Shown: positions 1-64,000 of the stretch, piece by piece
Position numbering within the stretch: position 1 is the stretch's first letter
Layout of the letters: each line of letters opens with the position of its first letter
Origin: Roseicyclus persicicus
GTDB lineage: Bacteria; Pseudomonadota; Alphaproteobacteria; Rhodobacterales; Rhodobacteraceae
Assembly: GCF_012395815.1 (NCBI RefSeq)
Contig: NZ_JAAZQQ010000002.1
Span: 620,001 to 684,000 of the forward strand
Length of the DNA stretch: 64,000 nucleotides
Direction of reading: 5' to 3'
Notes under the pieces: generated by a model
What the model saw: the letters and a program-made list of their open reading frames with translations, nothing else
Told to the model about the DNA's origin: nothing
The model's database searches: none
Position numbers and translations under genes: made by a program

Positions 1-1
1 C

Positions 2-217
2 CCCTGGGCGGGCCTGCGCCCCATGATGCCCGACATGATGCCGAGGGTCGGCCCCGGCCGGCGCCCGCGCGTCTACTACAACACCGGCCACGGCCACCTC
101 GGCTGGACGCTGTCGGCGGCGACGGCCGAAATGCTGGCCGAGGCCGTCGCGGTGGACCCGGCGCTGACGCCGGCGCGCCCGCAGCGCGCCGCGGCCCTGC
201 CGATGGCCGCAGAATGA
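2..217 (+). CDS. FAD-dependent D-amino-acid dehydrogenase-like protein, C-terminal fragment
   Basis: Only the last 71 codons lie in the window; the gene begins to the left. The visible tail reads PWAGLRPMMPD, then RVYYNTGHGHLGWTLS. This is the typical C-terminal signature of the DadA/glycine-oxidase (DAO) family, where the GHG..GWT segment closes the FAD-binding fold. Members oxidise D-amino acids to 2-oxoacids at the inner face of the membrane and pass electrons to the respiratory chain. A strong hairpin follows the stop codon, so the gene probably ends a transcript that is separate from the benzoate operon. The substrate cannot be judged from this fragment. Confidence 0.75.
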   Translation, partial: PWAGLRPMMPDMMPRVGPGRRPRVYYNTGHGHLGWTLSAATAEMLAEAVAVDPALTPARPQRAAALPMAAE

Positions 218-223
218 CCCCCC

Positions 224-255
224 GCGCCGCAGCCCTGCTCCCCGGGCTGCGGCGC
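224..255 (+). terminator. Perfect 12-bp hairpin after the DadA-like gene
   Basis: GCGCCGCAGCCC (224-235) pairs perfectly with GGGCTGCGGCGC (244-255) around an 8-nt loop, starting 7 nt after the stop codon. No U-tract follows, so this is a terminator-like structure or a 3'-end stabiliser rather than a canonical intrinsic terminator. Confidence 0.5.
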
Positions 256-348
256 GTGCCGCGGCAGGGTATCAGCCAAGACCCCCCGCATCATCGACAG
301 ATCCGGCCTCCCGCCCGCATGGTCCGCCTCAACGCAGAGCCAAGCACG

Positions 349-1506
349 GTGACCCAAGTGACCACGATCGACCGCATCGACACCCGCATCCTCGATATCC
401 CCACGATCCGGGGGCATGTCCTGTCGATGGCGACGATGCGGACCCAGACCGCCGTGCTGGTGCGCATCCGCTTTTCGGACGGCTCCGAGGGGCTGGGCGA
501 GGGCACCACCATCGGCGGTCTCAGCTACGGTCCCGAAAGCCCCGAAAGCATCCGCTCGGCCATAGACACCTACCTTGCCCCGGCGCTGGTCGGGCGGTCG
601 GCCGATGACGTGAACGGCGCGATCCAGCTGATGGACCGCGTCGCCCGCGGCAACCGGATCGCCAAGACCGCCGTGGAGATCGCCCTCTGGGACGGGCTCG
701 GCAAGCGCCTCGGCGTGTCGGTCGCGCAGCTCTTCGGCGGGGCGGTCCACGCCCGCCTGCCCGTGGCCTGGACGCTCGCCTCGGGCAACTCCGAGACCGA
801 CATCGCCGAGGCCGAGGAGATGATCGCCACCGGCCGCCACCGCATCTTCAAGCTGAAGATCGGCAAGCGCGCCGTGGCCGAGGACGTGGCCCATGTCGCC
901 CGCATCAAGGCCGCGCTGGGCGATGCCGCCAGCATCCGCGTCGACGTCAACCAGAGCTGGTCGCTCGCCGAAGCGCGCCGCGGCCTCGCGGCTCTGCAGG
1001 ATGCCGGCTGCGAGCTGGTCGAGCAGCCGGTCGCCGCGCGGTCCCTCGCCGCGATGGCCGAGCTGACCCGCGGCCATGCCATCGCGGTGATGGCCGACGA
1101 GGCGCTGAACGGGCCCGAGGATGCGCTGGCCGTGGCCGGCAAGGCCGCCGCCGATGTCTTCGCCGTCAAGATCGCGCAGTCGGGCGGGCTCAAGCGCGCC
1201 GCCGAGGTGGTGGCGATCGGGCAGGCGGCGGGCCTCGGGCTCTACGGCGGCACGATGCTGGAAACCGGCCTCAGCACCGCCGCCGCGCTGCAGCTCTTCG
1301 CCACCGTCGAGCGGCTGGACTGGGGGACGGAACTCTTCGGTCCGCTGCTCCTGACCGCCGACATCCTCGCCGAGCCCATCACCTACCGCGACTTCCATGT
1401 CGAGGTGCCCCGTGGCCCCGGCCTCGGCGCCGCCCTCGACCCCGACAAGATCGATTTCTACCGCCGCGACCGCGCCCGCAGCGTGACCGCGGTGGCGGGC
1501 GAATAG
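349..1506 (+). CDS. catB: Muconate cycloisomerase
   Basis: Converts cis,cis-muconate to muconolactone in the catechol branch of the beta-ketoadipate pathway; cytoplasmic, Mn2+-dependent. It is a 385-residue enolase-superfamily protein. The N-terminal [16 protein letters not shown] block and the [14 protein letters not shown] block match CatB. Visible catalytic elements are the KLK motif (K168, K170), metal ligands D199 (VDVNQSW), E225 (VEQPV) and D250 (MADEAL), Lys274 (AVKIAQSGG) and the late METGLST motif. The start is uncertain: GTG at 349 gives the usual N-terminal length; GTG 358 and ATG 319 are alternatives, and none has a strong Shine-Dalgarno sequence. It is the first gene of the ben operon, 37 bp before benA, while catA and catR lie about 9 kb away on the other strand. 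Confidence 0.9.
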
Positions 1507-1543
1507 CCCGACAGACCCACGACAGCCAGGAGGAGACCCGCCC

Positions 1544-2932
1544 ATGTTCACCCAAGCCACCCTCGACGATCTCGCCGGCCGCCTCGACGGCATGGTGCAG
1601 GACGATCCCGAAAACGGCATCTTCCGCGCCCGCCGGGACATGTTCACCGACCCCGAGCTGTTCGAGCTCGAGATGAAGCACATCTTCGAGGGCAACTGGA
1701 TCTACATGGCCCATGAAAGCCAGATCCCGAACCCCGGCGACTACTTCACCCTGCACATGGGCCGGACGCCGGTGATGATCACCCGCGACAAGGACGGCAA
1801 CCTGAACGCGCTGGTCAATGCCTGCTCGCACCGCGGCGCGATGCTGTGCCGGTTCAAGCGGCGAAACCAGAAGACCTTCACCTGCCCGTTCCACGGCTGG
1901 ACCTTCTCCAACACCGGCAAGCTCCTGAAGGTGAAGGACCCGAACGGCGCCGGCTACCCCGAGCAGTTCAACACCGACGGCAGCCATGACCTGACCCGCG
2001 TGGCCCGGTTCGAGAACTACCGCGGCTTCCTGTTCGGCTCGCTCAACGCCGATGTCCAGCCGCTCGCGGACTATCTCGGCGAGGCACGGCACATGATCGA
2101 CATGATCGTAGACCAGGCCGACGAGGGGCTCGAGGTGTTGCGCGGCTCCTCCACCTACACCTTCGACGGCAACTGGAAGCTGCAGGCCGAGAACGGCGCC
2201 GATGGCTACCACGTCTCGTCCGTCCACTGGAACTACGTCGCCACCACGGCGCACCGCAACGAGGACGGCAAGGAAGACAAGATCAAGGCCACCGACGCCT
2301 CGAAATGGTCCAAGCAGCGCGGCGGCTTCCATTCCTACGAGAACGGCCACCTGCTCCTGTGGACGCAGTGGGCCGACCCGACCAACCGCCCGAACTATCC
2401 CCGCCTGGGCGAGTGGACCGAGAAGTTCGGCCAGACCAAGGCGGAGTGGATGGTGGGCGTCCTGCGCAACCTCTGCCTCTATCCCAATGTCTTCCTGATG
2501 GACCAGTTCTCCAGCCAGATCCGCGTGTTCCGGCCCATCAGCGTCGACCAGACCGAGGTGACGATCTACTGCATCGCGCCTAGGGGCGAGCCCGCTGAGG
2601 CCCGCGCCCGCCGCATCCGGCAATACGAGGATTTCTTCAACGCCTCGGGCATGGCGACGCCCGACGACACCGAGGAATTCCGCGCGACCCAGCGGGGGTA
2701 TGCCGGTGCGGCGCACGCCAAGTGGAACGACCTCACCCGCGGCGCCACCCAGTGGATCCAGGGGCCGGACGAGGACGCGAAGGCGCTGGGCGTCAACCCG
2801 ATCCTCTCGGGCGCGCGCACCGAGGACGAGGGCCTCTTCGTTATCCAGCACACCCAATGGACCGAGCGCATGGCCGCGGCCATCGCCAGGGAACGCAGCA
2901 CCGCGCCCGCGACCCGCGTGGCGGCCGAGTGA
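1544..2932 (+). CDS. benA: Benzoate 1,2-dioxygenase, large (alpha) subunit
   Basis: Terminal oxygenase subunit that forms the cis-1,2-dihydrodiol of benzoate using electrons from BenC. It has 462 residues, normal for BenA/XylX. The Rieske [2Fe-2S] ligands are C94-x-H96 (NACSHRGAM) and C114-x2-H117 (TCPFHGWTF). The mononuclear iron site follows at about 216-228, with D220, H223 and H228 in the [10 protein letters not shown] segment. ATG 1544 is preceded by AGGAGG. The benABCD order directly after catB supports benzoate rather than toluate or anthranilate, though ring-substituent specificity cannot be fixed from sequence alone. Confidence 0.93.
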
Positions 2933-2946
2933 GGGAGGACCAGACC

Positions 2947-3462
2947 ATGACCATCGCCACCCCGATCCGCCCGGACCTGTCCTTCGACGAGATCCAGGCC
3001 TTCCTCTACGCCGAGGCCCGCGCGCTCGACGACCGCGACTGGGATACCTGGCTGACCTTCTACCACAAGGACTGCCCGTTCTGGATGCCGGCCTGGGACG
3101 ACGAGGACAAGCTGACCGAGGATCCGCAGACCGAGATCTCGCTGATGTTCTACCCCGACCGGGCGGGCATCGAGGACCGCGTGTTCCGCATCAAGACCGA
3201 CCGGTCATCCGCCACCTCGCTGCCCGAGCCGCGGACCTCGCACAACATCTCGAACATCGAGGTGCTGGCGCGCGAGGGCTCGCAGATCAAGCTGCGCTTC
3301 AACTGGCTGACCCTGTCCTACCGCTACGGGCAGACCGACCAGCACTGGGGCACGTCCTACTACACGATCGACACCGCCGAGGGGCGGCCGCTGATCACGT
3401 CGAAGAAGGTGGTGCTGAAGAACGACCGCATCCACCACGTCATCGACGTCTACCACATCTGA
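2947..3462 (+). CDS. benB: Benzoate 1,2-dioxygenase, small (beta) subunit
   Basis: Structural beta subunit of the alpha3beta3 oxygenase; it has an NTF2-like fold and no redox centre. The 171-residue length is typical. Recognisable blocks are FLYAEARALDDRDWDTWL near the N-terminus, FWMPAWDDED around 45, and RTSHNISNIEV in the middle. It follows benA by 14 bp with a GAGGGAGG ribosome-binding site, which points to co-translation with its partner subunit. Confidence 0.92.
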   Translation: MTIATPIRPDLSFDEIQAFLYAEARALDDRDWDTWLTFYHKDCPFWMPAWDDEDKLTEDPQTEISLMFYPDRAGIEDRVFRIKTDRSSATSLPEPRTSHNISNIEVLAREGSQIKLRFNWLTLSYRYGQTDQHWGTSYYTIDTAEGRPLITSKKVVLKNDRIHHVIDVYHI

Positions 3463-3534
3463 TCCCGCCCCAAGGGGCACCATGGCACCGCGCGCGCCCG
3501 GACAGGGCCGCGCGGACAAGGGAGGAGCTTGGCC

Positions 3535-4557
3535 ATGACGACCTACAGCATCGCGCTCAACTTCGAGGATGGCGTCACCCGCGTCATCGCCTGCGACGAC
3601 GACGAGAAGGTGACCGAGGCCGCCTTCCGCCAGAAGATCAACCTGCCGATGGATTGCCGCGACGGGGTCTGCGGCACCTGCAAGTGCTTCGCCGAGAAGG
3701 GCAGGTACGAGCTGGAATTCTACATGGACGAGGCGATGACCGAGGACGAGGCCGAGCAGGGCTACGTCCTGACCTGCCAGATGATCCCGCAGAGCGACTG
3801 TGTTGTCCGCGTGCCGGCCTCCTCCGCCGTCTGCAAGACCGCGCCCGAGGCGGTGGCGGGCGAGGTGCTGGGGGTCGACCGGCTGTCCGATACCTCCTTC
3901 GGGCTGCGGGTGAAACTCGCGCGCCCCATGGGCTTCCTGCCCGGCCAGTATGTCAACGTCACCGTGCCGGGCACCGGCGCGCACCGGTCCTATTCCTTCT
4001 CCTCCGCGCCCGGCCGGGACGAGGCGACGTTCCTCATCCGCAACCTGCCCGGCGGCACGATGAGCGGCTACCTGTCCGACCGCGCCCGGCCCGGCGATGC
4101 CGTCACCCTGACCGGGCCGATGGGCGCCTTCTACCTGCGCCCCGTGACGCGGCCGCAGCTGTGGCTGGCGGGCGGCACCGGCCTTGCGCCCTTCCTGTCG
4201 ATGCTGGAGAGCCTGGCCGCACAGGGCTGCGATCAACCCGTGACGCTCTACTATGCCGTCACCCGCGCCGCCGACCTGGTGGAGCTTGACCGGGTGCAGG
4301 CGCTCGCCGACCGGATCGGCGGGGTCGAGGTCATCACGATCCTCGCCGCTGCCGAGGACGACCACCCGCGCAAGGGCTTCGTCACCAACCATCTGTCCGC
4401 CGACGACCTCCGGGGCGGCGATGTCGATGTCTACCTCTGCGGCCCGCCGCCGATGGTCGATGCCGTGCGCGCGCATTTCGGCACGCTCGGCGTCGAGCCC
4501 GCCAACTTCTTCTACGAGAAGTTTAACCCGACCGAGGCGGAGGCCGCCGCCGCATGA
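3535..4557 (+). CDS. benC: Benzoate 1,2-dioxygenase electron-transfer component (ferredoxin-FAD reductase)
   Basis: NADH-dependent reductase of the dioxygenase. It has 340 residues with three domains: a plant-type [2Fe-2S] ferredoxin at 1-95 with ligands C41, C46, C49 and C81; an FAD domain at about 105-200 containing RSYSFSSAP; and an NAD domain with GGTGLAPFLSML and the C-terminal CGPPPMVDAV motif. ATG 3535 lies 6 nt after GGAGGAG; a TTG 6 nt upstream is less likely. About 70 bp separate it from benB. The stop overlaps the benD start (ATGA). Confidence 0.93.
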   Translation: MTTYSIALNFEDGVTRVIACDDDEKVTEAAFRQKINLPMDCRDGVCGTCKCFAEKGRYELEFYMDEAMTEDEAEQGYVLTCQMIPQSDCVVRVPASSAVCKTAPEAVAGEVLGVDRLSDTSFGLRVKLARPMGFLPGQYVNVTVPGTGAHRSYSFSSAPGRDEATFLIRNLPGGTMSGYLSDRARPGDAVTLTGPMGAFYLRPVTRPQLWLAGGTGLAPFLSMLESLAAQGCDQPVTLYYAVTRAADLVELDRVQALADRIGGVEVITILAAAEDDHPRKGFVTNHLSADDLRGGDVDVYLCGPPPMVDAVRAHFGTLGVEPANFFYEKFNPTEAEAAAA

Positions 4558-5333
4558 GCCCGCGTTTCGCAGACAAGGTGATGGTCGTCACCGGCGCGGC
4601 CCAAGGCATCGGCCGCCGCGTCGCCGAACGCGCCGCCGCCGAGGGCGCGGCCGTGCTGGTCGTCGACCGCTCGGCGCATCGCGACGAGGTGGTGGCCGCC
4701 ATCCGCGCGGCGGGCGGCGTGGCCGAAGCCTTTGGCGCCGACCTCGAGACCTGGGAGGGCTGCGCCGCCGCGATGGCCGAGGCGGTCCGCCACTGGGGGC
4801 GCATCGACATCCTCGTCAACAACGTGGGCGGCACGATCTGGGCCAAGCCCTTCGAGCATTACGAGCCGCCCCAGATCGACGCCGAGGTGCGCCGGTCGCT
4901 GTTCCCCACGCTCTACTGCTGCCGCGCCGCGCTCGACCACATGCTGCCGCGCGGGCAGGGCGTGATCGTCAACGTCTCGTCCATCGCCACCCGTGGCCTG
5001 AACCGCGTGCCCTATGCCGCGGCCAAGGGCGGCGTGAACGCGATCACCGCGAGCCTCGCCTGGGAGGTCGCCGAGCGCGGTATCCGCGTCGTCGCCACGG
5101 CCCCCGGCGGCACCGAGGCCCCCCCGCGCCTCACGCCGCGCAACCCCAACGCGGCCGAGGAACAGCGCGAGGACTGGTACCGCACCATCGTCGACCAGAC
5201 CATCGGGTCGTCGTTCATGAAACGTTACGGAACGCTCGACGAGCAGGCAGGCCCGATCCTGTTCCTGGCGTCGGACGAGGCCTCCTACATCACCGGCGTC
5301 ACGCTGCCGGTGGGCGGGGGCGATCTCGGCTAG
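4554..5333 (+). CDS. benD: cis-1,2-dihydroxycyclohexa-3,5-diene-1-carboxylate dehydrogenase (SDR)
   Basis: Oxidises and decarboxylates the benzoate cis-diol to catechol with NAD+. It is a 259-residue classical short-chain dehydrogenase: TGAAQGIG at 13-20 binds the cofactor, NNVGG lies at 89-93, catalytic Ser is in VSS (140-143), and Y154/K158 form the YxxxK motif (YAAAK). The C-terminal TGVTLPVGGGDLG is typical of the family. It is translationally coupled to benC by a 4-bp ATGA overlap and completes the benzoate-to-catechol module. Confidence 0.92.
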   Translation: MSPRFADKVMVVTGAAQGIGRRVAERAAAEGAAVLVVDRSAHRDEVVAAIRAAGGVAEAFGADLETWEGCAAAMAEAVRHWGRIDILVNNVGGTIWAKPFEHYEPPQIDAEVRRSLFPTLYCCRAALDHMLPRGQGVIVNVSSIATRGLNRVPYAAAKGGVNAITASLAWEVAERGIRVVATAPGGTEAPPRLTPRNPNAAEEQREDWYRTIVDQTIGSSFMKRYGTLDEQAGPILFLASDEASYITGVTLPVGGGDLG

Positions 5334-5380
5334 GCCCGGAGGAGGGGCCGACCAGACACTTAACCGGAGGAAATCCCACA

Positions 5381-6556
5381 ATGAAACGCGCTACTATGGC
5401 GACCCTCGCGGCCGCCACCACCCTTGCTTTGCCTGCCGCTGCCGATACCGTCGACATCGGCATCCTGCTGCCCTTCTCGGGCGTCTATGCCTCGCTCGGC
5501 AACGAGATCGAGGCGGGCTTTGCCCTCGGCCTCGAGACCTACGGCAATGACCTTGATGTCGAGATCATCCTGCACCGCGAGGATACCGAGGTGACGCCCG
5601 CCACGGGCCTCGCCCGCACCCGCAAGCTGATCCTGCAGGATGACGTGGATGCAATCGTCGGCATCGTCTCCTCGGGCGTGCTCGGCGCCGTGCGCGACCT
5701 GGTCGACGGCGCGGGCGTGCCGCTGATCGTGGCGAATGCCGGCAACGACGCGGCGACGGGCGAGGACTGCAGCCCCTGGATCACCCGCGTCTCGTTCTCG
5801 AACGGGCAGGTGAACCGGCCGATGGGCCGCTGGATGGCCGAGCAGGGGATCGAGACGGTCTACACCCTCGCCCCTGACTACGCCGCCGGTCGCCAGATGA
5901 TCGAGGGCTTCGCCGGCGCCTTCACCGAGGCGGGCGGCACCATCCTCGGCAGCGACTTCACGCCGTTCCAGCAGACACAGGATTTCGGCCCCTACATCGC
6001 GCAGGCCCAGGCCTCCGGCGCGGACGCGCTCTTCGTGTTCTACGCGGGCGGCGAGGCGATCTCCTTCGTGAACCAGTACGCGAGCTTCGGCGCCGCCGAG
6101 GACCTGCCGCTCTACGGCTCGGGCTTCCTGACCTCGCAGCTCTACGTGAACGCGCAGGGCGCGTCGGCCGAGGGCGTGATCACCGCGCTGCACTACGTGC
6201 CGACCCTCGACAACCCCGAGAACGCCGCTTTCGTTGCGGCCTTCGCGGCGGCGAACGGGCGCCTGCCCTCGGAATACGCCGTGCAGGGCTACGACGCCGC
6301 CCGCGCGCTGACCGAGGCGCTGGCCACAGGCGCGCGCGACCGCGAGACGCTGGGTGCTGCGCTGCGGCAGGTCAGCTTCACCGGCCCGCGCGGCGCGCTG
6401 GCGATCGACCCGGCGACCAACAACATCGTGCAGCCGATCTACGTCTACGAGACCGTGACGGGGCCCGAAGGCATGACCCAGGAGGTGCTGGCCGCGCTGC
6501 CCGCCGAGGCCGACCCGGTGAACGGCTGCGTGATGCCGTCGCTGCCCACGAACTGA
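5381..6556 (+). CDS. ABC transporter substrate-binding protein (branched-chain amino-acid type)
   Basis: Periplasmic binding protein of 391 residues with a clear signal peptide (MKRATMATLAAATTLALPAAADT). The mature part begins with VDIGILLPFSGVYASLG, the type I fold of the LivJ/AmiC family (Peripla_BP_6). It sits between benD and four further importer genes. By position it is likely to bind benzoate or another aromatic acid rather than leucine; this is inference, since the fold accepts both. The start follows GGAGGAAAT. A terminator-like hairpin right after the gene would raise its level over the membrane subunits. Confidence 0.85.
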   Translation: MKRATMATLAAATTLALPAAADTVDIGILLPFSGVYASLGNEIEAGFALGLETYGNDLDVEIILHREDTEVTPATGLARTRKLILQDDVDAIVGIVSSGVLGAVRDLVDGAGVPLIVANAGNDAATGEDCSPWITRVSFSNGQVNRPMGRWMAEQGIETVYTLAPDYAAGRQMIEGFAGAFTEAGGTILGSDFTPFQQTQDFGPYIAQAQASGADALFVFYAGGEAISFVNQYASFGAAEDLPLYGSGFLTSQLYVNAQGASAEGVITALHYVPTLDNPENAAFVAAFAAANGRLPSEYAVQGYDAARALTEALATGARDRETLGAALRQVSFTGPRGALAIDPATNNIVQPIYVYETVTGPEGMTQEVLAALPAEADPVNGCVMPSLPTN

Positions 6557-6565
6557 GCCCGACCG

Positions 6566-6595
6566 GGGCCGCCCGACCCGCCGGGCGGCCCTTTT
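6566..6595 (+). terminator. Intrinsic terminator/attenuator between binding protein and permease genes
   Basis: GGGCCGCCCG (6566-6575) pairs perfectly with CGGGCGGCCC (6582-6591) across a 6-nt loop and is followed by TTTT. Since the importer genes continue in the same direction, this is probably a partial terminator that gives a molar excess of the binding protein. Confidence 0.8.
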
Positions 6596-6619
6596 CCCAA
6601 GCTGGCGCGAGGTGGTCCC

Positions 6620-7489
6620 ATGACCCAAGACCTGTCGTTCTGGACCTTGCAGACGCTGAACGCGCTGCAGCTGTCCATGCTCCTCTTCCTGCTCTCCATC
6701 GGCCTGACGGTCATCTTCGGGCTGATGCACTTCGTGAACCTCGCCCACGGCGCGCTCTACGCGCTCGGGGCCTACATCGCGGCCACGCTGGCGGGCACCG
6801 CCGGGTTCTGGGCGGCGATCCTGCTCGCGCCCCTCGGCGTCGCGCTGGTGGGTGTCGTCCTTTACGGCGGGCTGATCCGGCGGATGCGAAAATCCGGACC
6901 GATGGCGCAGGTGCTGGTGACCTTCGGCCTGATCTTCGCGCTGCTCGATCTCACCCGCATCCTCTGGGGTGACCTCGCGCTCGCCATGTCCATGCCCGCG
7001 GTCCTCTCGGGGCAGGTCGATCTGCTCGGCGTCTCCTACCCGGCCTACCGGCTGTTCATCATCGTGCTCGGTGCCGCGATCTTCGCCGCGCTGGCGCTGG
7101 TGCTCGCGCGCACCCAGATCGGCGCGATGATCCGGGCGGGCGTCGACAACGACGCGATGGCGGCCTGCCTCGGCATCAACGTGGAGCGGCTGTTCTTCGT
7201 CGTGTTCTGCGTCGGCTGCGCGCTGGCGGGGCTGGCAGGCGCGGTCGCCGCGCCGCTCCTGAGCGTCACGCCCGGCATGGGCCTGCAGATCCTGATCCCG
7301 ACGCTGATCGTGATCGTCATCGGCGGCCTCGGCTCGCTCAAGGGCGCCATCGCGGGCTCGCTGATCTACGGCTTCGTCCAGACCTTCGGCGCCGTCCTCG
7401 CGCCGCAGCTCGCCTCGGTCCTCATCTACGCGCTGCTCGCCGCGGTCCTCGTGATCAAGCCGGTGGGCCTGTTCCCCGCGAAAGGATAA
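6620..7489 (+). CDS. ABC transporter permease, LivH type
   Basis: Inner-membrane permease of 289 residues with about eight hydrophobic segments. The family blocks LTVIFGLMHFVNLAHGALYALGAY (split across 28-51) and GGLGSLKGAIAGSLIYGF near residue 240 identify the LivH half of the channel. It partners the LivM-type permease starting 6 bp downstream. Substrate specificity is set mainly by the binding protein, here probably an aromatic acid because of the ben/cat context. Confidence 0.87.
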   Translation: MTQDLSFWTLQTLNALQLSMLLFLLSIGLTVIFGLMHFVNLAHGALYALGAYIAATLAGTAGFWAAILLAPLGVALVGVVLYGGLIRRMRKSGPMAQVLVTFGLIFALLDLTRILWGDLALAMSMPAVLSGQVDLLGVSYPAYRLFIIVLGAAIFAALALVLARTQIGAMIRAGVDNDAMAACLGINVERLFFVVFCVGCALAGLAGAVAAPLLSVTPGMGLQILIPTLIVIVIGGLGSLKGAIAGSLIYGFVQTFGAVLAPQLASVLIYALLAAVLVIKPVGLFPAKG

Positions 7490-7494
7490 CGCCC

Positions 7495-8499
7495 GTGTTC
7501 CGTCACACCCCCCTTCGCCACGCGGTCCTCGCCATCCTCGCCCTCGCCGCGCTGATGCAGGCCTTCACCGCCGGCTATTTCGGCCTCGAGATCCTGATCG
7601 AGATCCTGATCCTCTGCATGCTGGTGCTCGCGCTCGACCTCGTGGCGGGCTTCGGCGGCATGGTCTCGCTCTGCCACGGCGCGCTGATGGGCGTGGGCGC
7701 TTATGCCTTCGCCGCGCTGGCGACGCTCGCGGGCCTCGACCCCTGGCTTGCGGCGCTGGCCGCCGTGGCGCTGACCGCGGCGGTGGCCTGGGTCATCGGC
7801 GCGATCTGCGCCCGGAGCCACGGCATCTACTTCATCATGGCGACGCTCGCCTTCGGGCAGATGGCCTATTCCTACGTCTTCGAGTCGCCGCTGTTCGGCG
7901 GCGACGACGGGATGGGCGGGATCGACCGCTTCGACCTCACCGCCATCGGGATCGACCTCAACGACAGCCGGACCTTCGCGCTGTTCTGCCTCGCCGTCCT
8001 CGGGGCCGTGTATCTCTTCGCCACCGCGATCCTGCGCTCCGGCCTCGGCCGCAGCCTGACCGGCGTGATGCACAACGAGAAGCGGATGAAGGCGCTGGGC
8101 CTGAACACCTGGCGCATCAAGGCGGACGTGTTCGGCCTGTCCGGCATCATCGCCGGCATCGCGGGCGTGCTTGCCGCGCAGCACATCATGTTCATCTCGC
8201 CCGGCCTCCTGAACTGGACCGTATCGGGCGAGGCGCTGGTGGTGGTGATCCTCGGCGGTCTCGGCACGCTGGTCGGCCCGCTCGTCGGCGCGGTCGCCTT
8301 CGTGGTGATGAAGCACCAGCTGGGCGAGGTCACGACCTACTGGCACCTCGTCGTCGGCATCGTCCTGATCGCCGTGGTGATGAGCCGCGCCAACGGCATC
8401 TTCGGCTGGGCCGAGGCCCGCTGGGGCGCCCGCCTAGACCGGCGCCTCGCCGACGCCACCCGTTCCCCCACGCCCGAGGAGGTGACCTCCGATGCTTGA
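7495..8499 (+). CDS. ABC transporter permease, LivM type
   Basis: Second permease subunit, 334 residues, with the LivM pattern: LVAGFGGMVSLCHGALMGVGAYAFA near 45-70, an RSGLGRSLTGVMHNEKRMKALGLN cytoplasmic loop near 180-205, and GGLGTLVGPLVGAVAF near 255. It starts with GTG at 7495, just after livH (GGATAAC spacing), and its 3' end overlaps the ATPase gene by 8 bp. The extended C-terminal tail after about 300 is hydrophilic and unlikely to be functional in transport. Confidence 0.87.
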   Translation: MFRHTPLRHAVLAILALAALMQAFTAGYFGLEILIEILILCMLVLALDLVAGFGGMVSLCHGALMGVGAYAFAALATLAGLDPWLAALAAVALTAAVAWVIGAICARSHGIYFIMATLAFGQMAYSYVFESPLFGGDDGMGGIDRFDLTAIGIDLNDSRTFALFCLAVLGAVYLFATAILRSGLGRSLTGVMHNEKRMKALGLNTWRIKADVFGLSGIIAGIAGVLAAQHIMFISPGLLNWTVSGEALVVVILGGLGTLVGPLVGAVAFVVMKHQLGEVTTYWHLVVGIVLIAVVMSRANGIFGWAEARWGARLDRRLADATRSPTPEEVTSDA

Positions 8500-9227
8500 G
8501 ACCCGCAGCCTGACCAAGAGCTTCGGCGCCATCCACGTCACCCGGTCGGTCTCGCTCCGGCTGGAGCGGGGCGAGCGCCGGGTGATCCTCGGCCCGAACG
8601 GGGCCGGCAAGACCACGCTGTTCAACCTGCTGGTGGGGGAGCTTGCGCCCGACAGCGGCACGGTGCACCTCGCCGGCGAGGACGTCACCGCGCTGCCCGT
8701 CGCCCGGCGCGCGCGGCGCGGCCTGTCGCGGAGCTACCAGAAGAACACGCTGTTCGACGGGCTGACGGTCGAGGAAAACCTCGCGCTCGCCGCCGCGGTG
8801 CCCACGGGCCACGCCACGCGCCTCTGGTCCGACAGCCTGTCCCGCCCCGAGATCCGCGAGACCGTGGCCGAGGTGGCCGAGCAGGTCCGACTGGTGCCCT
8901 ACCTGCACGCGAAGGTCTCCGAGGTCAGCTACGGCGTCCGCCGGCAGCTGGAGGTCGGCGTGGCGCTGGCGACCCGGCCCCATGTCCTCCTGATGGACGA
9001 GCCGACCAGCGGCGTCGGCCCCGAGATGTCCAAAGGGTTCCACGACCTCCTGAACGACCTGCCGAGCGACCTGACGCTGCTCATCATCGAGCACGACATG
9101 GACCTCGCCTTTGCGGTGGCCGACACGATCACCGTGCTCAACTACGGCGAGGTCGTCTTCGACGGCCTGCCCGAGGCGGCGCGCGGCTCGAAACTCCTGA
9201 AGGACATCTATCTGGGGAGCTGGGAAG

Positions 9228-9235
<8 letters not shown>
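8492..9235 (+). CDS. ABC transporter ATP-binding protein, LivG type
   Basis: Cytoplasmic ATPase of 247 residues. The Walker A motif is GPNGAGKTT (about 34-42) and Walker B with its catalytic Glu is VLLMDEPTSG. The signature segment is the less canonical SYGVRRQLEVG instead of LSGGQ, as is common in LivG proteins. A switch His is in IIEHDMD. It overlaps livM upstream and the LivF gene downstream by 8 bp each, a compact translationally coupled arrangement. Confidence 0.88.
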
Positions 9236-9926
<691 letters not shown>

Positions 9927-9933
9927 GACAGGG

Positions 9934-9956
9934 CGGGCGGCCCGCGTGGCCGCCCG
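9934..9956. terminator. Hairpin between convergent livF-type gene and catR
   Basis: CGGGCGGCC (9934-9942) pairs with GGCCGCCCG (9948-9956) with a 5-nt loop, filling the 30-bp gap between two convergent stop codons. It lacks a clear U-tract on either strand; bidirectional terminator is the likeliest role. Confidence 0.5.
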
Positions 9957-10847
9957 TCACAGGATCTTGCGGGCGACCTTCTGCGCTAGCTTGACGAAGT
10001 TCTGGACGTGGACGCCCTGTTCGTCGAGGCGGTAGTTGACTGACAGGGTGGTGCGCGCGATCTCGGGCTCGATCTTGAGGAATTTCATGCCCTTGCGCGG
10101 CGCGTTGGCGACGGATTCGGGGACGATGCAGACGCCTTCGCCGACCGACACAAGGCTCAGCGCCGTCTGCAGGTCCATGCACCAGACCCGCAGCGGCACC
10201 TCGAACCCCGCCGCCTCGCAGGCGTTCAGCACGAAGTCGGCGTAGCTCGGGCGCGGGTATTCCGGGTAGAGGATCAGGTTGTGGGTCTGGAGCCGCTCCA
10301 GCCTGGCGACCGTGCGCCCGCCGGTGTCCACCACGTCGGGCAGCGCGAGGATCAGCTTTTCCTCCTGCAACTCGCGCGTCACGAACTCCGCGTCCTGCAG
10401 CGCGGGCCGGGCGAAGGCCACGTCCAGTTCGCGCGACACCAGCGCCCGGTGCAGCTGCGCGTTGTTCATCGGGATCAGGCTCAGGTTCACCTCGGGGTAG
10501 TTCGCCCGGAACGACTTGATGATGTTGGGCAGGATGCCGAAGGTCGCCGAGCCGACGAAGCCGATCCGGAGCCGCCCCTCGGCCCCCTGGCCCAGGCGCC
10601 GCACCTCCAGCCGCGTGTCCTCCATCTGCGCGAGGATCGACTTGCCGCGCTTGAGCAGGCGTTCGCCCGCCTGCGTGAGGCTGATCGCGCTGCGCCCGCG
10701 GTTGAACAGAACCGCGCCCAGCTCCTCCTCCAGCTGCTTGATCTGGCGGCTCAAGGGCGGCTGCGCCATGTCGAGCCGCTCGGCCGCGCGGCCGAAATGC
10801 AGCTCCTCGGCGACGGCGATGAAATAGGTCAGCTGACGGAAGTTCAT
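9957..10847 (-). CDS. catR: LysR-type regulator of the benzoate/catechol genes (CatR/BenM-like)
   Basis: DNA-binding activator of 296 residues. The N-terminal winged helix-turn-helix (MNFRQLTYFIAVAEELHFGRAAERLDMAQPPLSRQI, about 1-36) is nearly the CatR/CatM/BenM consensus, and an effector domain follows from about 90. Known relatives respond to cis,cis-muconate and/or benzoate. The gene lies downstream of catA on the same strand, separated by a terminator, and is convergent with the importer operon. Which of CatR or BenM it matches functionally cannot be told by eye. Confidence 0.85.
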   Translation of the reverse strand: MNFRQLTYFIAVAEELHFGRAAERLDMAQPPLSRQIKQLEEELGAVLFNRGRSAISLTQAGERLLKRGKSILAQMEDTRLEVRRLGQGAEGRLRIGFVGSATFGILPNIIKSFRANYPEVNLSLIPMNNAQLHRALVSRELDVAFARPALQDAEFVTRELQEEKLILALPDVVDTGGRTVARLERLQTHNLILYPEYPRPSYADFVLNACEAAGFEVPLRVWCMDLQTALSLVSVGEGVCIVPESVANAPRKGMKFLKIEPEIARTTLSVNYRLDEQGVHVQNFVKLAQKVARKIL

Positions 10848-10879
10848 GCCGGTCTCCTGTTGGCGCGCGGGCGCATCAT

Positions 10880-10913
10880 GACAAAAAAGAAGGCCCCCGG
10901 AAATCCGGGGGCC
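10880..10913 (-). terminator. Intrinsic terminator of catA
   Basis: On the minus strand GGCCCCCGG (10913-10905) pairs with CCGGGGGCC (10900-10892) around a 4-nt loop and runs into TTCTTTTTT. It lies about 22 bp after the catA stop and before catR, so catR may need its own promoter or readthrough. Confidence 0.88.
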
Positions 10914-10935
10914 AGGCTCAGGGAGAAAGGGGCGA

Positions 10936-11811
10936 TCACTCGGCCGCGACGGCGCGCTCGGCGGCGGCCGCCTTCAGGACGAAGTCGAAGGTGAAGTGCA
11001 GGTCGGTGCCGAGCTCCTTGGCCGCCGGACGGAAGGTGCCGATCAGGCTTTCCTTCACGGCGAAGACGCTGTCCTCGTCCAGCCACTTGCTGTCGGCGTC
11101 GTAGATCTGGCTGATCAGCGGCCGGTAGCCCTCGCGCGACAGGATGAAGTGGACGTGGCCGGGGCGGTTCGGGTGGTGGCCCATGAAGCGCAGGAGCTCG
11201 CCCGCCGTCTCGTCATCCGGGATCGGGTAGGGCACGGGGCGCACGGCGACGAAGGCATAGTGGCCGGTCTCGTCGGTCTCGAAGCGGCCGCGCAGGTTGT
11301 ATTCCGGCTGGTCGGGGTCGAGGTTCTCGTAGATGCCGTTCGGCGCGTCCTCCCAGACGTCCAGCGTGACGCCGGCGATGCCGCGGCCCGCCTCGTCGCG
11401 GACATAGCCCTCGAAGTAGACGGTTTCCTCGTTGTCGTAGTGCTTCTGGATCGTCGAGGCGCCCTTGGGCAGGACCGGCGGGTTCTCGCGGTAGAAGGGG
11501 CCGAGCACGGTCGACTCGCTCTCGTTGCCCTCGACCGGGTTGGTCATCATGTCGACCAGCACCTCGATGCCAAGGATGTCGCCGAGCAGGATGAACTCCT
11601 GCCGGTTGTCGTTGCAGAGCTTGCCGGCGCGGGCGAGGTAGTCGCAGGCGGCGAGGAACTCGTGGTGCTGCAGCTTCACGTCCTTCACGAAGCCGTGCAG
11701 GTGCCGGATCAGCGCGGTCGCGATCTCGCGCTCGCGCTCGGTGATCTCGCCATGCTTGCCGAGGCTGCCGACCACGACGTCGGTGATGTTCTGTGCGTTG
11801 ACGATGCCCAT
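10936..11811 (-). CDS. catA: Catechol 1,2-dioxygenase (intradiol)
   Basis: Cleaves catechol to cis,cis-muconate using Fe(III). It has 291 residues: an N-terminal helical dimerisation domain (about 1-100) and an intradiol dioxygenase beta-sandwich. Iron ligands are visible as Tyr in LGPFYREN, Tyr in the YNLRGRF region and the His pair in PGHVHF. ATG 11811 is chosen because an AGGAGGAG ribosome-binding site lies at 11822-11829; longer upstream reading adds an Arg/Gly-rich stretch with no family similarity. It is transcribed away from the SCP2-BKACE operon across a region with several inverted repeats. Confidence 0.93.
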   Translation of the reverse strand: MGIVNAQNITDVVVGSLGKHGEITEREREIATALIRHLHGFVKDVKLQHHEFLAACDYLARAGKLCNDNRQEFILLGDILGIEVLVDMMTNPVEGNESESTVLGPFYRENPPVLPKGASTIQKHYDNEETVYFEGYVRDEAGRGIAGVTLDVWEDAPNGIYENLDPDQPEYNLRGRFETDETGHYAFVAVRPVPYPIPDDETAGELLRFMGHHPNRPGHVHFILSREGYRPLISQIYDADSKWLDEDSVFAVKESLIGTFRPAAKELGTDLHFTFDFVLKAAAAERAVAAE

Positions 11812-11919
11812 GGCTTGAAAACTCCTCCTGGCATGGATGCGTCCGGTCACGGGATCGGCCTGGGGCCCCCGTTGCCGGCATCCTGCGCCCGATGCGGGCT
11901 CCCTTCCCATGCCTGCCAG

Positions 11920-11997
11920 GGTATCGGATCATACCGTATCAAGTCAAGATGATCTTGATATGAGATTAAATGGGGCGCGCAGGTATCGCCCCATACC
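11920..11997. promoter_or_regulatory. Divergent control region with duplicated 16-bp inverted repeats
   Basis: Between catA and the downstream plus-strand operon lie two copies of GGTATCGNNNCATACC, at 11920-11935 and 11982-11997. They flank a nested palindrome: TCAAGATGATCTTGA at 11944-11958 and the wider TATCAAG...CTTGATA at 11937-11960. A GGTATC half-site also occurs at 268-273 ahead of catB. These are probably operators for CatR or a second regulator. The arms resemble GTAT/ATAC LysR half-sites but in the order opposite to the ATAC-N7-GTAT reported for BenM/CatM. Confidence 0.6.
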
Positions 11998-12069
11998 CGC
12001 CCCGGCATGGCGGCTTCGGGCGCGGGCATGGCAGCAGGGCGGGGACATTCCGACGCGAGGGAGGCCCCG

Positions 12070-12450
12070 GTGCTCGACACCTTCCACATGGTCCAGGCCC
12101 GCCTGGACGCCACGCCCCACCTGCAGCGGCTGGGGCGGCTGTTCTCCGAAACCGTGCTGGTCGAGGTCGACGGCGAGGAGATCTACCTCGGCTTCGACCG
12201 CGGCCGGCTGGCGACCGTCACCCCGGGCCCGAGCCGCAAGACGCCCTGGCGCTTCGCGCTCCGTACCGACGGAGCGGCGCTGGCCGAATTCTGGCGCGCC
12301 CGGCCCCAGCCGGGGTTCCACGACATCTTCGGTCTGGTGAAGATCGGCCGCGGCCGGATCGACGGCGACATCCTGTGCCTCGTGCGGAACCTGCGGTTCT
12401 TCAAGGAGGTGATGGCGCTGCCCCGCGCCGGGCAGGAGGGCGCGGCATGA
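12070..12450 (+). CDS. SCP2-like domain protein in the beta-ketoadipate operon
   Basis: A 126-residue protein whose second half (FALRTDGAALAEFW, then GFHDIFGLVKIGRGRIDGD, then LVRNLRFFKEVMALPR) resembles the SCP2/sterol-carrier hydrophobic-ligand fold. GTG 12070 is preferred because GAGGGAGG precedes it at optimal distance; ATG 12007 would add a Gly/Ala-rich stretch. It is the first gene of a five-gene operon and overlaps the hydrolase by 4 bp (ATGA). Its function is unknown. It occupies the place where a muconolactone isomerase might be expected but does not look like CatC. Confidence 0.75.
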   Translation: MLDTFHMVQARLDATPHLQRLGRLFSETVLVEVDGEEIYLGFDRGRLATVTPGPSRKTPWRFALRTDGAALAEFWRARPQPGFHDIFGLVKIGRGRIDGDILCLVRNLRFFKEVMALPRAGQEGAA

Positions 12451-13304
12451 GCTTCGAGCCGATCACCGGGCGCTACCTGACCGTCACCGTCGGCGGCGCC
12501 CCCCGCCGCATCTATGTCGAGGAGGCAGGGCGGGGCCGCCCCGTCCTCTGCCTGCACACCGCGGGTGCCGACACGCGGCAATGGCGCCACCTGATGAACG
12601 ACGCCGCCGTCACCGACGGCAACCGCCTGATCGCCTTCGACATGCCGTGGCACGGCAAGTCGCTGCCGCCCGAGGGCTGGGAGACGCAGGACTACCTGCT
12701 GACGACGGAGGCCTACATCGAGACCGTGCTGGCCGTCATCGACGCGATGGGCCTCGATCGCCCCGTGCTGGCGGGCTGCTCGATGGGCGGGCGCATCGCG
12801 CTGCAGCTCGCGGCGCTGCATGGCCACCGTTTCGCCGGCTTCATCGCCATCGAGGCGTCGGATTTCCAGCCGGCGTGGTACGACATCGACTGGTTCCACC
12901 GCCCCGACGCCCACGGCGGCGAGATGGGCGCGGCGCTGGTCTCGGCCAACATCTCGCCCCATGCGCCGCCAGTGGAACGCTGGAACACGCTGTGGATGTT
13001 CATGCAGAGCGGGCCGGGCGTGTTCCGGGGCGACCTCAGCTTCTACACCAGGGACGACAGCCTGATCGGGCGGCTTGGCCGGATCGACACCGCCAGAACG
13101 CCCGTCCACCTGCTCGTCGGCGCCTATGACCTGACCTGCACGCCCGAGGACGCCCGCCGCACCGCCGCCGCCATCCCCGGCGCGACCCTCGCGGTGATGG
13201 AGGAGCTGGGCCATTTCCCGATGAGCGAACACCCCGAGGGGTTCCGCCCCTTCTTCCTCGACGCGCTGGCCCGGATGCCGATGCCCCGCGCCGATGCCGC
13301 CTGA
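12447..13304 (+). CDS. Alpha/beta hydrolase, probable 3-oxoadipate enol-lactonase
   Basis: A 285-residue alpha/beta hydrolase. The oxyanion-side motif is LHTAGADTRQWR (36-47), the nucleophile elbow is GCSMGG with S112, the acid is in VGAYDLTCTPED and the His in ELGHFPMSEHP. Sequence style and context (catA and catB nearby, BKACE and CoA transferase downstream) suggest it opens the beta-ketoadipate enol-lactone, the PcaD reaction. A related lactone or ester is possible, so no symbol is given. It is translationally coupled to the SCP2-like gene and 12 bp ahead of the BKACE gene. Confidence 0.78.
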   Translation: MSFEPITGRYLTVTVGGAPRRIYVEEAGRGRPVLCLHTAGADTRQWRHLMNDAAVTDGNRLIAFDMPWHGKSLPPEGWETQDYLLTTEAYIETVLAVIDAMGLDRPVLAGCSMGGRIALQLAALHGHRFAGFIAIEASDFQPAWYDIDWFHRPDAHGGEMGAALVSANISPHAPPVERWNTLWMFMQSGPGVFRGDLSFYTRDDSLIGRLGRIDTARTPVHLLVGAYDLTCTPEDARRTAAAIPGATLAVMEELGHFPMSEHPEGFRPFFLDALARMPMPRADAA

Positions 13305-13316
13305 CAGGACATTCCG

Positions 13317-14174
13317 ATGACCAAACCCTGCATCATCTGCGTCGCCATCACCGGCTCGCTGCCGACCAAGGCGAACAACCCCGCCGTGCCGATCAGCGTG
13401 TCGGAACAGATCGAGTCGACCCACGAGGCCTTCGAGGCGGGCGCCACCATCGTCCACGTCCATGTGCGCAACGACGACCAGACCCCGTCCTCGGACCCCG
13501 AGAAATTCGCACGGCTGAAGGAGGGGCTGGAAAAGCACTGCCCCGGCATGATCATCCAGTTTTCGACCGGCGGGCGCTCGGGGGCCGGGCAGGCGCGCGG
13601 GGCGATGCTGCCCTTGCGGCCCGACATGGCGTCGCTGTCGGTCGGCTCCAACAACTTCCCCACGCGGGTCTACGAGAACCCGCCGGAGCTGGTCGATTGG
13701 CTCGCCGCCGAGATGCTGACCTACGATGTGAAGCCCGAGATCGAAGCCTTCGACCTCGGCCACATCCTCAAGGCGCGCGAGATGGCCGACCGCGGCCAGC
13801 TCAAGGGCACGCCCTATGTGCAGTTCGTGATGGGTGTGAAGAATTCCATGCCCGCCGACCGCGACGTGTTCGACTACTACGTCCGCACCGTCCGGCGCCT
13901 GTTCGGGGAAGACGCGCCCTGGTGCGCGGCGGGGATCGGTCCGACCCAGCTGACGCTGAACGACTGGGCGATTTCCGCGGGTGGGCACGCGCGTACGGGG
14001 CTGGAGGACAATGTCCGGCTCGACCGCGAGAGGCTTGCACCGTCGAACGCCGCCCTCGTGCGCCGCGCCGCCGAGATATGCGAGACCTACGGCCGCCCCG
14101 TCGCCACCTGGCAACAGGCGCGCGAGATCCTCGGGCTCCGCATGCCCGCATCGGCCGGTGAGGTGGCGGCATGA
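13317..14174 (+). CDS. Beta-keto acid cleavage enzyme (BKACE, DUF849)
   Basis: BKACE enzymes condense a beta-keto acid with acetyl-CoA and split it to acetoacetate plus a new acyl-CoA, using a zinc ion. This 285-residue TIM-barrel protein has the ICVAITGS start, the zinc-binding HVHVRNDD motif (H47, H49), QFSTGG, and the late [11 protein letters not shown] segment carrying the third ligand Glu. With beta-ketoadipate as substrate the products would be succinyl-CoA and acetoacetate; that assignment is inferred from the neighbouring cat genes and CoA transferase. It overlaps the CoA-transferase A gene by 4 bp. Confidence 0.9.
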
Positions 14175-14899
14175 AGAAGGTCTACGGCTCGGCGAAAGAG
14201 GCGCTGGAGGGCGTCCTGTTCGACGGCATGCTGATCGCGTCGGGGGGCTTCGGCCTCTGCGGCATCCCCGAGCTCTTGATCGACGGCATCGTGGAGTCGG
14301 GCGTCAAGGACCTGACGGTCGCCTCGAACAATGCCGGCATCGACGGCTTCGGCCTTGGCAAGCTCCTAGCCACGCGGCAGGTCAGGAAGATGATGTCGTC
14401 CTACGTCGGCGAAAACGCCGAGTTCATGCGCCAGTACCTCAGCGGAGAGCTGGAGCTGGAGTTCAACCCGCAGGGCACGCTGGCCGAGCGCATGCGCGCG
14501 GGCGGCGCGGGCATCCCCGGCTTCTACACCAAGACCGGCGTCGGCACCGTCATCGCCGAGGGCAAGGAGCACAAGGACTTCGACGGGCAGACCTACATCC
14601 TCGAGCGGGGCATCTTCGCCGACCTGTCCATCGTCAAGGCGTGGAAGGCCGACGAGACCGGCAACGCGGTGTTCCGCAAGACTGCCCGCAACTTCAACCC
14701 GCCGGCGGCCATGTGCGGCAAGGTCTGCATCATGGAGGTGGAGGAGATCGTCCCGACCGGCAGCCTCGACCCCGACACCATCCACCTGCCGGGCATCTAC
14801 GTGCACCGCCTGATCCAGGGCGAGCACGAGAAGCGGATCGAGCAACGCACGACGAGACCGCGCCCCGATGGGGCGACGCGCAAGAGGGAGACCGCCTGA
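14171..14899 (+). CDS. 3-oxoacid CoA-transferase, subunit A
   Basis: Alpha subunit, 242 residues, of a family I CoA transferase (ScoA/PcaI/AtoD group). The [10 protein letters not shown] motif at about 25-34, the [15 protein letters not shown] block and the [15 protein letters not shown] segment identify it. Sequence style is closer to succinyl-CoA:acetoacetate transferases than to the PcaI I know, but the two groups are hard to separate by eye. It would turn the acetoacetate made by BKACE into acetoacetyl-CoA at the expense of succinyl-CoA. The stop overlaps the start of subunit B by one base (TGATG). Confidence 0.87.
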
Positions 14900-15525
14900 T
14901 GGCCTGGGACCGCAACCAGATGGCCGCCCGCGCCGCGCAGGAGCTGCGCGACGGCATGTACGTGAACCTCGGCATCGGCATCCCGACGCTGGTGTCGAAC
15001 TACATCCCCGACGGCATGACCGTGACGCTGCAGTCGGAGAACGGGATGCTCGGCATGGGCCCCTTTCCCTACGAGGGCGAGGAAGACCCCGACCTCATCA
15101 ATGCCGGCAAGCAGACCATCACCGAGCTGCCCCACACCGCCTATTTCGACAGCGCGACCAGCTTCGGCATGATCCGGGGCGGCAAGATCGCGATGGCGAT
15201 CCTGGGCGCGATGGAGGTCAGCGAGAAGGGCGACCTCGCCAACTGGATGATCCCCGGCAAGCTGGTGAAGGGCATGGGCGGGGCGATGGACCTGGTGGCG
15301 GGAGTCGGTCGCGTGGTGGTGGTGATGGACCACACCAACAAGCACGGCGAGTCGAAGGTGCTGAAAGAGTGCACCCTGCCGCTGACGGGCACGGGGGTGG
15401 TGGACCTGATCATCACCAACCTCGGCGTGCTGGAGGTGGTCGAGGGTGGCCTGAAGCTCCTGGAACTCGCCGACGGCGTGACCGAGGACGAGCTCCGCGC
15501 CGCGACCGAGGCGACGCTTGTCTGA
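14899..15525 (+). CDS. 3-oxoacid CoA-transferase, subunit B
   Basis: Beta subunit, 208 residues, carrying the catalytic glutamate E47 in the SENGMLGMG motif that forms the enzyme-CoA thioester. [10 protein letters not shown] (23-32) and [10 protein letters not shown] are further family blocks. It is coupled to subunit A and ends the operon. The following 285 bp up to the next convergent gene hold no gene I can support. No thiolase (pcaF/atoB) follows, which matters for how the pathway is completed. Confidence 0.88.
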
Positions 15526-15810
15526 GCGCCGCCCGGCGGGCATTTCCGGCTAGCGGCTCAATGGCGATTACGGAATTGGGACCGCTGTCGCCTTGCGGTC
15601 AGGACCCGAAACACGCTTGAGGCCGCCTCGGCTGCGCGATGCAGGCTCCCGCGACGAGGGGGCATGTCAGGCCCGCACCCGAGCAGATGGATCGGCAGCG
15701 GCCCTTCCCTCCGAAGTCCCGCGCCAGGCAACGGGTCGAGGACCGCCTGGGTCTGCCTGGGATAGTCGCTCTCCAGATACCTCGGACACGTCCGCCTCCC
15801 GGACAGGTGC

Positions 15811-17292
15811 TCAGCGGTGCCCGACCCACCCACGGTCGTCGGTGAAGGCGCGGCCCGGCGAGATCCGGGTCTCCGCGTAGCCGTCCGGAAGCAGATCCAG
15901 CGGCCCGAGCGGCCTGTCGGAGGCCGCCAGTACGATGTTGCCGAGGCCGCGCGGTCCGGTCGGACCCCGAACTGCCGTGACGTGCGGGTAGAGGCCGCTG
16001 AGGATCGCATGGGTTCCGCGGGCGAGCGACCCGTCGGGCGTGTCGATGAGGTTCACGTAGACCGGGCCAGTCACGATCTCCCGCAGGCGTTCGTAGGTCT
16101 CCCGCGTCACGAGGTGGGCGGGCACCGACCCCGACGAGAAGGCGTCCATCACCGCGGCGTCGAAACGCCGGTCGGTCTCGTTGAGGTAGACGCGGCCATC
16201 CTCGTGCACGATCCCGAGCCGCCCGTCCCCCTGCGGCCCCGCGGCGGCATCGTAGCCCGCCCGCGCAAGGATCTCGCCCGCCCAGGGCAGGTGGCGCCGC
16301 ACCACTTCCGTCACCAGCGGGTCGATTTCCACCGCGATGGCGCTGGCGTCCGGGCGCGCGGTCAGGAGCTGGGTCGGAAGGGTGTAGCCGCCGCCCCCGA
16401 TGAACAGCACCGCCGGCGCGGGGCCGAGGTCGCGGTCCATGCGCGCCCAGAGCCATTGCGTGTAGGGCAGGACGAGGGCGCTGGCCTCGGGGTCCGCCGT
16501 GGCGGCCGGGGCGCTCCGCTCCGCGGCCTGCGAGGTCCGGTCGGCATAGAGGTAGACGGCGCCGCCGCGCTGGACGACATCGATGCAGGAGAGCCCGGAT
16601 TCGTAGCGGCAGACCGGCCCGATGGCGAGGCTCGCGGCGACGAGGAGGCCGACGGGAACCAGCACCGCCAGCGACTCGCCATCCTGCCCAGCCTTGCGCC
16701 CGTCGCCGCCGCCGTCCCGGTCGCCGCGCAGGAACGGCACGCAGAGGAGCGCAGCCACGGCGCAGCCCGCGAAGGTCGCCGCCGACCCGGCGAGCGGCAG
16801 CGCCACGAAGCCGGCCAGCACCGCGCCGAAGATGGCGCCGAGCGAGCCCGCCGCAAGCACGAGGCCGAGCGAGGATCCCTCCCGGCCGGGCCGGGCCTCG
16901 ACCGCGAGCTTGGCCAGCAGTGGCGAGGGCGCGCTGATCAGGACGGAGGCCGGGAAGAAGGCGAGGATCACGCTGAGCAGCATTCCCCCCGTGCCCCGCG
17001 CGCCCCAGCTGTAGAGGAGGCCAAGGACGAGGGGCGACAGCGCCGCCAGCACCGCGGTCGCGATGAGCGCGGCGCGCACGCCGCGCAGGGCGGCGCGGCG
17101 CTCGCGCTCTGCCAGGAGGCCGCCGATGGCGTTGCCGAGCGAGAAGCCGGCCAGCACGGTGGCGATCACGGTGGTCCAGGTCAGCAGCGACGTGCCGAAG
17201 AACGGCGCCAGCACCCGGCCCGCGGCGATCTCGTAGGTCAGGCCCGTGGCTGACAGCACCGTGATCAGGCCGATCGCCGTCCAGAACCGCAT
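15811..17292 (-). CDS. Membrane protein with C-terminal spermidine-synthase-like domain
   Basis: A 493-residue fusion. About 1-210 contain several transmembrane helices (for example ALIATAVLAALSPLVLGLLY) resembling half of an MFS-type transporter. From about 275 on is a Rossmann methyltransferase-like domain of the polyamine aminopropyltransferase family: VLFIGGGGYTLPTQLL, AVEIDPLVTEVVRRHL, and DAFSSGSVPAHLVTRETYERL. In such proteins the aminopropyl donor residues are often altered, so spermidine synthesis should not be assumed. ATG 17292 follows AGGGAG; reading further upstream adds an implausible Arg/Pro-rich leader. It is convergent with the CoA-transferase operon. Confidence 0.82.
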   Translation of the reverse strand: MRFWTAIGLITVLSATGLTYEIAAGRVLAPFFGTSLLTWTTVIATVLAGFSLGNAIGGLLAERERRAALRGVRAALIATAVLAALSPLVLGLLYSWGARGTGGMLLSVILAFFPASVLISAPSPLLAKLAVEARPGREGSSLGLVLAAGSLGAIFGAVLAGFVALPLAGSAATFAGCAVAALLCVPFLRGDRDGGGDGRKAGQDGESLAVLVPVGLLVAASLAIGPVCRYESGLSCIDVVQRGGAVYLYADRTSQAAERSAPAATADPEASALVLPYTQWLWARMDRDLGPAPAVLFIGGGGYTLPTQLLTARPDASAIAVEIDPLVTEVVRRHLPWAGEILARAGYDAAAGPQGDGRLGIVHEDGRVYLNETDRRFDAAVMDAFSSGSVPAHLVTRETYERLREIVTGPVYVNLIDTPDGSLARGTHAILSGLYPHVTAVRGPTGPRGLGNIVLAASDRPLGPLDLLPDGYAETRISPGRAFTDDRGWVGHR

Positions 17293-17510
17293 GTGCATCT
17301 CCCTGTCGCTCACGGGATCCCGCCGCTGGCCGGTCCCCGGATTCCTTTCCCGGTGGGCTATCTGGGGCGGAGGTTCCAAATGTCTCGCCCCCGGGCGGCG
17401 CCCGTGAACGACGCGCGCCGGAGCAGCCCCGGGGTCACCTATGCCTGCCCGGCGCCCGAGGTCCACTGAGCAATGCCCCACGGCGGATGTCCGAGAGACA
17501 CGGGTCGCGT

Positions 17511-18380
17511 TCAGAGCCGGATGGTCTCGCCATCCCCGGGGACTCGCAGCCGGTCGCCGAATCCGGCGTCGGCGGCGAAGGCGCGCAGCTCAGCGCGGGT
17601 CAGGATGCAGTGGTTGATCGCCTCGATATGGGTGGCGATCAGGGTAGCGTCGGGGGCGGCTTCGGCGACTGAGCGGACATCCTCCGCACCCATCAGGATC
17701 GGGCCGAGGCCGGTGATCTGGGCGTAGCCGGCGTTCAGGATCACGACCTCCGGCTGGTGGGTCGCCAGCGCGTCGCGAACCGTCTCGTTCCAGACCGTGT
17801 CGCCCGCAAGGTAGACCGTGGGCGCTGCGGGATGCAGGAAAACCACGCCGCTGACCTCCCCCAGCATCTCGCCCGCCACGGCGAGGATTTCGGGTGCGGC
17901 ATGGGCCCCGCCTGTGCGCGTCAGCGTCACGCTGGCAAACCGGGTTTCTGCCCCCAACACCTCAACCGCCTTAAATCCCGCGGCACGAACGACCGCGGCA
18001 TCCGCGTCGTTCTGGGTGAAAACCGGGATCGTCTTCGGCAGGGCCGCGCTGGCGGCTTCGTCCCAGTGATCGGGGTGGAGATGGGTCAGGATGACGGCAT
18101 TAGCGCGGGTGATCTCTTCGACCGGGAACGGCAGGTGCACCAGCGGGTTGCGCAGCTCGCTGTTCGGCGTGCCGGGAAAACCGGGAAAGGCGCCGCGCTC
18201 CGACAGCATCGGGTCGATGAGGAAGCGGACCCCGGCATAGTCCACGTGCAGGGTCGCATTGCGGATCTGGGTGACGGCGGTGCCGGTGGCGGCGTCGGCT
18301 TGCGCGGTGCTGCCCGTGGCGAGGGTCGACAGGGCGGGCAACCCCCCGGCCATGGAGATGAAGGTCCTTCGGGATGTCAT
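17511..18380 (-). CDS. MBL-fold metal-dependent hydrolase, exported
   Basis: A 289-residue metallo-beta-lactamase-fold protein of the UlaG-like group. The N-terminus MTSRRTFISMAGGLPALS looks like a Tat or Sec signal. The metal-binding motif THLHPDHWDE sits near 95-105, with further ligands in AGDTVW and near THIEAINH. ATG 18380 is preceded by AAAGGACC. It is divergent from the GlxA-type regulator across about 165 bp, which suggests that regulator controls it. The substrate is unknown. Confidence 0.85.
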   Translation of the reverse strand: MTSRRTFISMAGGLPALSTLATGSTAQADAATGTAVTQIRNATLHVDYAGVRFLIDPMLSERGAFPGFPGTPNSELRNPLVHLPFPVEEITRANAVILTHLHPDHWDEAASAALPKTIPVFTQNDADAAVVRAAGFKAVEVLGAETRFASVTLTRTGGAHAAPEILAVAGEMLGEVSGVVFLHPAAPTVYLAGDTVWNETVRDALATHQPEVVILNAGYAQITGLGPILMGAEDVRSVAEAAPDATLIATHIEAINHCILTRAELRAFAADAGFGDRLRVPGDGETIRL

Positions 18381-18544
18381 GTCTTGGTCCTTTCGTCCTG
18401 TGTAGGCCCTGGGGCGGCGGGACGCCGCCCGCATGCTGGGAGGGCTTGCGGCGTTTCGAGGGCGGGTATCGCGTGGAAGTGCTTGCGCCGCCATTGGCGC
18501 TGTCGACATAGTCCGGGGCGATAACGACATGGGCGGGCTCCGGC

Positions 18545-19486
18545 ATGGAACGGGTCAGGATCGGCATCGTACATTACCCGGGCGTGCAGCTGTCGGCGGC
18601 CTTGGGCCTTGCCGACCTGTTCGGTGTCGCCAATCACGTCGCCTCGGGGCGCGACGTCGCCGTGCCCTTGCTGGAGGTACGCCCGCAATCCTGCGACGCG
18701 GACGGTTGGCCGGATCCTGGCCCGGACACCGCGCGCCTGGATGTCGTCATCCTGCCGCCCTCGCTCGGGGGCGTGCCGGCACCGGGGGCTGTCCCGGGCC
18801 TCACGGACTGGCTCAGAAGTCACCATGCCGCGGGCTGCGTCCTCGCCTCGGTTTGCGTGGGGGCGTTCCTGCTCGCCGAAACCGGGCTTCTGGACGGGCG
18901 TCGGGCGACGACCCACTGGGCCTACGCTGCCGCGATGGGCGAGCGGTATCCCCGTCTCAGCCTCGACCCGGACCGGCTGATCGTCGATGATGGCGACATC
19001 GTCACAGCCGGCGGCCTCATGTCCTGGGCGGACTTGGGCCTGCATCTGGTCGACCGTTTCCTTGGTTCGACAGTGATGCTGGAGACGTCGAGGGTGCTGT
19101 TGCTCGATCCGCCGGGGCGGGAGCAGCGTTTCTACAACGCCTTCGTGCTCCGGCTGAACCACGGCGACCCAGCGATCCTCAAGGTTCAGCACTGGATGCA
19201 GACCGCCGAGGGGCGCGATGCCCCGCTCGCCGCCCTCGCCGGTCACGCGGGGCTGGAACCGCGCACGTTCCTGAGGCGCTTCCGGAAGGCCACAGGAGTC
19301 ACCTCCACGGACTATGCCCAGAGGCTGAGGACTAACCGGGCGCGGGAGCTGCTGCAGTTCAGCCAGATGACCGTCGATGCCGTCGCCTGGGAAGTGGGCT
19401 ACCAGGACCCGGCGGCGTTCCGGAAGGTGTTCCATCGCGTCGTGGGCCTCACGCCGAGCGAGTTTCGCCAGCGTTTCCGTGCGTGA
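18545..19486 (+). CDS. GlxA-type AraC-family transcriptional regulator
   Basis: A 313-residue regulator. Residues 1-180 form a DJ-1/PfpI-like domain with Cys104 in ASVCVGAFLLAETGLLDGR, and about 210-313 form an AraC double helix-turn-helix (AGLEPRTFLRRFRKATG, then WEVGYQDPAAFRKVFHR). Such proteins often sense small nitrogenous or reactive metabolites. Its divergent neighbour, the MBL-fold hydrolase, is the likely target. After it begins a stretch of about 650 bp without a convincing gene. Confidence 0.85.
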   Translation: MERVRIGIVHYPGVQLSAALGLADLFGVANHVASGRDVAVPLLEVRPQSCDADGWPDPGPDTARLDVVILPPSLGGVPAPGAVPGLTDWLRSHHAAGCVLASVCVGAFLLAETGLLDGRRATTHWAYAAAMGERYPRLSLDPDRLIVDDGDIVTAGGLMSWADLGLHLVDRFLGSTVMLETSRVLLLDPPGREQRFYNAFVLRLNHGDPAILKVQHWMQTAEGRDAPLAALAGHAGLEPRTFLRRFRKATGVTSTDYAQRLRTNRARELLQFSQMTVDAVAWEVGYQDPAAFRKVFHRVVGLTPSEFRQRFRA

Positions 19487-19657
19487 CCCGCAAACACGGA
19501 TGGCGTCCGCGTCCAGCAGCTGGCGGCCGCTGCCTGCCTAATCTGTGCTGGTTTTTGCGAGGGGCGCCGCCCGTCTTTGGCTCCGGGTCCTTCTGCGCCG
19601 CAGCACCGCTCCGCGGGGGGCGCTGAGCGCGGTATTTCACAATTTCAGTGCGACTCC

Positions 19658-19675
19658 TGGGGGCAAACGCCCCCA
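19658..19675. other. Perfect 7-bp hairpin in long non-coding region
   Basis: TGGGGGC (19658-19664), loop AAAC, GCCCCCA (19669-19675). It lies in the gene-free stretch between the GlxA gene and the mobile-element module. There is no T-run, so a terminator is not certain; it may be part of an origin or transfer structure. Confidence 0.4.
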
Positions 19676-19680
19676 CTATG

Positions 19681-19734
19681 CGGTTTTCCTTAACTTAGGC
19701 CGCCTTACATTCGGCTTTCCTTAATATAGAGGCC
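19681..19734 (+). repeat. Two imperfect AT-rich direct repeats
   Basis: CGGTTTTCCTTAACTTAGGCC (19681-19701) and CGGCTTTCCTTAATATAGAGGCC (19712-19734) are spaced 31 bp start to start and share CGGYTTTCCTTAA..TAG..GGCC. They come right after a perfect hairpin and about 190 bp before the GGTCCGATG array. They may belong to the same origin or to an element border. Confidence 0.45.
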
Positions 19735-19921
19735 CGATTTCCGCCTGACCCCGCTCAGATCGGCGGCGGGCGAGGCTCACCCCCACGCTGGAGCCGGGCT
19801 GCCAGGCTTCCCGGTGGCCGCTCGATGGGCGGCCTGGCGCTGCGATGCAGCAGGGTGGTCGGGAGATCGGGCTGCCGATTTTTCTGCGGTGCAGCAGGAG
19901 AGCATGTGCCCTGGGCGGGGC

Positions 19922-20235
19922 GGTCCGATGGTCCGATGCGGTCCGATGGCTTCAGAAATCATCGGACCAGCTTACGGCTTTGTTCCTATTAGGTTTTTCG
20001 GCTTCTGGTCCGATGGTCCGATAAATGTTGAGACTCTAGGGAGAGAAATACAGAAAAGATGCAGAAAACAGGGTGGTCTACAAGCGGAGAGTCCAAAGAA
20101 TCAAATTATTCCCCTTTTCGCAGCCTATCTAGAGAAATCATCGGACCACCGGACCAACAGGGCATAAACCACGGAAAGTAAACGCTTTTTGTTGGTCCGA
20201 TGGTTTTTGGGCCGCCATCGGACCGCCATCGGACC
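19922..20235. repeat. Iteron-like array of ten GGTCCGAT(G) repeats, putative replication origin
   Basis: GGTCCGATG occurs on the plus strand at 19922, 19930, 19940, 20007, 20015 (last base A) and 20194. Its complement CATCGGACC occurs at 19960, 20139, 20216 and 20227, plus a partial CCGGACC at 20149. Spacing is 8-11 bp within clusters. The middle (about 19970-20135) is markedly AT-richer than the surroundings. The array faces a primase/helicase gene, the layout expected of an iteron-controlled origin. The stretch 19487-20137 holds no gene I can support. Confidence 0.7.
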
Positions 20236-20587
20236 ACCCCCGCTTCCGGCGAAAATTCCGAACGCTGCACCGCGGCGAGCGAAAATCCGGTCGTCGGGCA
20301 GCCCGCGCGAAGCGCCACGGAGAGCCAGCCGGGCTGCCGACACCCGCCCGGTTCAGACCCCCGGAAACGAGAAAACCCGACCGCGAGGGCCGGGTTTCAC
20401 CGATTTGTAGACTGCGGGAGAGTCGGACACAGGTCCGCAGCTTCCAAGCGTCAAGCGCCATGTCGGCCACCTCGCACCCCGTTCTCTTGACCCGCAGGGG
20501 GCCATCGCCCTCCCGGTCGATGGACAGGACAAGGCAGGTCGTCTCCTCGTCCTCCTCCGAGACAGTGACGATGTGGTCCGGGTTCAC
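20138..20587 (-). CDS. Uncertain small protein, possibly frameshifted at its start
   Basis: GTG 20587 opens a frame whose first 60 or so residues (NPDHIVTVSEEDEETTCLVL, then REGDGPLRVKRTGCEVADMA) look like a real small protein. The rest is Arg/Pro-rich and runs through a terminator hairpin and the iterons. A well-spaced ATG at 20626 with GGGGAGAG upstream encodes MLRFKNEGGALSG in another frame and stops on the GTG. Joining the two frames would give MLRFKNEGG..SVWVNPDHIV, which looks more natural, so a 1-nt deletion is possible. No function is assigned. Confidence 0.3.
   Translation of the reverse strand: MNPDHIVTVSEEDEETTCLVLSIDREGDGPLRVKRTGCEVADMALDAWKLRTCVRLSRSLQIGETRPSRSGFLVSGGLNRAGVGSPAGSPWRFARAARRPDFRSPRCSVRNFRRKRGWSDGGPMAAQKPSDQQKAFTFRGLCPVGPVVR
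20372..20397 (-). terminator. Terminator-like hairpin downstream of the primase/helicase gene
   Basis: On the minus strand AAACCCG (20397-20391) pairs with CGGGTTT (20379-20373), with GC-rich pairing possible in the 11-nt loop, followed by T. It lies about 255 bp after the helicase stop, between it and the iteron array, and would keep transcription out of the array. Confidence 0.55.
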
Positions 20588-20651
20588 CCAGACAACGCTC
20601 CGCCCTCGTTCTTGAATCTCAGCATGGTTCTCTCCCCGCTGTGGTGGGTGG

Positions 20652-23462
20652 TCAGGAAATCATGTCCTCGATGTCGTCGTCCTCCGGCTCCTCGGGTGCG
20701 GGCACCCAGAGCGGTCCGTCCCCCGCGCGGCAGAACCAGACTGCCCTCGGCATGTTGTGGCGGCGGACCTTGCCGAGTTCGCGCCAGCCGTCGAGGTGCG
20801 AGAGGGCTTGGCCGAAATGGTTGACCCGGATGTTGCGGAAGCGCCGGAAGATGGGCGTGTCGGCCAGGGCCTCGAACGCCATCTGAGCCGTGACCATGTT
20901 GCGGACCATCGGCGCATCGGCCTCGACGTATTCCTCGTAGCCGGGCAGCGGCTCGTCCCACTCTTTCACACACGCCTTGCTGGCCGGGACCGGCAGGTCC
21001 ACCCACTCCTGGATCGCCTCGGCGATCTCCTCGGCCACGGTCTGCTTCCGGTTGCCCTCAGCGATCCTCTGCTGCTCGGCGATGGCCTCGGGATCGCGCA
21101 GATCGAGGAACAGGTCGCCGTGGGGCTGGGCTTTGCGCATGTCGAGGTAGACCTGGAAAGCTTCGCCCCAGAGGAACGGGAGGCGCCGAGCCAGCCGCTC
21201 GGTGTCGATGGGATTGAGGAGGTCCTTGGTGGTCTCCCAAATCCAGAAGCGTCGCACCGAGGTCGGGTCTTTCAGAAAGTCCTTGGTGTTGGCGGTGCCG
21301 ACGAACACGTTCCGCCGATACCAGAAGGTCTCCCGCCGGGCGTAGGCCAGCCGGTGTTGATCCCCAGCCGACGAGAGTTCGGCTTTGAGGGTTTCGTTGT
21401 CGGCGCGATTGGCTTGAACCATCTCGGCCATCTCCAGCGCCCACCAGCCGCGCTGGGCCTCGATGAGCCTGCCGGTGTCCTTGAGGTCCACCTTCAACTC
21501 GGTGCAGTAACCGGGGTAAAGCGTTTTCCAGAAGGTTGATTTCCGCGAGCCGGTCGCACCCTGGATCACGGCCATCACGTCGAACTTGCAGCCCGGATCG
21601 AAGATGCGGGCGATGGAGGCGACGAGGAACAGGACCGCGGACTGCCGGTGAAACGGGGTGTCCGGGCAGCCCAGGTAGTCGATCACCAGGCGCTCCAGTT
21701 CGCCCCTGGGGCTACCGTTCGCCTTCCACTCCTCATACCAGTCGTAGATCATCTCCTTGACCGGGTGGATGCGGTTATCGTGCGCCGCGGAGATGACCGC
21801 GATCTGGATGTTGTCCTTCGAGAAATCCGCCTCCAGGCCGCCCTGAGAGAGCGGGGCGGAGCAGAGCAGCTTGATCGCCTGGTCGTCCTCCTCCGCCCAT
21901 TTCCGGCCCACCTTGCCCAGCTTGCGGATCACGGCGGGCTGCGGCAGCCCGACCTTTTTCCAGACCAGAGGCGCGAGACACACCGGGTCCTCGGTGAACT
22001 CGTTGAACCCGATCTTGCCCTTGAGCGCCGGGTGGTGTCGGCAGACCTGCGTGGCGTTGTAGGCGGACACCGGGTCTACGTCGCCGTTCGCCTTGCGGAT
22101 GAGCGTAGCGAGCCATTCGTTGTCGGCCTTCTTCTTGTCCCGCTTCCCATCCTTCTTCGGGGGGTTGGCGTCGCCGATCATGGCGTCGAGGTCGTCGTCC
22201 CCGTCATCGAGGTCGTCCAGCATGTCGGCAACGGGATCGCCCGACTCCAGGGAGCCATCGTCATTGTCCTCGTCCTCGTCCTCGTCATCGAGGTCGTCCA
22301 GCATGGCCCCGTTGTGGGCGAACTCCTCGGCGACGACCTGCGGGTCCTTCCGGCAGAACTCGACCATCGCCTTGAAGCTGGGCATGTTGGCGGGTGAGGT
22401 GTTCCCGTGGACGTTCTCGTCCAGGTGGCCGAACTTGTGGATGCGGACCAGATCGAAGGCGTTGTGCATCCCCGAGGCCGGATCGGAGCCGTGCATCGAG
22501 AGGGCGAACAGGCCGCCATCGTAGACTATCACGCCGTTGTGGGACGTGCCGCGGATGAAGGTGTAACGCTCGTCGCTGGCGTTCGGGCTGGGTTCGTAGA
22601 TGTCGGACAGGAAGGTCTCAATGGCGTCAGGCACCGAGTAGACCCGGCAGAAGGCTCCGATAGGCCCAGCCTTTTCCAGCGGGTTCTCCATCTTCTTCGC
22701 CGGGTCCTTGAGGCCCTGCTTCTTCTCGCCGACCTGGTAGGGCAGCGTCTCGAAATTCTCCCAGCCGGGGTGCTCGGCGAGGTAGCTGTCCACGTCAAGG
22801 ATTTCGCCCGCCAGGTTCTCGTCCCACCAGTAGTCCTGGCCCTTGGAGATCGACGGCATGAACATCGTCTGGTTCGGGCGGAAGGACACGAGGTCCACGA
22901 TCTCGATGGATACCTCCGGGTCGTCCAGCAGTTCGGTCGCGAGGTGGCGCAGGATCGCGTGGGCCTCGTCGGCGGTCATCTCGCGCGAGACCGGGAACGC
23001 CATGCGGAATTTCGGCTTCTCCGGCGCGTGGGACCGGGAGGTGTGGGCGAGCCAGTAGAACCGGCTGATCGGCGTCAGGCCATCGCGGATTTCGGCCACC
23101 TGGTCCGGGTTCGCGTGGTCGATGTCGAGCACGATCATCGTCTTGGCGACGAGATCACCGGCCTTGCGGCTCTTGCCCTTGTAGCGCGCGGCGGTCCAGT
23201 TGCCCGCCATCATCTTGAGGTTCAGGATCGCGTCGGCGGCCTCCTTGTGCTTGGGGTGCTCCCGGTCCTTCGCGATCTTGGACAGCTTGAGGTATTTCGA
23301 GTAGGGCGTGTTCACATCGACCAGAGGCTCCGCGAATTTCTCGCGCAGCTTCTTGAGGGTCCATGTGACCTGCTCGACCTTGCCCAGGCCGGTGCCCGCG
23401 CTGCTCGGGCGCCCGACCGAGAGGACGACGCGCGTGGTGTCGATGATTCGGCGCTTGTCCAT
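20652..23462 (-). CDS. Mobile-element replication protein: primase-like N-terminus with VapE-type helicase
   Basis: A 936-residue protein. The N-terminal third has a primase/polymerase-like acidic motif VLDIDHANPD (D113, D115). An acidic linker rich in Asp/Glu lies near 395-440. The C-terminal part is a virulence-associated E (VapE)/superfamily 3-like ATPase with Walker A in QGATGSRKST (about 632-641), WWALEMAEM as Walker B-like segment and VFVGTANTKDFLKDPTSVRRFW as sensor region. Such proteins replicate phage satellites and integrative elements. ATG 23462 is chosen because upstream codons read as a Ser/Arg-rich shadow. It stands 76 bp after the AlpA-like gene and faces the iteron array. Confidence 0.83.
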   Translation of the reverse strand: MDKRRIIDTTRVVLSVGRPSSAGTGLGKVEQVTWTLKKLREKFAEPLVDVNTPYSKYLKLSKIAKDREHPKHKEAADAILNLKMMAGNWTAARYKGKSRKAGDLVAKTMIVLDIDHANPDQVAEIRDGLTPISRFYWLAHTSRSHAPEKPKFRMAFPVSREMTADEAHAILRHLATELLDDPEVSIEIVDLVSFRPNQTMFMPSISKGQDYWWDENLAGEILDVDSYLAEHPGWENFETLPYQVGEKKQGLKDPAKKMENPLEKAGPIGAFCRVYSVPDAIETFLSDIYEPSPNASDERYTFIRGTSHNGVIVYDGGLFALSMHGSDPASGMHNAFDLVRIHKFGHLDENVHGNTSPANMPSFKAMVEFCRKDPQVVAEEFAHNGAMLDDLDDEDEDEDNDDGSLESGDPVADMLDDLDDGDDDLDAMIGDANPPKKDGKRDKKKADNEWLATLIRKANGDVDPVSAYNATQVCRHHPALKGKIGFNEFTEDPVCLAPLVWKKVGLPQPAVIRKLGKVGRKWAEEDDQAIKLLCSAPLSQGGLEADFSKDNIQIAVISAAHDNRIHPVKEMIYDWYEEWKANGSPRGELERLVIDYLGCPDTPFHRQSAVLFLVASIARIFDPGCKFDVMAVIQGATGSRKSTFWKTLYPGYCTELKVDLKDTGRLIEAQRGWWALEMAEMVQANRADNETLKAELSSAGDQHRLAYARRETFWYRRNVFVGTANTKDFLKDPTSVRRFWIWETTKDLLNPIDTERLARRLPFLWGEAFQVYLDMRKAQPHGDLFLDLRDPEAIAEQQRIAEGNRKQTVAEEIAEAIQEWVDLPVPASKACVKEWDEPLPGYEEYVEADAPMVRNMVTAQMAFEALADTPIFRRFRNIRVNHFGQALSHLDGWRELGKVRRHNMPRAVWFCRAGDGPLWVPAPEEPEDDDIEDMIS

Positions 23463-23538
23463 TTTGATTGCCTTGGATTGAACGCGTAGGCCCGCGCGGG
23501 GCCGTGGTTGCTGGCAACGCCTTGGTGCGTCGCCGTCG

Positions 23539-23778
23539 CTATTCGACGAGAAAGCTGGCGAGCCAGGTGTCCAGGTCGGCGCGGCGATAGAGGACGACAC
23601 CGCCGCGCTTGATGAAGACCGGCCCGCGCTCGCGCAGGTGCCGCATACGGAGCTTCGCAAGGGTCGACTCGGAGTGCGCAGTGTATTGGGCGGCCTCGGC
23701 GGGCCGCAGGTACGCCGAGTTCGGCCAGGTATTGCCTTTGGAGGAGGTGTTGTCGTTGGCTTTGGTCTGGTTCTTCAT
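23539..23778 (-). CDS. AlpA/excisionase-like helix-turn-helix protein
   Basis: A 79-residue MerR-type winged helix protein: YLRPAEAAQYTAHSESTLAKL is the helix-turn-helix, and GPVFIKRGGVVLYRRADLDTWL is the wing and final helix typical of the HTH_17/AlpA/Xis group. In satellites and integrative elements such proteins switch on integrase expression or aid excision. ATG 23778 is used; upstream codons are possible but unsupported. It probably forms one transcript with the replication protein. Confidence 0.82.
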   Translation of the reverse strand: MKNQTKANDNTSSKGNTWPNSAYLRPAEAAQYTAHSESTLAKLRMRHLRERGPVFIKRGGVVLYRRADLDTWLASFLVE

Positions 23779-23862
23779 TTCGAGGCATCCCCTGTTATTG
23801 GGCTTCCTCTCAATGCCATCCTGTCGGATCACGATCGTCCCAAACAAATGGGGCGAGGGCGT

Positions 23863-24615
23863 TCAGACCCGGTCCAGATCGTCGAGGTCGTCAAGCAGGC
23901 CGACCAGATACAGCGAACGAGCCTCGTCGTGCTCCTTGCGTTTGCGATCCTCTTCCGTGAGTTTTTCGATCACCCTGCGGGCAACATGGCCGATTTTTGT
24001 ATGGGGTAGCGCAAGAAAGACGACTTCACTGGCTGACTCGGAAATGTTCTTGGTGCCTTTTAGCTCACGGTTGGCCGTGAGGCGCCGCCATGTCTTTCTG
24101 TCATCAGGGTCACCCAATGTCATGAAGTCGAGCACATTCAGAATGATGAAGTCTCGGCCCCAGTTGTTCGGGCGCCCGCGCGATCCCTTTGGACGGACAA
24201 TTCGCCCTGCTTCCACATCAACCTGAAAGCTTGCGAGCGGCTCGGTAAGATCGATGTCGGCCGCGCGCTTGGAATTCACTATGTGCTCCACAAGGTCGTA
24301 GACATCCCGATTCCGTCTTGCCTCATCGAGCAGCGGCGCCAGGTTCTTTCGCGGAATGGTGACGTGTGAAGGTGAAGACTCGGAATACTTGAGATCGTAT
24401 CGGTACCACGCCTTCAGCCAATCCTCACTGCGGTCGAGGAACCCTTCAGCAATAAAATGATTAATCCTGCGTTTTGCAGAACAAATGTCGGACGTGCTGG
24501 GTTTCGAGCGTCCCTGTTTCTCCGGATCTTTTGCCGACTTCCTGGATCTGGCAGTCTTGGCTTTCATTGCCCCTGAACTCATGTCAGCAACTCCGCTCGC
24601 TTCATCGACATTCAT
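23863..24615 (-). CDS. Hypothetical protein of the mobile-element module
   Basis: A 250-residue hydrophilic protein that I do not recognise. It starts with a Lys/Arg/Ser-rich tail (KTARSRKSAKDPEKQG), followed by a probably helical core (RRINHFIAEGFLDRSEDWLKAWYRYDLKY split across 49-77) and ends in a charged helix and LLDDLDDLDRV. Base composition is clearly less G+C-rich than the flanking genes, and codon choice (ATA, AAT, TCA) differs, which is a sign of recent transfer. It precedes the AlpA-like gene by 85 bp on the same strand. Confidence 0.7.
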   Translation of the reverse strand: MNVDEASGVADMSSGAMKAKTARSRKSAKDPEKQGRSKPSTSDICSAKRRINHFIAEGFLDRSEDWLKAWYRYDLKYSESSPSHVTIPRKNLAPLLDEARRNRDVYDLVEHIVNSKRAADIDLTEPLASFQVDVEAGRIVRPKGSRGRPNNWGRDFIILNVLDFMTLGDPDDRKTWRRLTANRELKGTKNISESASEVVFLALPHTKIGHVARRVIEKLTEEDRKRKEHDEARSLYLVGLLDDLDDLDRV

Positions 24616-24689
24616 CGCGTCTGAGCAATGAAGCTTGGCAAAATTGTGACTGATAATCCCTTTCCCTTGTTTCTCTCTCGCAGCCCGAG

Positions 24690-24701
24690 CCCCCCCCCCC
24701 C
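24690..24701 (+). repeat. Run of 12 cytosines
   Basis: A homopolymer of 12 C lies in the 114-bp gap between the low-GC hypothetical gene and the GNAT gene, close to where the mobile module seems to end. It is prone to slippage and to sequencing error. Confidence 0.8.
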
Positions 24702-24729
24702 GACCCTCGTGGTCTTTCTAGTCGCTCGC

Positions 24730-25323
24730 CTACTTGGTGATCCGCCCGGCCCCCAGGACCTGCAGGTCCACCGCGATGAGGTCGCGTTCGTCGGTGGGGG
24801 CGAGGCCGAGGCGCGTGCAGATCGCCTCGGACGCGGTGTTGCCTTCGCGGATGCCGGTGAAGACCTCGTCGACCCGCCTCGTGTCGCGGATCGCCAGGAG
24901 GGAGAGGGCGCCGAGCACCTGCGCGATGCCCTCGCCGCGGCGGTCGGGTGTGGTGGCCAGCATGCCCCACCAGGCCCGGCGGGCGCGCGGGTGGTCCGGG
25001 TGTGCCGCGGCCACCGCGCCCGCTGCCCCGACGGCGGCCCCCGTCCGGTCGCGCGCGAAGAGGAAGGCCGACGGCCGCTCCGCCCCGCGCAGGAAGGCAC
25101 CGAGGGGCGACAGGACCTCGCAGGCCCGGGTCAGGGCGTCGAGCGCGCGGAGCGCCTCGGCGGGGGTGGTGGCGTCCACGCGCATGAGGTCGAGGTCGCC
25201 CGGCAAGGCGCGCGTCGCCGCGACCGCCTCTGCCGCCACGAAGGCCGCGCGTATGACGCCTCCACCTTCGCATGCCAAGCAACATCGCGGTCGCGTGCCC
25301 CCCAGCAGGACGTTACACCGCAT
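24730..25323 (-). CDS. GNAT-family N-acetyltransferase
   Basis: A 197-residue protein. Motif A of the acetyl-CoA site is WGMLATTPDRRGEGIAQVLG (about 117-136) and motif B is TGIREGNTASEAICTRLGL near the C-terminus. The first 20 residues (Cys/Arg/Gly-rich) are unlike a normal domain start, so the true start may be an internal codon or the 5' end may be truncated. The substrate is unknown. It sits at the presumed edge of the mobile module. Confidence 0.68.
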   Translation of the reverse strand: MRCNVLLGGTRPRCCLACEGGGVIRAAFVAAEAVAATRALPGDLDLMRVDATTPAEALRALDALTRACEVLSPLGAFLRGAERPSAFLFARDRTGAAVGAAGAVAAAHPDHPRARRAWWGMLATTPDRRGEGIAQVLGALSLLAIRDTRRVDEVFTGIREGNTASEAICTRLGLAPTDERDLIAVDLQVLGAGRITK

Positions 25324-25344
25324 TTGACAGAGGGCGGGACGGCT

Positions 25345-25395
25345 TCAGTTCACTGCGCCAGTGCTGGCCTCTCGATCCGCGTCGTACTTGGCCAT
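25345..25395 (-). CDS. Possible 16-residue ORF coupled to the membrane-protein gene
   Basis: MAKYDADREASTGAVN, whose ATG overlaps the upstream stop (TGATG) and is preceded by TAAGGAG. It may be a coupled micro-ORF or the broken start of a longer lost gene, since the sequence behind it has no matching continuation. Very tentative. Confidence 0.2.
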   Translation of the reverse strand: MAKYDADREASTGAVN

Positions 25396-25814
25396 CACGG
25401 CTCCTTATCCCGAGTCGGCGCGCCGGGCACCAGCAGCAGCGAACACAGCTCCGCTGTTATGCCACCGCCGTGGATCAGGAAACTGAGCGGGATCGCCGGG
25501 GCAATCGCGCTGTCCATGATCGGCTGCCAGAGGATCGCGAGGGCCGACAGCGGAACGCAATGGGCAGCAATGGCGAGACCGCTGAAGTGCTTCGGGGCCG
25601 GGCCGTGCGACCCCATCCACATCGCCACCGCGACCAGACCCATCAGCGGGTAGGCCTGCACAAGGCCCGCGACGGCCATGGGGTTCTCCGCGAGCCCGCC
25701 GTACGGCCCCACGCCCGCGAAGAGACCGACATAGGTGGCGACGGTCAGGAGCGGGGTCAGCGCCATCAAGAAACCCGCGTGCCATCGGAGGATCCGACGT
25801 CCATCGCATGTCAT
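25395..25814 (-). CDS. Small membrane protein, four predicted helices
   Basis: A 139-residue protein with hydrophobic segments at about 14-34, 47-68, 79-99 and 104-130, including GFLMALTPLLTVATYVGLFA and LSFLIHGGGITAELCSLLLV. It overlaps the preceding hydrolase gene by 4 bp (ATGA on the minus strand), so the two are co-translated. I do not recognise the family and assign no function. Confidence 0.65.
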   Translation of the reverse strand: MTCDGRRILRWHAGFLMALTPLLTVATYVGLFAGVGPYGGLAENPMAVAGLVQAYPLMGLVAVAMWMGSHGPAPKHFSGLAIAAHCVPLSALAILWQPIMDSAIAPAIPLSFLIHGGGITAELCSLLLVPGAPTRDKEP

Positions 25815-26704
25815 CGGGCGACCTCCATGTCGGCACGGCGGGATTTGGGGCCCGCCTGTCCCTTCGCGGACAGAAGATGCGCCCGCAGCAGGGCGCCGAA
25901 GCGCGCCGGGTCCTGCTCGGGCAGGAGGTGACCGGCTCCCGCGACGACGATGTGCGCGGCCCCCGGCACGAGGCGTGCGGCCGCGTCCGAGACGATGGCG
26001 TAGCAGTCTCGCGTCCCGGCCCCGCGGGCGATCGTCACCGGGCAGCGGATCCGGGCGAGATCTTCGGGGCCGAGCGGGATCGGCGGTGTCTGCCCGAAGA
26101 TCGCCGCAAGCGTCGGCGCGGTGTCAGTGTAGATCGCCCGGATCGCCTCGGGCTGGGCGTCGCAATGGCCGGGGCTCCGGGCGGCGGCGTCGATGGCCAG
26201 TCGCACGGCCGTGTCCGAGTCGCCCCGCCCGAATGCCGTTTCCACCGGGGCGAAGGCCGCACGCATGTCGGACGCAACGGCGTCGCGGTCGGTCGCGTCG
26301 GCGACGAAGGTGGGAAAGCCCGGTTCGTAGAGAAACAGGCTCCGCACGAGCTCGGGTCGGTCGATGGCCACGGCCATCGCGGAATGCGCAGAGAAGGACC
26401 AGGCGACGAGATGCACGGGGCCTCGGCCCAGCGACCAGATGAGATCGATGAGGTCATCGCGCTGGCCCGCCGTCCCGAAGGGCCGCGTCGGGCGCCTGTC
26501 GGCCAGAAGGGCGGGCAGGGTCACCGTGATCGCCTCGACGGTGTCGGACAGCTCCGTCGCCACCGGGGCGAGGCTGCGCAGGTCACCGAGCACACCATGC
26601 GCCAGCAGCACTGGCGGTCCTTCGCCCACGCTGCGGTACGGGATGAAGACGCCCTCGATCTCGAGGTGGGCCTGCGGCGAGCGGAACAGGGGGGCAGCGG
26701 TCAT
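25811..26704 (-). CDS. Alpha/beta hydrolase
   Basis: A 297-residue hydrolase. LLAHGVLGD is the oxyanion segment, VHLVAWSFSAHSAMAVA carries the putative nucleophile Ser in an A-W-S-F-S elbow (unusual, instead of G-x-S-x-G), and VVAGAGHLLPEQDP holds the His. It overlaps the gene upstream by 4 bp (ATGA) and the membrane protein downstream by 4 bp, so it is part of a run of coupled genes. The substrate is unknown; esterase or C-C hydrolase activity are both possible. Confidence 0.78.
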   Translation of the reverse strand: MTAAPLFRSPQAHLEIEGVFIPYRSVGEGPPVLLAHGVLGDLRSLAPVATELSDTVEAITVTLPALLADRRPTRPFGTAGQRDDLIDLIWSLGRGPVHLVAWSFSAHSAMAVAIDRPELVRSLFLYEPGFPTFVADATDRDAVASDMRAAFAPVETAFGRGDSDTAVRLAIDAAARSPGHCDAQPEAIRAIYTDTAPTLAAIFGQTPPIPLGPEDLARIRCPVTIARGAGTRDCYAIVSDAAARLVPGAAHIVVAGAGHLLPEQDPARFGALLRAHLLSAKGQAGPKSRRADMEVAR

Positions 26705-27471
26705 CGCGTCATGCCTTTCGGGGTACAGGAATGGAGGAGGGCGGAGCAGATGGCGTGTGCGTGCGCCTCGTCTCCGATGAGCCAGTGGCCGGCGCCGTCG
26801 ATCGTGTGGTGGGCCGCCCCGAACCGTCGCGCCAGGCTTCGCGTCAGGGGCGCAGGGATCAGCCTGTCCCTTGATCCCGCAACGACGACGGCCGGGCAGG
26901 GGAGCGGAGGCGCAGGATCGAACGGACCCCCATGGACGGGGGAAATCACCTCGAGCATGGCCGGGCCGCTGTCCGGGCAGAGGGTCTTCGAAAGCTCGGG
27001 GCCGGGCGCGTCGCTGACGAACGGCCAGCGGGGGCGAAACCGGATGGCGCGCGTCCCCCAGCCTGTGCCGAAGACGCGCGTGAAGATCATCTTGCGCAGC
27101 CAGAGGGGCGCACCGGGCACCGAGGCCGGTGGCGCCGGGGCGACGAGACCGACCGCCTCCGCCTCTCCCAGCGCGGCGATGGCAAGCGCCAGGAGCGCGC
27201 CGTTCGAATGCCCCACGACAAGGGGCTTTCTGCCTAAGCCTTCGGTAACGGCCTCGGCGTGGCGGCGCGCCTCCGCAAGCAGGCTCCGCAGCCCCAGCCT
27301 CGCAAGGCCGCCGTCGAGTGCGCCGACGTCGGTCCTGAGAGGCCGCGCAAGCGTCGGCGCCCGGACGATGCATCCGCGGGCTCGGAAGGCCTCGACCAGC
27401 ACGCCCATCGTCTCGCCGGTCGAGCAGACGCCATGGAGCAGCAGCACGGGAGGGAAACGGGCCTCAGGCAT
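26701..27471 (-). CDS. Alpha/beta hydrolase
   Basis: A 256-residue hydrolase with LLLHGVCSTGETM near 12-24, nucleophile elbow VVGHSNGALLALA (GHSNG), acid in VVVAGSRDRLIPAP and His in IDGAGHWLIGDE. It resembles lysophospholipase-like or YheT-like hydrolases. ATG 27471 overlaps the end of the DUF6653 gene by 8 bp. Two different hydrolases side by side in one operon suggest sequential or paralogous use; the substrates are unknown. Confidence 0.78.
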   Translation of the reverse strand: MPEARFPPVLLLHGVCSTGETMGVLVEAFRARGCIVRAPTLARPLRTDVGALDGGLARLGLRSLLAEARRHAEAVTEGLGRKPLVVGHSNGALLALAIAALGEAEAVGLVAPAPPASVPGAPLWLRKMIFTRVFGTGWGTRAIRFRPRWPFVSDAPGPELSKTLCPDSGPAMLEVISPVHGGPFDPAPPLPCPAVVVAGSRDRLIPAPLTRSLARRFGAAHHTIDGAGHWLIGDEAHAHAICSALLHSCTPKGMTR

Positions 27472-27973
27472 CGGGGTTCTGTGCCATGTCGCGGTCGAGC
27501 CAGACCATGCGGTCGAGGTACCACAGTTTGCAGAGCATGCCAGTGGCGTAGCCAAGGGCCGTCCAGTATGGGTCGAGGACCACGACCCCGTAGAGGACGG
27601 CGACATGCCCGCAGGCCGACCCGAGGGCAAGGACAAGCGGGACTGTCCGGTGCCAGGGCGGCAGGTCCGACCGGCGCGTCCGCACCCAGCGCCGTTCCCC
27701 GAGGACGGCCCGGGCGCCCCAGTTGTCCGTCGACCGGGGCACCGGCGTCATCCTCGGGTTCAGCCAGAGGAACAGGACGGCTGCCGCCATCGCCAAGAGC
27801 CACCACGGCCCGATCCAGACCCGCGACCAGCCGGCGAGGATGAGGACCGGCAACCCGAGCCCGATGCGTGTCCAGACGCTGAGCGGGTGGGTGTGCCGTG
27901 CCCAGGCGTCGTCATCCTGGCCGGAGAGCATCGGGAACCTCGCGCCGAGGCCGGTCTTGGATGTGTTGGTCAT
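27464..27973 (-). CDS. DUF6653-like membrane protein
   Basis: A 169-residue protein with hydrophobic stretches at about 36-56 (RIGLGLPVLILAGWSRVWIG), 58-71 and 113-135. The HTHPLSVWTRI start and WIGPWWLLAMAAAVLFLWLNPR match what I know as DUF6653. The function of that family is unknown. It is the first gene of the coupled hydrolase/membrane run (27973 to 25395), 24 bp after the LysE gene stop on the same strand. Confidence 0.65.
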   Translation of the reverse strand: MTNTSKTGLGARFPMLSGQDDDAWARHTHPLSVWTRIGLGLPVLILAGWSRVWIGPWWLLAMAAAVLFLWLNPRMTPVPRSTDNWGARAVLGERRWVRTRRSDLPPWHRTVPLVLALGSACGHVAVLYGVVVLDPYWTALGYATGMLCKLWYLDRMVWLDRDMAQNPDA

Positions 27974-27997
27974 GGGAGGTTCCTTTCGATCACGGGG

Positions 27998-28621
27998 TCA
28001 GACGGCCAGCGCCGCGACGCCGGCCCCGAACAGCAGGCAGGCCAGGGCAACGGATACGACACGCACCGCCGTGGCTCCGACGGGGCGGGCCTGGAGCCGG
28101 CTGCCGAGATGGGCGACCAGCGCGAACCACAGGAAGTGCAGACCGCAGATCACCGCCGCGAGGGCGACACGGTCGCCGACGGTCGCCATGCCGATCCCGC
28201 CCGCGCTGAACACGGCCGCGAAGAAGACCGGAGTCTTGGGGTTCAGGGCCGCCGCGACCATCCCCTCGGCAAAGGCGCCGCGCCGGCTGGCGGGGGCGGT
28301 CTGCGGGGCTGCGCTCTCGGCGGGCAGCATCGCGGCCCGGAGGATGCGAAAGGCGAAGAGCCACAGGATCGCTGCGCCGAGGAACCGGAGCACGGTCTCG
28401 ACCCCGGGCAGGGCCGCGGCCAGCAGGCCGACCCCGAAGGCCGCCCCGAAGACATGGAGGCTGGCCCCGACCATGCTGCCCGCTGCGGCGACGATCCCGG
28501 CCCGCTGCCCGCCTGTCATCACGCTGCGCAAGACGGCTGCGAAGTCGAGGCCCGGCAACATCAGCACGGGGACCACCATGGCCAGCGTCACCGGGGCCTG
28601 CGCGATCCAGAACGCGGTCAT
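27998..28621 (-). CDS. LysE/RhtB-family amino-acid exporter
   Basis: A 207-residue inner-membrane protein with about six helices. Family signs are the N-terminal VTLAMVVPVLMLPGLDFAAVL, the helix-breaking GAALWLF-like stretch FLGAAILWLFAFRILRAA, and FAEGMVAAALNPKTPVFFAAV with the conserved NPK. LysE proteins export amino acids or derivatives. ATG 28621 lies 10 bp after the DUF1127 stop on the same strand. The exported compound is unknown. Confidence 0.8.
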   Translation of the reverse strand: MTAFWIAQAPVTLAMVVPVLMLPGLDFAAVLRSVMTGGQRAGIVAAAGSMVGASLHVFGAAFGVGLLAAALPGVETVLRFLGAAILWLFAFRILRAAMLPAESAAPQTAPASRRGAFAEGMVAAALNPKTPVFFAAVFSAGGIGMATVGDRVALAAVICGLHFLWFALVAHLGSRLQARPVGATAVRVVSVALACLLFGAGVAALAV

Positions 28622-28631
28622 CGGGCCGGCC

Positions 28632-28871
28632 TCACGACAACCCAGGCTGAAGGGGCGGCGTGGACTCGCGGGTCCTTCCCGCAAGGCGCCGGACCTCGGC
28701 CCGGGTGAACCCGACATCGCTCAGGAGGTAGTCGGGCAGCCCATCGAGGTGCCGGTAATCCCGCACATGACGGGCGCGGCGCAGGAGCGCAAGGATGTGC
28801 CGCGTTCCCTTGCGGGGCAGTTCGGAGAAATCGAGGGTCGGAAAGGTCCGGTGGAGTGTCTCGTCGGTCAT
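28632..28871 (-). CDS. DUF1127 small protein
   Basis: A 79-residue protein with the DUF1127 core: a basic helix (LALLRRARHVRDYRHLDGL), then PDYLLSDVGFTRAEVRRLAGR. Small Arg-rich DUF1127 proteins are abundant in alphaproteobacteria and some affect RNA turnover or phosphate and carbon metabolism. It is the first of three such genes in this window and precedes the LysE gene. Confidence 0.82.
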   Translation of the reverse strand: MTDETLHRTFPTLDFSELPRKGTRHILALLRRARHVRDYRHLDGLPDYLLSDVGFTRAEVRRLAGRTRESTPPLQPGLS

Positions 28872-28905
28872 CTTGAGGGTCTCCGGAGAGGCAGGGTGGA
28901 GGGGG

Positions 28906-29928
28906 TCAGGACGTCGTCGCGGGCACCGCCGCGCGCCGGGCGAGGGCGGCGATGACGGCCCGGGCGTCGCGTGTCATCTCGGCCACGATCTCGCCGGCGG
29001 GCTTGAGGTCGCGGATCGTGCCGGCACTCTGCCCGGCGGTGAGGCAGAGCTGGTCGAGGTCGCCCTCCACGTCGCGTGTGGGCAGGTAGACCGAGAAGCG
29101 GGGCAGCGGGACAGGCCCCGCAGGGGTCTGCAGCGTGGCTGCGGTCTGGCCCTCGGTGGCGGCCATCGCCTCGGCCTCGCGGCCGGCCCATTCGTCGGTG
29201 CCGGCGTTGCGGATCACGCGCATCGGCTGCAGCGGCATCTCGGGGCCGAACAGGGTGGTCGACAGCGTGTCGCCGACGCCTGCGGCCAGCACGCGGGCCT
29301 TGTAGCCGTCATGGGCGTCGCTCTCGTGGCTTGCGAGAAACCGCGTGCCGCACCAGACCGCGTCGGCCCCGAGCGCAAGGGCGGCGGCCATGCCGGCGCC
29401 GTCGGTGATGCCGCCCGCCGCGACGACAGGAACCGGCGCGACGGCCGCGCGGACCGCGGGCAGCAGCGCGAAGGTCGAGGCGACGGAGCGGTTGTGCCCG
29501 CCCCCTTCCATGCCCTGCACGATAATGGCCTCGGCGCCGAGCGCCTGTGCGTCCCGCGCCTCCTCGACAGAGCCGACCTGCATCCAGAAGGCGGTGCCGC
29601 CCGCCTTGATCCGGTCAACCTGGGCCCGGGTGGGATTGCCCCAGAAGACGACGCAGAGCGCCACCTTTTCCTCGGCCAGCACGTCGAGATGGGCATCGGT
29701 GATCATGGGCGCGAGCAGGTCCACGCCGAAGGGCCTGTCGGTCCGCTCGCGCACGGCGTGGACCATCGCCCGCAGTGCCTCGGCGGGCGCGACGTCGGCG
29801 CCGATCATGCCCAGCCCGCCCGCATTCGAGACCGCGGCGGCGAGGTCGGGCCGGGCGACCATGGCCATGCCGGCGTTGAGGATCGGGGTCGTGAGGCCGA
29901 AGCGGCGGGTGATGACGGTTTCGATCAT
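28906..29928 (-). CDS. Nitronate monooxygenase (2-nitropropane dioxygenase family)
   Basis: A 340-residue FMN-binding TIM barrel that oxidises alkyl nitronates to carbonyls and nitrite, or acts as a related enoate reductase. Recognisable segments are TPILNAGMAMVARPDLAAAVSNAGG near 15-40, AEAIIVQGMEGGGHNR with the catalytic-type His, VVAAGGITDGAGMAAALALGA, and GTRFLASHES. ATG 29928 follows AAGGA. A gap of about 106 bp separates it from the preceding membrane-protein gene. Confidence 0.83.
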   Translation of the reverse strand: MIETVITRRFGLTTPILNAGMAMVARPDLAAAVSNAGGLGMIGADVAPAEALRAMVHAVRERTDRPFGVDLLAPMITDAHLDVLAEEKVALCVVFWGNPTRAQVDRIKAGGTAFWMQVGSVEEARDAQALGAEAIIVQGMEGGGHNRSVASTFALLPAVRAAVAPVPVVAAGGITDGAGMAAALALGADAVWCGTRFLASHESDAHDGYKARVLAAGVGDTLSTTLFGPEMPLQPMRVIRNAGTDEWAGREAEAMAATEGQTAATLQTPAGPVPLPRFSVYLPTRDVEGDLDQLCLTAGQSAGTIRDLKPAGEIVAEMTRDARAVIAALARRAAVPATTS

Positions 29929-30034
29929 GTCGGTATCCTTGGTCACGGAAGGTCGGGGCAAGCCGGGGGCGGGCCGGCGACCGCGGGGCCGCCGGGCGGG
30001 GCATCAGAAGCTGCCACGGACGTGGCGAGACGGA

Positions 30035-30475
30035 TCAGACGGGGTCGGGTTGGTCGCGCATCAGGCGCCATCCGAGGAGGCCGATGAGGAGGAAGCTCAG
30101 GTTCCCCGCGAAATCCACCAGCATGAGCGCGGTGAACATCTCGGCCACCCAGACGAACCAGGCGTTGAAGACGAAGAAGGGGATCGACGCGAGAAGCCCG
30201 AAGCCAAGGAAGGTCCAGGCCGTGAACCGGCAGAGCAGCATGAGCGACCCGCAGAGGACCGCCTGCGCCCCGAAGCAGCCCATCAGCAGCGCCGTCGTGG
30301 CGCTAAGATGATGGAATTCTGGCTTGAGCGACAGAGTCTCGACCATCTGCGGGGCGAAGAGGCACCAGCCGCCAAGCCCGAGGAACACGAGCGCCTGTGT
30401 GGTCTTGAGCGCCTTGGCCGTCCGTCGTGCGGAGTCGCGGTCGAGGCCGAAAGCATGCGCTGCAACATGGGTCAT
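30035..30475 (-). CDS. Four-helix membrane protein of unknown function
   Basis: A 146-residue protein with hydrophobic segments at about 23-44 (LKTTQALVFLGLGGWCLFAP), 58-80, 85-107 and 117-138. It lacks the conserved charged motifs of known small transporters. It lies between the nitronate monooxygenase and a GlxA-type regulator, all on the minus strand, with a gap of about 120 bp to the regulator, so it may be a target of that regulator. Confidence 0.6.
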   Translation of the reverse strand: MTHVAAHAFGLDRDSARRTAKALKTTQALVFLGLGGWCLFAPQMVETLSLKPEFHHLSATTALLMGCFGAQAVLCGSLMLLCRFTAWTFLGFGLLASIPFFVFNAWFVWVAEMFTALMLVDFAGNLSFLLIGLLGWRLMRDQPDPV

Positions 30476-30593
30476 GGTATGGTCTCCGGGTGGTAAGGAG
30501 GGCGCGATCCGGCGCCTGTCTCTCGTGCCGCATGCCTATCGGCAAACGCGGCGGAGGGCCTAGGACAACGACCCGACAGATTCTGCCATTGTC

Positions 30594-31622
30594 TCAGGAC
30601 GGGTGGGGCTGACCCTGGCGCAACTTGCTCGGCGTTTGGCCATAGGTTTTCACCAGTGCGCGTCGGAGGCTCTGCTCATCGCGCAGGCCCGAGCGTAAGG
30701 CGACCCGCACCAGCGGTAAATTCGTGCTTTCCAGAAGCTGCCGTGCCCTCTCCGCCCGCAGGAGTTCGAGAAACCGCGCCGGGGTCGTGCCCGTTCGGTC
30801 GACGAAGCGCCGCGCGAAGTTGCGCGGACTCATGCCAGCCAGCTCGGCGAGGTCGGCGACGGTAACCTGCACGTGAAGGTTCTCGGTCAGCCAGTGCAGC
30901 ATGCCGTCGAAGCGGTCGCTCGCCGCCATCTGCATCACGAGTGCCGCCGATAGCCGGGCCTGGCTCGCGCCACGCCGCATCGGCAGAAGGCCCGCCTTCG
31001 CTATGGCAAAGGACATGGCGCGCCCGCATTCCCGCTCAAGCAGTTCGAGGGTGAACTCCACCGCCGGCATCGAACCGGCTGTGGTCACGATTGGGCCGTC
31101 CTCTACCCACAGCGGCTCGGGGTCGAACTCCACGTCGGGAAACTGCGCCCGGAACGTGTCGGCCGCTACCGAGTGGACTGTCGCGCGGCGTCCCTTCAAC
31201 AGGCCGATCTCGGCCAGGATCAGAGCGGACGAGCCCACCGCGACGATGCGGCAACCACTCGACGCCACGCTGGCGAGGGAGCGCCGGAACCCGGCGTCCT
31301 CGGCAAGACGCGCCTGGTTTTCGGGCGCGGCGCTGCCAAGGTAGAGCAGGTCGAGCCGGTCCCTGACGTCGGACAGGGCCTTGTCGGCGACGATCCGGAA
31401 GCCCGCCCATGTTGCCACCGGGCCCTGTGCAAGGCCAATCAACATGGTCTCGAACCGAGGGCAGGCCAGCCCCTCGGCCTCGGCGATCACCGGGGCAAGG
31501 CGGAACATGTCGACTTCCCACAGGATGTCGCTTGCGGCCATGCCCTCGTAGACGAATAACCCGACACGGCGCAGCGCAGGCCGCCGAGGCTCTGGTGCCG
31601 AGGCTGACACTTGATCAATCAT
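30594..31622 (-). CDS. GlxA-type AraC-family transcriptional regulator
   Basis: A 342-residue regulator with an N-terminal DJ-1/PfpI-like domain (RRVGLFVYEGMAASDILWEV, GSSALILAEIGLLKGRRAT) and a C-terminal AraC double helix-turn-helix (LAELAGMSPRNFARRFVDRTG, then VALRSGLRDEQSLRRALVKTYG). The usual nucleophile position reads VGSSALIL, with Ser instead of Cys, unlike the other GlxA protein in this window. ATG 31622 or GTG 31631 could start it; neither has a strong ribosome-binding site. Target genes are unknown, possibly the adjacent membrane protein and monooxygenase. Confidence 0.82.
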   Translation of the reverse strand: MIDQVSASAPEPRRPALRRVGLFVYEGMAASDILWEVDMFRLAPVIAEAEGLACPRFETMLIGLAQGPVATWAGFRIVADKALSDVRDRLDLLYLGSAAPENQARLAEDAGFRRSLASVASSGCRIVAVGSSALILAEIGLLKGRRATVHSVAADTFRAQFPDVEFDPEPLWVEDGPIVTTAGSMPAVEFTLELLERECGRAMSFAIAKAGLLPMRRGASQARLSAALVMQMAASDRFDGMLHWLTENLHVQVTVADLAELAGMSPRNFARRFVDRTGTTPARFLELLRAERARQLLESTNLPLVRVALRSGLRDEQSLRRALVKTYGQTPSKLRQGQPHPS

Positions 31623-31793
31623 GACTGCCACAGTGCCCCCGGCCGTGTTGCATGTCCAAGCCCATCGTGCCTCTTGGCAGAATCTGATCGGTATCTGTCA
31701 TGGCGTTCCGCTCGGCCCCGCGCCACCATGCCCGCAGTTTCCGGCCCCGGTAGGGGTTTGTGCGAACGAGGCAACCGGACGGGAAGGTAACGC

Positions 31794-32297
31794 ATGGCTG
31801 GACGCAGGGACGGTGCGGGAGCACCCCAAACCACGGTCATCCGGGCAGCCCGGGTCGATGATCGCCCCGCGCTCCACGCGCTCTTCGAGGAGTCCTGGCT
31901 GAGCTTCTGGGCGCCGCACCTGCCCCCGGGCGCCGAAGAGCGGTTCCGGGCGAGGGACCCCGTCACTGTCTTCCTCGACGAGGCGCTCGACCGGATTGAG
32001 GTGGCCGAGGTCGAAGGTGCCGTCGTTGGCGCCCTGCTCGTGGAGGGTGACCGGCTCGAGGATCTGCACGTCGTGCAGTCGCGGCAGGGGGAGGGGATCG
32101 GCAGGCTGCTGTTCACACGGGCGAAGACGCTTGGGGCACGACGCCTCGAGGTACGCGCGTTCAACACGCGCGCGATCGCGTTCTATGATCACATGGGCTG
32201 GCACCGGGCCCGGACTTTCGAGACGACCGAGCTTGGCTATCCGGTTCTGACCCACGAGTATGTTGAGCAAGGTGCATTGCAGGGCGGCGCAAGCTGA
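31794..32297 (+). CDS. GNAT-family N-acetyltransferase
   Basis: A 167-residue acetyltransferase. Motif A is LHVVQSRQGEGIGRLLF (about 92-108, Q/RxxGxG/A type) and motif B is VRAFNTRAIAFYDHMGW. ATG 31794 follows GGGAAGG. It stands alone, divergent from the GlxA-type gene on the left and convergent with the cytochrome gene on the right. The acceptor is unknown. Confidence 0.82.
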   Translation: MAGRRDGAGAPQTTVIRAARVDDRPALHALFEESWLSFWAPHLPPGAEERFRARDPVTVFLDEALDRIEVAEVEGAVVGALLVEGDRLEDLHVVQSRQGEGIGRLLFTRAKTLGARRLEVRAFNTRAIAFYDHMGWHRARTFETTELGYPVLTHEYVEQGALQGGAS

Positions 32298-32365
32298 CCT
32301 CGGCGGTTACGAGGTCGAGATCGGCGGGCGGGTCCAGCCTCAGCCGCACCCGCCGCCGCGGTCGC

Positions 32366-32860
32366 TCAGCCTGCCGGAAGCACGACGCGGTAGAACGGCG
32401 CAGGCGCTTCCTCTGCTGCCTGCACCGGCCCGAGCCGGGGCGCCGTGACAGGGGGGAGCGATCTCAGGTAGGCGACCAACGCCGCGAGATCCTCGGCCGG
32501 AAGTGCCGAGTAGGACATCCACGGCATCGCCGGGGCAAGCACCCGCCCGTCTGGCCGGAGGCCGCCAGTGATCGCGGTGGCGATCTCGTCATCGGTCCAG
32601 CCGCCGAGGCCCGTGGGGTCGCGGGTCAGGTTCGACGGCCAGAAAATGCCCATGCCGGGGATCTCGAAGCCGACGGTTCCGCCTGACAGGCCGGCCTCGA
32701 ACAGGGGCACACCGTCGGCGCCCCGGGGCATGTGGCAGCCCGCGCAATCCATGATCGTGGCGAGATAGGCGCCGCGGGCGATCTGCTCCGCGTCTTGTGC
32801 AAGGACGGCCGGCGCCGGGGCCGCCAGGACGGCGGCCAGAAGGAGCGTGTTCAGTTTCAT
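32366..32860 (-). CDS. Exported monohaem cytochrome c
   Basis: A 164-residue protein with a cleavable signal peptide (MKLNTLLLAAVLAAPAPAVLAQ) and one haem site CAGCH (residues 39-43). The Met ligand is probably in APAMPWMSY. The end segment LPAEDLAALVAYLRSLPPV is the class I cytochrome c C-terminal helix. It follows the berberine-bridge flavoprotein gene by 58 bp on the same strand and is a reasonable electron acceptor for it, although the flavoprotein shows no export signal. Confidence 0.85.
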   Translation of the reverse strand: MKLNTLLLAAVLAAPAPAVLAQDAEQIARGAYLATIMDCAGCHMPRGADGVPLFEAGLSGGTVGFEIPGMGIFWPSNLTRDPTGLGGWTDDEIATAITGGLRPDGRVLAPAMPWMSYSALPAEDLAALVAYLRSLPPVTAPRLGPVQAAEEAPAPFYRVVLPAG

Positions 32861-32918
32861 CGGGGTAGGTCCTGATCTTGAGGGTGGCCCGCGCGGTGGG
32901 TCCCGCGCGGGCGTCGCA

Positions 32919-34274
32919 TCATTCTGCGGCGATCGGTGCGGCGGCACGGCCGCCGCCGAAGAGGCCCGCGGGGTCGAACCGGGCGCGCAGCGCAGCCAGC
33001 CGGAGCGCCGCATCGGGCGCGTGGGTCGGCAGGCGCGGGCCGGGCCGGTCGAGATCGGCGAGCCCGGCGTAGCTGCCCGTGCAGTGCGGCGCGAGCCCGT
33101 CGATCAGGCCGTGGAGCCAGGCCGCGTTGCGGTCGTCGTCCTCGGCCTCGGTCCAGATCCCGTAGACCACGCCGAAGATTCGCCCGTCGCGCGACAGGGC
33201 CGCCCCCTCGGGCAGCGGCGCCGCCCTGGGCCTCAGGGTGATCACCGCGAAACTCTCGGTCGAGGGGGCCAGCGCCATGCCCTGCACCGCGCGGCCGAGG
33301 AGTGTGCCGAGGGTCGCGTCGGACCAAACCGACTCGACCCGGTAGCGCCGGCCTACGGGCACCGAGGGGTCGGTGGCCTCGTAGAGCGCCGGGAAGGGCA
33401 TTGCGAGCGGACCGATCACCTGAAGGGCCTCGGGCGCGCCATCGGACAGGGCGTCGTGGATCGAGGACGCCTCGGTCTCGTCCGCCGCGAAGACCGTCGC
33501 GATGGCCGCGACCACCGGGCCGCCGGGCGTGCCTGCGATCTTGGCGGTGAACTCGACCGAGGCCGGGGCCTTGGCCATCACCGCCTCTGCCCAGGCCGAC
33601 ACCGCGTCGACCGCCGCCGGGGGGTAGACCCGGATCACCGTGCGGATCGCTCCGGCGGCGGGCGCGAGCCGCAGGTGGTAGGCGGTGACGATGCCGAAGA
33701 AGCCGGGGCCTGCGCCCCGCGCCGCCCAGAACAGGTCGGCGTTCTCCGTGGCGGTGGCGGTCACGAGCCGCCCGTCGGCCAGCACGATCTCCACGGCGGT
33801 GACGCGGCCGCAGGCAAAGCCCCAGGCGCCGCCGTTCCAGCCGACGCCGCCGCCAAGCAGGTAGCCGCTCATCGGCACACTGCCGCAATGGCCGAGCGGG
33901 AAGGCGAGGCCCTGCGCGTCCAGCGCGGCCGCCATCCGGGCATTCGTTACCGAGGGTTCCACCCGCGCGGTCTGGGCGGCCGCATCGACCTGCAGTGCAT
34001 CCAGCGCACCGAGGTCGATCACCATGTCGGCCCGCGCCGCGATACCGGTGAAGTGGTGGCCGCCGCCGCGCGGCGACACGGTCAGCCCGTGGGCCGCGGC
34101 GAAGCGGACGGCCTCCTGCACGTCGGCGGCCGAGGCTGCGCGCACGATGAGGCGGGCGCGGCGCAGGGGCTTGCGGCCGTTCCAGATCAGCGCGTCGCTG
34201 TCGGCGCCGAAGCCGGGATCGAAGGAGGTGATGAGGGTGCCGCGCAGGCGGCGCTTGAGGGTGTCAGTGTCCAT
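32919..34274 (-). CDS. FAD-linked oxidoreductase, berberine-bridge type
   Basis: A 451-residue flavoprotein of the PCMH/BBE family. FAD is probably held by two covalent links: His in SPRGGGHHFTG (about 74-84) and Cys in GHCGSVPMSGYLLGGG (about 132-147). The C-terminal BBE-like segment ends at FDPAGLFGGGR, near the usual FDPxN/GLF motif. Relatives oxidise sugars, alcohols or alkaloid-like compounds. A soluble start at ATG 34274 is used; no signal peptide is seen. It is grouped with the cytochrome c gene downstream and follows the PPOX-GAF sensor gene by about 225 bp. Confidence 0.83.
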   Translation of the reverse strand: MDTDTLKRRLRGTLITSFDPGFGADSDALIWNGRKPLRRARLIVRAASAADVQEAVRFAAAHGLTVSPRGGGHHFTGIAARADMVIDLGALDALQVDAAAQTARVEPSVTNARMAAALDAQGLAFPLGHCGSVPMSGYLLGGGVGWNGGAWGFACGRVTAVEIVLADGRLVTATATENADLFWAARGAGPGFFGIVTAYHLRLAPAAGAIRTVIRVYPPAAVDAVSAWAEAVMAKAPASVEFTAKIAGTPGGPVVAAIATVFAADETEASSIHDALSDGAPEALQVIGPLAMPFPALYEATDPSVPVGRRYRVESVWSDATLGTLLGRAVQGMALAPSTESFAVITLRPRAAPLPEGAALSRDGRIFGVVYGIWTEAEDDDRNAAWLHGLIDGLAPHCTGSYAGLADLDRPGPRLPTHAPDAALRLAALRARFDPAGLFGGGRAAAPIAAE

Positions 34275-34499
34275 GACGGTCCATTTCCAGGCGGCGGTCC
34301 GCCCTGCGGTGCTGCGTCGGGCGGGCCCGTGGGGCGCCGCGCCGGGTGGGGGTGTCGTAGCTGTCGGGGCGGCGCCGGTCACAGTGCCGGGCGGCCGTCC
34401 CGGCGGCCTGGGCGGCGTGATAGGGCAGGACCGCGGCGAGGGCTTGCTAAGTCTCCGCGCAGGAAATCGTAAAAGGATGCTAAGGGCCGGGCGGCGCCG

Positions 34500-35855
34500 T
34501 CAGGCTGGCATGGCTGCCGTTGCGTCACCCATGTCCTGCAGGGCGATGCGGCAGGACGGGACGAGGCGGAACAGGCCGCGCCCCGTCTTCTCGATCTGCA
34601 GGCAGGCGTCGCGATCCTGCAGCCGGCGGCGCAGGAGCACCAGCCGCGCGTCGAGGTTTTCGGCATGGTCGGGCAGGCGAAGGCTGCGGTCGAGGCGCAG
34701 TTCGCGGGTCGAGAACTCGGTGCGCCCGGTGGCCGCGTGCTCTCGCAGAAGGCGCCACAGGATCGCCCCCGCGACTCCCTTGATCAGGTAGTCGTGGTCG
34801 AGGAACACGCTGTCATCGCGCGGGTAGTGACGAACGGTGACCGTGCAGGCGGGTGGCTGGCCTGGCTCGGGGGTGGCGTCGGCAGGGTGCGGCTCGTCCT
34901 CGCCCAGGAGGACAGCCATCGTGCCGACGTAGCCCGCCAGCAGGACCAGCGCGTCCTCGTGCTCGTGGTCGAAGCGCATGATCTCGGGCGACTCGCAGAA
35001 CAGAACCCCCAGCACCCGCCCGCCAGACAGGATCGGCACCGCGATCTGGCTGTGCGGGTCACCGAGCCCCGGGAAGGGCACGCCGCAGGGCTCCTCGGCC
35101 AGGAGTCCCGCCTGCCGCGCGGCGGCCCCCAGCGCCGCACCGTAGCGGTAGTCGGCGCTGAGATGCCCGATGCGGATCGGCACCCGTTCCCGTGCGGCGA
35201 CCCCGATCACACCCTCGCCCGGCAGGATCTCGGCCCCGGCACCGGAGGCCGCGTAGCCGCGCGAGCCGATGGCGAAGAGCCGCCCGTCGCCCTCGGCCAT
35301 CAGCAGGATGACATGCGCGATGCGAAGATGCGCGACCACGCCGTCGAGCAGCGCATCTGTCAGCTCGTCGAAGTCGCGAGAGCGGGCGAGGTCGTCGATG
35401 CAGGCCCGGAGGCTCGACAGGAGCGGCGGGCGATCCGGCTCGGGGAGTGCGGAAGGCGGCGCGACCAGCTCAATGCCAGTGACGCGGAAGATGTCTGCGC
35501 CGAGCAGGCGGAACACCCCCTCGAGCCCGTGGTGCGAGGCGATACCCGCCAGCCGCGCCTTCATCATCTCGAACAACGGCCCCTCGGTCCGCGTCTCGAC
35601 ATGGTCGAGGTGCAGGCGGTGGCGGGCGTGGGTCGTGGGATCAAAAAGCTCGACGCAGGCTTGCCCCGTCGCCAGCAGGTTCGCCCGGGTCTTGTTGAAG
35701 AACTGCCAGGACAGCGCGACGTGGTCGTCGTCGACCCAGTGCACCTGGCTGATCATGGAGACGTTGGGCAGGCCATCGGCGTCGCAGGTGCACAGAATCG
35801 AGGCCGCGATCCCTTCCATCGCGCCACGCAGGGCCCTGAGACCGCAGGCGCTCAT
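34500..35855 (-). CDS. PPOX-GAF protein with C-terminal winged-helix-like domain, putative one-component sensor
   Basis: A 451-residue multi-domain protein. About 1-135 match a pyridoxamine-phosphate-oxidase-like split barrel (ASILCTCDADGLPNVSMISQVHWVDDD, FFNKTRANL). About 150-315 form a GAF domain (ILPGEGVIGVAARERVPIRI, IAVPILSGGRVLGVLFCES). The last 100 residues resemble an OmpR-type winged helix (LKGVAGAILWRLL-like helix, then NLDARLVLLRRRLQDRD and IEKTGRGLFRLV). This suggests a flavin or haem sensor that binds DNA directly. It overlaps the upstream PPOX gene by 4 bp and precedes the flavoprotein/cytochrome pair, a likely target. Confidence 0.72.
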   Translation of the reverse strand: MSACGLRALRGAMEGIAASILCTCDADGLPNVSMISQVHWVDDDHVALSWQFFNKTRANLLATGQACVELFDPTTHARHRLHLDHVETRTEGPLFEMMKARLAGIASHHGLEGVFRLLGADIFRVTGIELVAPPSALPEPDRPPLLSSLRACIDDLARSRDFDELTDALLDGVVAHLRIAHVILLMAEGDGRLFAIGSRGYAASGAGAEILPGEGVIGVAARERVPIRIGHLSADYRYGAALGAAARQAGLLAEEPCGVPFPGLGDPHSQIAVPILSGGRVLGVLFCESPEIMRFDHEHEDALVLLAGYVGTMAVLLGEDEPHPADATPEPGQPPACTVTVRHYPRDDSVFLDHDYLIKGVAGAILWRLLREHAATGRTEFSTRELRLDRSLRLPDHAENLDARLVLLRRRLQDRDACLQIEKTGRGLFRLVPSCRIALQDMGDATAAMPA

Positions 35856-36391
35856 CGCCGGAGCTCCGCGCCGGCGCCGGGTCCCGGCGTCTGGGTGAAG
35901 GCGCGCTCAGGAATAAACTCCACCACCGCGAGACCGTCGGGGTCGAAGGCGGTGTAGGCGATGGCCTGCGGCCGTGTGTAGCCAAGCTCAAGCAGCTCGT
36001 CGAGCAGGAGGCCGCATTGGCGCGCGATCTCGGGCAGGTCGTCGGGGCTCGGGTCGCCGAGCTGCGCGGCGGGGGCTTTCACCTGGATCGATCGGTGATC
36101 CCGCGCCCGGGAGAAGGTCGCGGCGATCGCGCTACCGGCTGCCACGGCTCCCAGCAGGGCCTCGTGGCGGCGCCGCTCGACAAAGACCCGCAGCACGCGC
36201 ATCTCGCGCACCCGGCAGGCGACGGCCGAACCAACCAGTGGCCGCCCGTCCGGGGTCCGCACGCCGAGGATCGGCGCGACCCCGCCCTGCACGAAGGCCA
36301 CGAGGTCAATCGGCAGGCACCCGGGCTTCGGGCTCGCGTCGCGCCAGGCGGCTTGGTCGCCGGTCGGAGTTGCGTAGGTGGGTCCTGCCAT
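35852..36391 (-). CDS. Pyridoxamine 5'-phosphate oxidase-like FMN-binding protein
   Basis: A 179-residue split-barrel protein. LPIDLVAFVQGGVAPILGVRTPDGRPLVGSA (split across 26-56) and VLRVFVERRRHEALLGAVAAGSAIAATFSRA (about 66-96) are typical of PPOX-like proteins that bind FMN, F420 or haem. Overlap by ATGA with the PPOX-GAF gene suggests that the two proteins work together, for example as a ligand-binding partner. It is not the biosynthetic PdxH, which has longer conserved C-terminal motifs. Confidence 0.65.
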   Translation of the reverse strand: MAGPTYATPTGDQAAWRDASPKPGCLPIDLVAFVQGGVAPILGVRTPDGRPLVGSAVACRVREMRVLRVFVERRRHEALLGAVAAGSAIAATFSRARDHRSIQVKAPAAQLGDPSPDDLPEIARQCGLLLDELLELGYTRPQAIAYTAFDPDGLAVVEFIPERAFTQTPGPGAGAELRR

Positions 36392-36642
36392 CGTTGGGGG
36401 TCATGACTGCCGAAAAGGGGACGCGTCCAGTGCGGAGAGCGGACCGGTCCTCGAAAGACTACCATGCCGCGCGGCGTCCAAAAGCCGAAATCCGCATGGA
36501 TCTCGCGGCCCGAGCCCCTCTCGTTAGTAACCATTTAGCATTGCTTGCGCGAACACTTACGAGGCGCCGCGCACGGTCGAGCGATAGACATCCGCTTCAA
36601 GGCTCCCTGCGGTGGCCTTCTTTCCTGCTCTGGAGTTCCTGT

Positions 36643-36828
36643 ATGTCCCGCTTCGCGTTTCTTCGCGTCCTGCGCTCCTTGCGACCAGTGCGTCGCGCCA
36701 AGCCTTTCGACCCGTTCGTTCCGCCTGACCCGATCGATCACCCGGACCTGCGAGGGCTTGGCTTGCGTGACCTCGCGGATCTTCCGTTTCCGCGTCCTTC
36801 GGGATCCTTCGAGGACGGATGCCGGTGA
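36643..36828 (+). CDS. Putative 61-residue basic protein coupled to a DUF1127 gene
   Basis: MSRFAFLRVLRSLRPVRRAK followed by a Pro/Asp-rich middle and LRGLGLRDLADLPFPRPSG. TGGAG lies 7 nt before the ATG, and its stop overlaps the next start as TGATG, a sign of translational coupling. The basic N-terminal helix plus short acidic tail resembles DUF1127 neighbours. No family is recognised. The preceding 250 bp hold no gene I can support. Confidence 0.45.
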   Translation: MSRFAFLRVLRSLRPVRRAKPFDPFVPPDPIDHPDLRGLGLRDLADLPFPRPSGSFEDGCR

Positions 36829-37043
36829 TGCTCCGTTCGATTTTCATGTCCAACATGCGTGCCACGAGGCGCGTGCTGACTCATCGGCAGGGGCTGGCCC
36901 GCTGGCGGGCCCGTGCCGAGGGCCGACGCAGAGCCCTTGCGATCGCGCATCTGCCCGACAGGATCCGGCGCGATATCGGGCTGCCGCCAGGGGCCTCCGT
37001 CGACTGTCCAGCCGAGATCCTTGGTCTGAAGGACCCGCGGTGA
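36828..37043 (+). CDS. DUF1127 small protein
   Basis: A 71-residue protein with a basic helix (RQGLARWRARAEGRRRALAI) and the DUF1127 core AHLPDRIRRDIGLPPG. ATG 36828 is chosen because it overlaps the upstream stop (TGATG); ATG 36819 and 36846 are alternatives. It is convergent with the MarR gene. It is the second of three DUF1127 genes in the window, and its RRDIGLPP motif resembles RADIGLPP of the copy at 48479. Confidence 0.78.
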   Translation: MLRSIFMSNMRATRRVLTHRQGLARWRARAEGRRRALAIAHLPDRIRRDIGLPPGASVDCPAEILGLKDPR

Positions 37044-37060
37044 GCGCCGCCGCCCCGGCG

Positions 37061-37525
37061 TCAGTCACCGACCGGGGTATCCGTCTTCATGCCCGCGTTG
37101 AGGGCCGAGATGATGCGATGGAACGCCTCGATTTCCTCCCGCGCGTAGCCTGCGGCGAAGCGGGCGAACTCGGCCTGTTCGCGCGCGCGGATCGCCGTGA
37201 TCAGGGCGTGGCTTCCCGGCGTGAGGCTGTAGAACGCCGACGTCTTGTGGGCGGGGTTCCCGGTCTGCTCGACGAGGCCACGGGCGTGCAGATCCTGCAG
37301 CTCGCGTGCCACGAATTGCCGCTTCACATCGAGCGCCCGGGTCAGCTGCGGTGCCGTCGCGCGGCTAAGCCCGAGCAGCGCCTCGAGGATGGCCCTCTGG
37401 CCGACGCTGACGCCCGTCCCCTCGAGGTCGGCTTCGACCCGCTTGGTGATGTTGCGCAGGAGCGGGCGCACCAGCTGAACGCCCTCGTACAACAGAGCGA
37501 CAGGATCGCGATCTCGCTTGTCCAT
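37061..37525 (-). CDS. MarR-family transcriptional regulator
   Basis: A 154-residue winged-helix repressor. The recognition region is ATAPQLTRALDVKRQFVARELQDLHARGLVEQTGNP (about 60-95), followed by a C-terminal dimerisation helix. A perfect GACAACT-C-AGTTGTC palindrome lies just upstream of the gene, and a closely related palindrome overlaps the promoter of the MFS pump at 40 kb. It therefore probably represses itself and the pump, with release by a small aromatic or drug-like ligand. Confidence 0.85.
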   Translation of the reverse strand: MDKRDRDPVALLYEGVQLVRPLLRNITKRVEADLEGTGVSVGQRAILEALLGLSRATAPQLTRALDVKRQFVARELQDLHARGLVEQTGNPAHKTSAFYSLTPGSHALITAIRAREQAEFARFAAGYAREEIEAFHRIISALNAGMKTDTPVGD

Positions 37526-37545
37526 GGTGGCAGCACCCACTATAT

Positions 37546-37560
37546 GACAACTCAGTTGTC
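37546..37560. promoter_or_regulatory. MarR operator, autoregulatory site
   Basis: GACAACTCAGTTGTC is a perfect 7-1-7 palindrome 20 bp before the marR-like start. It shares the core CAACTNAGTTG with the site at 40026-40042. It lies between marR (minus) and the DUF1992 gene (plus), so it may control both directions. Confidence 0.75.
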
Positions 37561-37621
37561 AATATGTCCCTTCGTGGCGTCCCGCTTCCGGATCGCCCTT
37601 GACCCCTGATAGAGGACCACC

Positions 37622-37936
37622 ATGCCCGCTCACAACCTTGCAGAACGCCAGATCCTGAAGGCCCAGGCCGACGGGGTGTTCGATCGCCTCGAAGGGGCGG
37701 GCAAGCCGCTGCCCGAACGGCCGCCCGAGGATGCGGTGGGCATCGCCATGCGTATCATGGCGCAGGCCGGTGTCGTGCCGCGCGAGTTCGAGCTGAAGAA
37801 AGAGGTGGACGCCCAGCGCGCTCGGCTGGCAGCCATCACCGATCCCGCGGCGCGCAAGCAGGCGATGGCCGTGCTGACAAACCTGCAGCTGCGCTACGAC
37901 ATCGAGCGCGAGGCGCGCAGGCGGTTCTACCGCTAG
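37622..37936 (+). CDS. DUF1992 (DnaJ-homologue subfamily C member 28-like) protein
   Basis: A 104-residue protein of the DUF1992 family: LAERQILKAQADGVFDRLEGAGKPLP near the start, and a central AMRIMAQAGVVPREFELKKEVDA. The role of the family is unknown. It is the first of three plus-strand genes between the MarR gene and the MFS pump, beginning 60 bp after the MarR operator and therefore possibly in its regulon. Confidence 0.8.
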   Translation: MPAHNLAERQILKAQADGVFDRLEGAGKPLPERPPEDAVGIAMRIMAQAGVVPREFELKKEVDAQRARLAAITDPAARKQAMAVLTNLQLRYDIEREARRRFYR

Positions 37937-38013
37937 GCCACCACCCATCCCTGACCAACTGACCCGGTCGCGTTGCGCGCGGGCCGTCTCCCCATGTCAA
38001 AGCGAGGATCCTC

Positions 38014-38358
38014 ATGCCTCTTTCCTCCGTCACCGACGCCAGCTTCGCCAACGATGTGCTGCAGGCCGATGGCCCGGTCCTCGTGGTGTTCTCGGCCACA
38101 TGGTGTGCGCCCTGTCACCAGATGACGGCCGTGCTGGACGAGCTGTCAGTCGAGCTGGCCGGCCGCATCCGGATCCTGAAGATCGACGTCGAGGAAAGCC
38201 CGGGGCAGGCTGCCCGCTTCGGAGTTCGCGGCATGCCGGGCTTGTTCATCCTGCACGGGGGCACCGTGGTGGCTCAGCGGTCCGGGGCAGCGCCCCGGGC
38301 GACCGCGCGGCGCTGGATTCTCGAAACCCTCGAGGGCCTCGCGCCTTCGCCGTGCTGA
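38014..38358 (+). CDS. Thioredoxin-like protein
   Basis: A 114-residue thioredoxin. Active site WCAPC sits at residues 30-34 within VVFSATWCAPCHQM, and the cis-Pro is in GVRGMPGLFILHGG. The length is close to that of classical thioredoxins. It stands between the DUF1992 and NIPSNAP genes, all in one direction, so it may serve stress protection under MarR control rather than being the housekeeping copy. Confidence 0.85.
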   Translation: MPLSSVTDASFANDVLQADGPVLVVFSATWCAPCHQMTAVLDELSVELAGRIRILKIDVEESPGQAARFGVRGMPGLFILHGGTVVAQRSGAAPRATARRWILETLEGLAPSPC

Positions 38359-38381
38359 TGTCTGGGAGGGAAGAGCCAGCG

Positions 38382-38699
38382 ATGATCACTTGTGTCCTGC
38401 GCTATGAGGTCGATGCCGACAAGCTTGAGGACTTCGAAGCCTATGCGCGCAGGTGGATCGACCTCCTGCCTCGCTTTGGAGGCGTGCACCATGGCTATTT
38501 CCTGCCGCATGAGGGTGCCAACGACATCGCGCTCGCCTTGTTCTCCTTCCCTTCGCTCGCTGCCTACGAGCGGTACCGCGCCGTGAGTGCAGATGACCCC
38601 GACTGTCGCGCGGCGTACCGCTTCGCCCGCGAGACTCGGTGCATCCGCCGCTACGACCGGCAGTTTCTCCGGCCCTTGCTTGCGGCAGCCGGAGACTGA
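38382..38699 (+). CDS. NIPSNAP-family protein
   Basis: A 105-residue dimeric alpha+beta barrel protein. MITCVLRYEVDADKLEDFEAYARRW and LPRFGGVHHGYFLP are typical of NIPSNAP domain proteins, and FSFPSLAAYERYR matches the second half. ATG 38382 follows GGGAGGGAAGAG at a long but acceptable distance. The function is unknown. The gene ends 19 bp before the convergent MFS pump stop. Confidence 0.83.
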   Translation: MITCVLRYEVDADKLEDFEAYARRWIDLLPRFGGVHHGYFLPHEGANDIALALFSFPSLAAYERYRAVSADDPDCRAAYRFARETRCIRRYDRQFLRPLLAAAGD

Positions 38700-38718
38700 G
38701 GGCGGCACACCGACGCAA

Positions 38719-39954
38719 TCAGGCCGCATCGCTCTGTTGTGTGGGACTGCCTCCGCCCTGCGCCTTCTGCACAAGACCGACGAACACCAGCACCGCAACC
38801 CCCAGGATGCTGGCCGCCACGAGGAAGGGTGCGCCCGGCAACCAGATGTCGGCTCCCGGTCCTGTGCCCCAGAAAAAGGCCTGCGTCATGATTAGCGGCG
38901 ACAGGATCATGGACAGCGCGGCGAGCGACCCGAGGACGCCCTGCACTTCGCCCTGCCGGTCGGCGCCGACGCTGCGCGAGATCAGCCCTTGCAGCACCGG
39001 CGTCGCAAGAGCGGCGACCGCAGAGAGGGGGATGAGCGCCCAGACCAACGCCGCGCGGTCGGCCAATCCGTAGCCGACGAGGCAAAGGACGCCGAGGAGC
39101 ATCGCCGCCCGGATCGTACGGACTTCGCCGAGCCGCGCCAGCAGCAGCGGCACGAGCCCGGTCTGCGCCAGTATCAACACCGTCCCGTAGAGCGCCAGCG
39201 AGGCCCCGATGGTGGCCGCGGTCCAGCCAAGTGTGGCCTCCACGTAGAAGGCCCAGACGGCGGGGTAGACGAAGCCCACCAGCTGCAGGAGCGCAAAGAC
39301 GGCGATCATCGGGCGAAGGCCCGGCAGCCGCCCGACGGCCCAGAGTGCGCCGACCGGGTTCGCCCGGCGAAGGTCGAAGGGCCGACGACGGTCGAGGGGA
39401 AGCGACTCGGGCAGGGCCATCCACGCAAAGACTGCGGTCCCGGCCGCCAGCACGGCAGCGGCCCAGAACGGGGCGCGCGGGTCGATCCCACCCAGGAGAC
39501 CTCCGGCGACCGGCCCGAGAACCACGCCGGCGCCCATCGCCGCCGAGACGAGTCCAAAGCTGCGTGCCCTTTGGGCTTCCGGCGTGATGTCCGCGACATA
39601 GGCCAGTGCCGTCGCGTAGGTGGATGCCGCGATGCCTGCGACGATGCGCGCGACAAGCAGCAGCCAGATCGCCTGCGCCAGCGCCATGACGAGCATGTCG
39701 GCCGCCATCACGACGAGGGATACCAGCAGCACCGGCCGCCGCCCGAAACGGTCCGACAGCGCACCGAGCGCGGGGGCGCAGGCGAACTGGCTGACGGCGA
39801 ACACGGCCGACAGGATCCCGCCCCAGAGGGCGGCATCCGCCAGCGACAGGCCCCGGACCGAACCGATCAGCCCCGGCATGACAGGCAGGATCAGGCCGAC
39901 CGCCATGGTGTCGAGCGCGACGGTCGCGAGGATGACGACGAGGGGCAGGCGCAT
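38719..39954 (-). CDS. MFS drug-efflux transporter, TetA-like (DHA1)
   Basis: A 411-residue 12-helix antiporter. Motif A between helices 2 and 3 is GALSDRFGRRPVLL, motif C in helix 5 is LVSAAMGAGVVLGPVAGGLLGG, and LDTMAVGLILPVMPGL opens helix 1 as in tetracycline-type pumps. ATG 39954 follows AAGGAG. Its promoter is overlapped by a MarR-type palindrome, so it is probably induced by its substrate. The substrate cannot be inferred; tetracycline resistance should not be assumed. Confidence 0.85.
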   Translation of the reverse strand: MRLPLVVILATVALDTMAVGLILPVMPGLIGSVRGLSLADAALWGGILSAVFAVSQFACAPALGALSDRFGRRPVLLVSLVVMAADMLVMALAQAIWLLLVARIVAGIAASTYATALAYVADITPEAQRARSFGLVSAAMGAGVVLGPVAGGLLGGIDPRAPFWAAAVLAAGTAVFAWMALPESLPLDRRRPFDLRRANPVGALWAVGRLPGLRPMIAVFALLQLVGFVYPAVWAFYVEATLGWTAATIGASLALYGTVLILAQTGLVPLLLARLGEVRTIRAAMLLGVLCLVGYGLADRAALVWALIPLSAVAALATPVLQGLISRSVGADRQGEVQGVLGSLAALSMILSPLIMTQAFFWGTGPGADIWLPGAPFLVAASILGVAVLVFVGLVQKAQGGGSPTQQSDAA

Positions 39955-40002
39955 CGCGGGGACTCCTTCGGCAAGGGGGCGGGATGCCGCCTTGGCCGGC
40001 GC

Positions 40003-40042
40003 GCGATACAAGGGTGAGTGAAAAATGTCAACTTAGTTGACA
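40003..40042 (-). promoter_or_regulatory. Sigma-70-type promoter of the MFS gene overlapped by MarR operator
   Basis: On the minus strand -35 TTGACA (40031-40026), 17-bp spacer, -10 TATCGC (40008-40003). The -35 is one arm of the perfect palindrome TGTCAACTTAGTTGACA (40026-40042), which shares CAACTNAGTTG with the site before the marR-like gene. Occupancy would block RNA polymerase. Confidence 0.78.
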
Positions 40043-40068
40043 AAATATCGGCCCCGCCCGTGTTGGTG

Positions 40069-41901
40069 TCAGAAGCGCAAGCCGAGCGAAACCGCCGCGC
40101 GACCGTCCGACAGCGCGTCGTCGAAGGGCGACAGCGACCACGACGCGCGCGCGGTGAGGTTGTCGCCCACGCGGCCTGACAAGCCGAGTTCGATCTCGGT
40201 GCCCTCGACGATCCCGGAAACACCGCTGCCCTCGATCCGCTGTCCCGAGGCGAGCGTGACGCCGCCACCGGCCAGGTCGCTGAGCAGCACGTCCTCCCAC
40301 GCAACGCGGGCAAAGGCCCTGAGGGGCAGGGGACCCGCGTCGAGCTCCATCGCCGCCGTCGCGCCGAGGCGCACGGACAGAGTTTCCAGTCGCTGGCCAT
40401 CGATCCGGCCGTTCATCAGGCCGCCCCCCGCTTCCGCATAGCTATCGCGCCTGGTCTCGGCCCAGGTCAGGCCGCCATCGAGGAGGAGCGTCGCACCTCC
40501 CGCCGCGATGCGGAGGTCGGCGCCGAGGTCGATCATGCGAGTGTCGGCCTCCGCCCGACCCGTCGCGCGCGGGGCCGGACCGAACCCCGTGTCGCGCATG
40601 ACATCCATGCCGGCATGGCCGAGGCCAACCTGCGCCGTCAGGCCGAGCCAGCCGATCTCCTGCCGCAGGTAGGCGGCGGCGGTCCACGCCTCGGCGTCGA
40701 TCGCGCCACCCCCGGTCTCGCCGGAGCCCCATCCAAGGCTCGCGCCCCAGCTCAGCCCGCCCGCGCTGTCCGACCAGCCCCCGGCAAGGCCCGAGACCTG
40801 CCCCGACTGGCGCCCGGCCGTCAGCGTGACCCGGGTCGCCTCCACCCATCCGCCCCGCGCACCGTAGCGGGCCTGCCGACGGACGTCGTCTATGTGGCGG
40901 TCGGCGATCGTGGCGGCCAGTGCCGTGGTCTCTCCAGAGAGGCGCGGCAGGTCGTGGGCCGCTGCCAGCGTGCCCTGCACCATCCCCGCGACAAGACCCT
41001 GCGCCGTCGCGGTCAGGTGCGTGCCGTCCCAGAACACCCGGCGCTCGGCACTGCCCGGCGCGGTGCAGTCGGGGGCACCGCCGTCGGGCAGGCAGGGGGC
41101 GAGAGTGTCAAAGCCCCAGGCGGCCGGGTCGCTGGCGATCGCGTCGAAGAGGGCGTGGACATCGACCAGCAGCACCTGCGCGCCTGTGTCGACGTCCGCC
41201 GCCTCGGCCTGCCTCAGGAGCGCGGCATTGTGGCGGGCGACCATGGCGTCGCCCGCGGCCTGGACCTCTGGAGGCAGGAGGGCGGTGGTGGGCGCCAGCG
41301 AGAAGTCGAACAGGTTCAGCACGGCGACCCGTCCGACCCCGGCCTCGGCGATCCCGCGCGTCGCGGCGTCGATGTTGGCCGCGACCGCATCGGCCACCAG
41401 CCCGTCCAGCGCCGCATCGCGGCCCGGTGCGGTCAGCCAGAGCCCGTGGTCGTTGGCCCCGGCCCATAGCACCGCCGTGGTGTCCGCGCCCGCCTGCACC
41501 GCGCCAGCGCCGATCAGGGCCTGCGCCATGTCCACCTGTGCACGCAGGCCCGGCGGTGTCGCGGTCGCGGGATCGAGGGCCTCTGTGCCGCTGGTCGCGC
41601 CCGCCACGGCGAAGTTCCAGCTGTGCTGGGTGGGATCGGACGTGCCGAGGAGGTGGTCGGCCATGAGCCCGTGTTCGCCGGCGATCCGGTCGAACCAGAG
41701 AGGCCCGTTGGAGAAGCGGCCGTTGTCGTAGAAGCGCGGATCGGGAACGGCGTCCCCTGTCAGGGCGAAGGCGTTGCCCGTGTCGGTCAGGCTGTCCCCG
41801 AAGGCGAGCCAGCTGTCGGCGCGCGCGGTCTGGACGGCGAGGAGGGCAAGGGCGGAGGCACAGAGCATCAGCCCCGCGGACTGTCGCTGCAGGGGAGTCA
41901 T
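40069..41901 (-). CDS. GDSL-family autotransporter esterase
   Basis: A 610-residue outer-membrane protein. It has a signal peptide (to about 28), then an SGNH/GDSL lipase domain with FGDSLTDTG (33-41), WAGANDHG and the C-terminal D-x-x-H block WDGTHLTA near 290. After a linker at about 320-345, a 12-strand autotransporter beta-barrel ends in the terminal aromatic signature VSLGLRF. It resembles EstA/EstP esterases that display the enzyme on the cell surface. It is transcribed after a divergent MFS promoter, apparently as its own unit. Confidence 0.88.
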   Translation of the reverse strand: MTPLQRQSAGLMLCASALALLAVQTARADSWLAFGDSLTDTGNAFALTGDAVPDPRFYDNGRFSNGPLWFDRIAGEHGLMADHLLGTSDPTQHSWNFAVAGATSGTEALDPATATPPGLRAQVDMAQALIGAGAVQAGADTTAVLWAGANDHGLWLTAPGRDAALDGLVADAVAANIDAATRGIAEAGVGRVAVLNLFDFSLAPTTALLPPEVQAAGDAMVARHNAALLRQAEAADVDTGAQVLLVDVHALFDAIASDPAAWGFDTLAPCLPDGGAPDCTAPGSAERRVFWDGTHLTATAQGLVAGMVQGTLAAAHDLPRLSGETTALAATIADRHIDDVRRQARYGARGGWVEATRVTLTAGRQSGQVSGLAGGWSDSAGGLSWGASLGWGSGETGGGAIDAEAWTAAAYLRQEIGWLGLTAQVGLGHAGMDVMRDTGFGPAPRATGRAEADTRMIDLGADLRIAAGGATLLLDGGLTWAETRRDSYAEAGGGLMNGRIDGQRLETLSVRLGATAAMELDAGPLPLRAFARVAWEDVLLSDLAGGGVTLASGQRIEGSGVSGIVEGTEIELGLSGRVGDNLTARASWSLSPFDDALSDGRAAVSLGLRF

Positions 41902-41974
41902 GGGATGTATCCTTTCGGCCGGTGCCGTGGCACCGGGGTTGTGTGATCGTTAGGGAGGAAAGACCGGCCCGCCG

Positions 41975-42670
41975 TCAGAGGGCGACGAGCGCGAAGCCGA
42001 GATGGGTGCCGATGTGGGCGAGGATGGCCGCCTCGAGCCCGCCCCGCAGAAGGGCGGCACCGTAGGCGAGGCCGAGAAGCGCGTTCCAGATCAGGGTCCG
42101 GGCGGTCAGCAGGGGTGTCATGGCGCCGGCCTCCAGCTGCACGGCGGGCAGATGCGCCGCCGCGAAGGCCAGCGCGGCGAGGCCCGCGGCCAGCCAGAGC
42201 GCGGCCCGGTGCGGCAGGAAACGGGACAGGCCGAGCGCAAGCGCGGTGAGGAGGCCCCAGCGCATCAGCACCTCCTCGGTCAGGCCGCCGTAGAGGAGGC
42301 CGAGGGCCAAGGTGCCGACCCCGCGCTCCTCCCGCAGCGTCGGCAGTCCCGGCACCTGCCAGAGCGGCGCCGTGGCGTGGTCGGCTAGCGCGACGGCAAG
42401 GCCGAGGGCGAGGCCTGCAACCGTGGCGGCTACGAGGCTCCGTCCCGGCAGCGTCGACCCGAGGACCAGCCGCGACCGAAGGCCCATCTTGGGCGCGGCC
42501 CAGCCCCCTGACAGCGCCGCAAGGCCGAGCAGGAGGAGTGGCGAGAGGGCGATTGCGAGCGGCGGAACGCCCGCCGGCACGGGGACGAGGAGTGGCAGGG
42601 CAGCCACGCCGGGCAGGCCGAGCAAGAGCGCCCGGCCGGCTCGGGCGGAATAGCGGGGGAGATCGGACAT
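41975..42670 (-). CDS. CPBP-family intramembrane glutamic endopeptidase
   Basis: A 231-residue membrane protein of the CAAX/Rce1-like (CPBP, ABI) family. The catalytic motif is EEVLMRWG (EExxxR type) near 140, and the conserved His residues lie in LAFAAAHLPA and AHIGTHLG. ATG 42670 is used; an upstream ATG at 42703 would lie inside the promoter of the divergent operon. The substrate is unknown; bacterial members sometimes process bacteriocins or signalling peptides. Confidence 0.83.
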   Translation of the reverse strand: MSDLPRYSARAGRALLLGLPGVAALPLLVPVPAGVPPLAIALSPLLLLGLAALSGGWAAPKMGLRSRLVLGSTLPGRSLVAATVAGLALGLAVALADHATAPLWQVPGLPTLREERGVGTLALGLLYGGLTEEVLMRWGLLTALALGLSRFLPHRAALWLAAGLAALAFAAAHLPAVQLEAGAMTPLLTARTLIWNALLGLAYGAALLRGGLEAAILAHIGTHLGFALVAL

Positions 42671-42703
42671 GGGAGAAAACGCCTCGGCAAAACTGATTCG
42701 CAT

Positions 42704-42732
42704 TTGACGGCCATCAATTGCTGTTTTACAAT
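42704..42732 (+). promoter_or_regulatory. Near-consensus sigma-70 promoter for the DUF2975 operon
   Basis: TTGACG (42704-42709), 17-bp spacer, TACAAT (42727-42732), in a locally AT-rich stretch 35 bp before the DUF2975 start. It is one of the best-matching housekeeping promoters in the window. Confidence 0.75.
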
Positions 42733-42766
42733 AATTTAGTCAACCAAGAGATTAAGAAGTTCCGTC

Positions 42767-43309
42767 ATGCCAGATCCGACACCCCTGGCGCGCGTGCAGC
42801 GCCTGTCCCGCTTCTTCTCGCGCCTTGCCCTCGGGCTGGGGGCGCTCCTCGTGTTGCTCGACGTGCTGGTCTGGCTCGACCGCGACGCGCTGGAACGGGG
42901 CGCGGCCCTGCTCCTGCCAGAGGGCACGGCCTACGCGCTGACGCCCGTGGCGCTCGCGGGGGGCTTCGTGATGGGGCATCTCGTCCTCGGCCTCCTGCTT
43001 GTCGCGCTGTGGCAGGCGCATCGCCTGTTCGCGGCCTTCGCGCGTGGCGAGATCCTCGTGCCCGAAAGCGGCGCGCGGCTGTTCCGCATCGGCCTGGCCT
43101 TCGCGCTGGTGCTGCCGGCGCAGATGCTGGGGTCCGCCGTCGCCTCGGTCCTCCTCACGCTCGGCAACCCGCCGGGCGAGCGGGTCCTGTCGATCTCGGT
43201 CGACCCCGCCCATGCGATGCTGGCCGCGGCCGGTCTCCTGATCCTGACGGTCGGCTGGGTCATGGCCGAGGCCGCGCGGATCGCCGACGACAACGCCCAG
43301 ATCGTCTGA
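42767..43309 (+). CDS. DUF2975 membrane protein
   Basis: A 180-residue protein with four hydrophobic segments (about 20-40, 60-82, 100-125, 143-165). DUF2975 proteins are membrane partners of a small YozG-like Cro/CI regulator, and that gene follows by 10 bp. Together they act as a membrane/regulator switch of unknown signal. The spacing and order here match that pairing. Confidence 0.78.
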   Translation: MPDPTPLARVQRLSRFFSRLALGLGALLVLLDVLVWLDRDALERGAALLLPEGTAYALTPVALAGGFVMGHLVLGLLLVALWQAHRLFAAFARGEILVPESGARLFRIGLAFALVLPAQMLGSAVASVLLTLGNPPGERVLSISVDPAHAMLAAAGLLILTVGWVMAEAARIADDNAQIV

Positions 43310-43319
43310 GGAGCGCCCG

Positions 43320-43535
43320 ATGCCGATCAACGTGACGCTCGACGTGATGCTCGCTCGCCGCAAGATGAAGTCCAAGGACCTCGCCGAGCGCATCGGGATC
43401 ACCGAGCAGAACCTGTCGCTCCTGAAGTCCGGCAAGGTGAAGGGGGTGCGCTTCGAGACCCTCGCGGCCATCTGCCGGGAGCTCGACTGTCAGCCGGGCG
43501 ACCTGCTCGAATACCTCGGGGAGGGCGAGGGATGA
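43320..43535 (+). CDS. YozG-like Cro/CI-type DNA-binding protein
   Basis: A 71-residue helix-turn-helix protein: DVMLARRKMKSKDLAERIGITEQNLSLLKSGKV (split across 9-41) is the HTH, and FETLAAICRELDCQPGDLLEY is the conserved C-terminus. It usually pairs with DUF2975. The stop overlaps the Nudix-GNAT gene by 4 bp (ATGA), so the three genes form one operon. Confidence 0.85.
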   Translation: MPINVTLDVMLARRKMKSKDLAERIGITEQNLSLLKSGKVKGVRFETLAAICRELDCQPGDLLEYLGEGEG

Positions 43536-44437
43536 CGCCGCGTCCCGCCGCCCGTCTGCTGGTCGTCGACCCCGAGGGCCGCGTCCTGCTCCTGCGCTTC
43601 AACCACCGGACGGGCCCCTTGGCCGGGCAGGTCTACTGGGCCACGCCCGGCGGCGCGCTCGAGCCCGGCGAAAGCTGGGAGGCCGCGGCGCTCCGGGAAC
43701 TCTTCGAGGAAACCGGGATCGTGGCGACGGACCCCGGTCCGCCGGTTCATGCGCGCGACTTTCCCCTGCAGATGCCGGACGGCAGCTGGGTCGAGGCGCA
43801 GGAACGCTTCTACCTGGTCCGCAGGGCGGGCGGCGACCTTGCCCCTGCAGGACGCACGGCGCACGAGGCCGAGGTGCTGGACCGGCACAGATGGTGGTCG
43901 CTCGACGCGCTGGAGCAGACCTCCGACATCGTGCATCCGGGCGACCTCGCCACGATCCTGCGCCCGCATCTGGGTGGGGTCGCGGCCGTCACGCTCCGGC
44001 CCTACGACGCCACGCGCGACCTCGACCGCTGCCTCGCCCTCTGGCGCGCGGCCTCCGAGGTCGGGCACCCCTTCCTCGACGCCGCCACGCTCGACGCGGA
44101 TGCCGAGGTGATCCGCGACATCTACATGCCCGCCGCCGAGGTCACCGTGGCCGAGCGCGGCGGTCGGGTGATCGGCTTCGTCGCCCTGCTGGGGGACCTG
44201 GTGGGCGGGCTCTTCGTCAACCCGGCGGCGCATCGCACCGGTGCGGGCCGGGCGCTGATCGCCGCGGCGCTGCAGGGCAAGGGGCGGCTCGAGGTGGAGG
44301 TCTACGAGGCCAACCGCGAGGCGCGCGCCTTCTACGCCGCCTGCGGGTTCGTCCCGGCGGGCCGGCGCGAGCGGGACGATCACGGGCGGGCCCTGCCGCT
44401 CATCCGCATGACCCTGGACGGGGGGCGCAGCACATGA
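43532..44437 (+). CDS. Nudix hydrolase fused to a GNAT acetyltransferase
   Basis: A 301-residue two-domain protein. Residues 1-150 are a Nudix domain with the full Nudix box GALEPGESWEAAALRELFEETGI (about 46-68, G-x5-E-x7-REUxEExGU). Residues 150-300 are a GNAT domain (LRPYDATRDLDRC start, FVNPAAHRTGAGRALIAAAL motif A, EVYEANREARAFYAACGFV motif B). Both parts look intact. The fusion suggests a nucleoside-diphosphate-linked or aminosugar substrate processed by both activities, which is inference. It is coupled to neighbours on both sides by ATGA overlaps. Confidence 0.8.
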   Translation: MTPRPAARLLVVDPEGRVLLLRFNHRTGPLAGQVYWATPGGALEPGESWEAAALRELFEETGIVATDPGPPVHARDFPLQMPDGSWVEAQERFYLVRRAGGDLAPAGRTAHEAEVLDRHRWWSLDALEQTSDIVHPGDLATILRPHLGGVAAVTLRPYDATRDLDRCLALWRAASEVGHPFLDAATLDADAEVIRDIYMPAAEVTVAERGGRVIGFVALLGDLVGGLFVNPAAHRTGAGRALIAAALQGKGRLEVEVYEANREARAFYAACGFVPAGRRERDDHGRALPLIRMTLDGGRST

Positions 44438-45036
44438 CGATGCTTGCCGCGCTCGAGTCCGCGACCTGGCTCAACCCGCCGCCAGCCTGGTCCCTGACCG
44501 CCGCGGCGCTGACGGTCGAGACCGGGGACCGCACGGATTTCTGGCGCGACACGCTCTACGGGTTCCGGCGCGACAGCGGCCATGCCCTCCTCCTGCCGGT
44601 GGAGGGGGATTTCACGGCGCATCTCAGGTTCGACGGCGATTACGCAGCACTCTACGACCAGGCCGGGCTGATGCTGCGCCGGGATGGCGCGCACTGGATC
44701 AAGGCTGGGATCGAGCAGTCGGACGGGGTCGCCAACCTGTCGGTCGTGGTGACGCGGGAGGCGTCGGACTGGTCGACGCTCGCGCTCGGGCCTTCGCCGG
44801 GCCCGCAGCGGCTGCGGCTGACCCGGCTCGGCGGCGCCGTGGTCATCCAGGCGCGGAACGCCGCCAACCGCTGGCAGCTCCTGCGCGTGGCGCCCTTCCC
44901 CGAGGGGCCGGCGCAGGTCGGGCCCATGGCCTGCTCGCCCGAGCGCGGCGGGTTCCGCGCGCGGTTCACGGAGTTCACGCTAGGGCCCGCGGTCTCTCAG
45001 GCCCTCCACGACGAAAGCCCGGCCTCGCCATCTTGA
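44434..45036 (+). CDS. DUF1349 (concanavalin-like fold) protein
   Basis: A 200-residue protein. WLNPPPAWSLTAAALTVETGDRTDFWRDT near the start and the AGLMLRRDGAHWIKAGIEQSDG block are typical of DUF1349, a jelly-roll domain related to YeaC/regulation-of-enolase proteins. It probably binds a carbohydrate or sugar-like ligand. It overlaps the Nudix-GNAT gene and ends the DUF2975 operon, convergent with the acyltransferase. Confidence 0.75.
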   Translation: MTMLAALESATWLNPPPAWSLTAAALTVETGDRTDFWRDTLYGFRRDSGHALLLPVEGDFTAHLRFDGDYAALYDQAGLMLRRDGAHWIKAGIEQSDGVANLSVVVTREASDWSTLALGPSPGPQRLRLTRLGGAVVIQARNAANRWQLLRVAPFPEGPAQVGPMACSPERGGFRARFTEFTLGPAVSQALHDESPASPS

Positions 45037-45059
45037 TGCACCAGCTGCCGTGGAGCGGC

Positions 45060-46184
45060 TCAGATCACCTGCCGCACCAGTGCCGACCGGCGCAGCACGG
45101 CGGTGAGGCCGAAGGCGGCGAGGGTCGTCGCCACGATCGACAGGGGCAGAGCCGCCCCGTGCGACGTGCCGACCGCGTCGAGCGAGCGGCAGACCGCCAC
45201 GAGGATCGGGGCATGCAGGACGAAGGCGCCGTAGCTGTTGGCGGCGGCCCAGCCCCAGACCCGGGCCGCCCTGCCGCCGCGCGCCTGGCTCCAGAGGAGG
45301 AGCCCCGCGATGGCGCCAAGGGCGATCAAGGGCTCCCACAGAGCATAGGCTACGGCGGCGGCGGAGAGGCCGGTTTCGAACCGGGGCGCCTCGGACGCGA
45401 GGAGCACGGCGGGCAGGAGCGGAAGGGCCACGAGGCCCGCCGCGACCGCGCCGACAAGGCCCCCGCGCGGGAGGCGGTCGAGCCACCCCTGCCGCGCGGC
45501 CCGGATTCCGAGGGCGAAAAGGACGACGTAGGAGGCGAAGTAGCCCAGCTGGAACCCCGCCACCGTCGCGCCGACGGGGACGACCTGCCGGATCGCCAAG
45601 GCCGCCAGACCCGTCGCCAACGCAAGGGCGATCCAGTGCTTGAAGGGTGGCACTTGGAGACGGGAGACGACGGGGCGGGGCAGCGCCGCGAAGACCGTCG
45701 AGAAGACCAGCAGCGCGGCGGGGAACCACAGCGGCCCGAGGACGAAGCGACCCTCCAGGATGCGGGCCTGCGCGTCCGCGAGGATGTCTTCCATCGGAGC
45801 CGTGGCCAGGGAGACGGTCAGCGGGCCGAGGAGGAAACCGAACAGCAGCGCCGGCAGGCCGAGCCGCAGGGCGCGGTCGGCGAAGAAGGTGGCCGGCCCC
45901 TTGCGATCGAGCGACGGCACCGCCAGCGCGCCGGAAAGCAAGAAGAACAAGCCCATGAAGAAGGCCTGGTTCACGGCGGCGAGAAAGGTGAGCCCGATAT
46001 TGGTCTCGTCTGTCGCCTTGAAGAACCAGCTGCCGCTCGCACCGTAGGTGATCGCGGCGTGGTGGACGATCACGAGACCCGTCAGGCAGGCCCGCAGCCG
46101 GTCGATCCACACGGCGCGCGCGGGAGGGGACAGGGCGGCCGGGCGGCCCGGTGCCGCGTGGAAGGGGACAGTTGCGGTGGTCAT
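45060..46184 (-). CDS. Acyltransferase family 3 membrane protein
   Basis: A 374-residue integral membrane protein of the acyltransferase 3/OafA group. The N-terminal AVWIDRLRACLTGLVIVHHAA (about 24-44) carries the conserved R and HH, and the rest has about ten hydrophobic segments. Such enzymes transfer acetyl or other acyl groups to surface sugars or small molecules. ATG 46184 is used; a long upstream reading lacks family similarity. The gene stands alone between the DUF1349 and MocR genes. Confidence 0.8.
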   Translation of the reverse strand: MTTATVPFHAAPGRPAALSPPARAVWIDRLRACLTGLVIVHHAAITYGASGSWFFKATDETNIGLTFLAAVNQAFFMGLFFLLSGALAVPSLDRKGPATFFADRALRLGLPALLFGFLLGPLTVSLATAPMEDILADAQARILEGRFVLGPLWFPAALLVFSTVFAALPRPVVSRLQVPPFKHWIALALATGLAALAIRQVVPVGATVAGFQLGYFASYVVLFALGIRAARQGWLDRLPRGGLVGAVAAGLVALPLLPAVLLASEAPRFETGLSAAAVAYALWEPLIALGAIAGLLLWSQARGGRAARVWGWAAANSYGAFVLHAPILVAVCRSLDAVGTSHGAALPLSIVATTLAAFGLTAVLRRSALVRQVI

Positions 46185-46286
46185 CGGCCTCGCGCCTCGG
46201 CTTGTCTGAACTGGCGCTGCATGTGCCGCGAAACAGGCTGATCCAACAGGTCCAGTTGGCCGCAATTGGAGGGGGCCAGTCTGCGC

Positions 46287-47750
46287 TCAGGCCACCTCGA
46301 CCGGTCCGAGATGGCGATCCAGCGCCTCGGCGAAGCGGCGGGCCTCCCGCTCGGTCGCGGTGCCGAAGCCGACCACCAGACCCGTCAGGGGGGCGTCTAG
46401 GCAGTAATCCGAGAGAGCGCCCACTGCGAAGCCCTCGGCGTTCAGCCGGGATCTCAGGGTCTGGTCCTCCGCCAGCTCCGGCAGGTCGATGGCAATCTGC
46501 AGGCCGCCGGCGGGCGCGGACAGGCGGGCGCGCGCGCCCAGCCGGTCGGACAGGGCGCCGGTGACGAGGGCGAGGCGGTCGCGGTAGGCGGCCGAGATCG
46601 CCGCGAGATGCGCCCGGTAGCCCCCCGAGGCCATGAACTCGGCCAGCGCGGCCTGTGCATGGACATTCGCCGCAAGCCCGAGCCGGGCCTGGATCGCGCG
46701 GAGTGCCGGGGCGCTGCCGGGGGGCGCCACCAGCCAGCCCAGCCGCAGCCCCGGCAGGAGGCTCTTCGCGGCGCTGCCGAGGTAGACGACATGGCCCGCG
46801 CCGGGCAGGGCCGCCAGCGCCGCGATTCCGCGGCCTTCCCAGAGGAACTCGGCGTCGTAGTCGTCCTCCACGATCACCGCACCTGCGGCCTGCGCGGCCG
46901 ACAGGAGCCCGAGGCGCCGCTGCATCGGCAGGCGCACGCCGGTCGGATACTGCGTGGTGGGGGTGACGTAGATCAGCCGGGCGTCCGAGAGGTCCGCGCG
47001 GTCGGGGTCCGCGCCGGTCCCGTCGACCGGCAGGGCGCGGCAGGTCAGCCCGGCGGCCTCGAAGGCGGCCCGCGCGCCGATGTAGCCGGGGCTCTCGACC
47101 AGCGCGACCTCGCCCGGATCGGCGAAGGCGGCGGCGGCCAGCACGAGGCTCGCCTGCGTGCCGGGGGTGACGATGATGTCCTCCGGGGCGCAGACGAGGC
47201 CGCGGTGGCGGTGCAGCTGGTCGGCCAACACCTGTCGGAGCTCGGGCAGCCCCTCGAAATGGGCATAGCCCTCGGCGCCGTCCTGCCGGTGGCGCGCGGC
47301 GCGGCGGAGCACGCGGCCCCAGGCATCCGCGGGAAACAGCCGGGGATCGGGGGAGCCGGGGGCCAGCGGCCCCTCGGCAAGGCCGCGCCGCAGGACGACA
47401 GCCGCCTTTGCCGCCCGCTGCGACAGGCGTGGCGGACCGTTGTCCGCCGGGGCGGCGGGCCGCGTCATCGCCGCCACGCGGGGCCGCGCGCCAGGGCGCA
47501 CTTCGATGACGCCCTCGGCTAGCAGGAGGTCGTAGGCCGCGTTCACCGTGTTCCGGCCGACCCCCAGCAGCCCCGCCGCGGCGCGGGAGGACGGCAGCGC
47601 CTCGCCGGCCGCGAGGCGCCCGTCAAGCACCGCCTGCCGGATGCCGCGGTAAAGCTGCGCCACCAGCGTATCGGGGCCGGCGGGGTCGAGCGCCACGAGG
47701 CTGGCGAAGACATCTGGTTCCACGAAATCCCTTCGGACTGGCTCCTCCAT
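46287..47750 (-). CDS. MocR/PdxR-type GntR regulator with aminotransferase domain
   Basis: A 487-residue regulator. Residues 1-85 form a GntR winged helix (LYRGIRQAVLDGRLAAGEALPSSRAAAGLLGVGRNTV split across 32-68). From about 110 on is a fold-type I aminotransferase domain binding PLP, with YLGSAAKSLLPGLRLGW containing the Schiff-base Lys. PdxR-type members activate vitamin B6 genes. The divergent neighbour is a PPOX-like protein, so it probably regulates that gene and senses PLP. Confidence 0.85.
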   Translation of the reverse strand: MEEPVRRDFVEPDVFASLVALDPAGPDTLVAQLYRGIRQAVLDGRLAAGEALPSSRAAAGLLGVGRNTVNAAYDLLLAEGVIEVRPGARPRVAAMTRPAAPADNGPPRLSQRAAKAAVVLRRGLAEGPLAPGSPDPRLFPADAWGRVLRRAARHRQDGAEGYAHFEGLPELRQVLADQLHRHRGLVCAPEDIIVTPGTQASLVLAAAAFADPGEVALVESPGYIGARAAFEAAGLTCRALPVDGTGADPDRADLSDARLIYVTPTTQYPTGVRLPMQRRLGLLSAAQAAGAVIVEDDYDAEFLWEGRGIAALAALPGAGHVVYLGSAAKSLLPGLRLGWLVAPPGSAPALRAIQARLGLAANVHAQAALAEFMASGGYRAHLAAISAAYRDRLALVTGALSDRLGARARLSAPAGGLQIAIDLPELAEDQTLRSRLNAEGFAVGALSDYCLDAPLTGLVVGFGTATEREARRFAEALDRHLGPVEVA

Positions 47751-47754
47751 GGAA

Positions 47755-47776
47755 CCGCATCATGGAGCAGATGCGG
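47755..47776. promoter_or_regulatory. Inverted repeat between the MocR gene and its divergent PPOX gene
   Basis: CCGCATC (47755-47761), 8-bp spacer, GATGCGG (47770-47776), only 4 bp from the MocR start. A direct CATGGA repeat lies across it. This is the expected place for a MocR operator that controls both genes. Confidence 0.55.
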
Positions 47777-47801
47777 GCCATCCGATAGAGGAGATCGCCC
47801 C

Positions 47802-48452
47802 ATGACCGACCAGCCGCGATTCAACCGCGCCCGCAATCCGAAGCACGCCACGCAGGACGCCGCCGCCATCGACGCGATCCTCGACGCCGGCCTCGTCGGC
47901 CATGTCGGTTTCGTCGCCGAGGGGCGGCCGATGGTGATGCCGATGGCCTATGCCCGCGGCCCGGGCTGCATATGGCTGCACGGAGCCTCCAAGGCGCGGA
48001 TCGTGAAGCTCGCCGATGGCGCGGCCCTATCCATGACGGTGACGCTGCTCGACGGGATCGTCGCCGCGCGGTCGGGGTTCCACCACTCGGTCAACTATCG
48101 GTCCGCCGTCGTCCATGGCACCGGGCGGCTGGTGACGGACGCCGCGGAGCATGACGCGGCGTTGCAGGCGATCACCGAGCACCTGCTGCCCGGGCGCCAC
48201 GCCGAGATCCGCGCCATGACCGCGCAGGAGCGCAAGGCGACCGGCGTGATCGCCCTGACCGTCGAGGCGGCCAGCGCCAAGATGCGCTCCGGCCCGCCGG
48301 TGGACGACCCGGCCGATCACGGCCTCGGTTTATGGGCCGGTGTCGTGCCGGTCGTCACCGCCCTCGGCCGTGCGATCCCGGATTCTCACACCCCCGCGGG
48401 CCTCGCCGAGCCCCCCTCCATCGCCCGCGCACGCGCGCGGTTCGCCCGTTGA
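47802..48452 (+). CDS. Pyridoxamine 5'-phosphate oxidase family protein
   Basis: A 216-residue FMN-binding split-barrel protein: LVGHVGFVAEGRPMVMPMAYARG near 27-50, WLHGASKARIVKLADGAALSMTVTLLDGIV in the middle, and VNYRSAVVHGTGRLV. It belongs to the uncharacterised PPOX group next to MocR regulators, not to the biosynthetic PdxH. It is divergent from a MocR gene and followed by a DUF1127 gene after 26 bp. A role in B6 vitamer or redox metabolism is likely but unproven. Confidence 0.83.
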   Translation: MTDQPRFNRARNPKHATQDAAAIDAILDAGLVGHVGFVAEGRPMVMPMAYARGPGCIWLHGASKARIVKLADGAALSMTVTLLDGIVAARSGFHHSVNYRSAVVHGTGRLVTDAAEHDAALQAITEHLLPGRHAEIRAMTAQERKATGVIALTVEAASAKMRSGPPVDDPADHGLGLWAGVVPVVTALGRAIPDSHTPAGLAEPPSIARARARFAR

Positions 48453-48478
48453 GCCACCCGTTCAAGAGGATCCTGTCC

Positions 48479-48691
48479 GTGACCTTTATCGCTCCCCTGT
48501 TCCCGATTGTCCGTTGGCCGACTGCCCTGTCTGATGCCACGTCCACCTGCATGCGCAGCCGCGAGATCGCCGAGGCGGTGGCGCATCTCGACAACCGCTT
48601 GCGCGCCGACATCGGCCTGCCGCCGCTGATCGATCTCGCGGAGCAGCCCCACGAGGCGGCCGCGCGCATTGCCATGCTGGCGTGGCGCTGA
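48479..48691 (+). CDS. DUF1127 small protein
   Basis: A 70-residue protein with CMRSREIAEAVAHLDNRLRADIGLPP, the DUF1127 core. GTG 48479 is chosen because AAGAGGA lies 8 nt before it, and no nearer ATG gives the full domain. It is the third DUF1127 gene of the window, 26 bp after the PPOX gene and probably co-transcribed with it. Confidence 0.78.
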   Translation: MTFIAPLFPIVRWPTALSDATSTCMRSREIAEAVAHLDNRLRADIGLPPLIDLAEQPHEAAARIAMLAWR

Positions 48692-48721
48692 TCCCCGGCT
48701 GACGAGAGGAGACCCTGTGCC

Positions 48722-50659
48722 ATGACCCACGCCCGCCTCATCCCGACCCTTGCCGGCGCTGCCCTGATCGGACAGGCCACTTTCCTATCCGCCGATGACG
48801 GCACCCAGTCCGGATGGATCGAGCCGGAGGGCCGCATCGCCCTCGTCCTGCCCGAGGGCTGGCAGCAGATCGCCGCGGGGCCGCTCGTGTCCCTGACAAG
48901 CCCCGACGGCGATATCACCCTGTGGTTCGGGCTAAGCGACGCAGCAGACCCGGCCGCCGTGGTCGCCGACGCCTGGTCGATCGTGGGCGAGCCCGGGATC
49001 CAGCCCGAGGCCGCCGTTCCCGCGCCGCCACGGGATGGCGTCGAGACCGCGACGGCGTTCGTTTACGCGCCGGAGGGCGAGGTGATCCGGCAGGCCATCG
49101 CGGAAGCACGCGACGGGGATCTGCATGTCACCCTGATCCGTGGCACCCGCGCCGCCCTCGACCGACGCGGCGCGCAAGTGAACATCGCGGTGACCGGCTT
49201 TCTGCCGGCAGGCGCGGGCGGCCCGGACCTTGCCGGGGTCGCGCCTGCCCGCCTCGACGCCGCGGACCTTGCCGCGCTCGACGCCTATGTGACGGAGGCG
49301 ATGCCGCTCTTCGACGTGCCGGGGGCCGTGGTGGCCGTGGTGCAGGACGGCGAGCTGCGGCTCCTGCAAGGCTACGGCGTGCGGGCCCAAGGCTCCGCGG
49401 GCCCGATGACACCTGACACCCGCCTCATGGTCGGCTCGGTCGGCAAGACCATGACGACGCTCCTGATGGCGCGGCTGGTGGAGGACGGGCGCTTGGCGTG
49501 GGACCAGCCTGTCCGCGATCTCCTTCCGGGATTCGCCGTGGCAGACCCGGCCTTGTCCGGGACGATCACGGTGCAGAACCTCGTCTGTGCCTGCTCAGGC
49601 GTTCCCCGGCGCGACATGGAGTTCCTGTTCAACGCCGACGAGCTGGACGCGGAGGCGGTGATCGGCTCGCTTGCCGGTTTCGCCTTCTTCACCGGTTTCG
49701 GCGAGGCGTTCCAGTATTCCAACCAGCTGGTCGCGACCGGCGGGTGGGTCGCGGCAGCCGCGACCGGCGCGCGCTGGGGCGACCTTGATGCGGGCTACGC
49801 CGCGGCGCTGCAGGACCGGGTGTTCGCGCCCCTCGGCATGACACGCTCGACGCTCGACTTCGCCGAGGTTCTGGCCGATGCCGACGTGGCGCAGCCGCAT
49901 GCCCCGCATGGCACGGGCACCCGTCTGCCGCTCCCCTTGCAGACAGAGGCCGCGCTGCTGCCGGTCGCCCCGGCGGGGGCCCACTGGTCTTCCGGCGCGG
50001 ACATGGCGCGCTACCTTCAGGCATTGATCGACCTGCAGGACGGCACCGGCCTCCTGTCGTCCGAGGGCTTCGCACATCTCACGACCCCGCAGGTGCCGGT
50101 CAGCGCCACCATGTCCTACGGGCTCGGCTGGTTCGTGGAGGACTGGCGCGGCCAGCGCCTTGTCCATCACGGCGGCAATACTTTCGGCTTCACCAGCGAA
50201 CTGGCCTTCCTGCCGGAGGCGGGGGCCGGGATCGTGATCCTCACCAATGCCGGGCGCGCCAACGACTTCGTGCAGGCCGTCCGCGCGAGGTTCCTCGAAC
50301 TCCTGTTCGACCTGCCGCCCGTGCATCACGCCGGGGCCCTGATCGCCCGCGCCGAGGCCGCGCGCCGGGCGGCGGACTGGGCCGGCGCGGTGCCTGTCGA
50401 TCCCGTCGCGGCGGAGCGGGCCGTGGGCCGCTACCGATCCGATGTGCTGGGCGAGATCACCCTGCGCCGCGACGGCGCGCGGCTGATCTTCGACATCGGC
50501 GAGATGGCCGGCGAGGTTCGCGTCGATCCCCGGCAGCCCGACCGCTGGATCCTGTGGGAGGGGCCCTTGTTCCCCATGCCGCTTGCGCAGGATCCGGCAA
50601 CCGGGGCGCTGATCTTTGGTGAGGGCGCCACGCACTACGTGTTCGAGGCCGAGCGATGA
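48722..50659 (+). CDS. Exported serine hydrolase of the class C beta-lactamase fold
   Basis: A 645-residue protein. It has a signal peptide (to about 24), an N-terminal domain of about 150 residues without clear family, then a beta-lactamase/D-aminopeptidase-like domain. SxxK is SVGK in MVGSVGKTMTTLLMARL, YxN is YSN in FQYSNQLVATGGW, and HxG is HHGG in RLVHHGGNTFGFTS. A small C-terminal domain follows. Activity may be esterase or peptidase rather than antibiotic hydrolysis. It is coupled to the next gene by ATGA. Confidence 0.82.
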   Translation: MTHARLIPTLAGAALIGQATFLSADDGTQSGWIEPEGRIALVLPEGWQQIAAGPLVSLTSPDGDITLWFGLSDAADPAAVVADAWSIVGEPGIQPEAAVPAPPRDGVETATAFVYAPEGEVIRQAIAEARDGDLHVTLIRGTRAALDRRGAQVNIAVTGFLPAGAGGPDLAGVAPARLDAADLAALDAYVTEAMPLFDVPGAVVAVVQDGELRLLQGYGVRAQGSAGPMTPDTRLMVGSVGKTMTTLLMARLVEDGRLAWDQPVRDLLPGFAVADPALSGTITVQNLVCACSGVPRRDMEFLFNADELDAEAVIGSLAGFAFFTGFGEAFQYSNQLVATGGWVAAAATGARWGDLDAGYAAALQDRVFAPLGMTRSTLDFAEVLADADVAQPHAPHGTGTRLPLPLQTEAALLPVAPAGAHWSSGADMARYLQALIDLQDGTGLLSSEGFAHLTTPQVPVSATMSYGLGWFVEDWRGQRLVHHGGNTFGFTSELAFLPEAGAGIVILTNAGRANDFVQAVRARFLELLFDLPPVHHAGALIARAEAARRAADWAGAVPVDPVAAERAVGRYRSDVLGEITLRRDGARLIFDIGEMAGEVRVDPRQPDRWILWEGPLFPMPLAQDPATGALIFGEGATHYVFEAER

Positions 50660-51164
50660 GACATGCCCGTCGGCTTTCCCTTCGGCTCGCCGGCCTCGCC
50701 GTCGTCGGCCTGCAGGGCGAAGCCGCCGCCGACCCTGTCCGCCCCGGGGCCAAGCATTGCGTCGTGCGCGTCGCGCCCGACGATCAATTCAACCGCCGGG
50801 CCGGTCCCGGCCCGGGGCACCCGGTGCTGGCCCGGCTGCCCACCGCGCGGTGCGGCCTGGTCGTCTCGTCACCCTGCCGGGGCAGCTGGTGCCCGGTCGA
50901 GGACGGACACCAGCCGGTTGGGTCCACCGCCGCCACATCGCCGCCGTCTCCCGCCCGACGCACTGCCTCAGCCCGCTCACCCGGCCGCAGGCAGCCGCGC
51001 TCCGGGCCTGGCCCTCGGATCGCTCGCGCGTGCTGACCCGGCTCGCCCCCCGAAGCTGCGGCATCGCCCTCCTGTCCTACCGGGTGGAGGGCTGGCAGAG
51101 GATCCGGCAGGGCGGCTGGGAAGGCTGGGTGCGCCTGTCAGACCTGGTGGTCATCGACGGGTAA
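50656..51164 (+). pseudogene. SH3-domain-like periplasmic protein, frameshifted
   Basis: The ATG overlaps the hydrolase stop. The first frame gives a signal-like start (RLSLRLAGLAVVGLQGEAAA) and an SH3-like segment (HCVVRVAPDDQFNRRAGPGPG, ARCGLVVSSPCRGSWCPVEDG). After about 50925 the expected continuation AGWVHRRHIAAVSRP is in the -1 frame, which then runs to YRVEGWQRIRQGGWEGWVRLSDL and the stop at 51164. A single-base deletion (or an undercalled base) near 50915-50930 explains this. Read straight, the first frame ends at 51036 in low-complexity sequence. Confidence 0.65.
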
Positions 51165-51175
51165 CGCCGTCCCGC

Positions 51176-51733
51176 TCAGCCGGCGATGAGGTCTGCCGTC
51201 CGTCGCGCCTGCGCGAATTCGCCGTGCAGATGGTAGACAGCGGCGCGGTGGATCTCCTCGGCCGACGGGGCCGGGCCGCCGTCGAAGCCGACATCGGCGT
51301 TGCGGGTGAAGGCGGCGCAGGCGTCATGGGCGAGCTCCACCGGGAAGCCGAGGTTCGCCGCCATCCGTGTGGTGGTGGACACGCAATGGGGCGTGGTCAG
51401 CCCGCAGATGATCAGCGCCTCGGCGCCGGCCGCCCGCAGGTCGGCCTCGAGCGTCGTGCCGATGAAGGCCGAGTTCACCGATTTCTCGTAGACTGCCTCG
51501 CCAGGATCGGGCTCGAAGCCCGGCTTGAACGCCGCGCCGGGGCCCGCCAGCGGCGAGCCGGCCTCCCGGCTCAGGTGGCGGACATGGAGGACGCGCCCGC
51601 CCGCCGCCCGCACCGCGGCGAGGAGCCCCAGCGCGTTGGCCTCGGCGTCGGGGTTGTTGCGCTGGCCCCAGACCGGGTCGTCGAACCCGCGCTGGATGTC
51701 GATCAGGATCAGGGTCTTGTCAGACAGGGGCAT
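51176..51733 (-). CDS. Isochorismatase-family cysteine hydrolase
   Basis: A 185-residue alpha/beta hydrolase. Asp is in LILIDIQRGF (8-17), Cys in CGLTTPHCVSTTTRMA (near 115-130), and HVRHLSREAG lies between. This group includes nicotinamidases and uncharacterised amidases; the PHCVSTT segment fits the YcaC/cysteine hydrolase type. ATG 51733 has a GGAGG-like sequence at 51744-51750. It precedes the truncated DUF4260/LysR junction and is convergent with the SH3-like gene. Confidence 0.83.
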   Translation of the reverse strand: MPLSDKTLILIDIQRGFDDPVWGQRNNPDAEANALGLLAAVRAAGGRVLHVRHLSREAGSPLAGPGAAFKPGFEPDPGEAVYEKSVNSAFIGTTLEADLRAAGAEALIICGLTTPHCVSTTTRMAANLGFPVELAHDACAAFTRNADVGFDGGPAPSAEEIHRAAVYHLHGEFAQARRTADLIAG

Positions 51734-51750
51734 GGCGGTCTCCTCGGAGG

Positions 51751-51960
51751 TCAGGCGGCGCGGCCGATCCGGCCCAGATGGGTCAGACCGAAGGATGTTT
51801 CGGACTTGAGCCCGTAGCCGAGCGCGCGGTCGACTCCAATATGGGCGAACCAGACGCAGGCGACCGGAAGGAGGGGCGGAACCAGAGCAACCCCGAGCGC
51901 CCCAAGGAGCGCGGGTGCGAGGTAGGTGTGGGCAAGGTTGTAGAGCCGCGCGCCGCTCCT
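51751..51960 (-). pseudogene. DUF4260 protein, C-terminal remnant
   Basis: Reading the minus strand, 69 codons (RSGARLYNLAHTYLAPALLG at the 5' end, later WFAHIGVDRALGYG and FGLTHLGRIGR) match the C-terminal half of DUF4260 membrane proteins. No start codon or N-terminal helices exist; the similarity ends abruptly at 51960 where a LysR remnant in the other direction begins. This is best explained by a deletion. Confidence 0.65.
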
Positions 51961-51961
51961 G

Positions 51962-52540
51962 GCCGAGCATCCATGTCTCGCGGTGGAGCTGTCGTTGTCG
52001 AACGACAGCGCCGATCTTGTCCGGAGGGAGGCGGATTTCGCGGTCCGGATGTTGCGGCCGACGCAGGCGCGTCTCGTCGCGCAGCGCCTGGGGCCAGTGC
52101 CGCTGGGGCTGTTCGCGCAGCGCGCCTACCTCGACCGGGCCGGACGGCCGAACCGGCCCGAGGACCTCGTGGAGCATGTCCTGATCGGACCCGATGCCGA
52201 TCCCACGGCACTGGCCGGGCTCGCAGCCTTCGGCGGCCTCCAGGACCGGGCGGCCCTGCGCCTGCGCAGCGACAGCGAGGCGGCCCAGATCGCGAGCGTC
52301 CGGGCGGGTCTCGGGATCGGGGTGATTCAGGCGGGTATCGCCGCGCGGGAGCAGGGCCTCGAGCCCGTGCTGCCGGGCATCATCGGCTGGAGCCTCGAGG
52401 CCTGGCTGGTCCTGCACGACGACCTGCGCCGGCTGCCGATGGTCCGCCGCGTGGCGGACCACCTGTCGGTCGTGCTCCCTGCGCTGCTGGCCGAAGGGCG
52501 GCTTTCGCCTCAGCCCTCGGTAACCCGACGCGCGACGTAG
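51962..52540 (+). pseudogene. LysR-type regulator, C-terminal effector-domain remnant
   Basis: The frame from 51962 reads AEHPCLAVELSLSNDSADLV, then READFAVRMLRP and RAGLGIGVIQAGIAAREQGL, the middle and end of a LysR substrate-binding domain. The N-terminal helix-turn-helix and about 100 residues are missing. The most upstream usable start (GTG 51983) lies within the domain, so no functional regulator can be made. It overlaps the 3' end of the next convergent hydrolase by 31 bp. Confidence 0.7.
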
Positions 52541-53520
52541 CCCGAGATCAGCGCGGCGAGGGTGCGCGCCTGCACCGGGTCCATGAGGATCGAGAAGTGG
52601 TCGGCGTCGGGCATCGTCACCTGTTCCCCGGTTGTGAAGCGGCCCGCGATCTCGCGGTGCAGCGGCTCCACGAGGTGCGAGAAATCGGCGGATCCCGGCA
52701 CCGGGCTCCCGGCGGTGACCGCGAGGACGGGCAGGTCGGTCGGAAGCACCTGCGCCGCGGCGCGGGCGGTGATCGCGTCCCAGTGGCGGAGTTCCTCAGC
52801 CGAGGTGGAGAGATGGACACGGTCGCCGGCGAACGCGCGGGCCGCGGCCATCGCCTCGCCCTCTAGGCCCGTGGCCCCGGCGGCGAGCGGGTTCCACAGG
52901 TGCAATAGACCGGTCATCGAGACGCCGGACAGGGCCGAGAGCAGGCCGGGAAAGGCGCGGAACTCTGCCACCATGTCGGGGCTGAAGGCCTCGAGCTGGT
53001 CCTCGTGCGAGCTGTCCACCAGCACGACGGCGGCGGTGTCGGCGGGGAACTGCGCCGCGAAATCCCGCACGAAGAAGCCGCCAAGCGAATGGCCGACGAG
53101 GACGAAGGGCCCGGCCTCGCCCGCAGCGGCCAGTGCCGTCCGCAGGTCGCGGGCGGTCTGGCCGGGTGCGAAGCCGTCTGGCGCGGGGTCGCTCAGGCCC
53201 ATCCCGGCGCGGTCGTAGGAACAGACGCGGGCGTCGTCATCGAGCGCCGCCTGCACCCAAGTCCAGGTCTCGGCAAAGCCGGTGGCGCCGGCCTCGAGCA
53301 CGTAAGTCGTGTCGCCTGCGCCGGTGCAGTGCAGACGCAGGTCATGGGTGCCCGCGCTGGCGAGGACGGCATCGCCGGCCAGCGCCTGGTGCGCCCAATG
53401 ACGGGCAGTTTCCTGCGCCCCGGCAACGAGCGCGATGCCCGCCAAGGCAAGGCCCGCGAGGCGCGCGGCGCGGCGCAGGGCGGGTCTGGCGGTGGTGGGA
53501 GAGGGGAGGGTCATTGTCAT
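52510..53520 (-). CDS. Alpha/beta hydrolase with N-terminal membrane anchor or signal
   Basis: A 336-residue hydrolase. A hydrophobic segment at about 18-38 (RRAARLAGLALAGIALVAGA) is a signal or anchor. The nucleophile elbow is VLVGHSLGGFFVRDFA, the acid probably in LPVLAVTAGSPVPGSAD, and the His in MPDADHFSILMDP. ATG 53520 or 53514 could start it. Its promoter region carries a copy of the motif seen before the TetR gene, so it is probably the target of that repressor. The substrate is unknown. Confidence 0.8.
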   Translation of the reverse strand: MTMTLPSPTTARPALRRAARLAGLALAGIALVAGAQETARHWAHQALAGDAVLASAGTHDLRLHCTGAGDTTYVLEAGATGFAETWTWVQAALDDDARVCSYDRAGMGLSDPAPDGFAPGQTARDLRTALAAAGEAGPFVLVGHSLGGFFVRDFAAQFPADTAAVVLVDSSHEDQLEAFSPDMVAEFRAFPGLLSALSGVSMTGLLHLWNPLAAGATGLEGEAMAAARAFAGDRVHLSTSAEELRHWDAITARAAAQVLPTDLPVLAVTAGSPVPGSADFSHLVEPLHREIAGRFTTGEQVTMPDADHFSILMDPVQARTLAALISGYVARRVTEG

Positions 53521-53539
53521 GGTTCAGTCCTTTGTAGAT

Positions 53540-53550
53540 CGGATGTCCGT
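53540..53550. promoter_or_regulatory. Putative TetR operator before the alpha/beta hydrolase gene
   Basis: CGGATGTCCGT at 53540-53550, 20 bp upstream of the hydrolase start, shares CGGRTGTCCGT with a site before the TetR gene and is likewise followed by TTTTTA-like AT-rich sequence. Confidence 0.5.
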
Positions 53551-53580
53551 CCGGTTTTTAGGATAAGAAAATGAGGAGGG

Positions 53581-54159
53581 TCAGTCGAAGCGCATCGAAA
53601 TCAGCGCCGTGCGGACCCCGGCGATGTCGGGCCGTTCGCCCAGCGCGACCGACAGGATTAGGCCCTGGTAAGTCGCGTAGAGCAGGTCGGCTAGGGCATG
53701 GGCCGGCAGCCCCGTCCACCGACCGCCGGCCTGCCGGCGTTCGACCAGGGCGACGAGGGCGGCCCGGACGGCGGCCCGGTTGCCGGTCACGGCCCGGTGC
53801 ACGTCTGGGTTGGCCAGTGCCTCGGCGGCGATCATCAGGTCGACGCGGGGCGCCTCGGCCGGGTCCATCCTGGCGAGGCCATCGAGGAAGGTTTCGATGA
53901 TCGCGTCAAGGTCGGCGGCAGGGCCCGCACCCCCGCCGAAGGCTGATAAGGCCTCGGCCATGCCCGCCTCGGTCACGGCAAGGATCAGATCGTCCTTCGA
54001 CTGGAAGTAGTTGTAGACCGCACCGGCGCTCAGGCCCGCTTCGCGGAAGACGTCGCGGAGGGTGACCTTGGACAGGCCCTTCGCGGCGAACACGCGCCGG
54101 GCCGCAGCGATGATCTTGGCGCGGCGTTCTTCCATGGCTTCCGGGGTGATCCTCGGCAT
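53581..54159 (-). CDS. TetR-family transcriptional repressor
   Basis: A 192-residue repressor. The N-terminal helix-turn-helix is AAKGLSKVTLRDVFREAGLSAGAVYNYFQSKDDLI (split across 24-58). The helical C-terminal ligand domain is typical of length. The start at ATG 54159 lies 15 bp from a palindromic motif that is repeated before the adjacent hydrolase gene, pointing to auto- and hydrolase repression. Confidence 0.85.
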   Translation of the reverse strand: MPRITPEAMEERRAKIIAAARRVFAAKGLSKVTLRDVFREAGLSAGAVYNYFQSKDDLILAVTEAGMAEALSAFGGGAGPAADLDAIIETFLDGLARMDPAEAPRVDLMIAAEALANPDVHRAVTGNRAAVRAALVALVERRQAGGRWTGLPAHALADLLYATYQGLILSVALGERPDIAGVRTALISMRFD

Positions 54160-54174
54160 CGACTCACCTATAAA

Positions 54175-54186
54175 ACGGACACCCGT
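54175..54186. promoter_or_regulatory. Putative TetR autoregulatory operator
   Basis: ACGGACACCCGT (ACGG-ACAC-CCGT inverted repeat), inside a wider CTATAA...TATAAC arrangement, 16 bp from the TetR start. Its complement contains CGGGTGTCCGT, matching the hydrolase site at 53540 in 10 of 11 positions. Confidence 0.55.
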
Positions 54187-54287
54187 CCTATAACATTCTG
54201 CTACATTGCGAGCAACACATTTCTGCGGAATGCGCGGATGATCTCATCGAGCCAGTCGACCGATCGACAGGGATTGCCCTGACCCAC

Positions 54288-55379
54288 CTATTCAATCGCG
54301 TCTTTTCGACCAAGCCGTATGCGCAGTTCATCGCAGGTCATCTCCATGCTCGGGACCAGCGCAGCGAGGGATGGGCGAACATATCGTTGGCCTGTGATGG
54401 ACAGGGGTGTGTGGTTGAGCAGGCGGCCAACGATCTCTTCGAGGACGCCGGCCTCCATGGCGACCGTCGCGAAGGTGCGCCGGTGGGCGTGCGGGCTCCA
54501 AGGTATGCTCTGTGGTGACGTGAGCCTTCCTTCCGGGCCCTTGGGGGAGGGGAAGACCCACCGACGGTGCAGACCGCGGAGCGGCGCCAGGATTTCGTGG
54601 TGAACCTGCAGGATCGGCAGGTCGAAGCTCCGGCCATTCTTCGTCATGGGCAGGTGAATGCGGTCCTCGTGGACATTCTTCCACTCCAGCGTCAGCGCCT
54701 CGGTCTTGCGCAACCCCGTGAACAGGAGGAGTTCGTAGAAGACCGCATGGATCGGGTTTGGCAGCGCGTCCACGGCCCGCCGCCATTGAGGCAGGTCCTC
54801 GATGATCGATCCATTCGGTCGCTCCTCATACCACTCGATCGCCATCGTCGGGCATTCGGGCAGATCCGAGGTGCGGCGCGCATGGTTCCAGACGGTGCGG
54901 AAGTACTTGAACGTGTGGTTGGCTGCGGAAGGCCGATCCGCCATGGACCTGTGCTTGGCGACGACCATCGTCTTGCTGATCTCGTCGAGCGGCAGGTTTA
55001 GCCAATCCCTGAGATGAAGCTCGAACTGCTGTCGCAATCCTGAGCGATGCGCGTCGGATCGGAGCTTTGGCCGCGCGAGGTAGGCCTCCATCGCCTTCTG
55101 AAGTGTGGGCGCGCCGAGCTGGATCGCTTTCCCGGCGCCGCGTCCCCATTCCAGCGCAAAGCCAAGCGCCGTCTGCCGGGCGGCCGCCGCTGAGATCACC
55201 GGGAACCTGCCGATCAGCGCGCGCTGCGTGCGACCGCCGATGTCTCGCTGGTAGTACCAGGTCTTCGACCGCTTGCCGACGTAGAGCACGAAGCCCTTGA
55301 TCTCGGTGTCCCAGTACTTCTCTGTGCCCTGTTTGGAGAAGGGCAGCTTGCTTGCGAAGGTCTCAGTCAGCTTTGGCAT
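54288..55379 (-). CDS. Tyrosine-type site-specific integrase
   Basis: A 363-residue phage-type integrase. The N-terminal arm-binding DUF4102-like part (KLTETFASKLPFSKQGTEKYWDTEIKGF split across 3-30) and SAM-like core-binding domain precede the catalytic domain. Catalytic residues visible: R224 (TGLRKTEAL), H297 and R300 (HAHRRTFAT), H323 (LLNHTP), and nucleophile Y333 (GQRYVRPS). It lies 124 bp from a tRNA-Gly 5' half, the usual arrangement for an island integrated into a tRNA gene. ATG 55379 is used; upstream codons are in AT-rich non-coding DNA. Confidence 0.92.
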   Translation of the reverse strand: MPKLTETFASKLPFSKQGTEKYWDTEIKGFVLYVGKRSKTWYYQRDIGGRTQRALIGRFPVISAAAARQTALGFALEWGRGAGKAIQLGAPTLQKAMEAYLARPKLRSDAHRSGLRQQFELHLRDWLNLPLDEISKTMVVAKHRSMADRPSAANHTFKYFRTVWNHARRTSDLPECPTMAIEWYEERPNGSIIEDLPQWRRAVDALPNPIHAVFYELLLFTGLRKTEALTLEWKNVHEDRIHLPMTKNGRSFDLPILQVHHEILAPLRGLHRRWVFPSPKGPEGRLTSPQSIPWSPHAHRRTFATVAMEAGVLEEIVGRLLNHTPLSITGQRYVRPSLAALVPSMEMTCDELRIRLGRKDAIE

Positions 55380-55502
55380 GTTGTCGGATTTTTGTCGGTT
55401 TTGGCGGGAAATCACATGCACCGACAGGACACGAAGAGAACACAAGATGTCAATAAAAAGAATATATTAGAATGATGAGGAAGCTCCGGGAAAACAAGCA
55501 AA

Positions 55503-55544
55503 TCAGCTTGGAAGGCTGACAGGCTACCATTACATCACACCCGC
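55503..55544 (-). tRNA. tRNA-Gly(TCC), 5' half only; probable integration site
   Basis: On the minus strand the sequence starts GCGGGTGTGATGTAATGG and goes through the D-arm to the anticodon stem-loop TCAGC-CTTCCAA-GCTGA, a good match to alphaproteobacterial tRNA-Gly with anticodon TCC. Immediately after GCTGA the sequence turns AT-rich and no T-arm or matching CACCCGC acceptor follows. The gene is therefore cut at the anticodon stem, a frequent crossover point of tyrosine integrases. I find no 3' half elsewhere in the window. Confidence 0.7.
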
Positions 55545-55663
55545 CGCGCCCCGAGCCGGTACTGGATGCGGCAGGGCCAGTCAAGGTTTCCGACCCGATC
55601 GCGGACCCATGCGCCGCGCGCCCGCCCCGGCCGGTGCGGGGGCGCGGCCGGGACGGCGCGGGA

Positions 55664-56788
55664 TCAGGCCGGGGGCGGGGGCGGCGGGGGCATCACGGTG
55701 AAGAGCTGGGCCAGCTCCGCCACCTCCTCGGCCCGTTTCCAGCCGTCCTGGCCTTGCGTCCAGACATGGGTCTGCCGGGTCAGCTCGCCCGTGCCCGCCA
55801 TGCGCCCGAGGTCGGCGCGCGAGAACGGGCCCTTGGTCTGGCCGTTCTCGGCGATGTGCCAGACATGTTCGACCGGCGGCGGCGGCGGGGCGGCGGGCCG
55901 CGCCTGGGCCGGCGCCGCGCCCCAGGGGCCGGACATGGTGTTGGCCATCTGGTTGGCCATCGCCATGCCCATGCCCATCCCGAGCCCCGCGCCCATGCCG
56001 CCGTCGCCGCCGGGGTTCTCGGCCGCCGCGCGCATCGCCTCGGCGGTCTGGAACTGGGTGTATTTCGACAGGTCCCCCACCACGCCCATCGAGGTGCGGC
56101 GGTCGAGCGCCTCCTCGACCGCGGGGGGCAGCGAGATGTTCTCGATGTAGAGCTCGGGCAGCGTCAGCCCGTATTCCGCGATGGTGTCGGAGATGCGGCC
56201 CGCGACCAGCTTGCCGAACTCGCCGGTGTTCGCCGCCATGTCGAGCACCGGGATGCCCGAGCCCGCCACCGTCTGGCTGAACTGCTGCACGATGATGTTG
56301 CGGATCTGGCTCGTCACCTCCTCGGTGGTGAACTCGCCGTCGGTGCCCACGATCTCGGTCATGAAGCGGCCGGCGTCCGCGACCTTGACCGTGTAGGTGC
56401 CGAAGGCGCGGATCCGGGTCGGCCCGAATTCCGGGTCGCGCAGCATGATCGGGTTCTTCGTGCCCCACTTCAGGTCGGTGAAGCGGTTGGTGTTGACGAA
56501 GTAGATCTCGGACTTGAAGGGCGAGGCGAAGCCGTGGTCCCAGTGCTGCAGGTTCGTCAGGATCGGCATGTTGTTGGTCTCGAGCATGTAGAGACCGGGG
56601 GTGAACACGTCCGCGAGCTGGCCCTCGTGGATGAAGACCGCCGTCTGCCCCTCGCGCACCGTCAGCTTGGCGCCGTACTTGATCTCGTGGCCGTAGCGCT
56701 CGAAGCGCCAGACCATGGTGTCGCGGCTGTCGTCCGTCCATTCGATGACATCGATGAACTGGTCTTTGAGGAAATCCATGAACGGCAT
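55664..56788 (-). CDS. SPFH/band-7 protein with C-terminal GYF_2 domain
   Basis: A 374-residue protein. The YdjI-like SPFH domain at about 30-250 includes LTVREGQTAVFIHEGQLADVF and GTYTVKVADAGRFM. A Gly/Met-rich linker (about 275-305) is followed by a GYF_2 domain (WHIAENGQTKGPFSRADLGR, WTQGQDGWKRAEEV). The protein ends in a poly-Pro tail. There is no clear transmembrane helix. Neighbouring TelA and XpaC genes recur with such proteins in envelope-stress or tellurite clusters. Confidence 0.82.
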   Translation of the reverse strand: MPFMDFLKDQFIDVIEWTDDSRDTMVWRFERYGHEIKYGAKLTVREGQTAVFIHEGQLADVFTPGLYMLETNNMPILTNLQHWDHGFASPFKSEIYFVNTNRFTDLKWGTKNPIMLRDPEFGPTRIRAFGTYTVKVADAGRFMTEIVGTDGEFTTEEVTSQIRNIIVQQFSQTVAGSGIPVLDMAANTGEFGKLVAGRISDTIAEYGLTLPELYIENISLPPAVEEALDRRTSMGVVGDLSKYTQFQTAEAMRAAAENPGGDGGMGAGLGMGMGMAMANQMANTMSGPWGAAPAQARPAAPPPPPVEHVWHIAENGQTKGPFSRADLGRMAGTGELTRQTHVWTQGQDGWKRAEEVAELAQLFTVMPPPPPPPA

Positions 56789-56825
56789 GTGTCGGGCCCT
56801 CCTTCGGGGTTCAGGCTAGCGCGGG

Positions 56826-57758
56826 TCAGCTCGGCCCGCCAAGCAGTTCTTCGGCGATGGTCCTGACCAGCGGCCGCGCCTGGGCGGGCTGCAGGCCGGG
56901 GCTGAGGCGCCGGTCGTAGAGGATGCGCAGGAGCAGCTCGTCGTGCGGCGTCAGCAGCGCGAATTCCTCGTCGTCGTTGAAGATCGAGGGCCGCGCCGCG
57001 GGGCTGTCGTTGGGCAGGCCGAGGCCCTGCGCGACCTCCTCGTGCACGCAGGAGCGGCGCAGGAGGCTCGGGTGCTCGTCGCGGATGATGGCGATGGCGG
57101 CGACATAGACCGGGCGGCTGCCCGACTCCGAGAACGCGTAGACCGAGCAGAAGGTGGAGCGCGGCAACGCCTCGATCTCGGCGATGGTCTCGGGGCCGAC
57201 GCCGGGCACCAGGCGGCGCACCAGCTCGCCCACCGAACGCTGGTCGTCGCGGTCGAGGTAGAGCACATGGAAGTTCCCGCCCGAGGTGACGGTACTGATC
57301 GGGTGGCCGGTCACGCGCGCAAGCCGGCTGGCGTAGGTCGACAGGACCGAGCGGTCCTCGGCCTGCTGCGCGGCGTCGACGGAGCGGCCGAAATGCGCCT
57401 CGATGCGCACCGGCTGTTCCCAGCGGCGCAGGCGCGAGGGCGTCTGCTGCTGCACGAAGCGCCCGCCCGAGAGCGTGTATTCGTCGTAAAGCGCGATGCG
57501 CTCGAAATTCGCGGCCAAGGTCGCCGCCGAGAACGGCGCGTCGGTCTGCCCGCCGTCGGTCCGCAGGAGGCCGTCCGACACCAGCCGCGCCTCGACGCTG
57601 CGGTAGTAGCGGGCGAAGGCCTGGCTTTCGGCCGAGGGGGCCGGGGCCTCGGCCCGGGGTTCGGGCCGGGGCGAGAGGTCGGGCGCCGGCGCGACGACGC
57701 AGGCCGAAAGGGCCAGCAGCGCGGCGCCCGACATGAGGTGGGTCAGACCGTGGCGCAT
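56826..57758 (-). CDS. DUF2927 lipoprotein
   Basis: A 310-residue lipoprotein: LMSGAALLALSACVV gives a lipobox with Cys20. A Pro/Ala-rich linker (about 25-45) precedes DUF2927, recognisable by VRIEAHFG, NFHVLYLDRDD and the metal-protease-like CVHEEVAQGLGLPND. The HEExxQ(G) arrangement resembles a degenerate zincin, so a protease role is possible but not shown. The gene is 38 bp upstream of the SPFH gene on the same strand and probably in one operon with TelA and XpaC. Confidence 0.8.
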   Translation of the reverse strand: MRHGLTHLMSGAALLALSACVVAPAPDLSPRPEPRAEAPAPSAESQAFARYYRSVEARLVSDGLLRTDGGQTDAPFSAATLAANFERIALYDEYTLSGGRFVQQQTPSRLRRWEQPVRIEAHFGRSVDAAQQAEDRSVLSTYASRLARVTGHPISTVTSGGNFHVLYLDRDDQRSVGELVRRLVPGVGPETIAEIEALPRSTFCSVYAFSESGSRPVYVAAIAIIRDEHPSLLRRSCVHEEVAQGLGLPNDSPAARPSIFNDDEEFALLTPHDELLLRILYDRRLSPGLQPAQARPLVRTIAEELLGGPS

Positions 57759-57768
57759 GGCCCCCCGC

Positions 57769-58944
57769 TCAGGCCGACGCCGCGGGGGCGGCGGTGGCGC
57801 GGGCCGAGGCGGAGGCCAGCGTGTCGCGCAGCTCGGCCTCCATCTTCTGCATCTCGACCTCGGCCTCGGCGCGGCGGCGCTTGCCCTCGTCGGCGATCTG
57901 GAGGCTTTCCTGGATCGTCGCGATCAGCTCGGCGTTGGCACGCTTGACCGCCTCGATGTCGAAGACGCCGCGCTCCATCTCCTCGCGGACCATGCGGTTC
58001 GACTCGCGCAGGTTCGCGGCGTTCCGCTCCAGCAGCTCGTTGGTCAGGTCGGTCGCCTCGCGCACGGCCTTGGCCGCCTCGGTCGAGCGCTGGATCGTCA
58101 CCGCCTGCGCCAGCTGCGTCTCCCACAGCGGCACGGTGTTCACGAGCGTCGAGTTGATCTTGGTGACCAGCGACTTGTCGTTTTCCTGCACCAGCCGGAT
58201 CGAGGGCAGCGACTGCATCGTCACCTGGCGAGTCAGCTTGAGGTCGTGCACCCGGCGCTCCAGGTCGTCGCGGGCGGCGCGCAGGTCGCGCAGCTCCTGC
58301 GCCTTGATGACCTGGTCGTTCTCGGGCGCGGCGGTCACCTCGGCCTCCTTGGCCGGGATGGTTTCCTCGTCCAGCTCGCGCAGCTTTTCCTCGCCGGCGG
58401 CGATGTAGAGCGCCAGCTCGTCGTAGAAGTCGAGCGTCTTTTCATACAGCTTGTCGAGCGCCTTGATGTCCTTCATCAGCGTGTGCTCGTGGCTCAGCAG
58501 GTTGTCGGTGATCCGGTCGATCTGGTCCTGCACCTGCTCGTATTTCGCCATGAAATCATGGATCGGCTTGGCCTTGCCGAACAGGCGCTCCCACCAGCTC
58601 TGCTTGCGGTTGGGGTCGAGCTCGTCCACCGAAAAGCCGCGGATCGTGCCGACGATCTCGCGCAAGCTATCGCCCGCCGGGCCCACGTCCTTGTTCTTCA
58701 CGCCCTGCAGCATGGCCTGGCTGATCTGCTGCAGCTCGGCCTGGGCGGACGAGCCGAAGGTGACGATGGAATTGGTGTCGGTCATGTCGATCTGCGCCAT
58801 GCGCGCGCGGATCTGCTCGGCGGTGGGCGCGTCGGCGGCGGGCAGCGGCACGAGGTCGGCCGAGGGCGACGGCAGGACGACGGCGTTGATCTCGTCGATG
58901 AGCTTGGCGGCCTCTTCGGCCTGCTGGCGGATTTCCGTGGTCAT
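57769..58944 (-). CDS. Toxic anion resistance protein, TelA family
   Basis: A 391-residue, mostly helical cytoplasmic protein. TelA-specific blocks are WWERLFGKAKPIHDFMAKYEQVQDQI near 115-140, LLSHEHTLMKDIKALDKLYEKTLDFYDELALYI (split across 148-180), and SLPSIRLVQENDKSLVTKINSTLVNTVPLWE near 245-275. The family is linked to tellurite or other stress resistance in a way not understood. It lies 10 bp upstream of the DUF2927 gene and is preceded by XpaC. Confidence 0.87.
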   Translation of the reverse strand: MTTEIRQQAEEAAKLIDEINAVVLPSPSADLVPLPAADAPTAEQIRARMAQIDMTDTNSIVTFGSSAQAELQQISQAMLQGVKNKDVGPAGDSLREIVGTIRGFSVDELDPNRKQSWWERLFGKAKPIHDFMAKYEQVQDQIDRITDNLLSHEHTLMKDIKALDKLYEKTLDFYDELALYIAAGEEKLRELDEETIPAKEAEVTAAPENDQVIKAQELRDLRAARDDLERRVHDLKLTRQVTMQSLPSIRLVQENDKSLVTKINSTLVNTVPLWETQLAQAVTIQRSTEAAKAVREATDLTNELLERNAANLRESNRMVREEMERGVFDIEAVKRANAELIATIQESLQIADEGKRRRAEAEVEMQKMEAELRDTLASASARATAAPAASA

Positions 58945-58954
58945 GGGTCTGTCC

Positions 58955-59869
58955 TCATCCCTCGATATGCAGGTTTTCACGGTTCAGGCGGTCGCGCAGG
59001 ACCTCGGTCTCGATGTCGAAATTGGTCCGGTCGTCGGTCAGCATCGCGCTGGTGCGCTTGGCGAAATTGGTTTCCATGTCGTCCAGGAAGGCGACGTAGT
59101 CGGCGCGCACCTGCGCGTCGCGGTTGCGCGCGTAGAGGTCGGCGAACTGCACCGTCGCGTCGCGCGCGCCCTGCAGGTAGACGCCCAGGTAGCGCCGCGC
59201 GGCGGGCAGGTCGCGGGGGTCGGCCTCGACCTGGCGGAACAGGCCGCGCACCGTGTCCTCGAAGGCGCCGACGCGGGTTTCCAGCTCGCGGTCGCGGGCG
59301 CGGCGGATGGCGTCGGTCATCTGCGTCAGCACCTTTTCCGCCTCCTCGATCTTGCGGGCGATGCGGTCGGTCTCCAGCCGGTCGACGCCCTCCAGCCCCT
59401 TGTCGGCCATGGGGTCGAGCCCGAAGGCGCCCAGGTGCAGCGCCGCCGCGATGACGCCCACGACGATGGCCGGGGCCAGCGCCCACTGCCCGCCGTAGAC
59501 CAGCAGGCCCACGCCCAGCCCGGTCAGCACCGAGCCGAAGATCTTGCGCGGGATCGCCGGGCGGCGGGCGACCTTGCGCTCGTTGAAGGCGTCCTCGGCC
59601 CGCACCCCGTCGCGCGTCAGCCAGGCCGCCAGCATCAGCGTCGCGCCGCCGGCCAGGTCGGTGGCCATCGCCGCCACCGGCTGCACGAAGGCCGTGAGCA
59701 GCGTCAGGAGCGGCAGCAGGAACAGGATGTTCAGCTTGGCGCCGTGGCGCATCGGCTTGCGGCCGCGGAAGCTGGGCACCTCCAGCCGCTCGGCGGTCAC
59801 GCGCTCGCGCGGGGCGGCCGGGTCGCGCCGGCCCTCGGGGCTGAAGTCTCCGCCATAGCGCTTGGACAT
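58955..59869 (-). CDS. XpaC-family 5-bromo-4-chloroindolyl phosphate hydrolysis protein
   Basis: A 304-residue protein with two membrane helices at about 45-65 (LNILFLLPLLTLLTAFVQPV) and 100-135. The second half is a coiled helical domain with IARKIEEAEKVLTQMTDAIRRARDRELETRV (split across 172-203), typical of XpaC. XpaC often neighbours TelA. ATG 59869 follows the 29-residue ORF stop by one base, so translation is coupled. Confidence 0.82.
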   Translation of the reverse strand: MSKRYGGDFSPEGRRDPAAPRERVTAERLEVPSFRGRKPMRHGAKLNILFLLPLLTLLTAFVQPVAAMATDLAGGATLMLAAWLTRDGVRAEDAFNERKVARRPAIPRKIFGSVLTGLGVGLLVYGGQWALAPAIVVGVIAAALHLGAFGLDPMADKGLEGVDRLETDRIARKIEEAEKVLTQMTDAIRRARDRELETRVGAFEDTVRGLFRQVEADPRDLPAARRYLGVYLQGARDATVQFADLYARNRDAQVRADYVAFLDDMETNFAKRTSAMLTDDRTNFDIETEVLRDRLNRENLHIEG

Positions 59870-59870
59870 C

Positions 59871-59960
59871 TCAGAACGCCCCGAACCCACCGAAGGTGGC
59901 CATCACCACGACCACGACGAGCGCGAAAAAGGACACGCCCTGCAGAAAGCTCCCACTCAT
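59871..59960 (-). CDS. 29-residue membrane peptide
   Basis: MSGSFLQGVSFFALVVVVVM followed by ATFGGFGAF. One transmembrane helix of mostly Phe/Val/Leu makes up nearly the whole peptide. ATG 59960 is preceded by GGGGGTGG, and the stop is followed by G-ATG of the XpaC gene. It is the first gene of the XpaC-TelA-DUF2927-SPFH series. No family is known to me. Conservation next to XpaC in relatives would prove it real. Confidence 0.55.
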   Translation of the reverse strand: MSGSFLQGVSFFALVVVVVMATFGGFGAF

Positions 59961-60091
59961 GCCACCCCCGTCGGTCGTTTGCCGGTCACGATCCTCACGT
60001 TAGAAAGGATTCCGTGCGAAAACCAGCAATTGCTGCACCGGCTGGTGGTTTCCCGCCAGCCTTCCCTGCAGATCGGAACGGCCGGGCCCGC

Positions 60092-60982
60092 TCACAAGGG
60101 GGAAAGCCGCGGCAGGGGTCCCCGCGCCGGGGCGCGCGCGGGCGGGGCGGCCAGCGCGGCGAGGCGGGGCAGGGGGTCGGCAGGCCCCGCGGCCAGAACC
60201 CCGCGATACAGGCGGAAGAGGCCGGGGCGCAGGTAGCTCGACCAGTGGCAGACGGGCGGCAGGCGGCCGCGGGTCGGCAGGCCGATCCGGGCGAGGCCGG
60301 CGAGCGTGTCCGGGTCGTCGATGCAGAGGTCGGTCCAGCCCGGCACACCCGGCAGACCCGCCGCCAGCGGCCAGTCCGACAGCCGCGGCGCCGGCACCGC
60401 AAGCCGGAACCCCAGGTCGAAGGGCGCGTTCGCCCGGCCCGTCACGTTCAGCACCTGCGCGCCGCGCCCCGCGGGGCCGGCCATCGCGGCCAGCGCATGG
60501 CCCCGGTATTCCGCCGCCGACAGCAGGATCACCCGGTGCACCGCGCCCCGGGGCAGATCGGCCAGCGCCGCCAGCGCCACCCGCGCCCCCAGCGAATGGG
60601 CGAAAAGGTTGAACCGCAGGTCCGGCCGCGCGGCCCCGACCTCCCGCAGCATCGCCGCCAGCGTCCGCCCGATCCCGAAGGCGCGGCGCGCGGCCTGTGG
60701 CACCGTCCCCCGGGCCGGCCAGCCAAGGCCGATCCCCAGCCCCGCGCCCGCCCGGTCGAGGTGCAGGTGGCGCGGCCAGCTGACCGCCTTCCAGCAGGCG
60801 GGGGTGGGCGACAGCGACAGGACATGCCCGTGCGGGTCGTGGGACCCCGCGCCGGGGGCGAAGCGGTAGCCGTGGATCATCACCGTCACCGCCGCGCCTG
60901 CCGGAAGGGCGGCCAGCGCCGGCGCCAGCGGCGCCGCGCTGTCCCATCCGGCCTCGGTCGCGTTCACGGAAACCAGCGCCAT
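60092..60982 (-). CDS. Alpha/beta hydrolase (DUF900-like)
   Basis: A 296-residue protein. VTVMIHGYRFAPG near 31-43 is the oxyanion-hole segment, NLFAHSLGARVALAAL (about 120-135) carries the Ser, and the Asp could lie in WTDLCIDDPD. The His is possibly in CHWSSY near the C-terminus. It resembles DUF900-type serine hydrolases. A start at ATG 60982 is used, because the preceding reading is Arg-rich. It is divergent from the riboswitch-controlled metZ-like gene. Confidence 0.72.
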   Translation of the reverse strand: MALVSVNATEAGWDSAAPLAPALAALPAGAAVTVMIHGYRFAPGAGSHDPHGHVLSLSPTPACWKAVSWPRHLHLDRAGAGLGIGLGWPARGTVPQAARRAFGIGRTLAAMLREVGAARPDLRFNLFAHSLGARVALAALADLPRGAVHRVILLSAAEYRGHALAAMAGPAGRGAQVLNVTGRANAPFDLGFRLAVPAPRLSDWPLAAGLPGVPGWTDLCIDDPDTLAGLARIGLPTRGRLPPVCHWSSYLRPGLFRLYRGVLAAGPADPLPRLAALAAPPARAPARGPLPRLSPL

Positions 60983-61124
60983 GCCGATCGTCCCTGCCTG
61001 TCCTCGCGGGCTGCCTAGGGCGCGCGCACGACGCCCCGGTGACCGCGGGACAACAGTTCGGTGACGTGGCGCGGCGGCATCATCCCGGCTTGACGGAGCC
61101 CCGGCGGCGGCGTAGCCAGTCGCC

Positions 61125-61182
61125 ACCGTGGCGATTTGTGAACCGGATTGCGGGCCACGTTAAACAAACCGCTAAAGAGGTC
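61125..61182 (+). ncRNA. SAM-II riboswitch
   Basis: P1 stem CGTGGC (61127-61132) pairs with GCCACG (61154-61159). It is followed by TTAAACAAACCGCTAAAGAGG, which matches the conserved 3' pseudoknot strand of alphaproteobacterial SAM-II RNAs. The GATTTG loop start and ACCGG segment are also present. It lies about 90 bp before the metZ-like start. Binding of SAM should block its translation or transcription. Confidence 0.9.
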
Positions 61183-61270
61183 GTGGACGCCCAGCCTTCC
61201 GCTCGCCCCCGACCGTCGTGACAGCCATGCGGGGGCCTGTCCCCCGGACCCGATGCGAAAGGAGAGGGGC

Positions 61271-62473
61271 ATGAAGGACACCACCGGCGCCCGGCCATGG
61301 AACAAGCGCACCCGCGCCGTCCACGCCGGCACCCGCCGCAGCCAGTACGGTGAGGTCAGCGAGGCGATCTTCCTGACCCAGGGCTTCGTCTACGACACCG
61401 CCGAGGCCGCCGAGGCGCGCTTCGTCGAGCTGGGCGAGGACGAGTTCATCTACGCCCGCTACGGCAACCCCACCGTCCGCATGTTCGAGGAGCGCATCGC
61501 CGCGCTGGAGGGGGCCGAGGACGCCTTCGCCACCGCCAGCGGAATGGCCGCCGTGAACGCGGCGCTGGTGTCGATGCTGCGCGCGGGCGACCACGTGGTC
61601 GCGGCGCGCGCGCTGTTCGGCTCCTGCCTCTACATCCTCGAGGAGGTGCTGACGCGCTACGGCGTGGAGGTCAGCTTCGTCGACGGCACCGACCTGTCGC
61701 AGTGGGAAAAGGCAATCCGGCCAGGCACAAAGGCGGTGTTCTTCGAGTCGATTTCCAACCCCACGCTGGAAGTCATTGATATCGCCGCCGTCTCGCGGCT
61801 GGCCCACGCGGTCGGGGCGCTGGTGATCGTGGACAACGTCTTTGCGACGCCGGTGTTCCAGGACACGCTCGGCCTCGGCGCCGACGTGGTGGTCTATTCC
61901 GCGACCAAGCACATCGACGGGCAGGGCCGGGTTCTGGGCGGCGTGATCCTCGGCACGCGCCAGTTCATCCGCAAGACGGTCGAGCCCTACCTCAAGCACA
62001 CCGGCGGCGCGATGTCGCCCTTCACCGCCTGGGTGATGCTCAAGTCGCTGGAGACGATGGAACTGCGCTGCCGGGCGCAGGCGGCCTCGGCCCTGGCCAT
62101 CGCCGAGGCGCTGGAGGGGGCGCCGGGGCTGACCCGCGTCCTGTTCCCCGGCCTGCCGAGCCACCCGCAGCACGACCTCGCCGCCGCGCAGATGGAGGCC
62201 GGCGGCACCGTGATCGCCTTCGAGGTCGAGGGCGGGCAGGAGGCGGCCTTCCGACTGCTCAACGCGCTGGAGATCATCACGATCTCCAACAACCTCGGCG
62301 ACGCCAAGTCGATCATCACCCACCCCGCGACCACCACGCACCAGCGCCTGACCGAGGACCAGCGGCAGGCGCTGGGCATCACCCGGGGCCTCCTGCGGCT
62401 GTCGGTGGGGCTGGAGGACACCGGCGACCTGATCGCCGACCTCACCGCCGCGCTGGCGGCGGCGCGGCCGTGA
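61271..62473 (+). CDS. metZ: O-succinylhomoserine sulfhydrylase / cystathionine gamma-synthase-type enzyme
   Basis: A 400-residue PLP enzyme of the Cys/Met metabolism family that makes homocysteine from an O-acylhomoserine and sulfide. FIYARYGNPTVRMFEERIAALEGAE near 55-80 and VVVYSATKHIDGQGRVLGGV (with Schiff-base Lys in SATKHIDG) fix the family. The ATKHIDGQGRVLGG block and the SAM-II riboswitch upstream favour MetZ over MetB. ATG 61271 follows GGAGAGG. The end overlaps the GNAT gene (GTGA). Confidence 0.85.
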   Translation: MKDTTGARPWNKRTRAVHAGTRRSQYGEVSEAIFLTQGFVYDTAEAAEARFVELGEDEFIYARYGNPTVRMFEERIAALEGAEDAFATASGMAAVNAALVSMLRAGDHVVAARALFGSCLYILEEVLTRYGVEVSFVDGTDLSQWEKAIRPGTKAVFFESISNPTLEVIDIAAVSRLAHAVGALVIVDNVFATPVFQDTLGLGADVVVYSATKHIDGQGRVLGGVILGTRQFIRKTVEPYLKHTGGAMSPFTAWVMLKSLETMELRCRAQAASALAIAEALEGAPGLTRVLFPGLPSHPQHDLAAAQMEAGGTVIAFEVEGGQEAAFRLLNALEIITISNNLGDAKSIITHPATTTHQRLTEDQRQALGITRGLLRLSVGLEDTGDLIADLTAALAAARP

Positions 62474-62967
62474 ACGGCCTGCTGATCCGGCCCTGCCGCG
62501 TCACCGACGCGCCGGGGCTGGCCGACCTCTACCACCGCGCCGTGCGCGAGGGGACGGGCCGGCACTACGACGCGGCCCAGCGCGCGGCCTGGTCGCCCGC
62601 GCCGCCGCAGGGCGAGGACTGGCGCCGGCGGCTGGTGGAGGCGCAGACCATGGTCGCCGAACAGGGCGACCGGCTGCTGGGGTTCATGACCATGGACATG
62701 GACACCGGGTTCCTCGACTTCGCCTATGTCGCGCCCGAGGCGATGGGGCAGGGGGTGGCCGAAACCCTCTATGCCGTGCTGGAGGGCCGCGCGCGGGTCG
62801 CGGGCCTCACGCGGCTCGAGACCGAGGCGAGCCTTCTGGCCGAACGCTTCTTCCTGCGCCGCGGCTGGCGCGTCCTGCGCCGGCAGGAGGTGGAGCGCCA
62901 CGGCGTCCGCATCCCCAACGCGGTGATGGAGAAATCCCTGACCCGCGCCCGGAAATTCGCCGCGTGA
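62470..62967 (+). CDS. GNAT-family N-acetyltransferase
   Basis: A 165-residue acetyltransferase. IRPCRVTDAPGLADLYHRAV at the start, FAYVAPEAMGQGVAETLYAVLE as motif A (about 85-106), and LLAERFFLRRGW as motif B resemble the YjaB/ElaA-like group. It starts with GTG inside the metZ stop and overlaps the next gene by 4 bp (GTGA), so its expression follows metZ and SAM levels. The substrate is unknown. Confidence 0.82.
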   Translation: MNGLLIRPCRVTDAPGLADLYHRAVREGTGRHYDAAQRAAWSPAPPQGEDWRRRLVEAQTMVAEQGDRLLGFMTMDMDTGFLDFAYVAPEAMGQGVAETLYAVLEGRARVAGLTRLETEASLLAERFFLRRGWRVLRRQEVERHGVRIPNAVMEKSLTRARKFAA

Positions 62968-63698
62968 GGCGGTTCCTCGTCCTCCAGCTCCGCCCCGAGA
63001 CGGAGGCCGCCGACGAGGAATTCGGCGCCTTCCTCCAGCGCGGCGGGCTGGCCGAGGCCGATGTGCACCGCGTCCGGCTTGACGAGGGCCCGCTGCCCGC
63101 CCTGTCGCTGGACGACTACGCCGGCGTCATCGTCGGCGGCGGCCCCGGCTGCGTCAGCGACCCGCCCGAGACGAAGGATCCGCTCGAGGCCCGCATCGAG
63201 GCCGACATCCTGTCGCTCATGCCCGAGGTGCTGGCCCGCGACATGCCGTTCCTCGGCTGCTGCTACGGCATGGGCATCCTCGGCCACAGCCTCGGCGCGC
63301 CGGTCGGCAAGGGCCGCTATGGCGAGCCCATCGGCGGCGTCGACTGCGCCGTGACCGAGGCCGGCGCGCAGGACCCGCTGCTGGCCGGGCTGCCCGGCAC
63401 CTTCCGGGCGCTTGTCGGCCACAAGGAGGCGGTCGAGGCGCTGCCCGACGGCGCCGTCCACCTCGTCGCCTCGGGGCCCTGCCCGTTCCAGATGATCCGC
63501 GCAGGCGCCAACGTCTACGCGACCCAGTTCCACCCCGAGGCGGAGGGCGTGAATTTCGCCTCCCGCATCGCCATCTACAAGGATCGCGGCTATTTCGACC
63601 CGGCCGATGCCGCGCGCCTGACCGCCGCCTGCCTCGCCGAGGAGATCACGGTGCCGCAGCGCATCCTGTCGGGCTTCGTCCGACGGTTTCGGGTGTAA
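62964..63698 (+). CDS. Class I glutamine amidotransferase-like protein
   Basis: A 244-residue GATase-fold protein. VIVGGGPGCVSD precedes the nucleophile Cys in FLGCCYGMGILGH (about 93-105), and the His and Glu of the triad are in YATQFHPEAEG. It resembles GMP-synthase-like amidotransferases without a synthetase domain. It overlaps the GNAT gene by 4 bp and ends the metZ operon. Glutamine hydrolysis is expected; the acceptor is unknown. Confidence 0.82.
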   Translation: MRRFLVLQLRPETEAADEEFGAFLQRGGLAEADVHRVRLDEGPLPALSLDDYAGVIVGGGPGCVSDPPETKDPLEARIEADILSLMPEVLARDMPFLGCCYGMGILGHSLGAPVGKGRYGEPIGGVDCAVTEAGAQDPLLAGLPGTFRALVGHKEAVEALPDGAVHLVASGPCPFQMIRAGANVYATQFHPEAEGVNFASRIAIYKDRGYFDPADAARLTAACLAEEITVPQRILSGFVRRFRV

Positions 63699-63819
63699 AT
63701 GTCTGAAACGTGATCCGTTTCGGGCCCGTTAGCGTAAAAAAACCGAGAGACAAGATTGGGCAGGACGCCCGCGGCCCCTATCTTGCCGCGGCGTGACCGG
63801 GTGGAAAGGAACGACCGAC

Positions 63820-64000
63820 ATGAACATCCACGTGACGGAAATGCGCGACGCCCCCTCGCGGGCCGAAGCGGAAACGGCGCTGGCGCGGCTCAAGGCCTGG
63901 GCCGAGGCGGCCACCGAGGACGAGATCGCGGGTCTCGACCCGGCCATCGCCCGGCTGATCGGCACCGGCTACCCGCAGTTCCGCCGGCGCTACCCGCAGG
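63820..64000 (+). CDS. Start of a gene running off the window, possibly GTP cyclohydrolase FolE2
   Basis: Only 60 codons are visible: MNIHVTEMRDAPSRAEAETA, then LARLKAWAEAATEDEIAGLD and GYPQFRRRYPQ. The start follows GGAAAGGA. This N-terminus recalls FolE2 (type IB GTP cyclohydrolase) of Rhodobacterales, but the catalytic part lies outside, so this stays tentative. The 121 bp before it contain a small GAAACG/CGTTTC inverted repeat at 63705-63721 and no other gene. Confidence 0.45.
   Translation, partial: MNIHVTEMRDAPSRAEAETALARLKAWAEAATEDEIAGLDPAIARLIGTGYPQFRRRYPQ

Follow-up and report, generated by a model that had tools for sequence, protein, structure and literature searches.

The window, the whole stretch of 64,000 nucleotides analysed here, corresponds to C3:620001-684000 in the 3.71-Mb, 10-contig genome of Roseicyclus persicicus (G000). 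Near its right end lies a gene encoding a tyrosine integrase of 363 residues counted from the ATG (54288..55379, minus strand), which has an arm-binding domain (PF13356) and a catalytic domain (PF00589). Upstream of it, the minus-strand sequence from 55544 to 55503 matches positions 1-42 of an intact genomic tRNA-Gly(TCC) at 100%, and then switches to AT-rich DNA followed by the integrase. The preliminary description, whose interval 54288-55544 covers the integrase and this 5' half, correctly recognized the broken tRNA, but placed the break in the anticodon stem, whereas it lies in the anticodon loop (CTTCCAA). Taken to the end of this loop, the displaced 5' half of the host tRNA-Gly(TCC) gene spans 55508..55544 (minus strand), an assignment based on the sequence match and on the same placement at 74 of 80 related loci. 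A promoter-like sequence of the host tRNA, TTGACT-17 bp-TACCGG (55556..55584, minus strand), identified by its resemblance to the consensus, now points at the split half and the integrase.

The 16-mer CAGCCTTCCAAGCTGA has three exact copies in the 3.71-Mb genome, all on the minus strand of C3, which are located at window position 55503, inside an intact tRNA-Gly(TCC) (C3:614,775-614,848) and in a second 3' half (C3:614,636-614,684), respectively; the reversed pattern, used as a control, gave no match in the whole 3.71-Mb genome. This repeat search, proposed earlier, marks both ends of an island as well as the tRNA that it carries. At the far (left) end, the 3' half of the host gene spans C3:614636-614679 on the minus strand. 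The host tRNA-Gly(TCC) is severed in its seven-nucleotide anticodon loop, with the 5' half beside the integrase and the 3' half at the far end. The putative 7-bp crossover core CTTCCAA (55508..55514, minus strand), which is common to both junctions in the compared relatives, has its partner at C3:614673-614679 (minus strand), 5.3 kb left of the window, and the exact cut would fall within these seven bases. Compared to the 7-bp core in relatives, the two junctions of G000 are identical over 17 bp; the match continuing through GCTGA is an incidental similarity of the G000 copy.

Read towards the host, the far end consists of an intact tRNA-Gly(TCC) (C3:614775-614848, minus strand; 95 bp inside the island end), a 95-bp arm, the host 3' half and then host DNA. 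The carried gene has its own promoter-like sequence upstream. A pattern for the TCC 3' half found one intact tRNA and one half in the G000 genome, which also contains a single full-length match to tRNA-Gly(TCC), and the tRNA loci typed by ARAGORN (30 of 39) include glycine tRNAs with the anticodons TCC, CCC and GCC, one of each. The carried copy is apparently the only intact tRNA-Gly(TCC) in G000. It had been supposed that another copy must exist or that the gene was restored elsewhere; the other copy is borne by the island itself, and it replaces the broken gene rather than restoring it at a junction. The canonical model, in which the tRNA is rebuilt at a junction, was rejected, as both halves remain split. 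ARAGORN detected no tRNA in the window, in line with the earlier statement that no matching half lies within it, and thus no intact tRNA rebuilt within a few kilobases of the integrase. The 3' half does lie to the left, as had been predicted, and the alternative that it had been lost can be dismissed.

Extent, cargo and flanks of the island

The island spans C3:614,680-675,507 (~60.8 kb). It fills window positions 1..55507 and extends to C3:614680, 5,321 bases before window base 1. Since the 3' half was found beyond the left edge, 5.3 kb from the window, the island is longer than 55 kb and includes the benzoate and VapE modules, one of the two options left by the preliminary description, whose observation of an island is confirmed.

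The integrase gene is adjoined by a gene for a TetR-family regulator (53581..54159, minus strand), which belongs to the cargo. On the left, the cargo includes the genes for the large subunit (benA, 1544..2932, plus strand; TIGR03229 above cut-off) and the electron transfer component (benC, 3529..4557, plus strand; NF040810 above cut-off) of benzoate 1,2-dioxygenase. The region 6620..14899 holds a urea/branched-chain-type ABC transporter and a LysR regulator, together with catechol-dioxygenase-like, 3-oxoadipate cleavage and CoA-transferase genes. A TRAP transporter, regulators and various enzymes complete a cargo that is mostly metabolic. In addition, the island encodes a VapE-like helicase-primase (20652..23660, minus strand; PF05272, E = 9e-50; phrog_256, E = 4e-167), which is probably its replication protein, and a small HTH_17 protein (23539..23847, minus strand; PF12728, E = 1.8e-6) that reads as AlpA/excisionase-like.

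The set of VapE-like helicase-primase, HTH_17 regulator and integrase is one that we take to resemble phage satellites, and the island might accordingly be a prophage or phage satellite following strict tRNA-dependent lysogeny. However, no capsid, terminase or tail protein was matched among 51 island proteins (mostly scanned against one library each, and 10 against PHROGs), and the integrase has no relatives in 50,697 phage records (E 1e-20) or in a scan of viral contigs. Moreover, the cargo is mostly metabolic, and the integrase alone, weak matches aside, is common to the G000 island and six other elements. We consider such an origin unlikely; it would concern the route of transfer and is compatible with the replacement of the tRNA gene proposed below. 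Searches for relaxase and type IV secretion proteins gave no match among the same 51 proteins, a set that leaves out seven further called ORFs. The integrase was also without match in plasmids at E 1e-40 and in solved structures. With only the integrase in common with the six other elements, weak matches aside, gene content as a clue to the origin of the island was uninformative.

Past the 3' half, the left flank is host DNA with yedK-like and 5'-nucleotidase-like genes, named by sequence reading. The suggested comparison with relatives lacking the island found an intact tRNA at this site, next to the same yedK-like gene, in the genus. YedK homologues lie beside a tRNA-Gly match in six genus genomes besides G000. 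The tRNA-Gly(TCC) regions obtained from 10 of 12 other genus genomes each have one intact tRNA-Gly(TCC), with a yedK-like gene nearby in eight of the 10 (3-4 kb away in two of the eight). Judged by this synteny, the left flank is the native site.

The right border (window 55545-55664) abuts an SPFH-like gene. Synteny of this flank with the genus was sought and not found, the SPFH-like gene standing elsewhere in relatives. By sequence reading, it is followed by a zinc-ribbon gene in six of nine relatives, and an ABC-F-like gene lies upstream of the tRNA in five of the seven regions compared. In G000, the homologues of the zinc-ribbon and ABC-F-like genes are on contig C1, at C1:992818 and C1:1002751 (within C1:992818-1004550), 9 kb apart, with no recognizable tRNA remnant between them. 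The displacement of the SPFH-like, zinc-ribbon and ABC-F-like neighbours makes a rearrangement likely, and in the simplest reading its break would lie just upstream of the tRNA promoter, so that it need not have touched the island. As the right flank is non-syntenic, the right border rests on the half-tRNA rather than on synteny.

The integrase family and its attachment module

Among 295 genomes of the family, 26, including G000, have an integrase match at E 1e-30 or better, and 14 of the 26 have a close one (at least 68% identity; two partial). Alignment of the G000 integrase with 10 relatives gave identities of 68-80%. The far-end structure, searched as a sequence pattern of an intact tRNA, ~93 bp and a second 3' half, was found in 14 of the 295 genomes, compared to none for a control pattern. 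It is present in 10 of the 14 genomes with a close integrase, versus four of the 281 others, and an eleventh close-integrase genome (G067) has it with a carried tRNA variant that escapes the pattern. Three genomes of the close set (G110, G252 and G196) are without the structure, and the integrases of G110 and G083 have a stop codon inside the match. The integrase of G252 (L116/L259) sits beside a 5' half, and the far end has one intact tRNA with neither arm nor second 3' half, which is perhaps a deletion that locked the island in by recombination between two 3' halves.

A scan of an 84,980-species collection with two peptide patterns yielded 89 integrase relatives, of which 80 were kept. By title, nearly all belong to Rhodobacterales-type genera; the exceptions are a Parvularcula bin (L186), an alphaproteobacterium (L218) and a 34% relative in a Rhizobiales bin (L235). 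At 74 of the 80 loci, a tRNA-Gly 5' half lies 115-136 bp, usually 126 bp, before the integrase start. These halves match at 78% identity or more, compared to a best shuffled score of 57%, and their anticodons are TCC (70), CCC (three) and TTC (one). Outside the 74, L166 has a 5' half of a longer type beyond the consensus set (76%), and L232 has a decayed-looking one (68%). In L218 the start of the integrase is missing, L235 belongs to the distant relative, and no tRNA-Gly 5' half stands beside the integrase in L204 or L210. The integrases of L174, L209 and L227 stand beside the 5' half of a tRNA-Gly(CCC); no CCC 3' part was found at these loci, and the far-end pattern is blind to CCC copies.

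Fifty of the 80 loci were taken on, of which 48 lie in 47 genomes; five loci are common to this set and the 295-genome set. The far-end structure occurs in 33 of the 47 integrase-bearing genomes (reversed control pattern, 0 of 47), and its absence from the other 14 could reflect variant sequences, contig breaks, decay or real absence. A very small element, of ~2 kb, in Limibaculum sediminis (L187, ~280-2330) has a 5' half, integrase, carried tRNA, arm and 3' half, and little else.

The relatives share a recurrent layout of tRNA, ~93-bp arm, 7-bp core, ~126-bp arm and integrase. In the second set, of which 29 of 30 far ends could be parsed, the carried tRNA lies 93 bp from the core in 28 of 29, and in the first set the distance is 92-95 bp. 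A TTGAC box stands 39-43 bp upstream of the carried tRNA in all 14 copies of the first set, G000 included, and in all 29 of the second (38 distinct); several copies have a TTGAC-like sequence closer to the integrase as well. Both arms are enriched in a motif, CC(T/G/A)(G/A)CA, which was defined after inspection of the sequences: 17 left arms contain 33 motifs versus 1.35 expected (at most seven in 500 shuffles), and 15 right arms contain 25 versus 1.7 expected (at most eight in shuffles). A pair of motifs 11 bp apart is found in 14 of the 17 left and 10 of the 15 right arms; in the second set, 25 of 29 left arms have it. Such pairs would suit the arm-binding domain of the integrase, to which they probably bind. 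By eye, the ~126-bp integrase-side arm also has short repeated words (GTTTCAT / TTGCAT or GTTTCC types) with a spacing of ~11 bp, which are possibly further protein sites.

In G000, the right arm keeps its pair, two CCGACA motifs 11 bp apart (55382..55398, minus strand; 19 and 8 bp before the integrase ATG). The sites of the far-side (left) arm are degenerate (CCGATA and TCTGATA), and for this reason the G000 copy may be immobile, no longer able to excise.

Proposed replacement of the host tRNA gene

The carried tRNA and both host halves of G000 are identical in sequence, so that G000 alone cannot show the carried copy to be foreign. It would be compatible with a far-end unit that is the 139-bp scar of another element, and the Islander collection has 159 islands with 5' fragments, compared to 3760 with 3' ones (PMC4383910). 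However, the unit of tRNA, 93 bp and 3' half tracks this integrase family, the motifs in its arm resemble those of the integrase-side arm in type and spacing, and in several genomes the carried tRNA halves match each other, not the host halves. Against this background a scar is very improbable.

Differences between carried and host genes are clearest in the relatives. In G229, 8 + 4 positions (12 in total) distinguish the carried tRNA from the split host gene, whose halves, 62 kb apart, form perfectly paired acceptor and anticodon stems. In G082 the differences amount to 12 + 11, and each of the two stems formed by the host halves contains one lesion. Among 28 genomes of the second set compared on both sides, the host halves are identical to the carried copy in 10 and differ by at least five bases in nine, one of which is G082 again (as G309); in these nine, the host halves pair fully in five and with one or two lesions in four. 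When joined, the host halves of G229 and of G043 score as tRNA-Gly(TCC). The acceptor stem is damaged in five of 29 host pairs versus none of 29 carried tRNAs, and the anticodon stem is one pair short in three of 29 host pairs and one of 29 carried copies. Although many halves are undamaged, this pattern fits a working carried gene and dead halves. Moreover, a Roseibacterium island (L193/G329) carries a tRNA identical to that of G000 between host halves of another type, which speaks for tRNAs that move with the islands.

The host halves might instead be transcribed separately and joined in trans, as are archaeal split tRNAs, for which the complementary stems kept by both halves in G000 would be suitable. 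Yet an intact gene is present in the same genome, and acceptor stems are damaged in the host pairs mentioned above and in none of the carried copies, which leaves joining in trans scarcely credible.

We consider it highly probable that the element is a genomic island whose mode of integration is to replace a tRNA gene. The sequence itself shows the two junctions, an intact carried gene at a conserved position, distant halves that match each other and the stacked units described below. The tyrosine integrase would act on a short core in attP and on the 7 bp of the anticodon loop in the only tRNA-Gly(TCC) gene of the host, which is thereby split into two dead halves. The cell would survive on the complete tRNA-Gly(TCC) that the island supplies; this carried gene has a putative promoter of its own, lies ~95 bp from the core, and is presumably expressed and needed. 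The host gene would be made whole again by precise excision. As long as the island is integrated, the host tRNA promoter and 5' half face into the integrase gene, and our guess from this layout is that transcription from the promoter reaches the integrase; in the circle, the carried tRNA gene would be upstream of the integrase on the same strand.

The closest known systems are those of tRNA-dependent lysogeny, known from mycobacteriophages (Guerrero-Bustamante and Hatfull 2024, PMC10865867), which use a tyrosine integrase with an arm-binding domain and cores of 8-17 bp, as given in Table 2 of that paper. For M. smegmatis, it describes a host with only one copy of the tRNA. A phage from which the tRNA was removed forms lysogens at very low frequency only. 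The island is alike in its tyrosine-family integrase, which by sequence targets a tRNA gene, in the tRNA halves left at its two ends, in the short core, in a complete tRNA of the same isotype and, by sequence, in the lack of any other host copy, with 30 of 39 tRNA loci typed by ARAGORN. It differs in that it is not recognizable as a temperate phage, with no structural phage family in 51 proteins. Because structural phage genes are absent from these, we class the island as working like tRNA-dependent lysogeny, not as lysogeny. The listed systems are temperate phages of Actinobacteria, eight of 11 in tRNA-Lys, compared to islands in tRNA-Gly of Rhodobacterales-type bacteria here, in which no phage genes were recognized; a figure legend on Cluster L places the tRNA genes apart from the integration genes, whereas here the tRNA is fixed ~93 bp from the core. 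The 5' half facing the integrase and the stacked repeats also set islands of the G000 type apart from the phages of that paper.

Prophages of the alphaproteobacterium Sinorhizobium meliloti in tRNA-Leu(UAG), as described in PMC11476347, similarly inactivate the tRNA on integration and bring a replacement; they differ in being classed as intact prophages, found in two strains and in another tRNA. Islands of the Islander type resemble the present one in the tyrosine integrase, the tRNA-gene site, the anticodon loop among the sites used and the tRNA fragment marking an end (PMC4383910). In the Islander scheme, however, the attP fragment restores the gene, whereas here two fragments remain beside a whole extra gene, and no regeneration of the target tRNA by an attP fragment was found in G000 or the compared relatives. 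Elements in reversed orientation and pTN3-like integrases (PMC8371274, PMC6563490) displace the tRNA 5' part, as here. According to the review PMC8371274, an uninterrupted tRNA results from integration by pTN3-like enzymes, as from every integration event, whereas the G000 island leaves the host tRNA interrupted.

Such islands are undescribed in the literature searched, the scope of which excluded most subscription journals. New with respect to that literature are the island setting without phage genes, a tRNA that is a fixed part of the att module, a 5' half displaced so as to face the integrase, and a series of stacked units that would record repeated takeovers. If the replacement model is true, tRNA replacement extends from phages to chromosomal islands with metabolic cargo. 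The tRNA-Gly(TCC) is the tRNA reading GGA; an imprecise loss of the island would deprive the cell of its sole GGA-reading tRNA, which would make the island difficult to lose. The layout would be misread by a search that expects a rebuilt tRNA, and the signature of tRNA, ~93 bp and second 3' half offers a simple way to find more such islands.

Stacked units and possible turnover of the tRNA

The carried tRNA offers a target in its own right. Other islands can thus insert into it, and each later landing would add a unit of ~137 bp on the 3' side. In four of 11 genomes with both ends, the DNA next to a split 5' half is similar to that next to the carried tRNA in the same genome, with identities of 99% over 112 bp (second integrase of G082), 88% over 177 bp (G048), 91% over 53 bp (G279) and 78% over 179 bp (G043). 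Apparently, the integrases concerned were inserted into the tRNA brought by a previous island (nesting). Two units are stacked 137 bp apart in G341 and G345, each with two integrase loci, one of them partial. In G276 (L264; C31, 815-1130), three tandem tRNA-Gly 3' halves are spaced by 138 bp, the third decayed (26/37 match). Other genomes with two integrase loci have one unit only, and the unit count is therefore not strict. The stacked 137-bp repeats suggest that islands have landed in each other's tRNA; we infer both this history and any current mobility.

In G247, the genes flanking the island of G229 (proteins 74% and 72% identical) surround a single tRNA with a 93-bp arm and a 3' half. 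No integrase match was found in the 12 kb around the site or, at E 1e-30, genome-wide. The site of G247 is near-empty and bears a scar, as expected after island loss via recombination between 5' halves.

On a broader reading, which we hold to be somewhat favoured, these elements are a non-viral island lineage that has built an essential tRNA gene into its att module. Each new arrival would inactivate the tRNA-Gly(TCC) gene already present, provide a substitute that in turn serves as a target for later islands, and leave behind a unit of 137 bp. A deletion between repeats would then make the foreign tRNA permanent in the host. In this way an essential tRNA would be renewed through horizontal transfer, and such genes could pass from one genus to another.

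Within the genus, the relatives L127-L136 have several clearly distinct tRNA-Gly(TCC) sequence types, even beside the same yedK-like gene, and the G000 type is close to the tRNA-Gly(CCC) of the genus. Either turnover by islands or conversion between isoacceptors would be consistent with this diversity of types.
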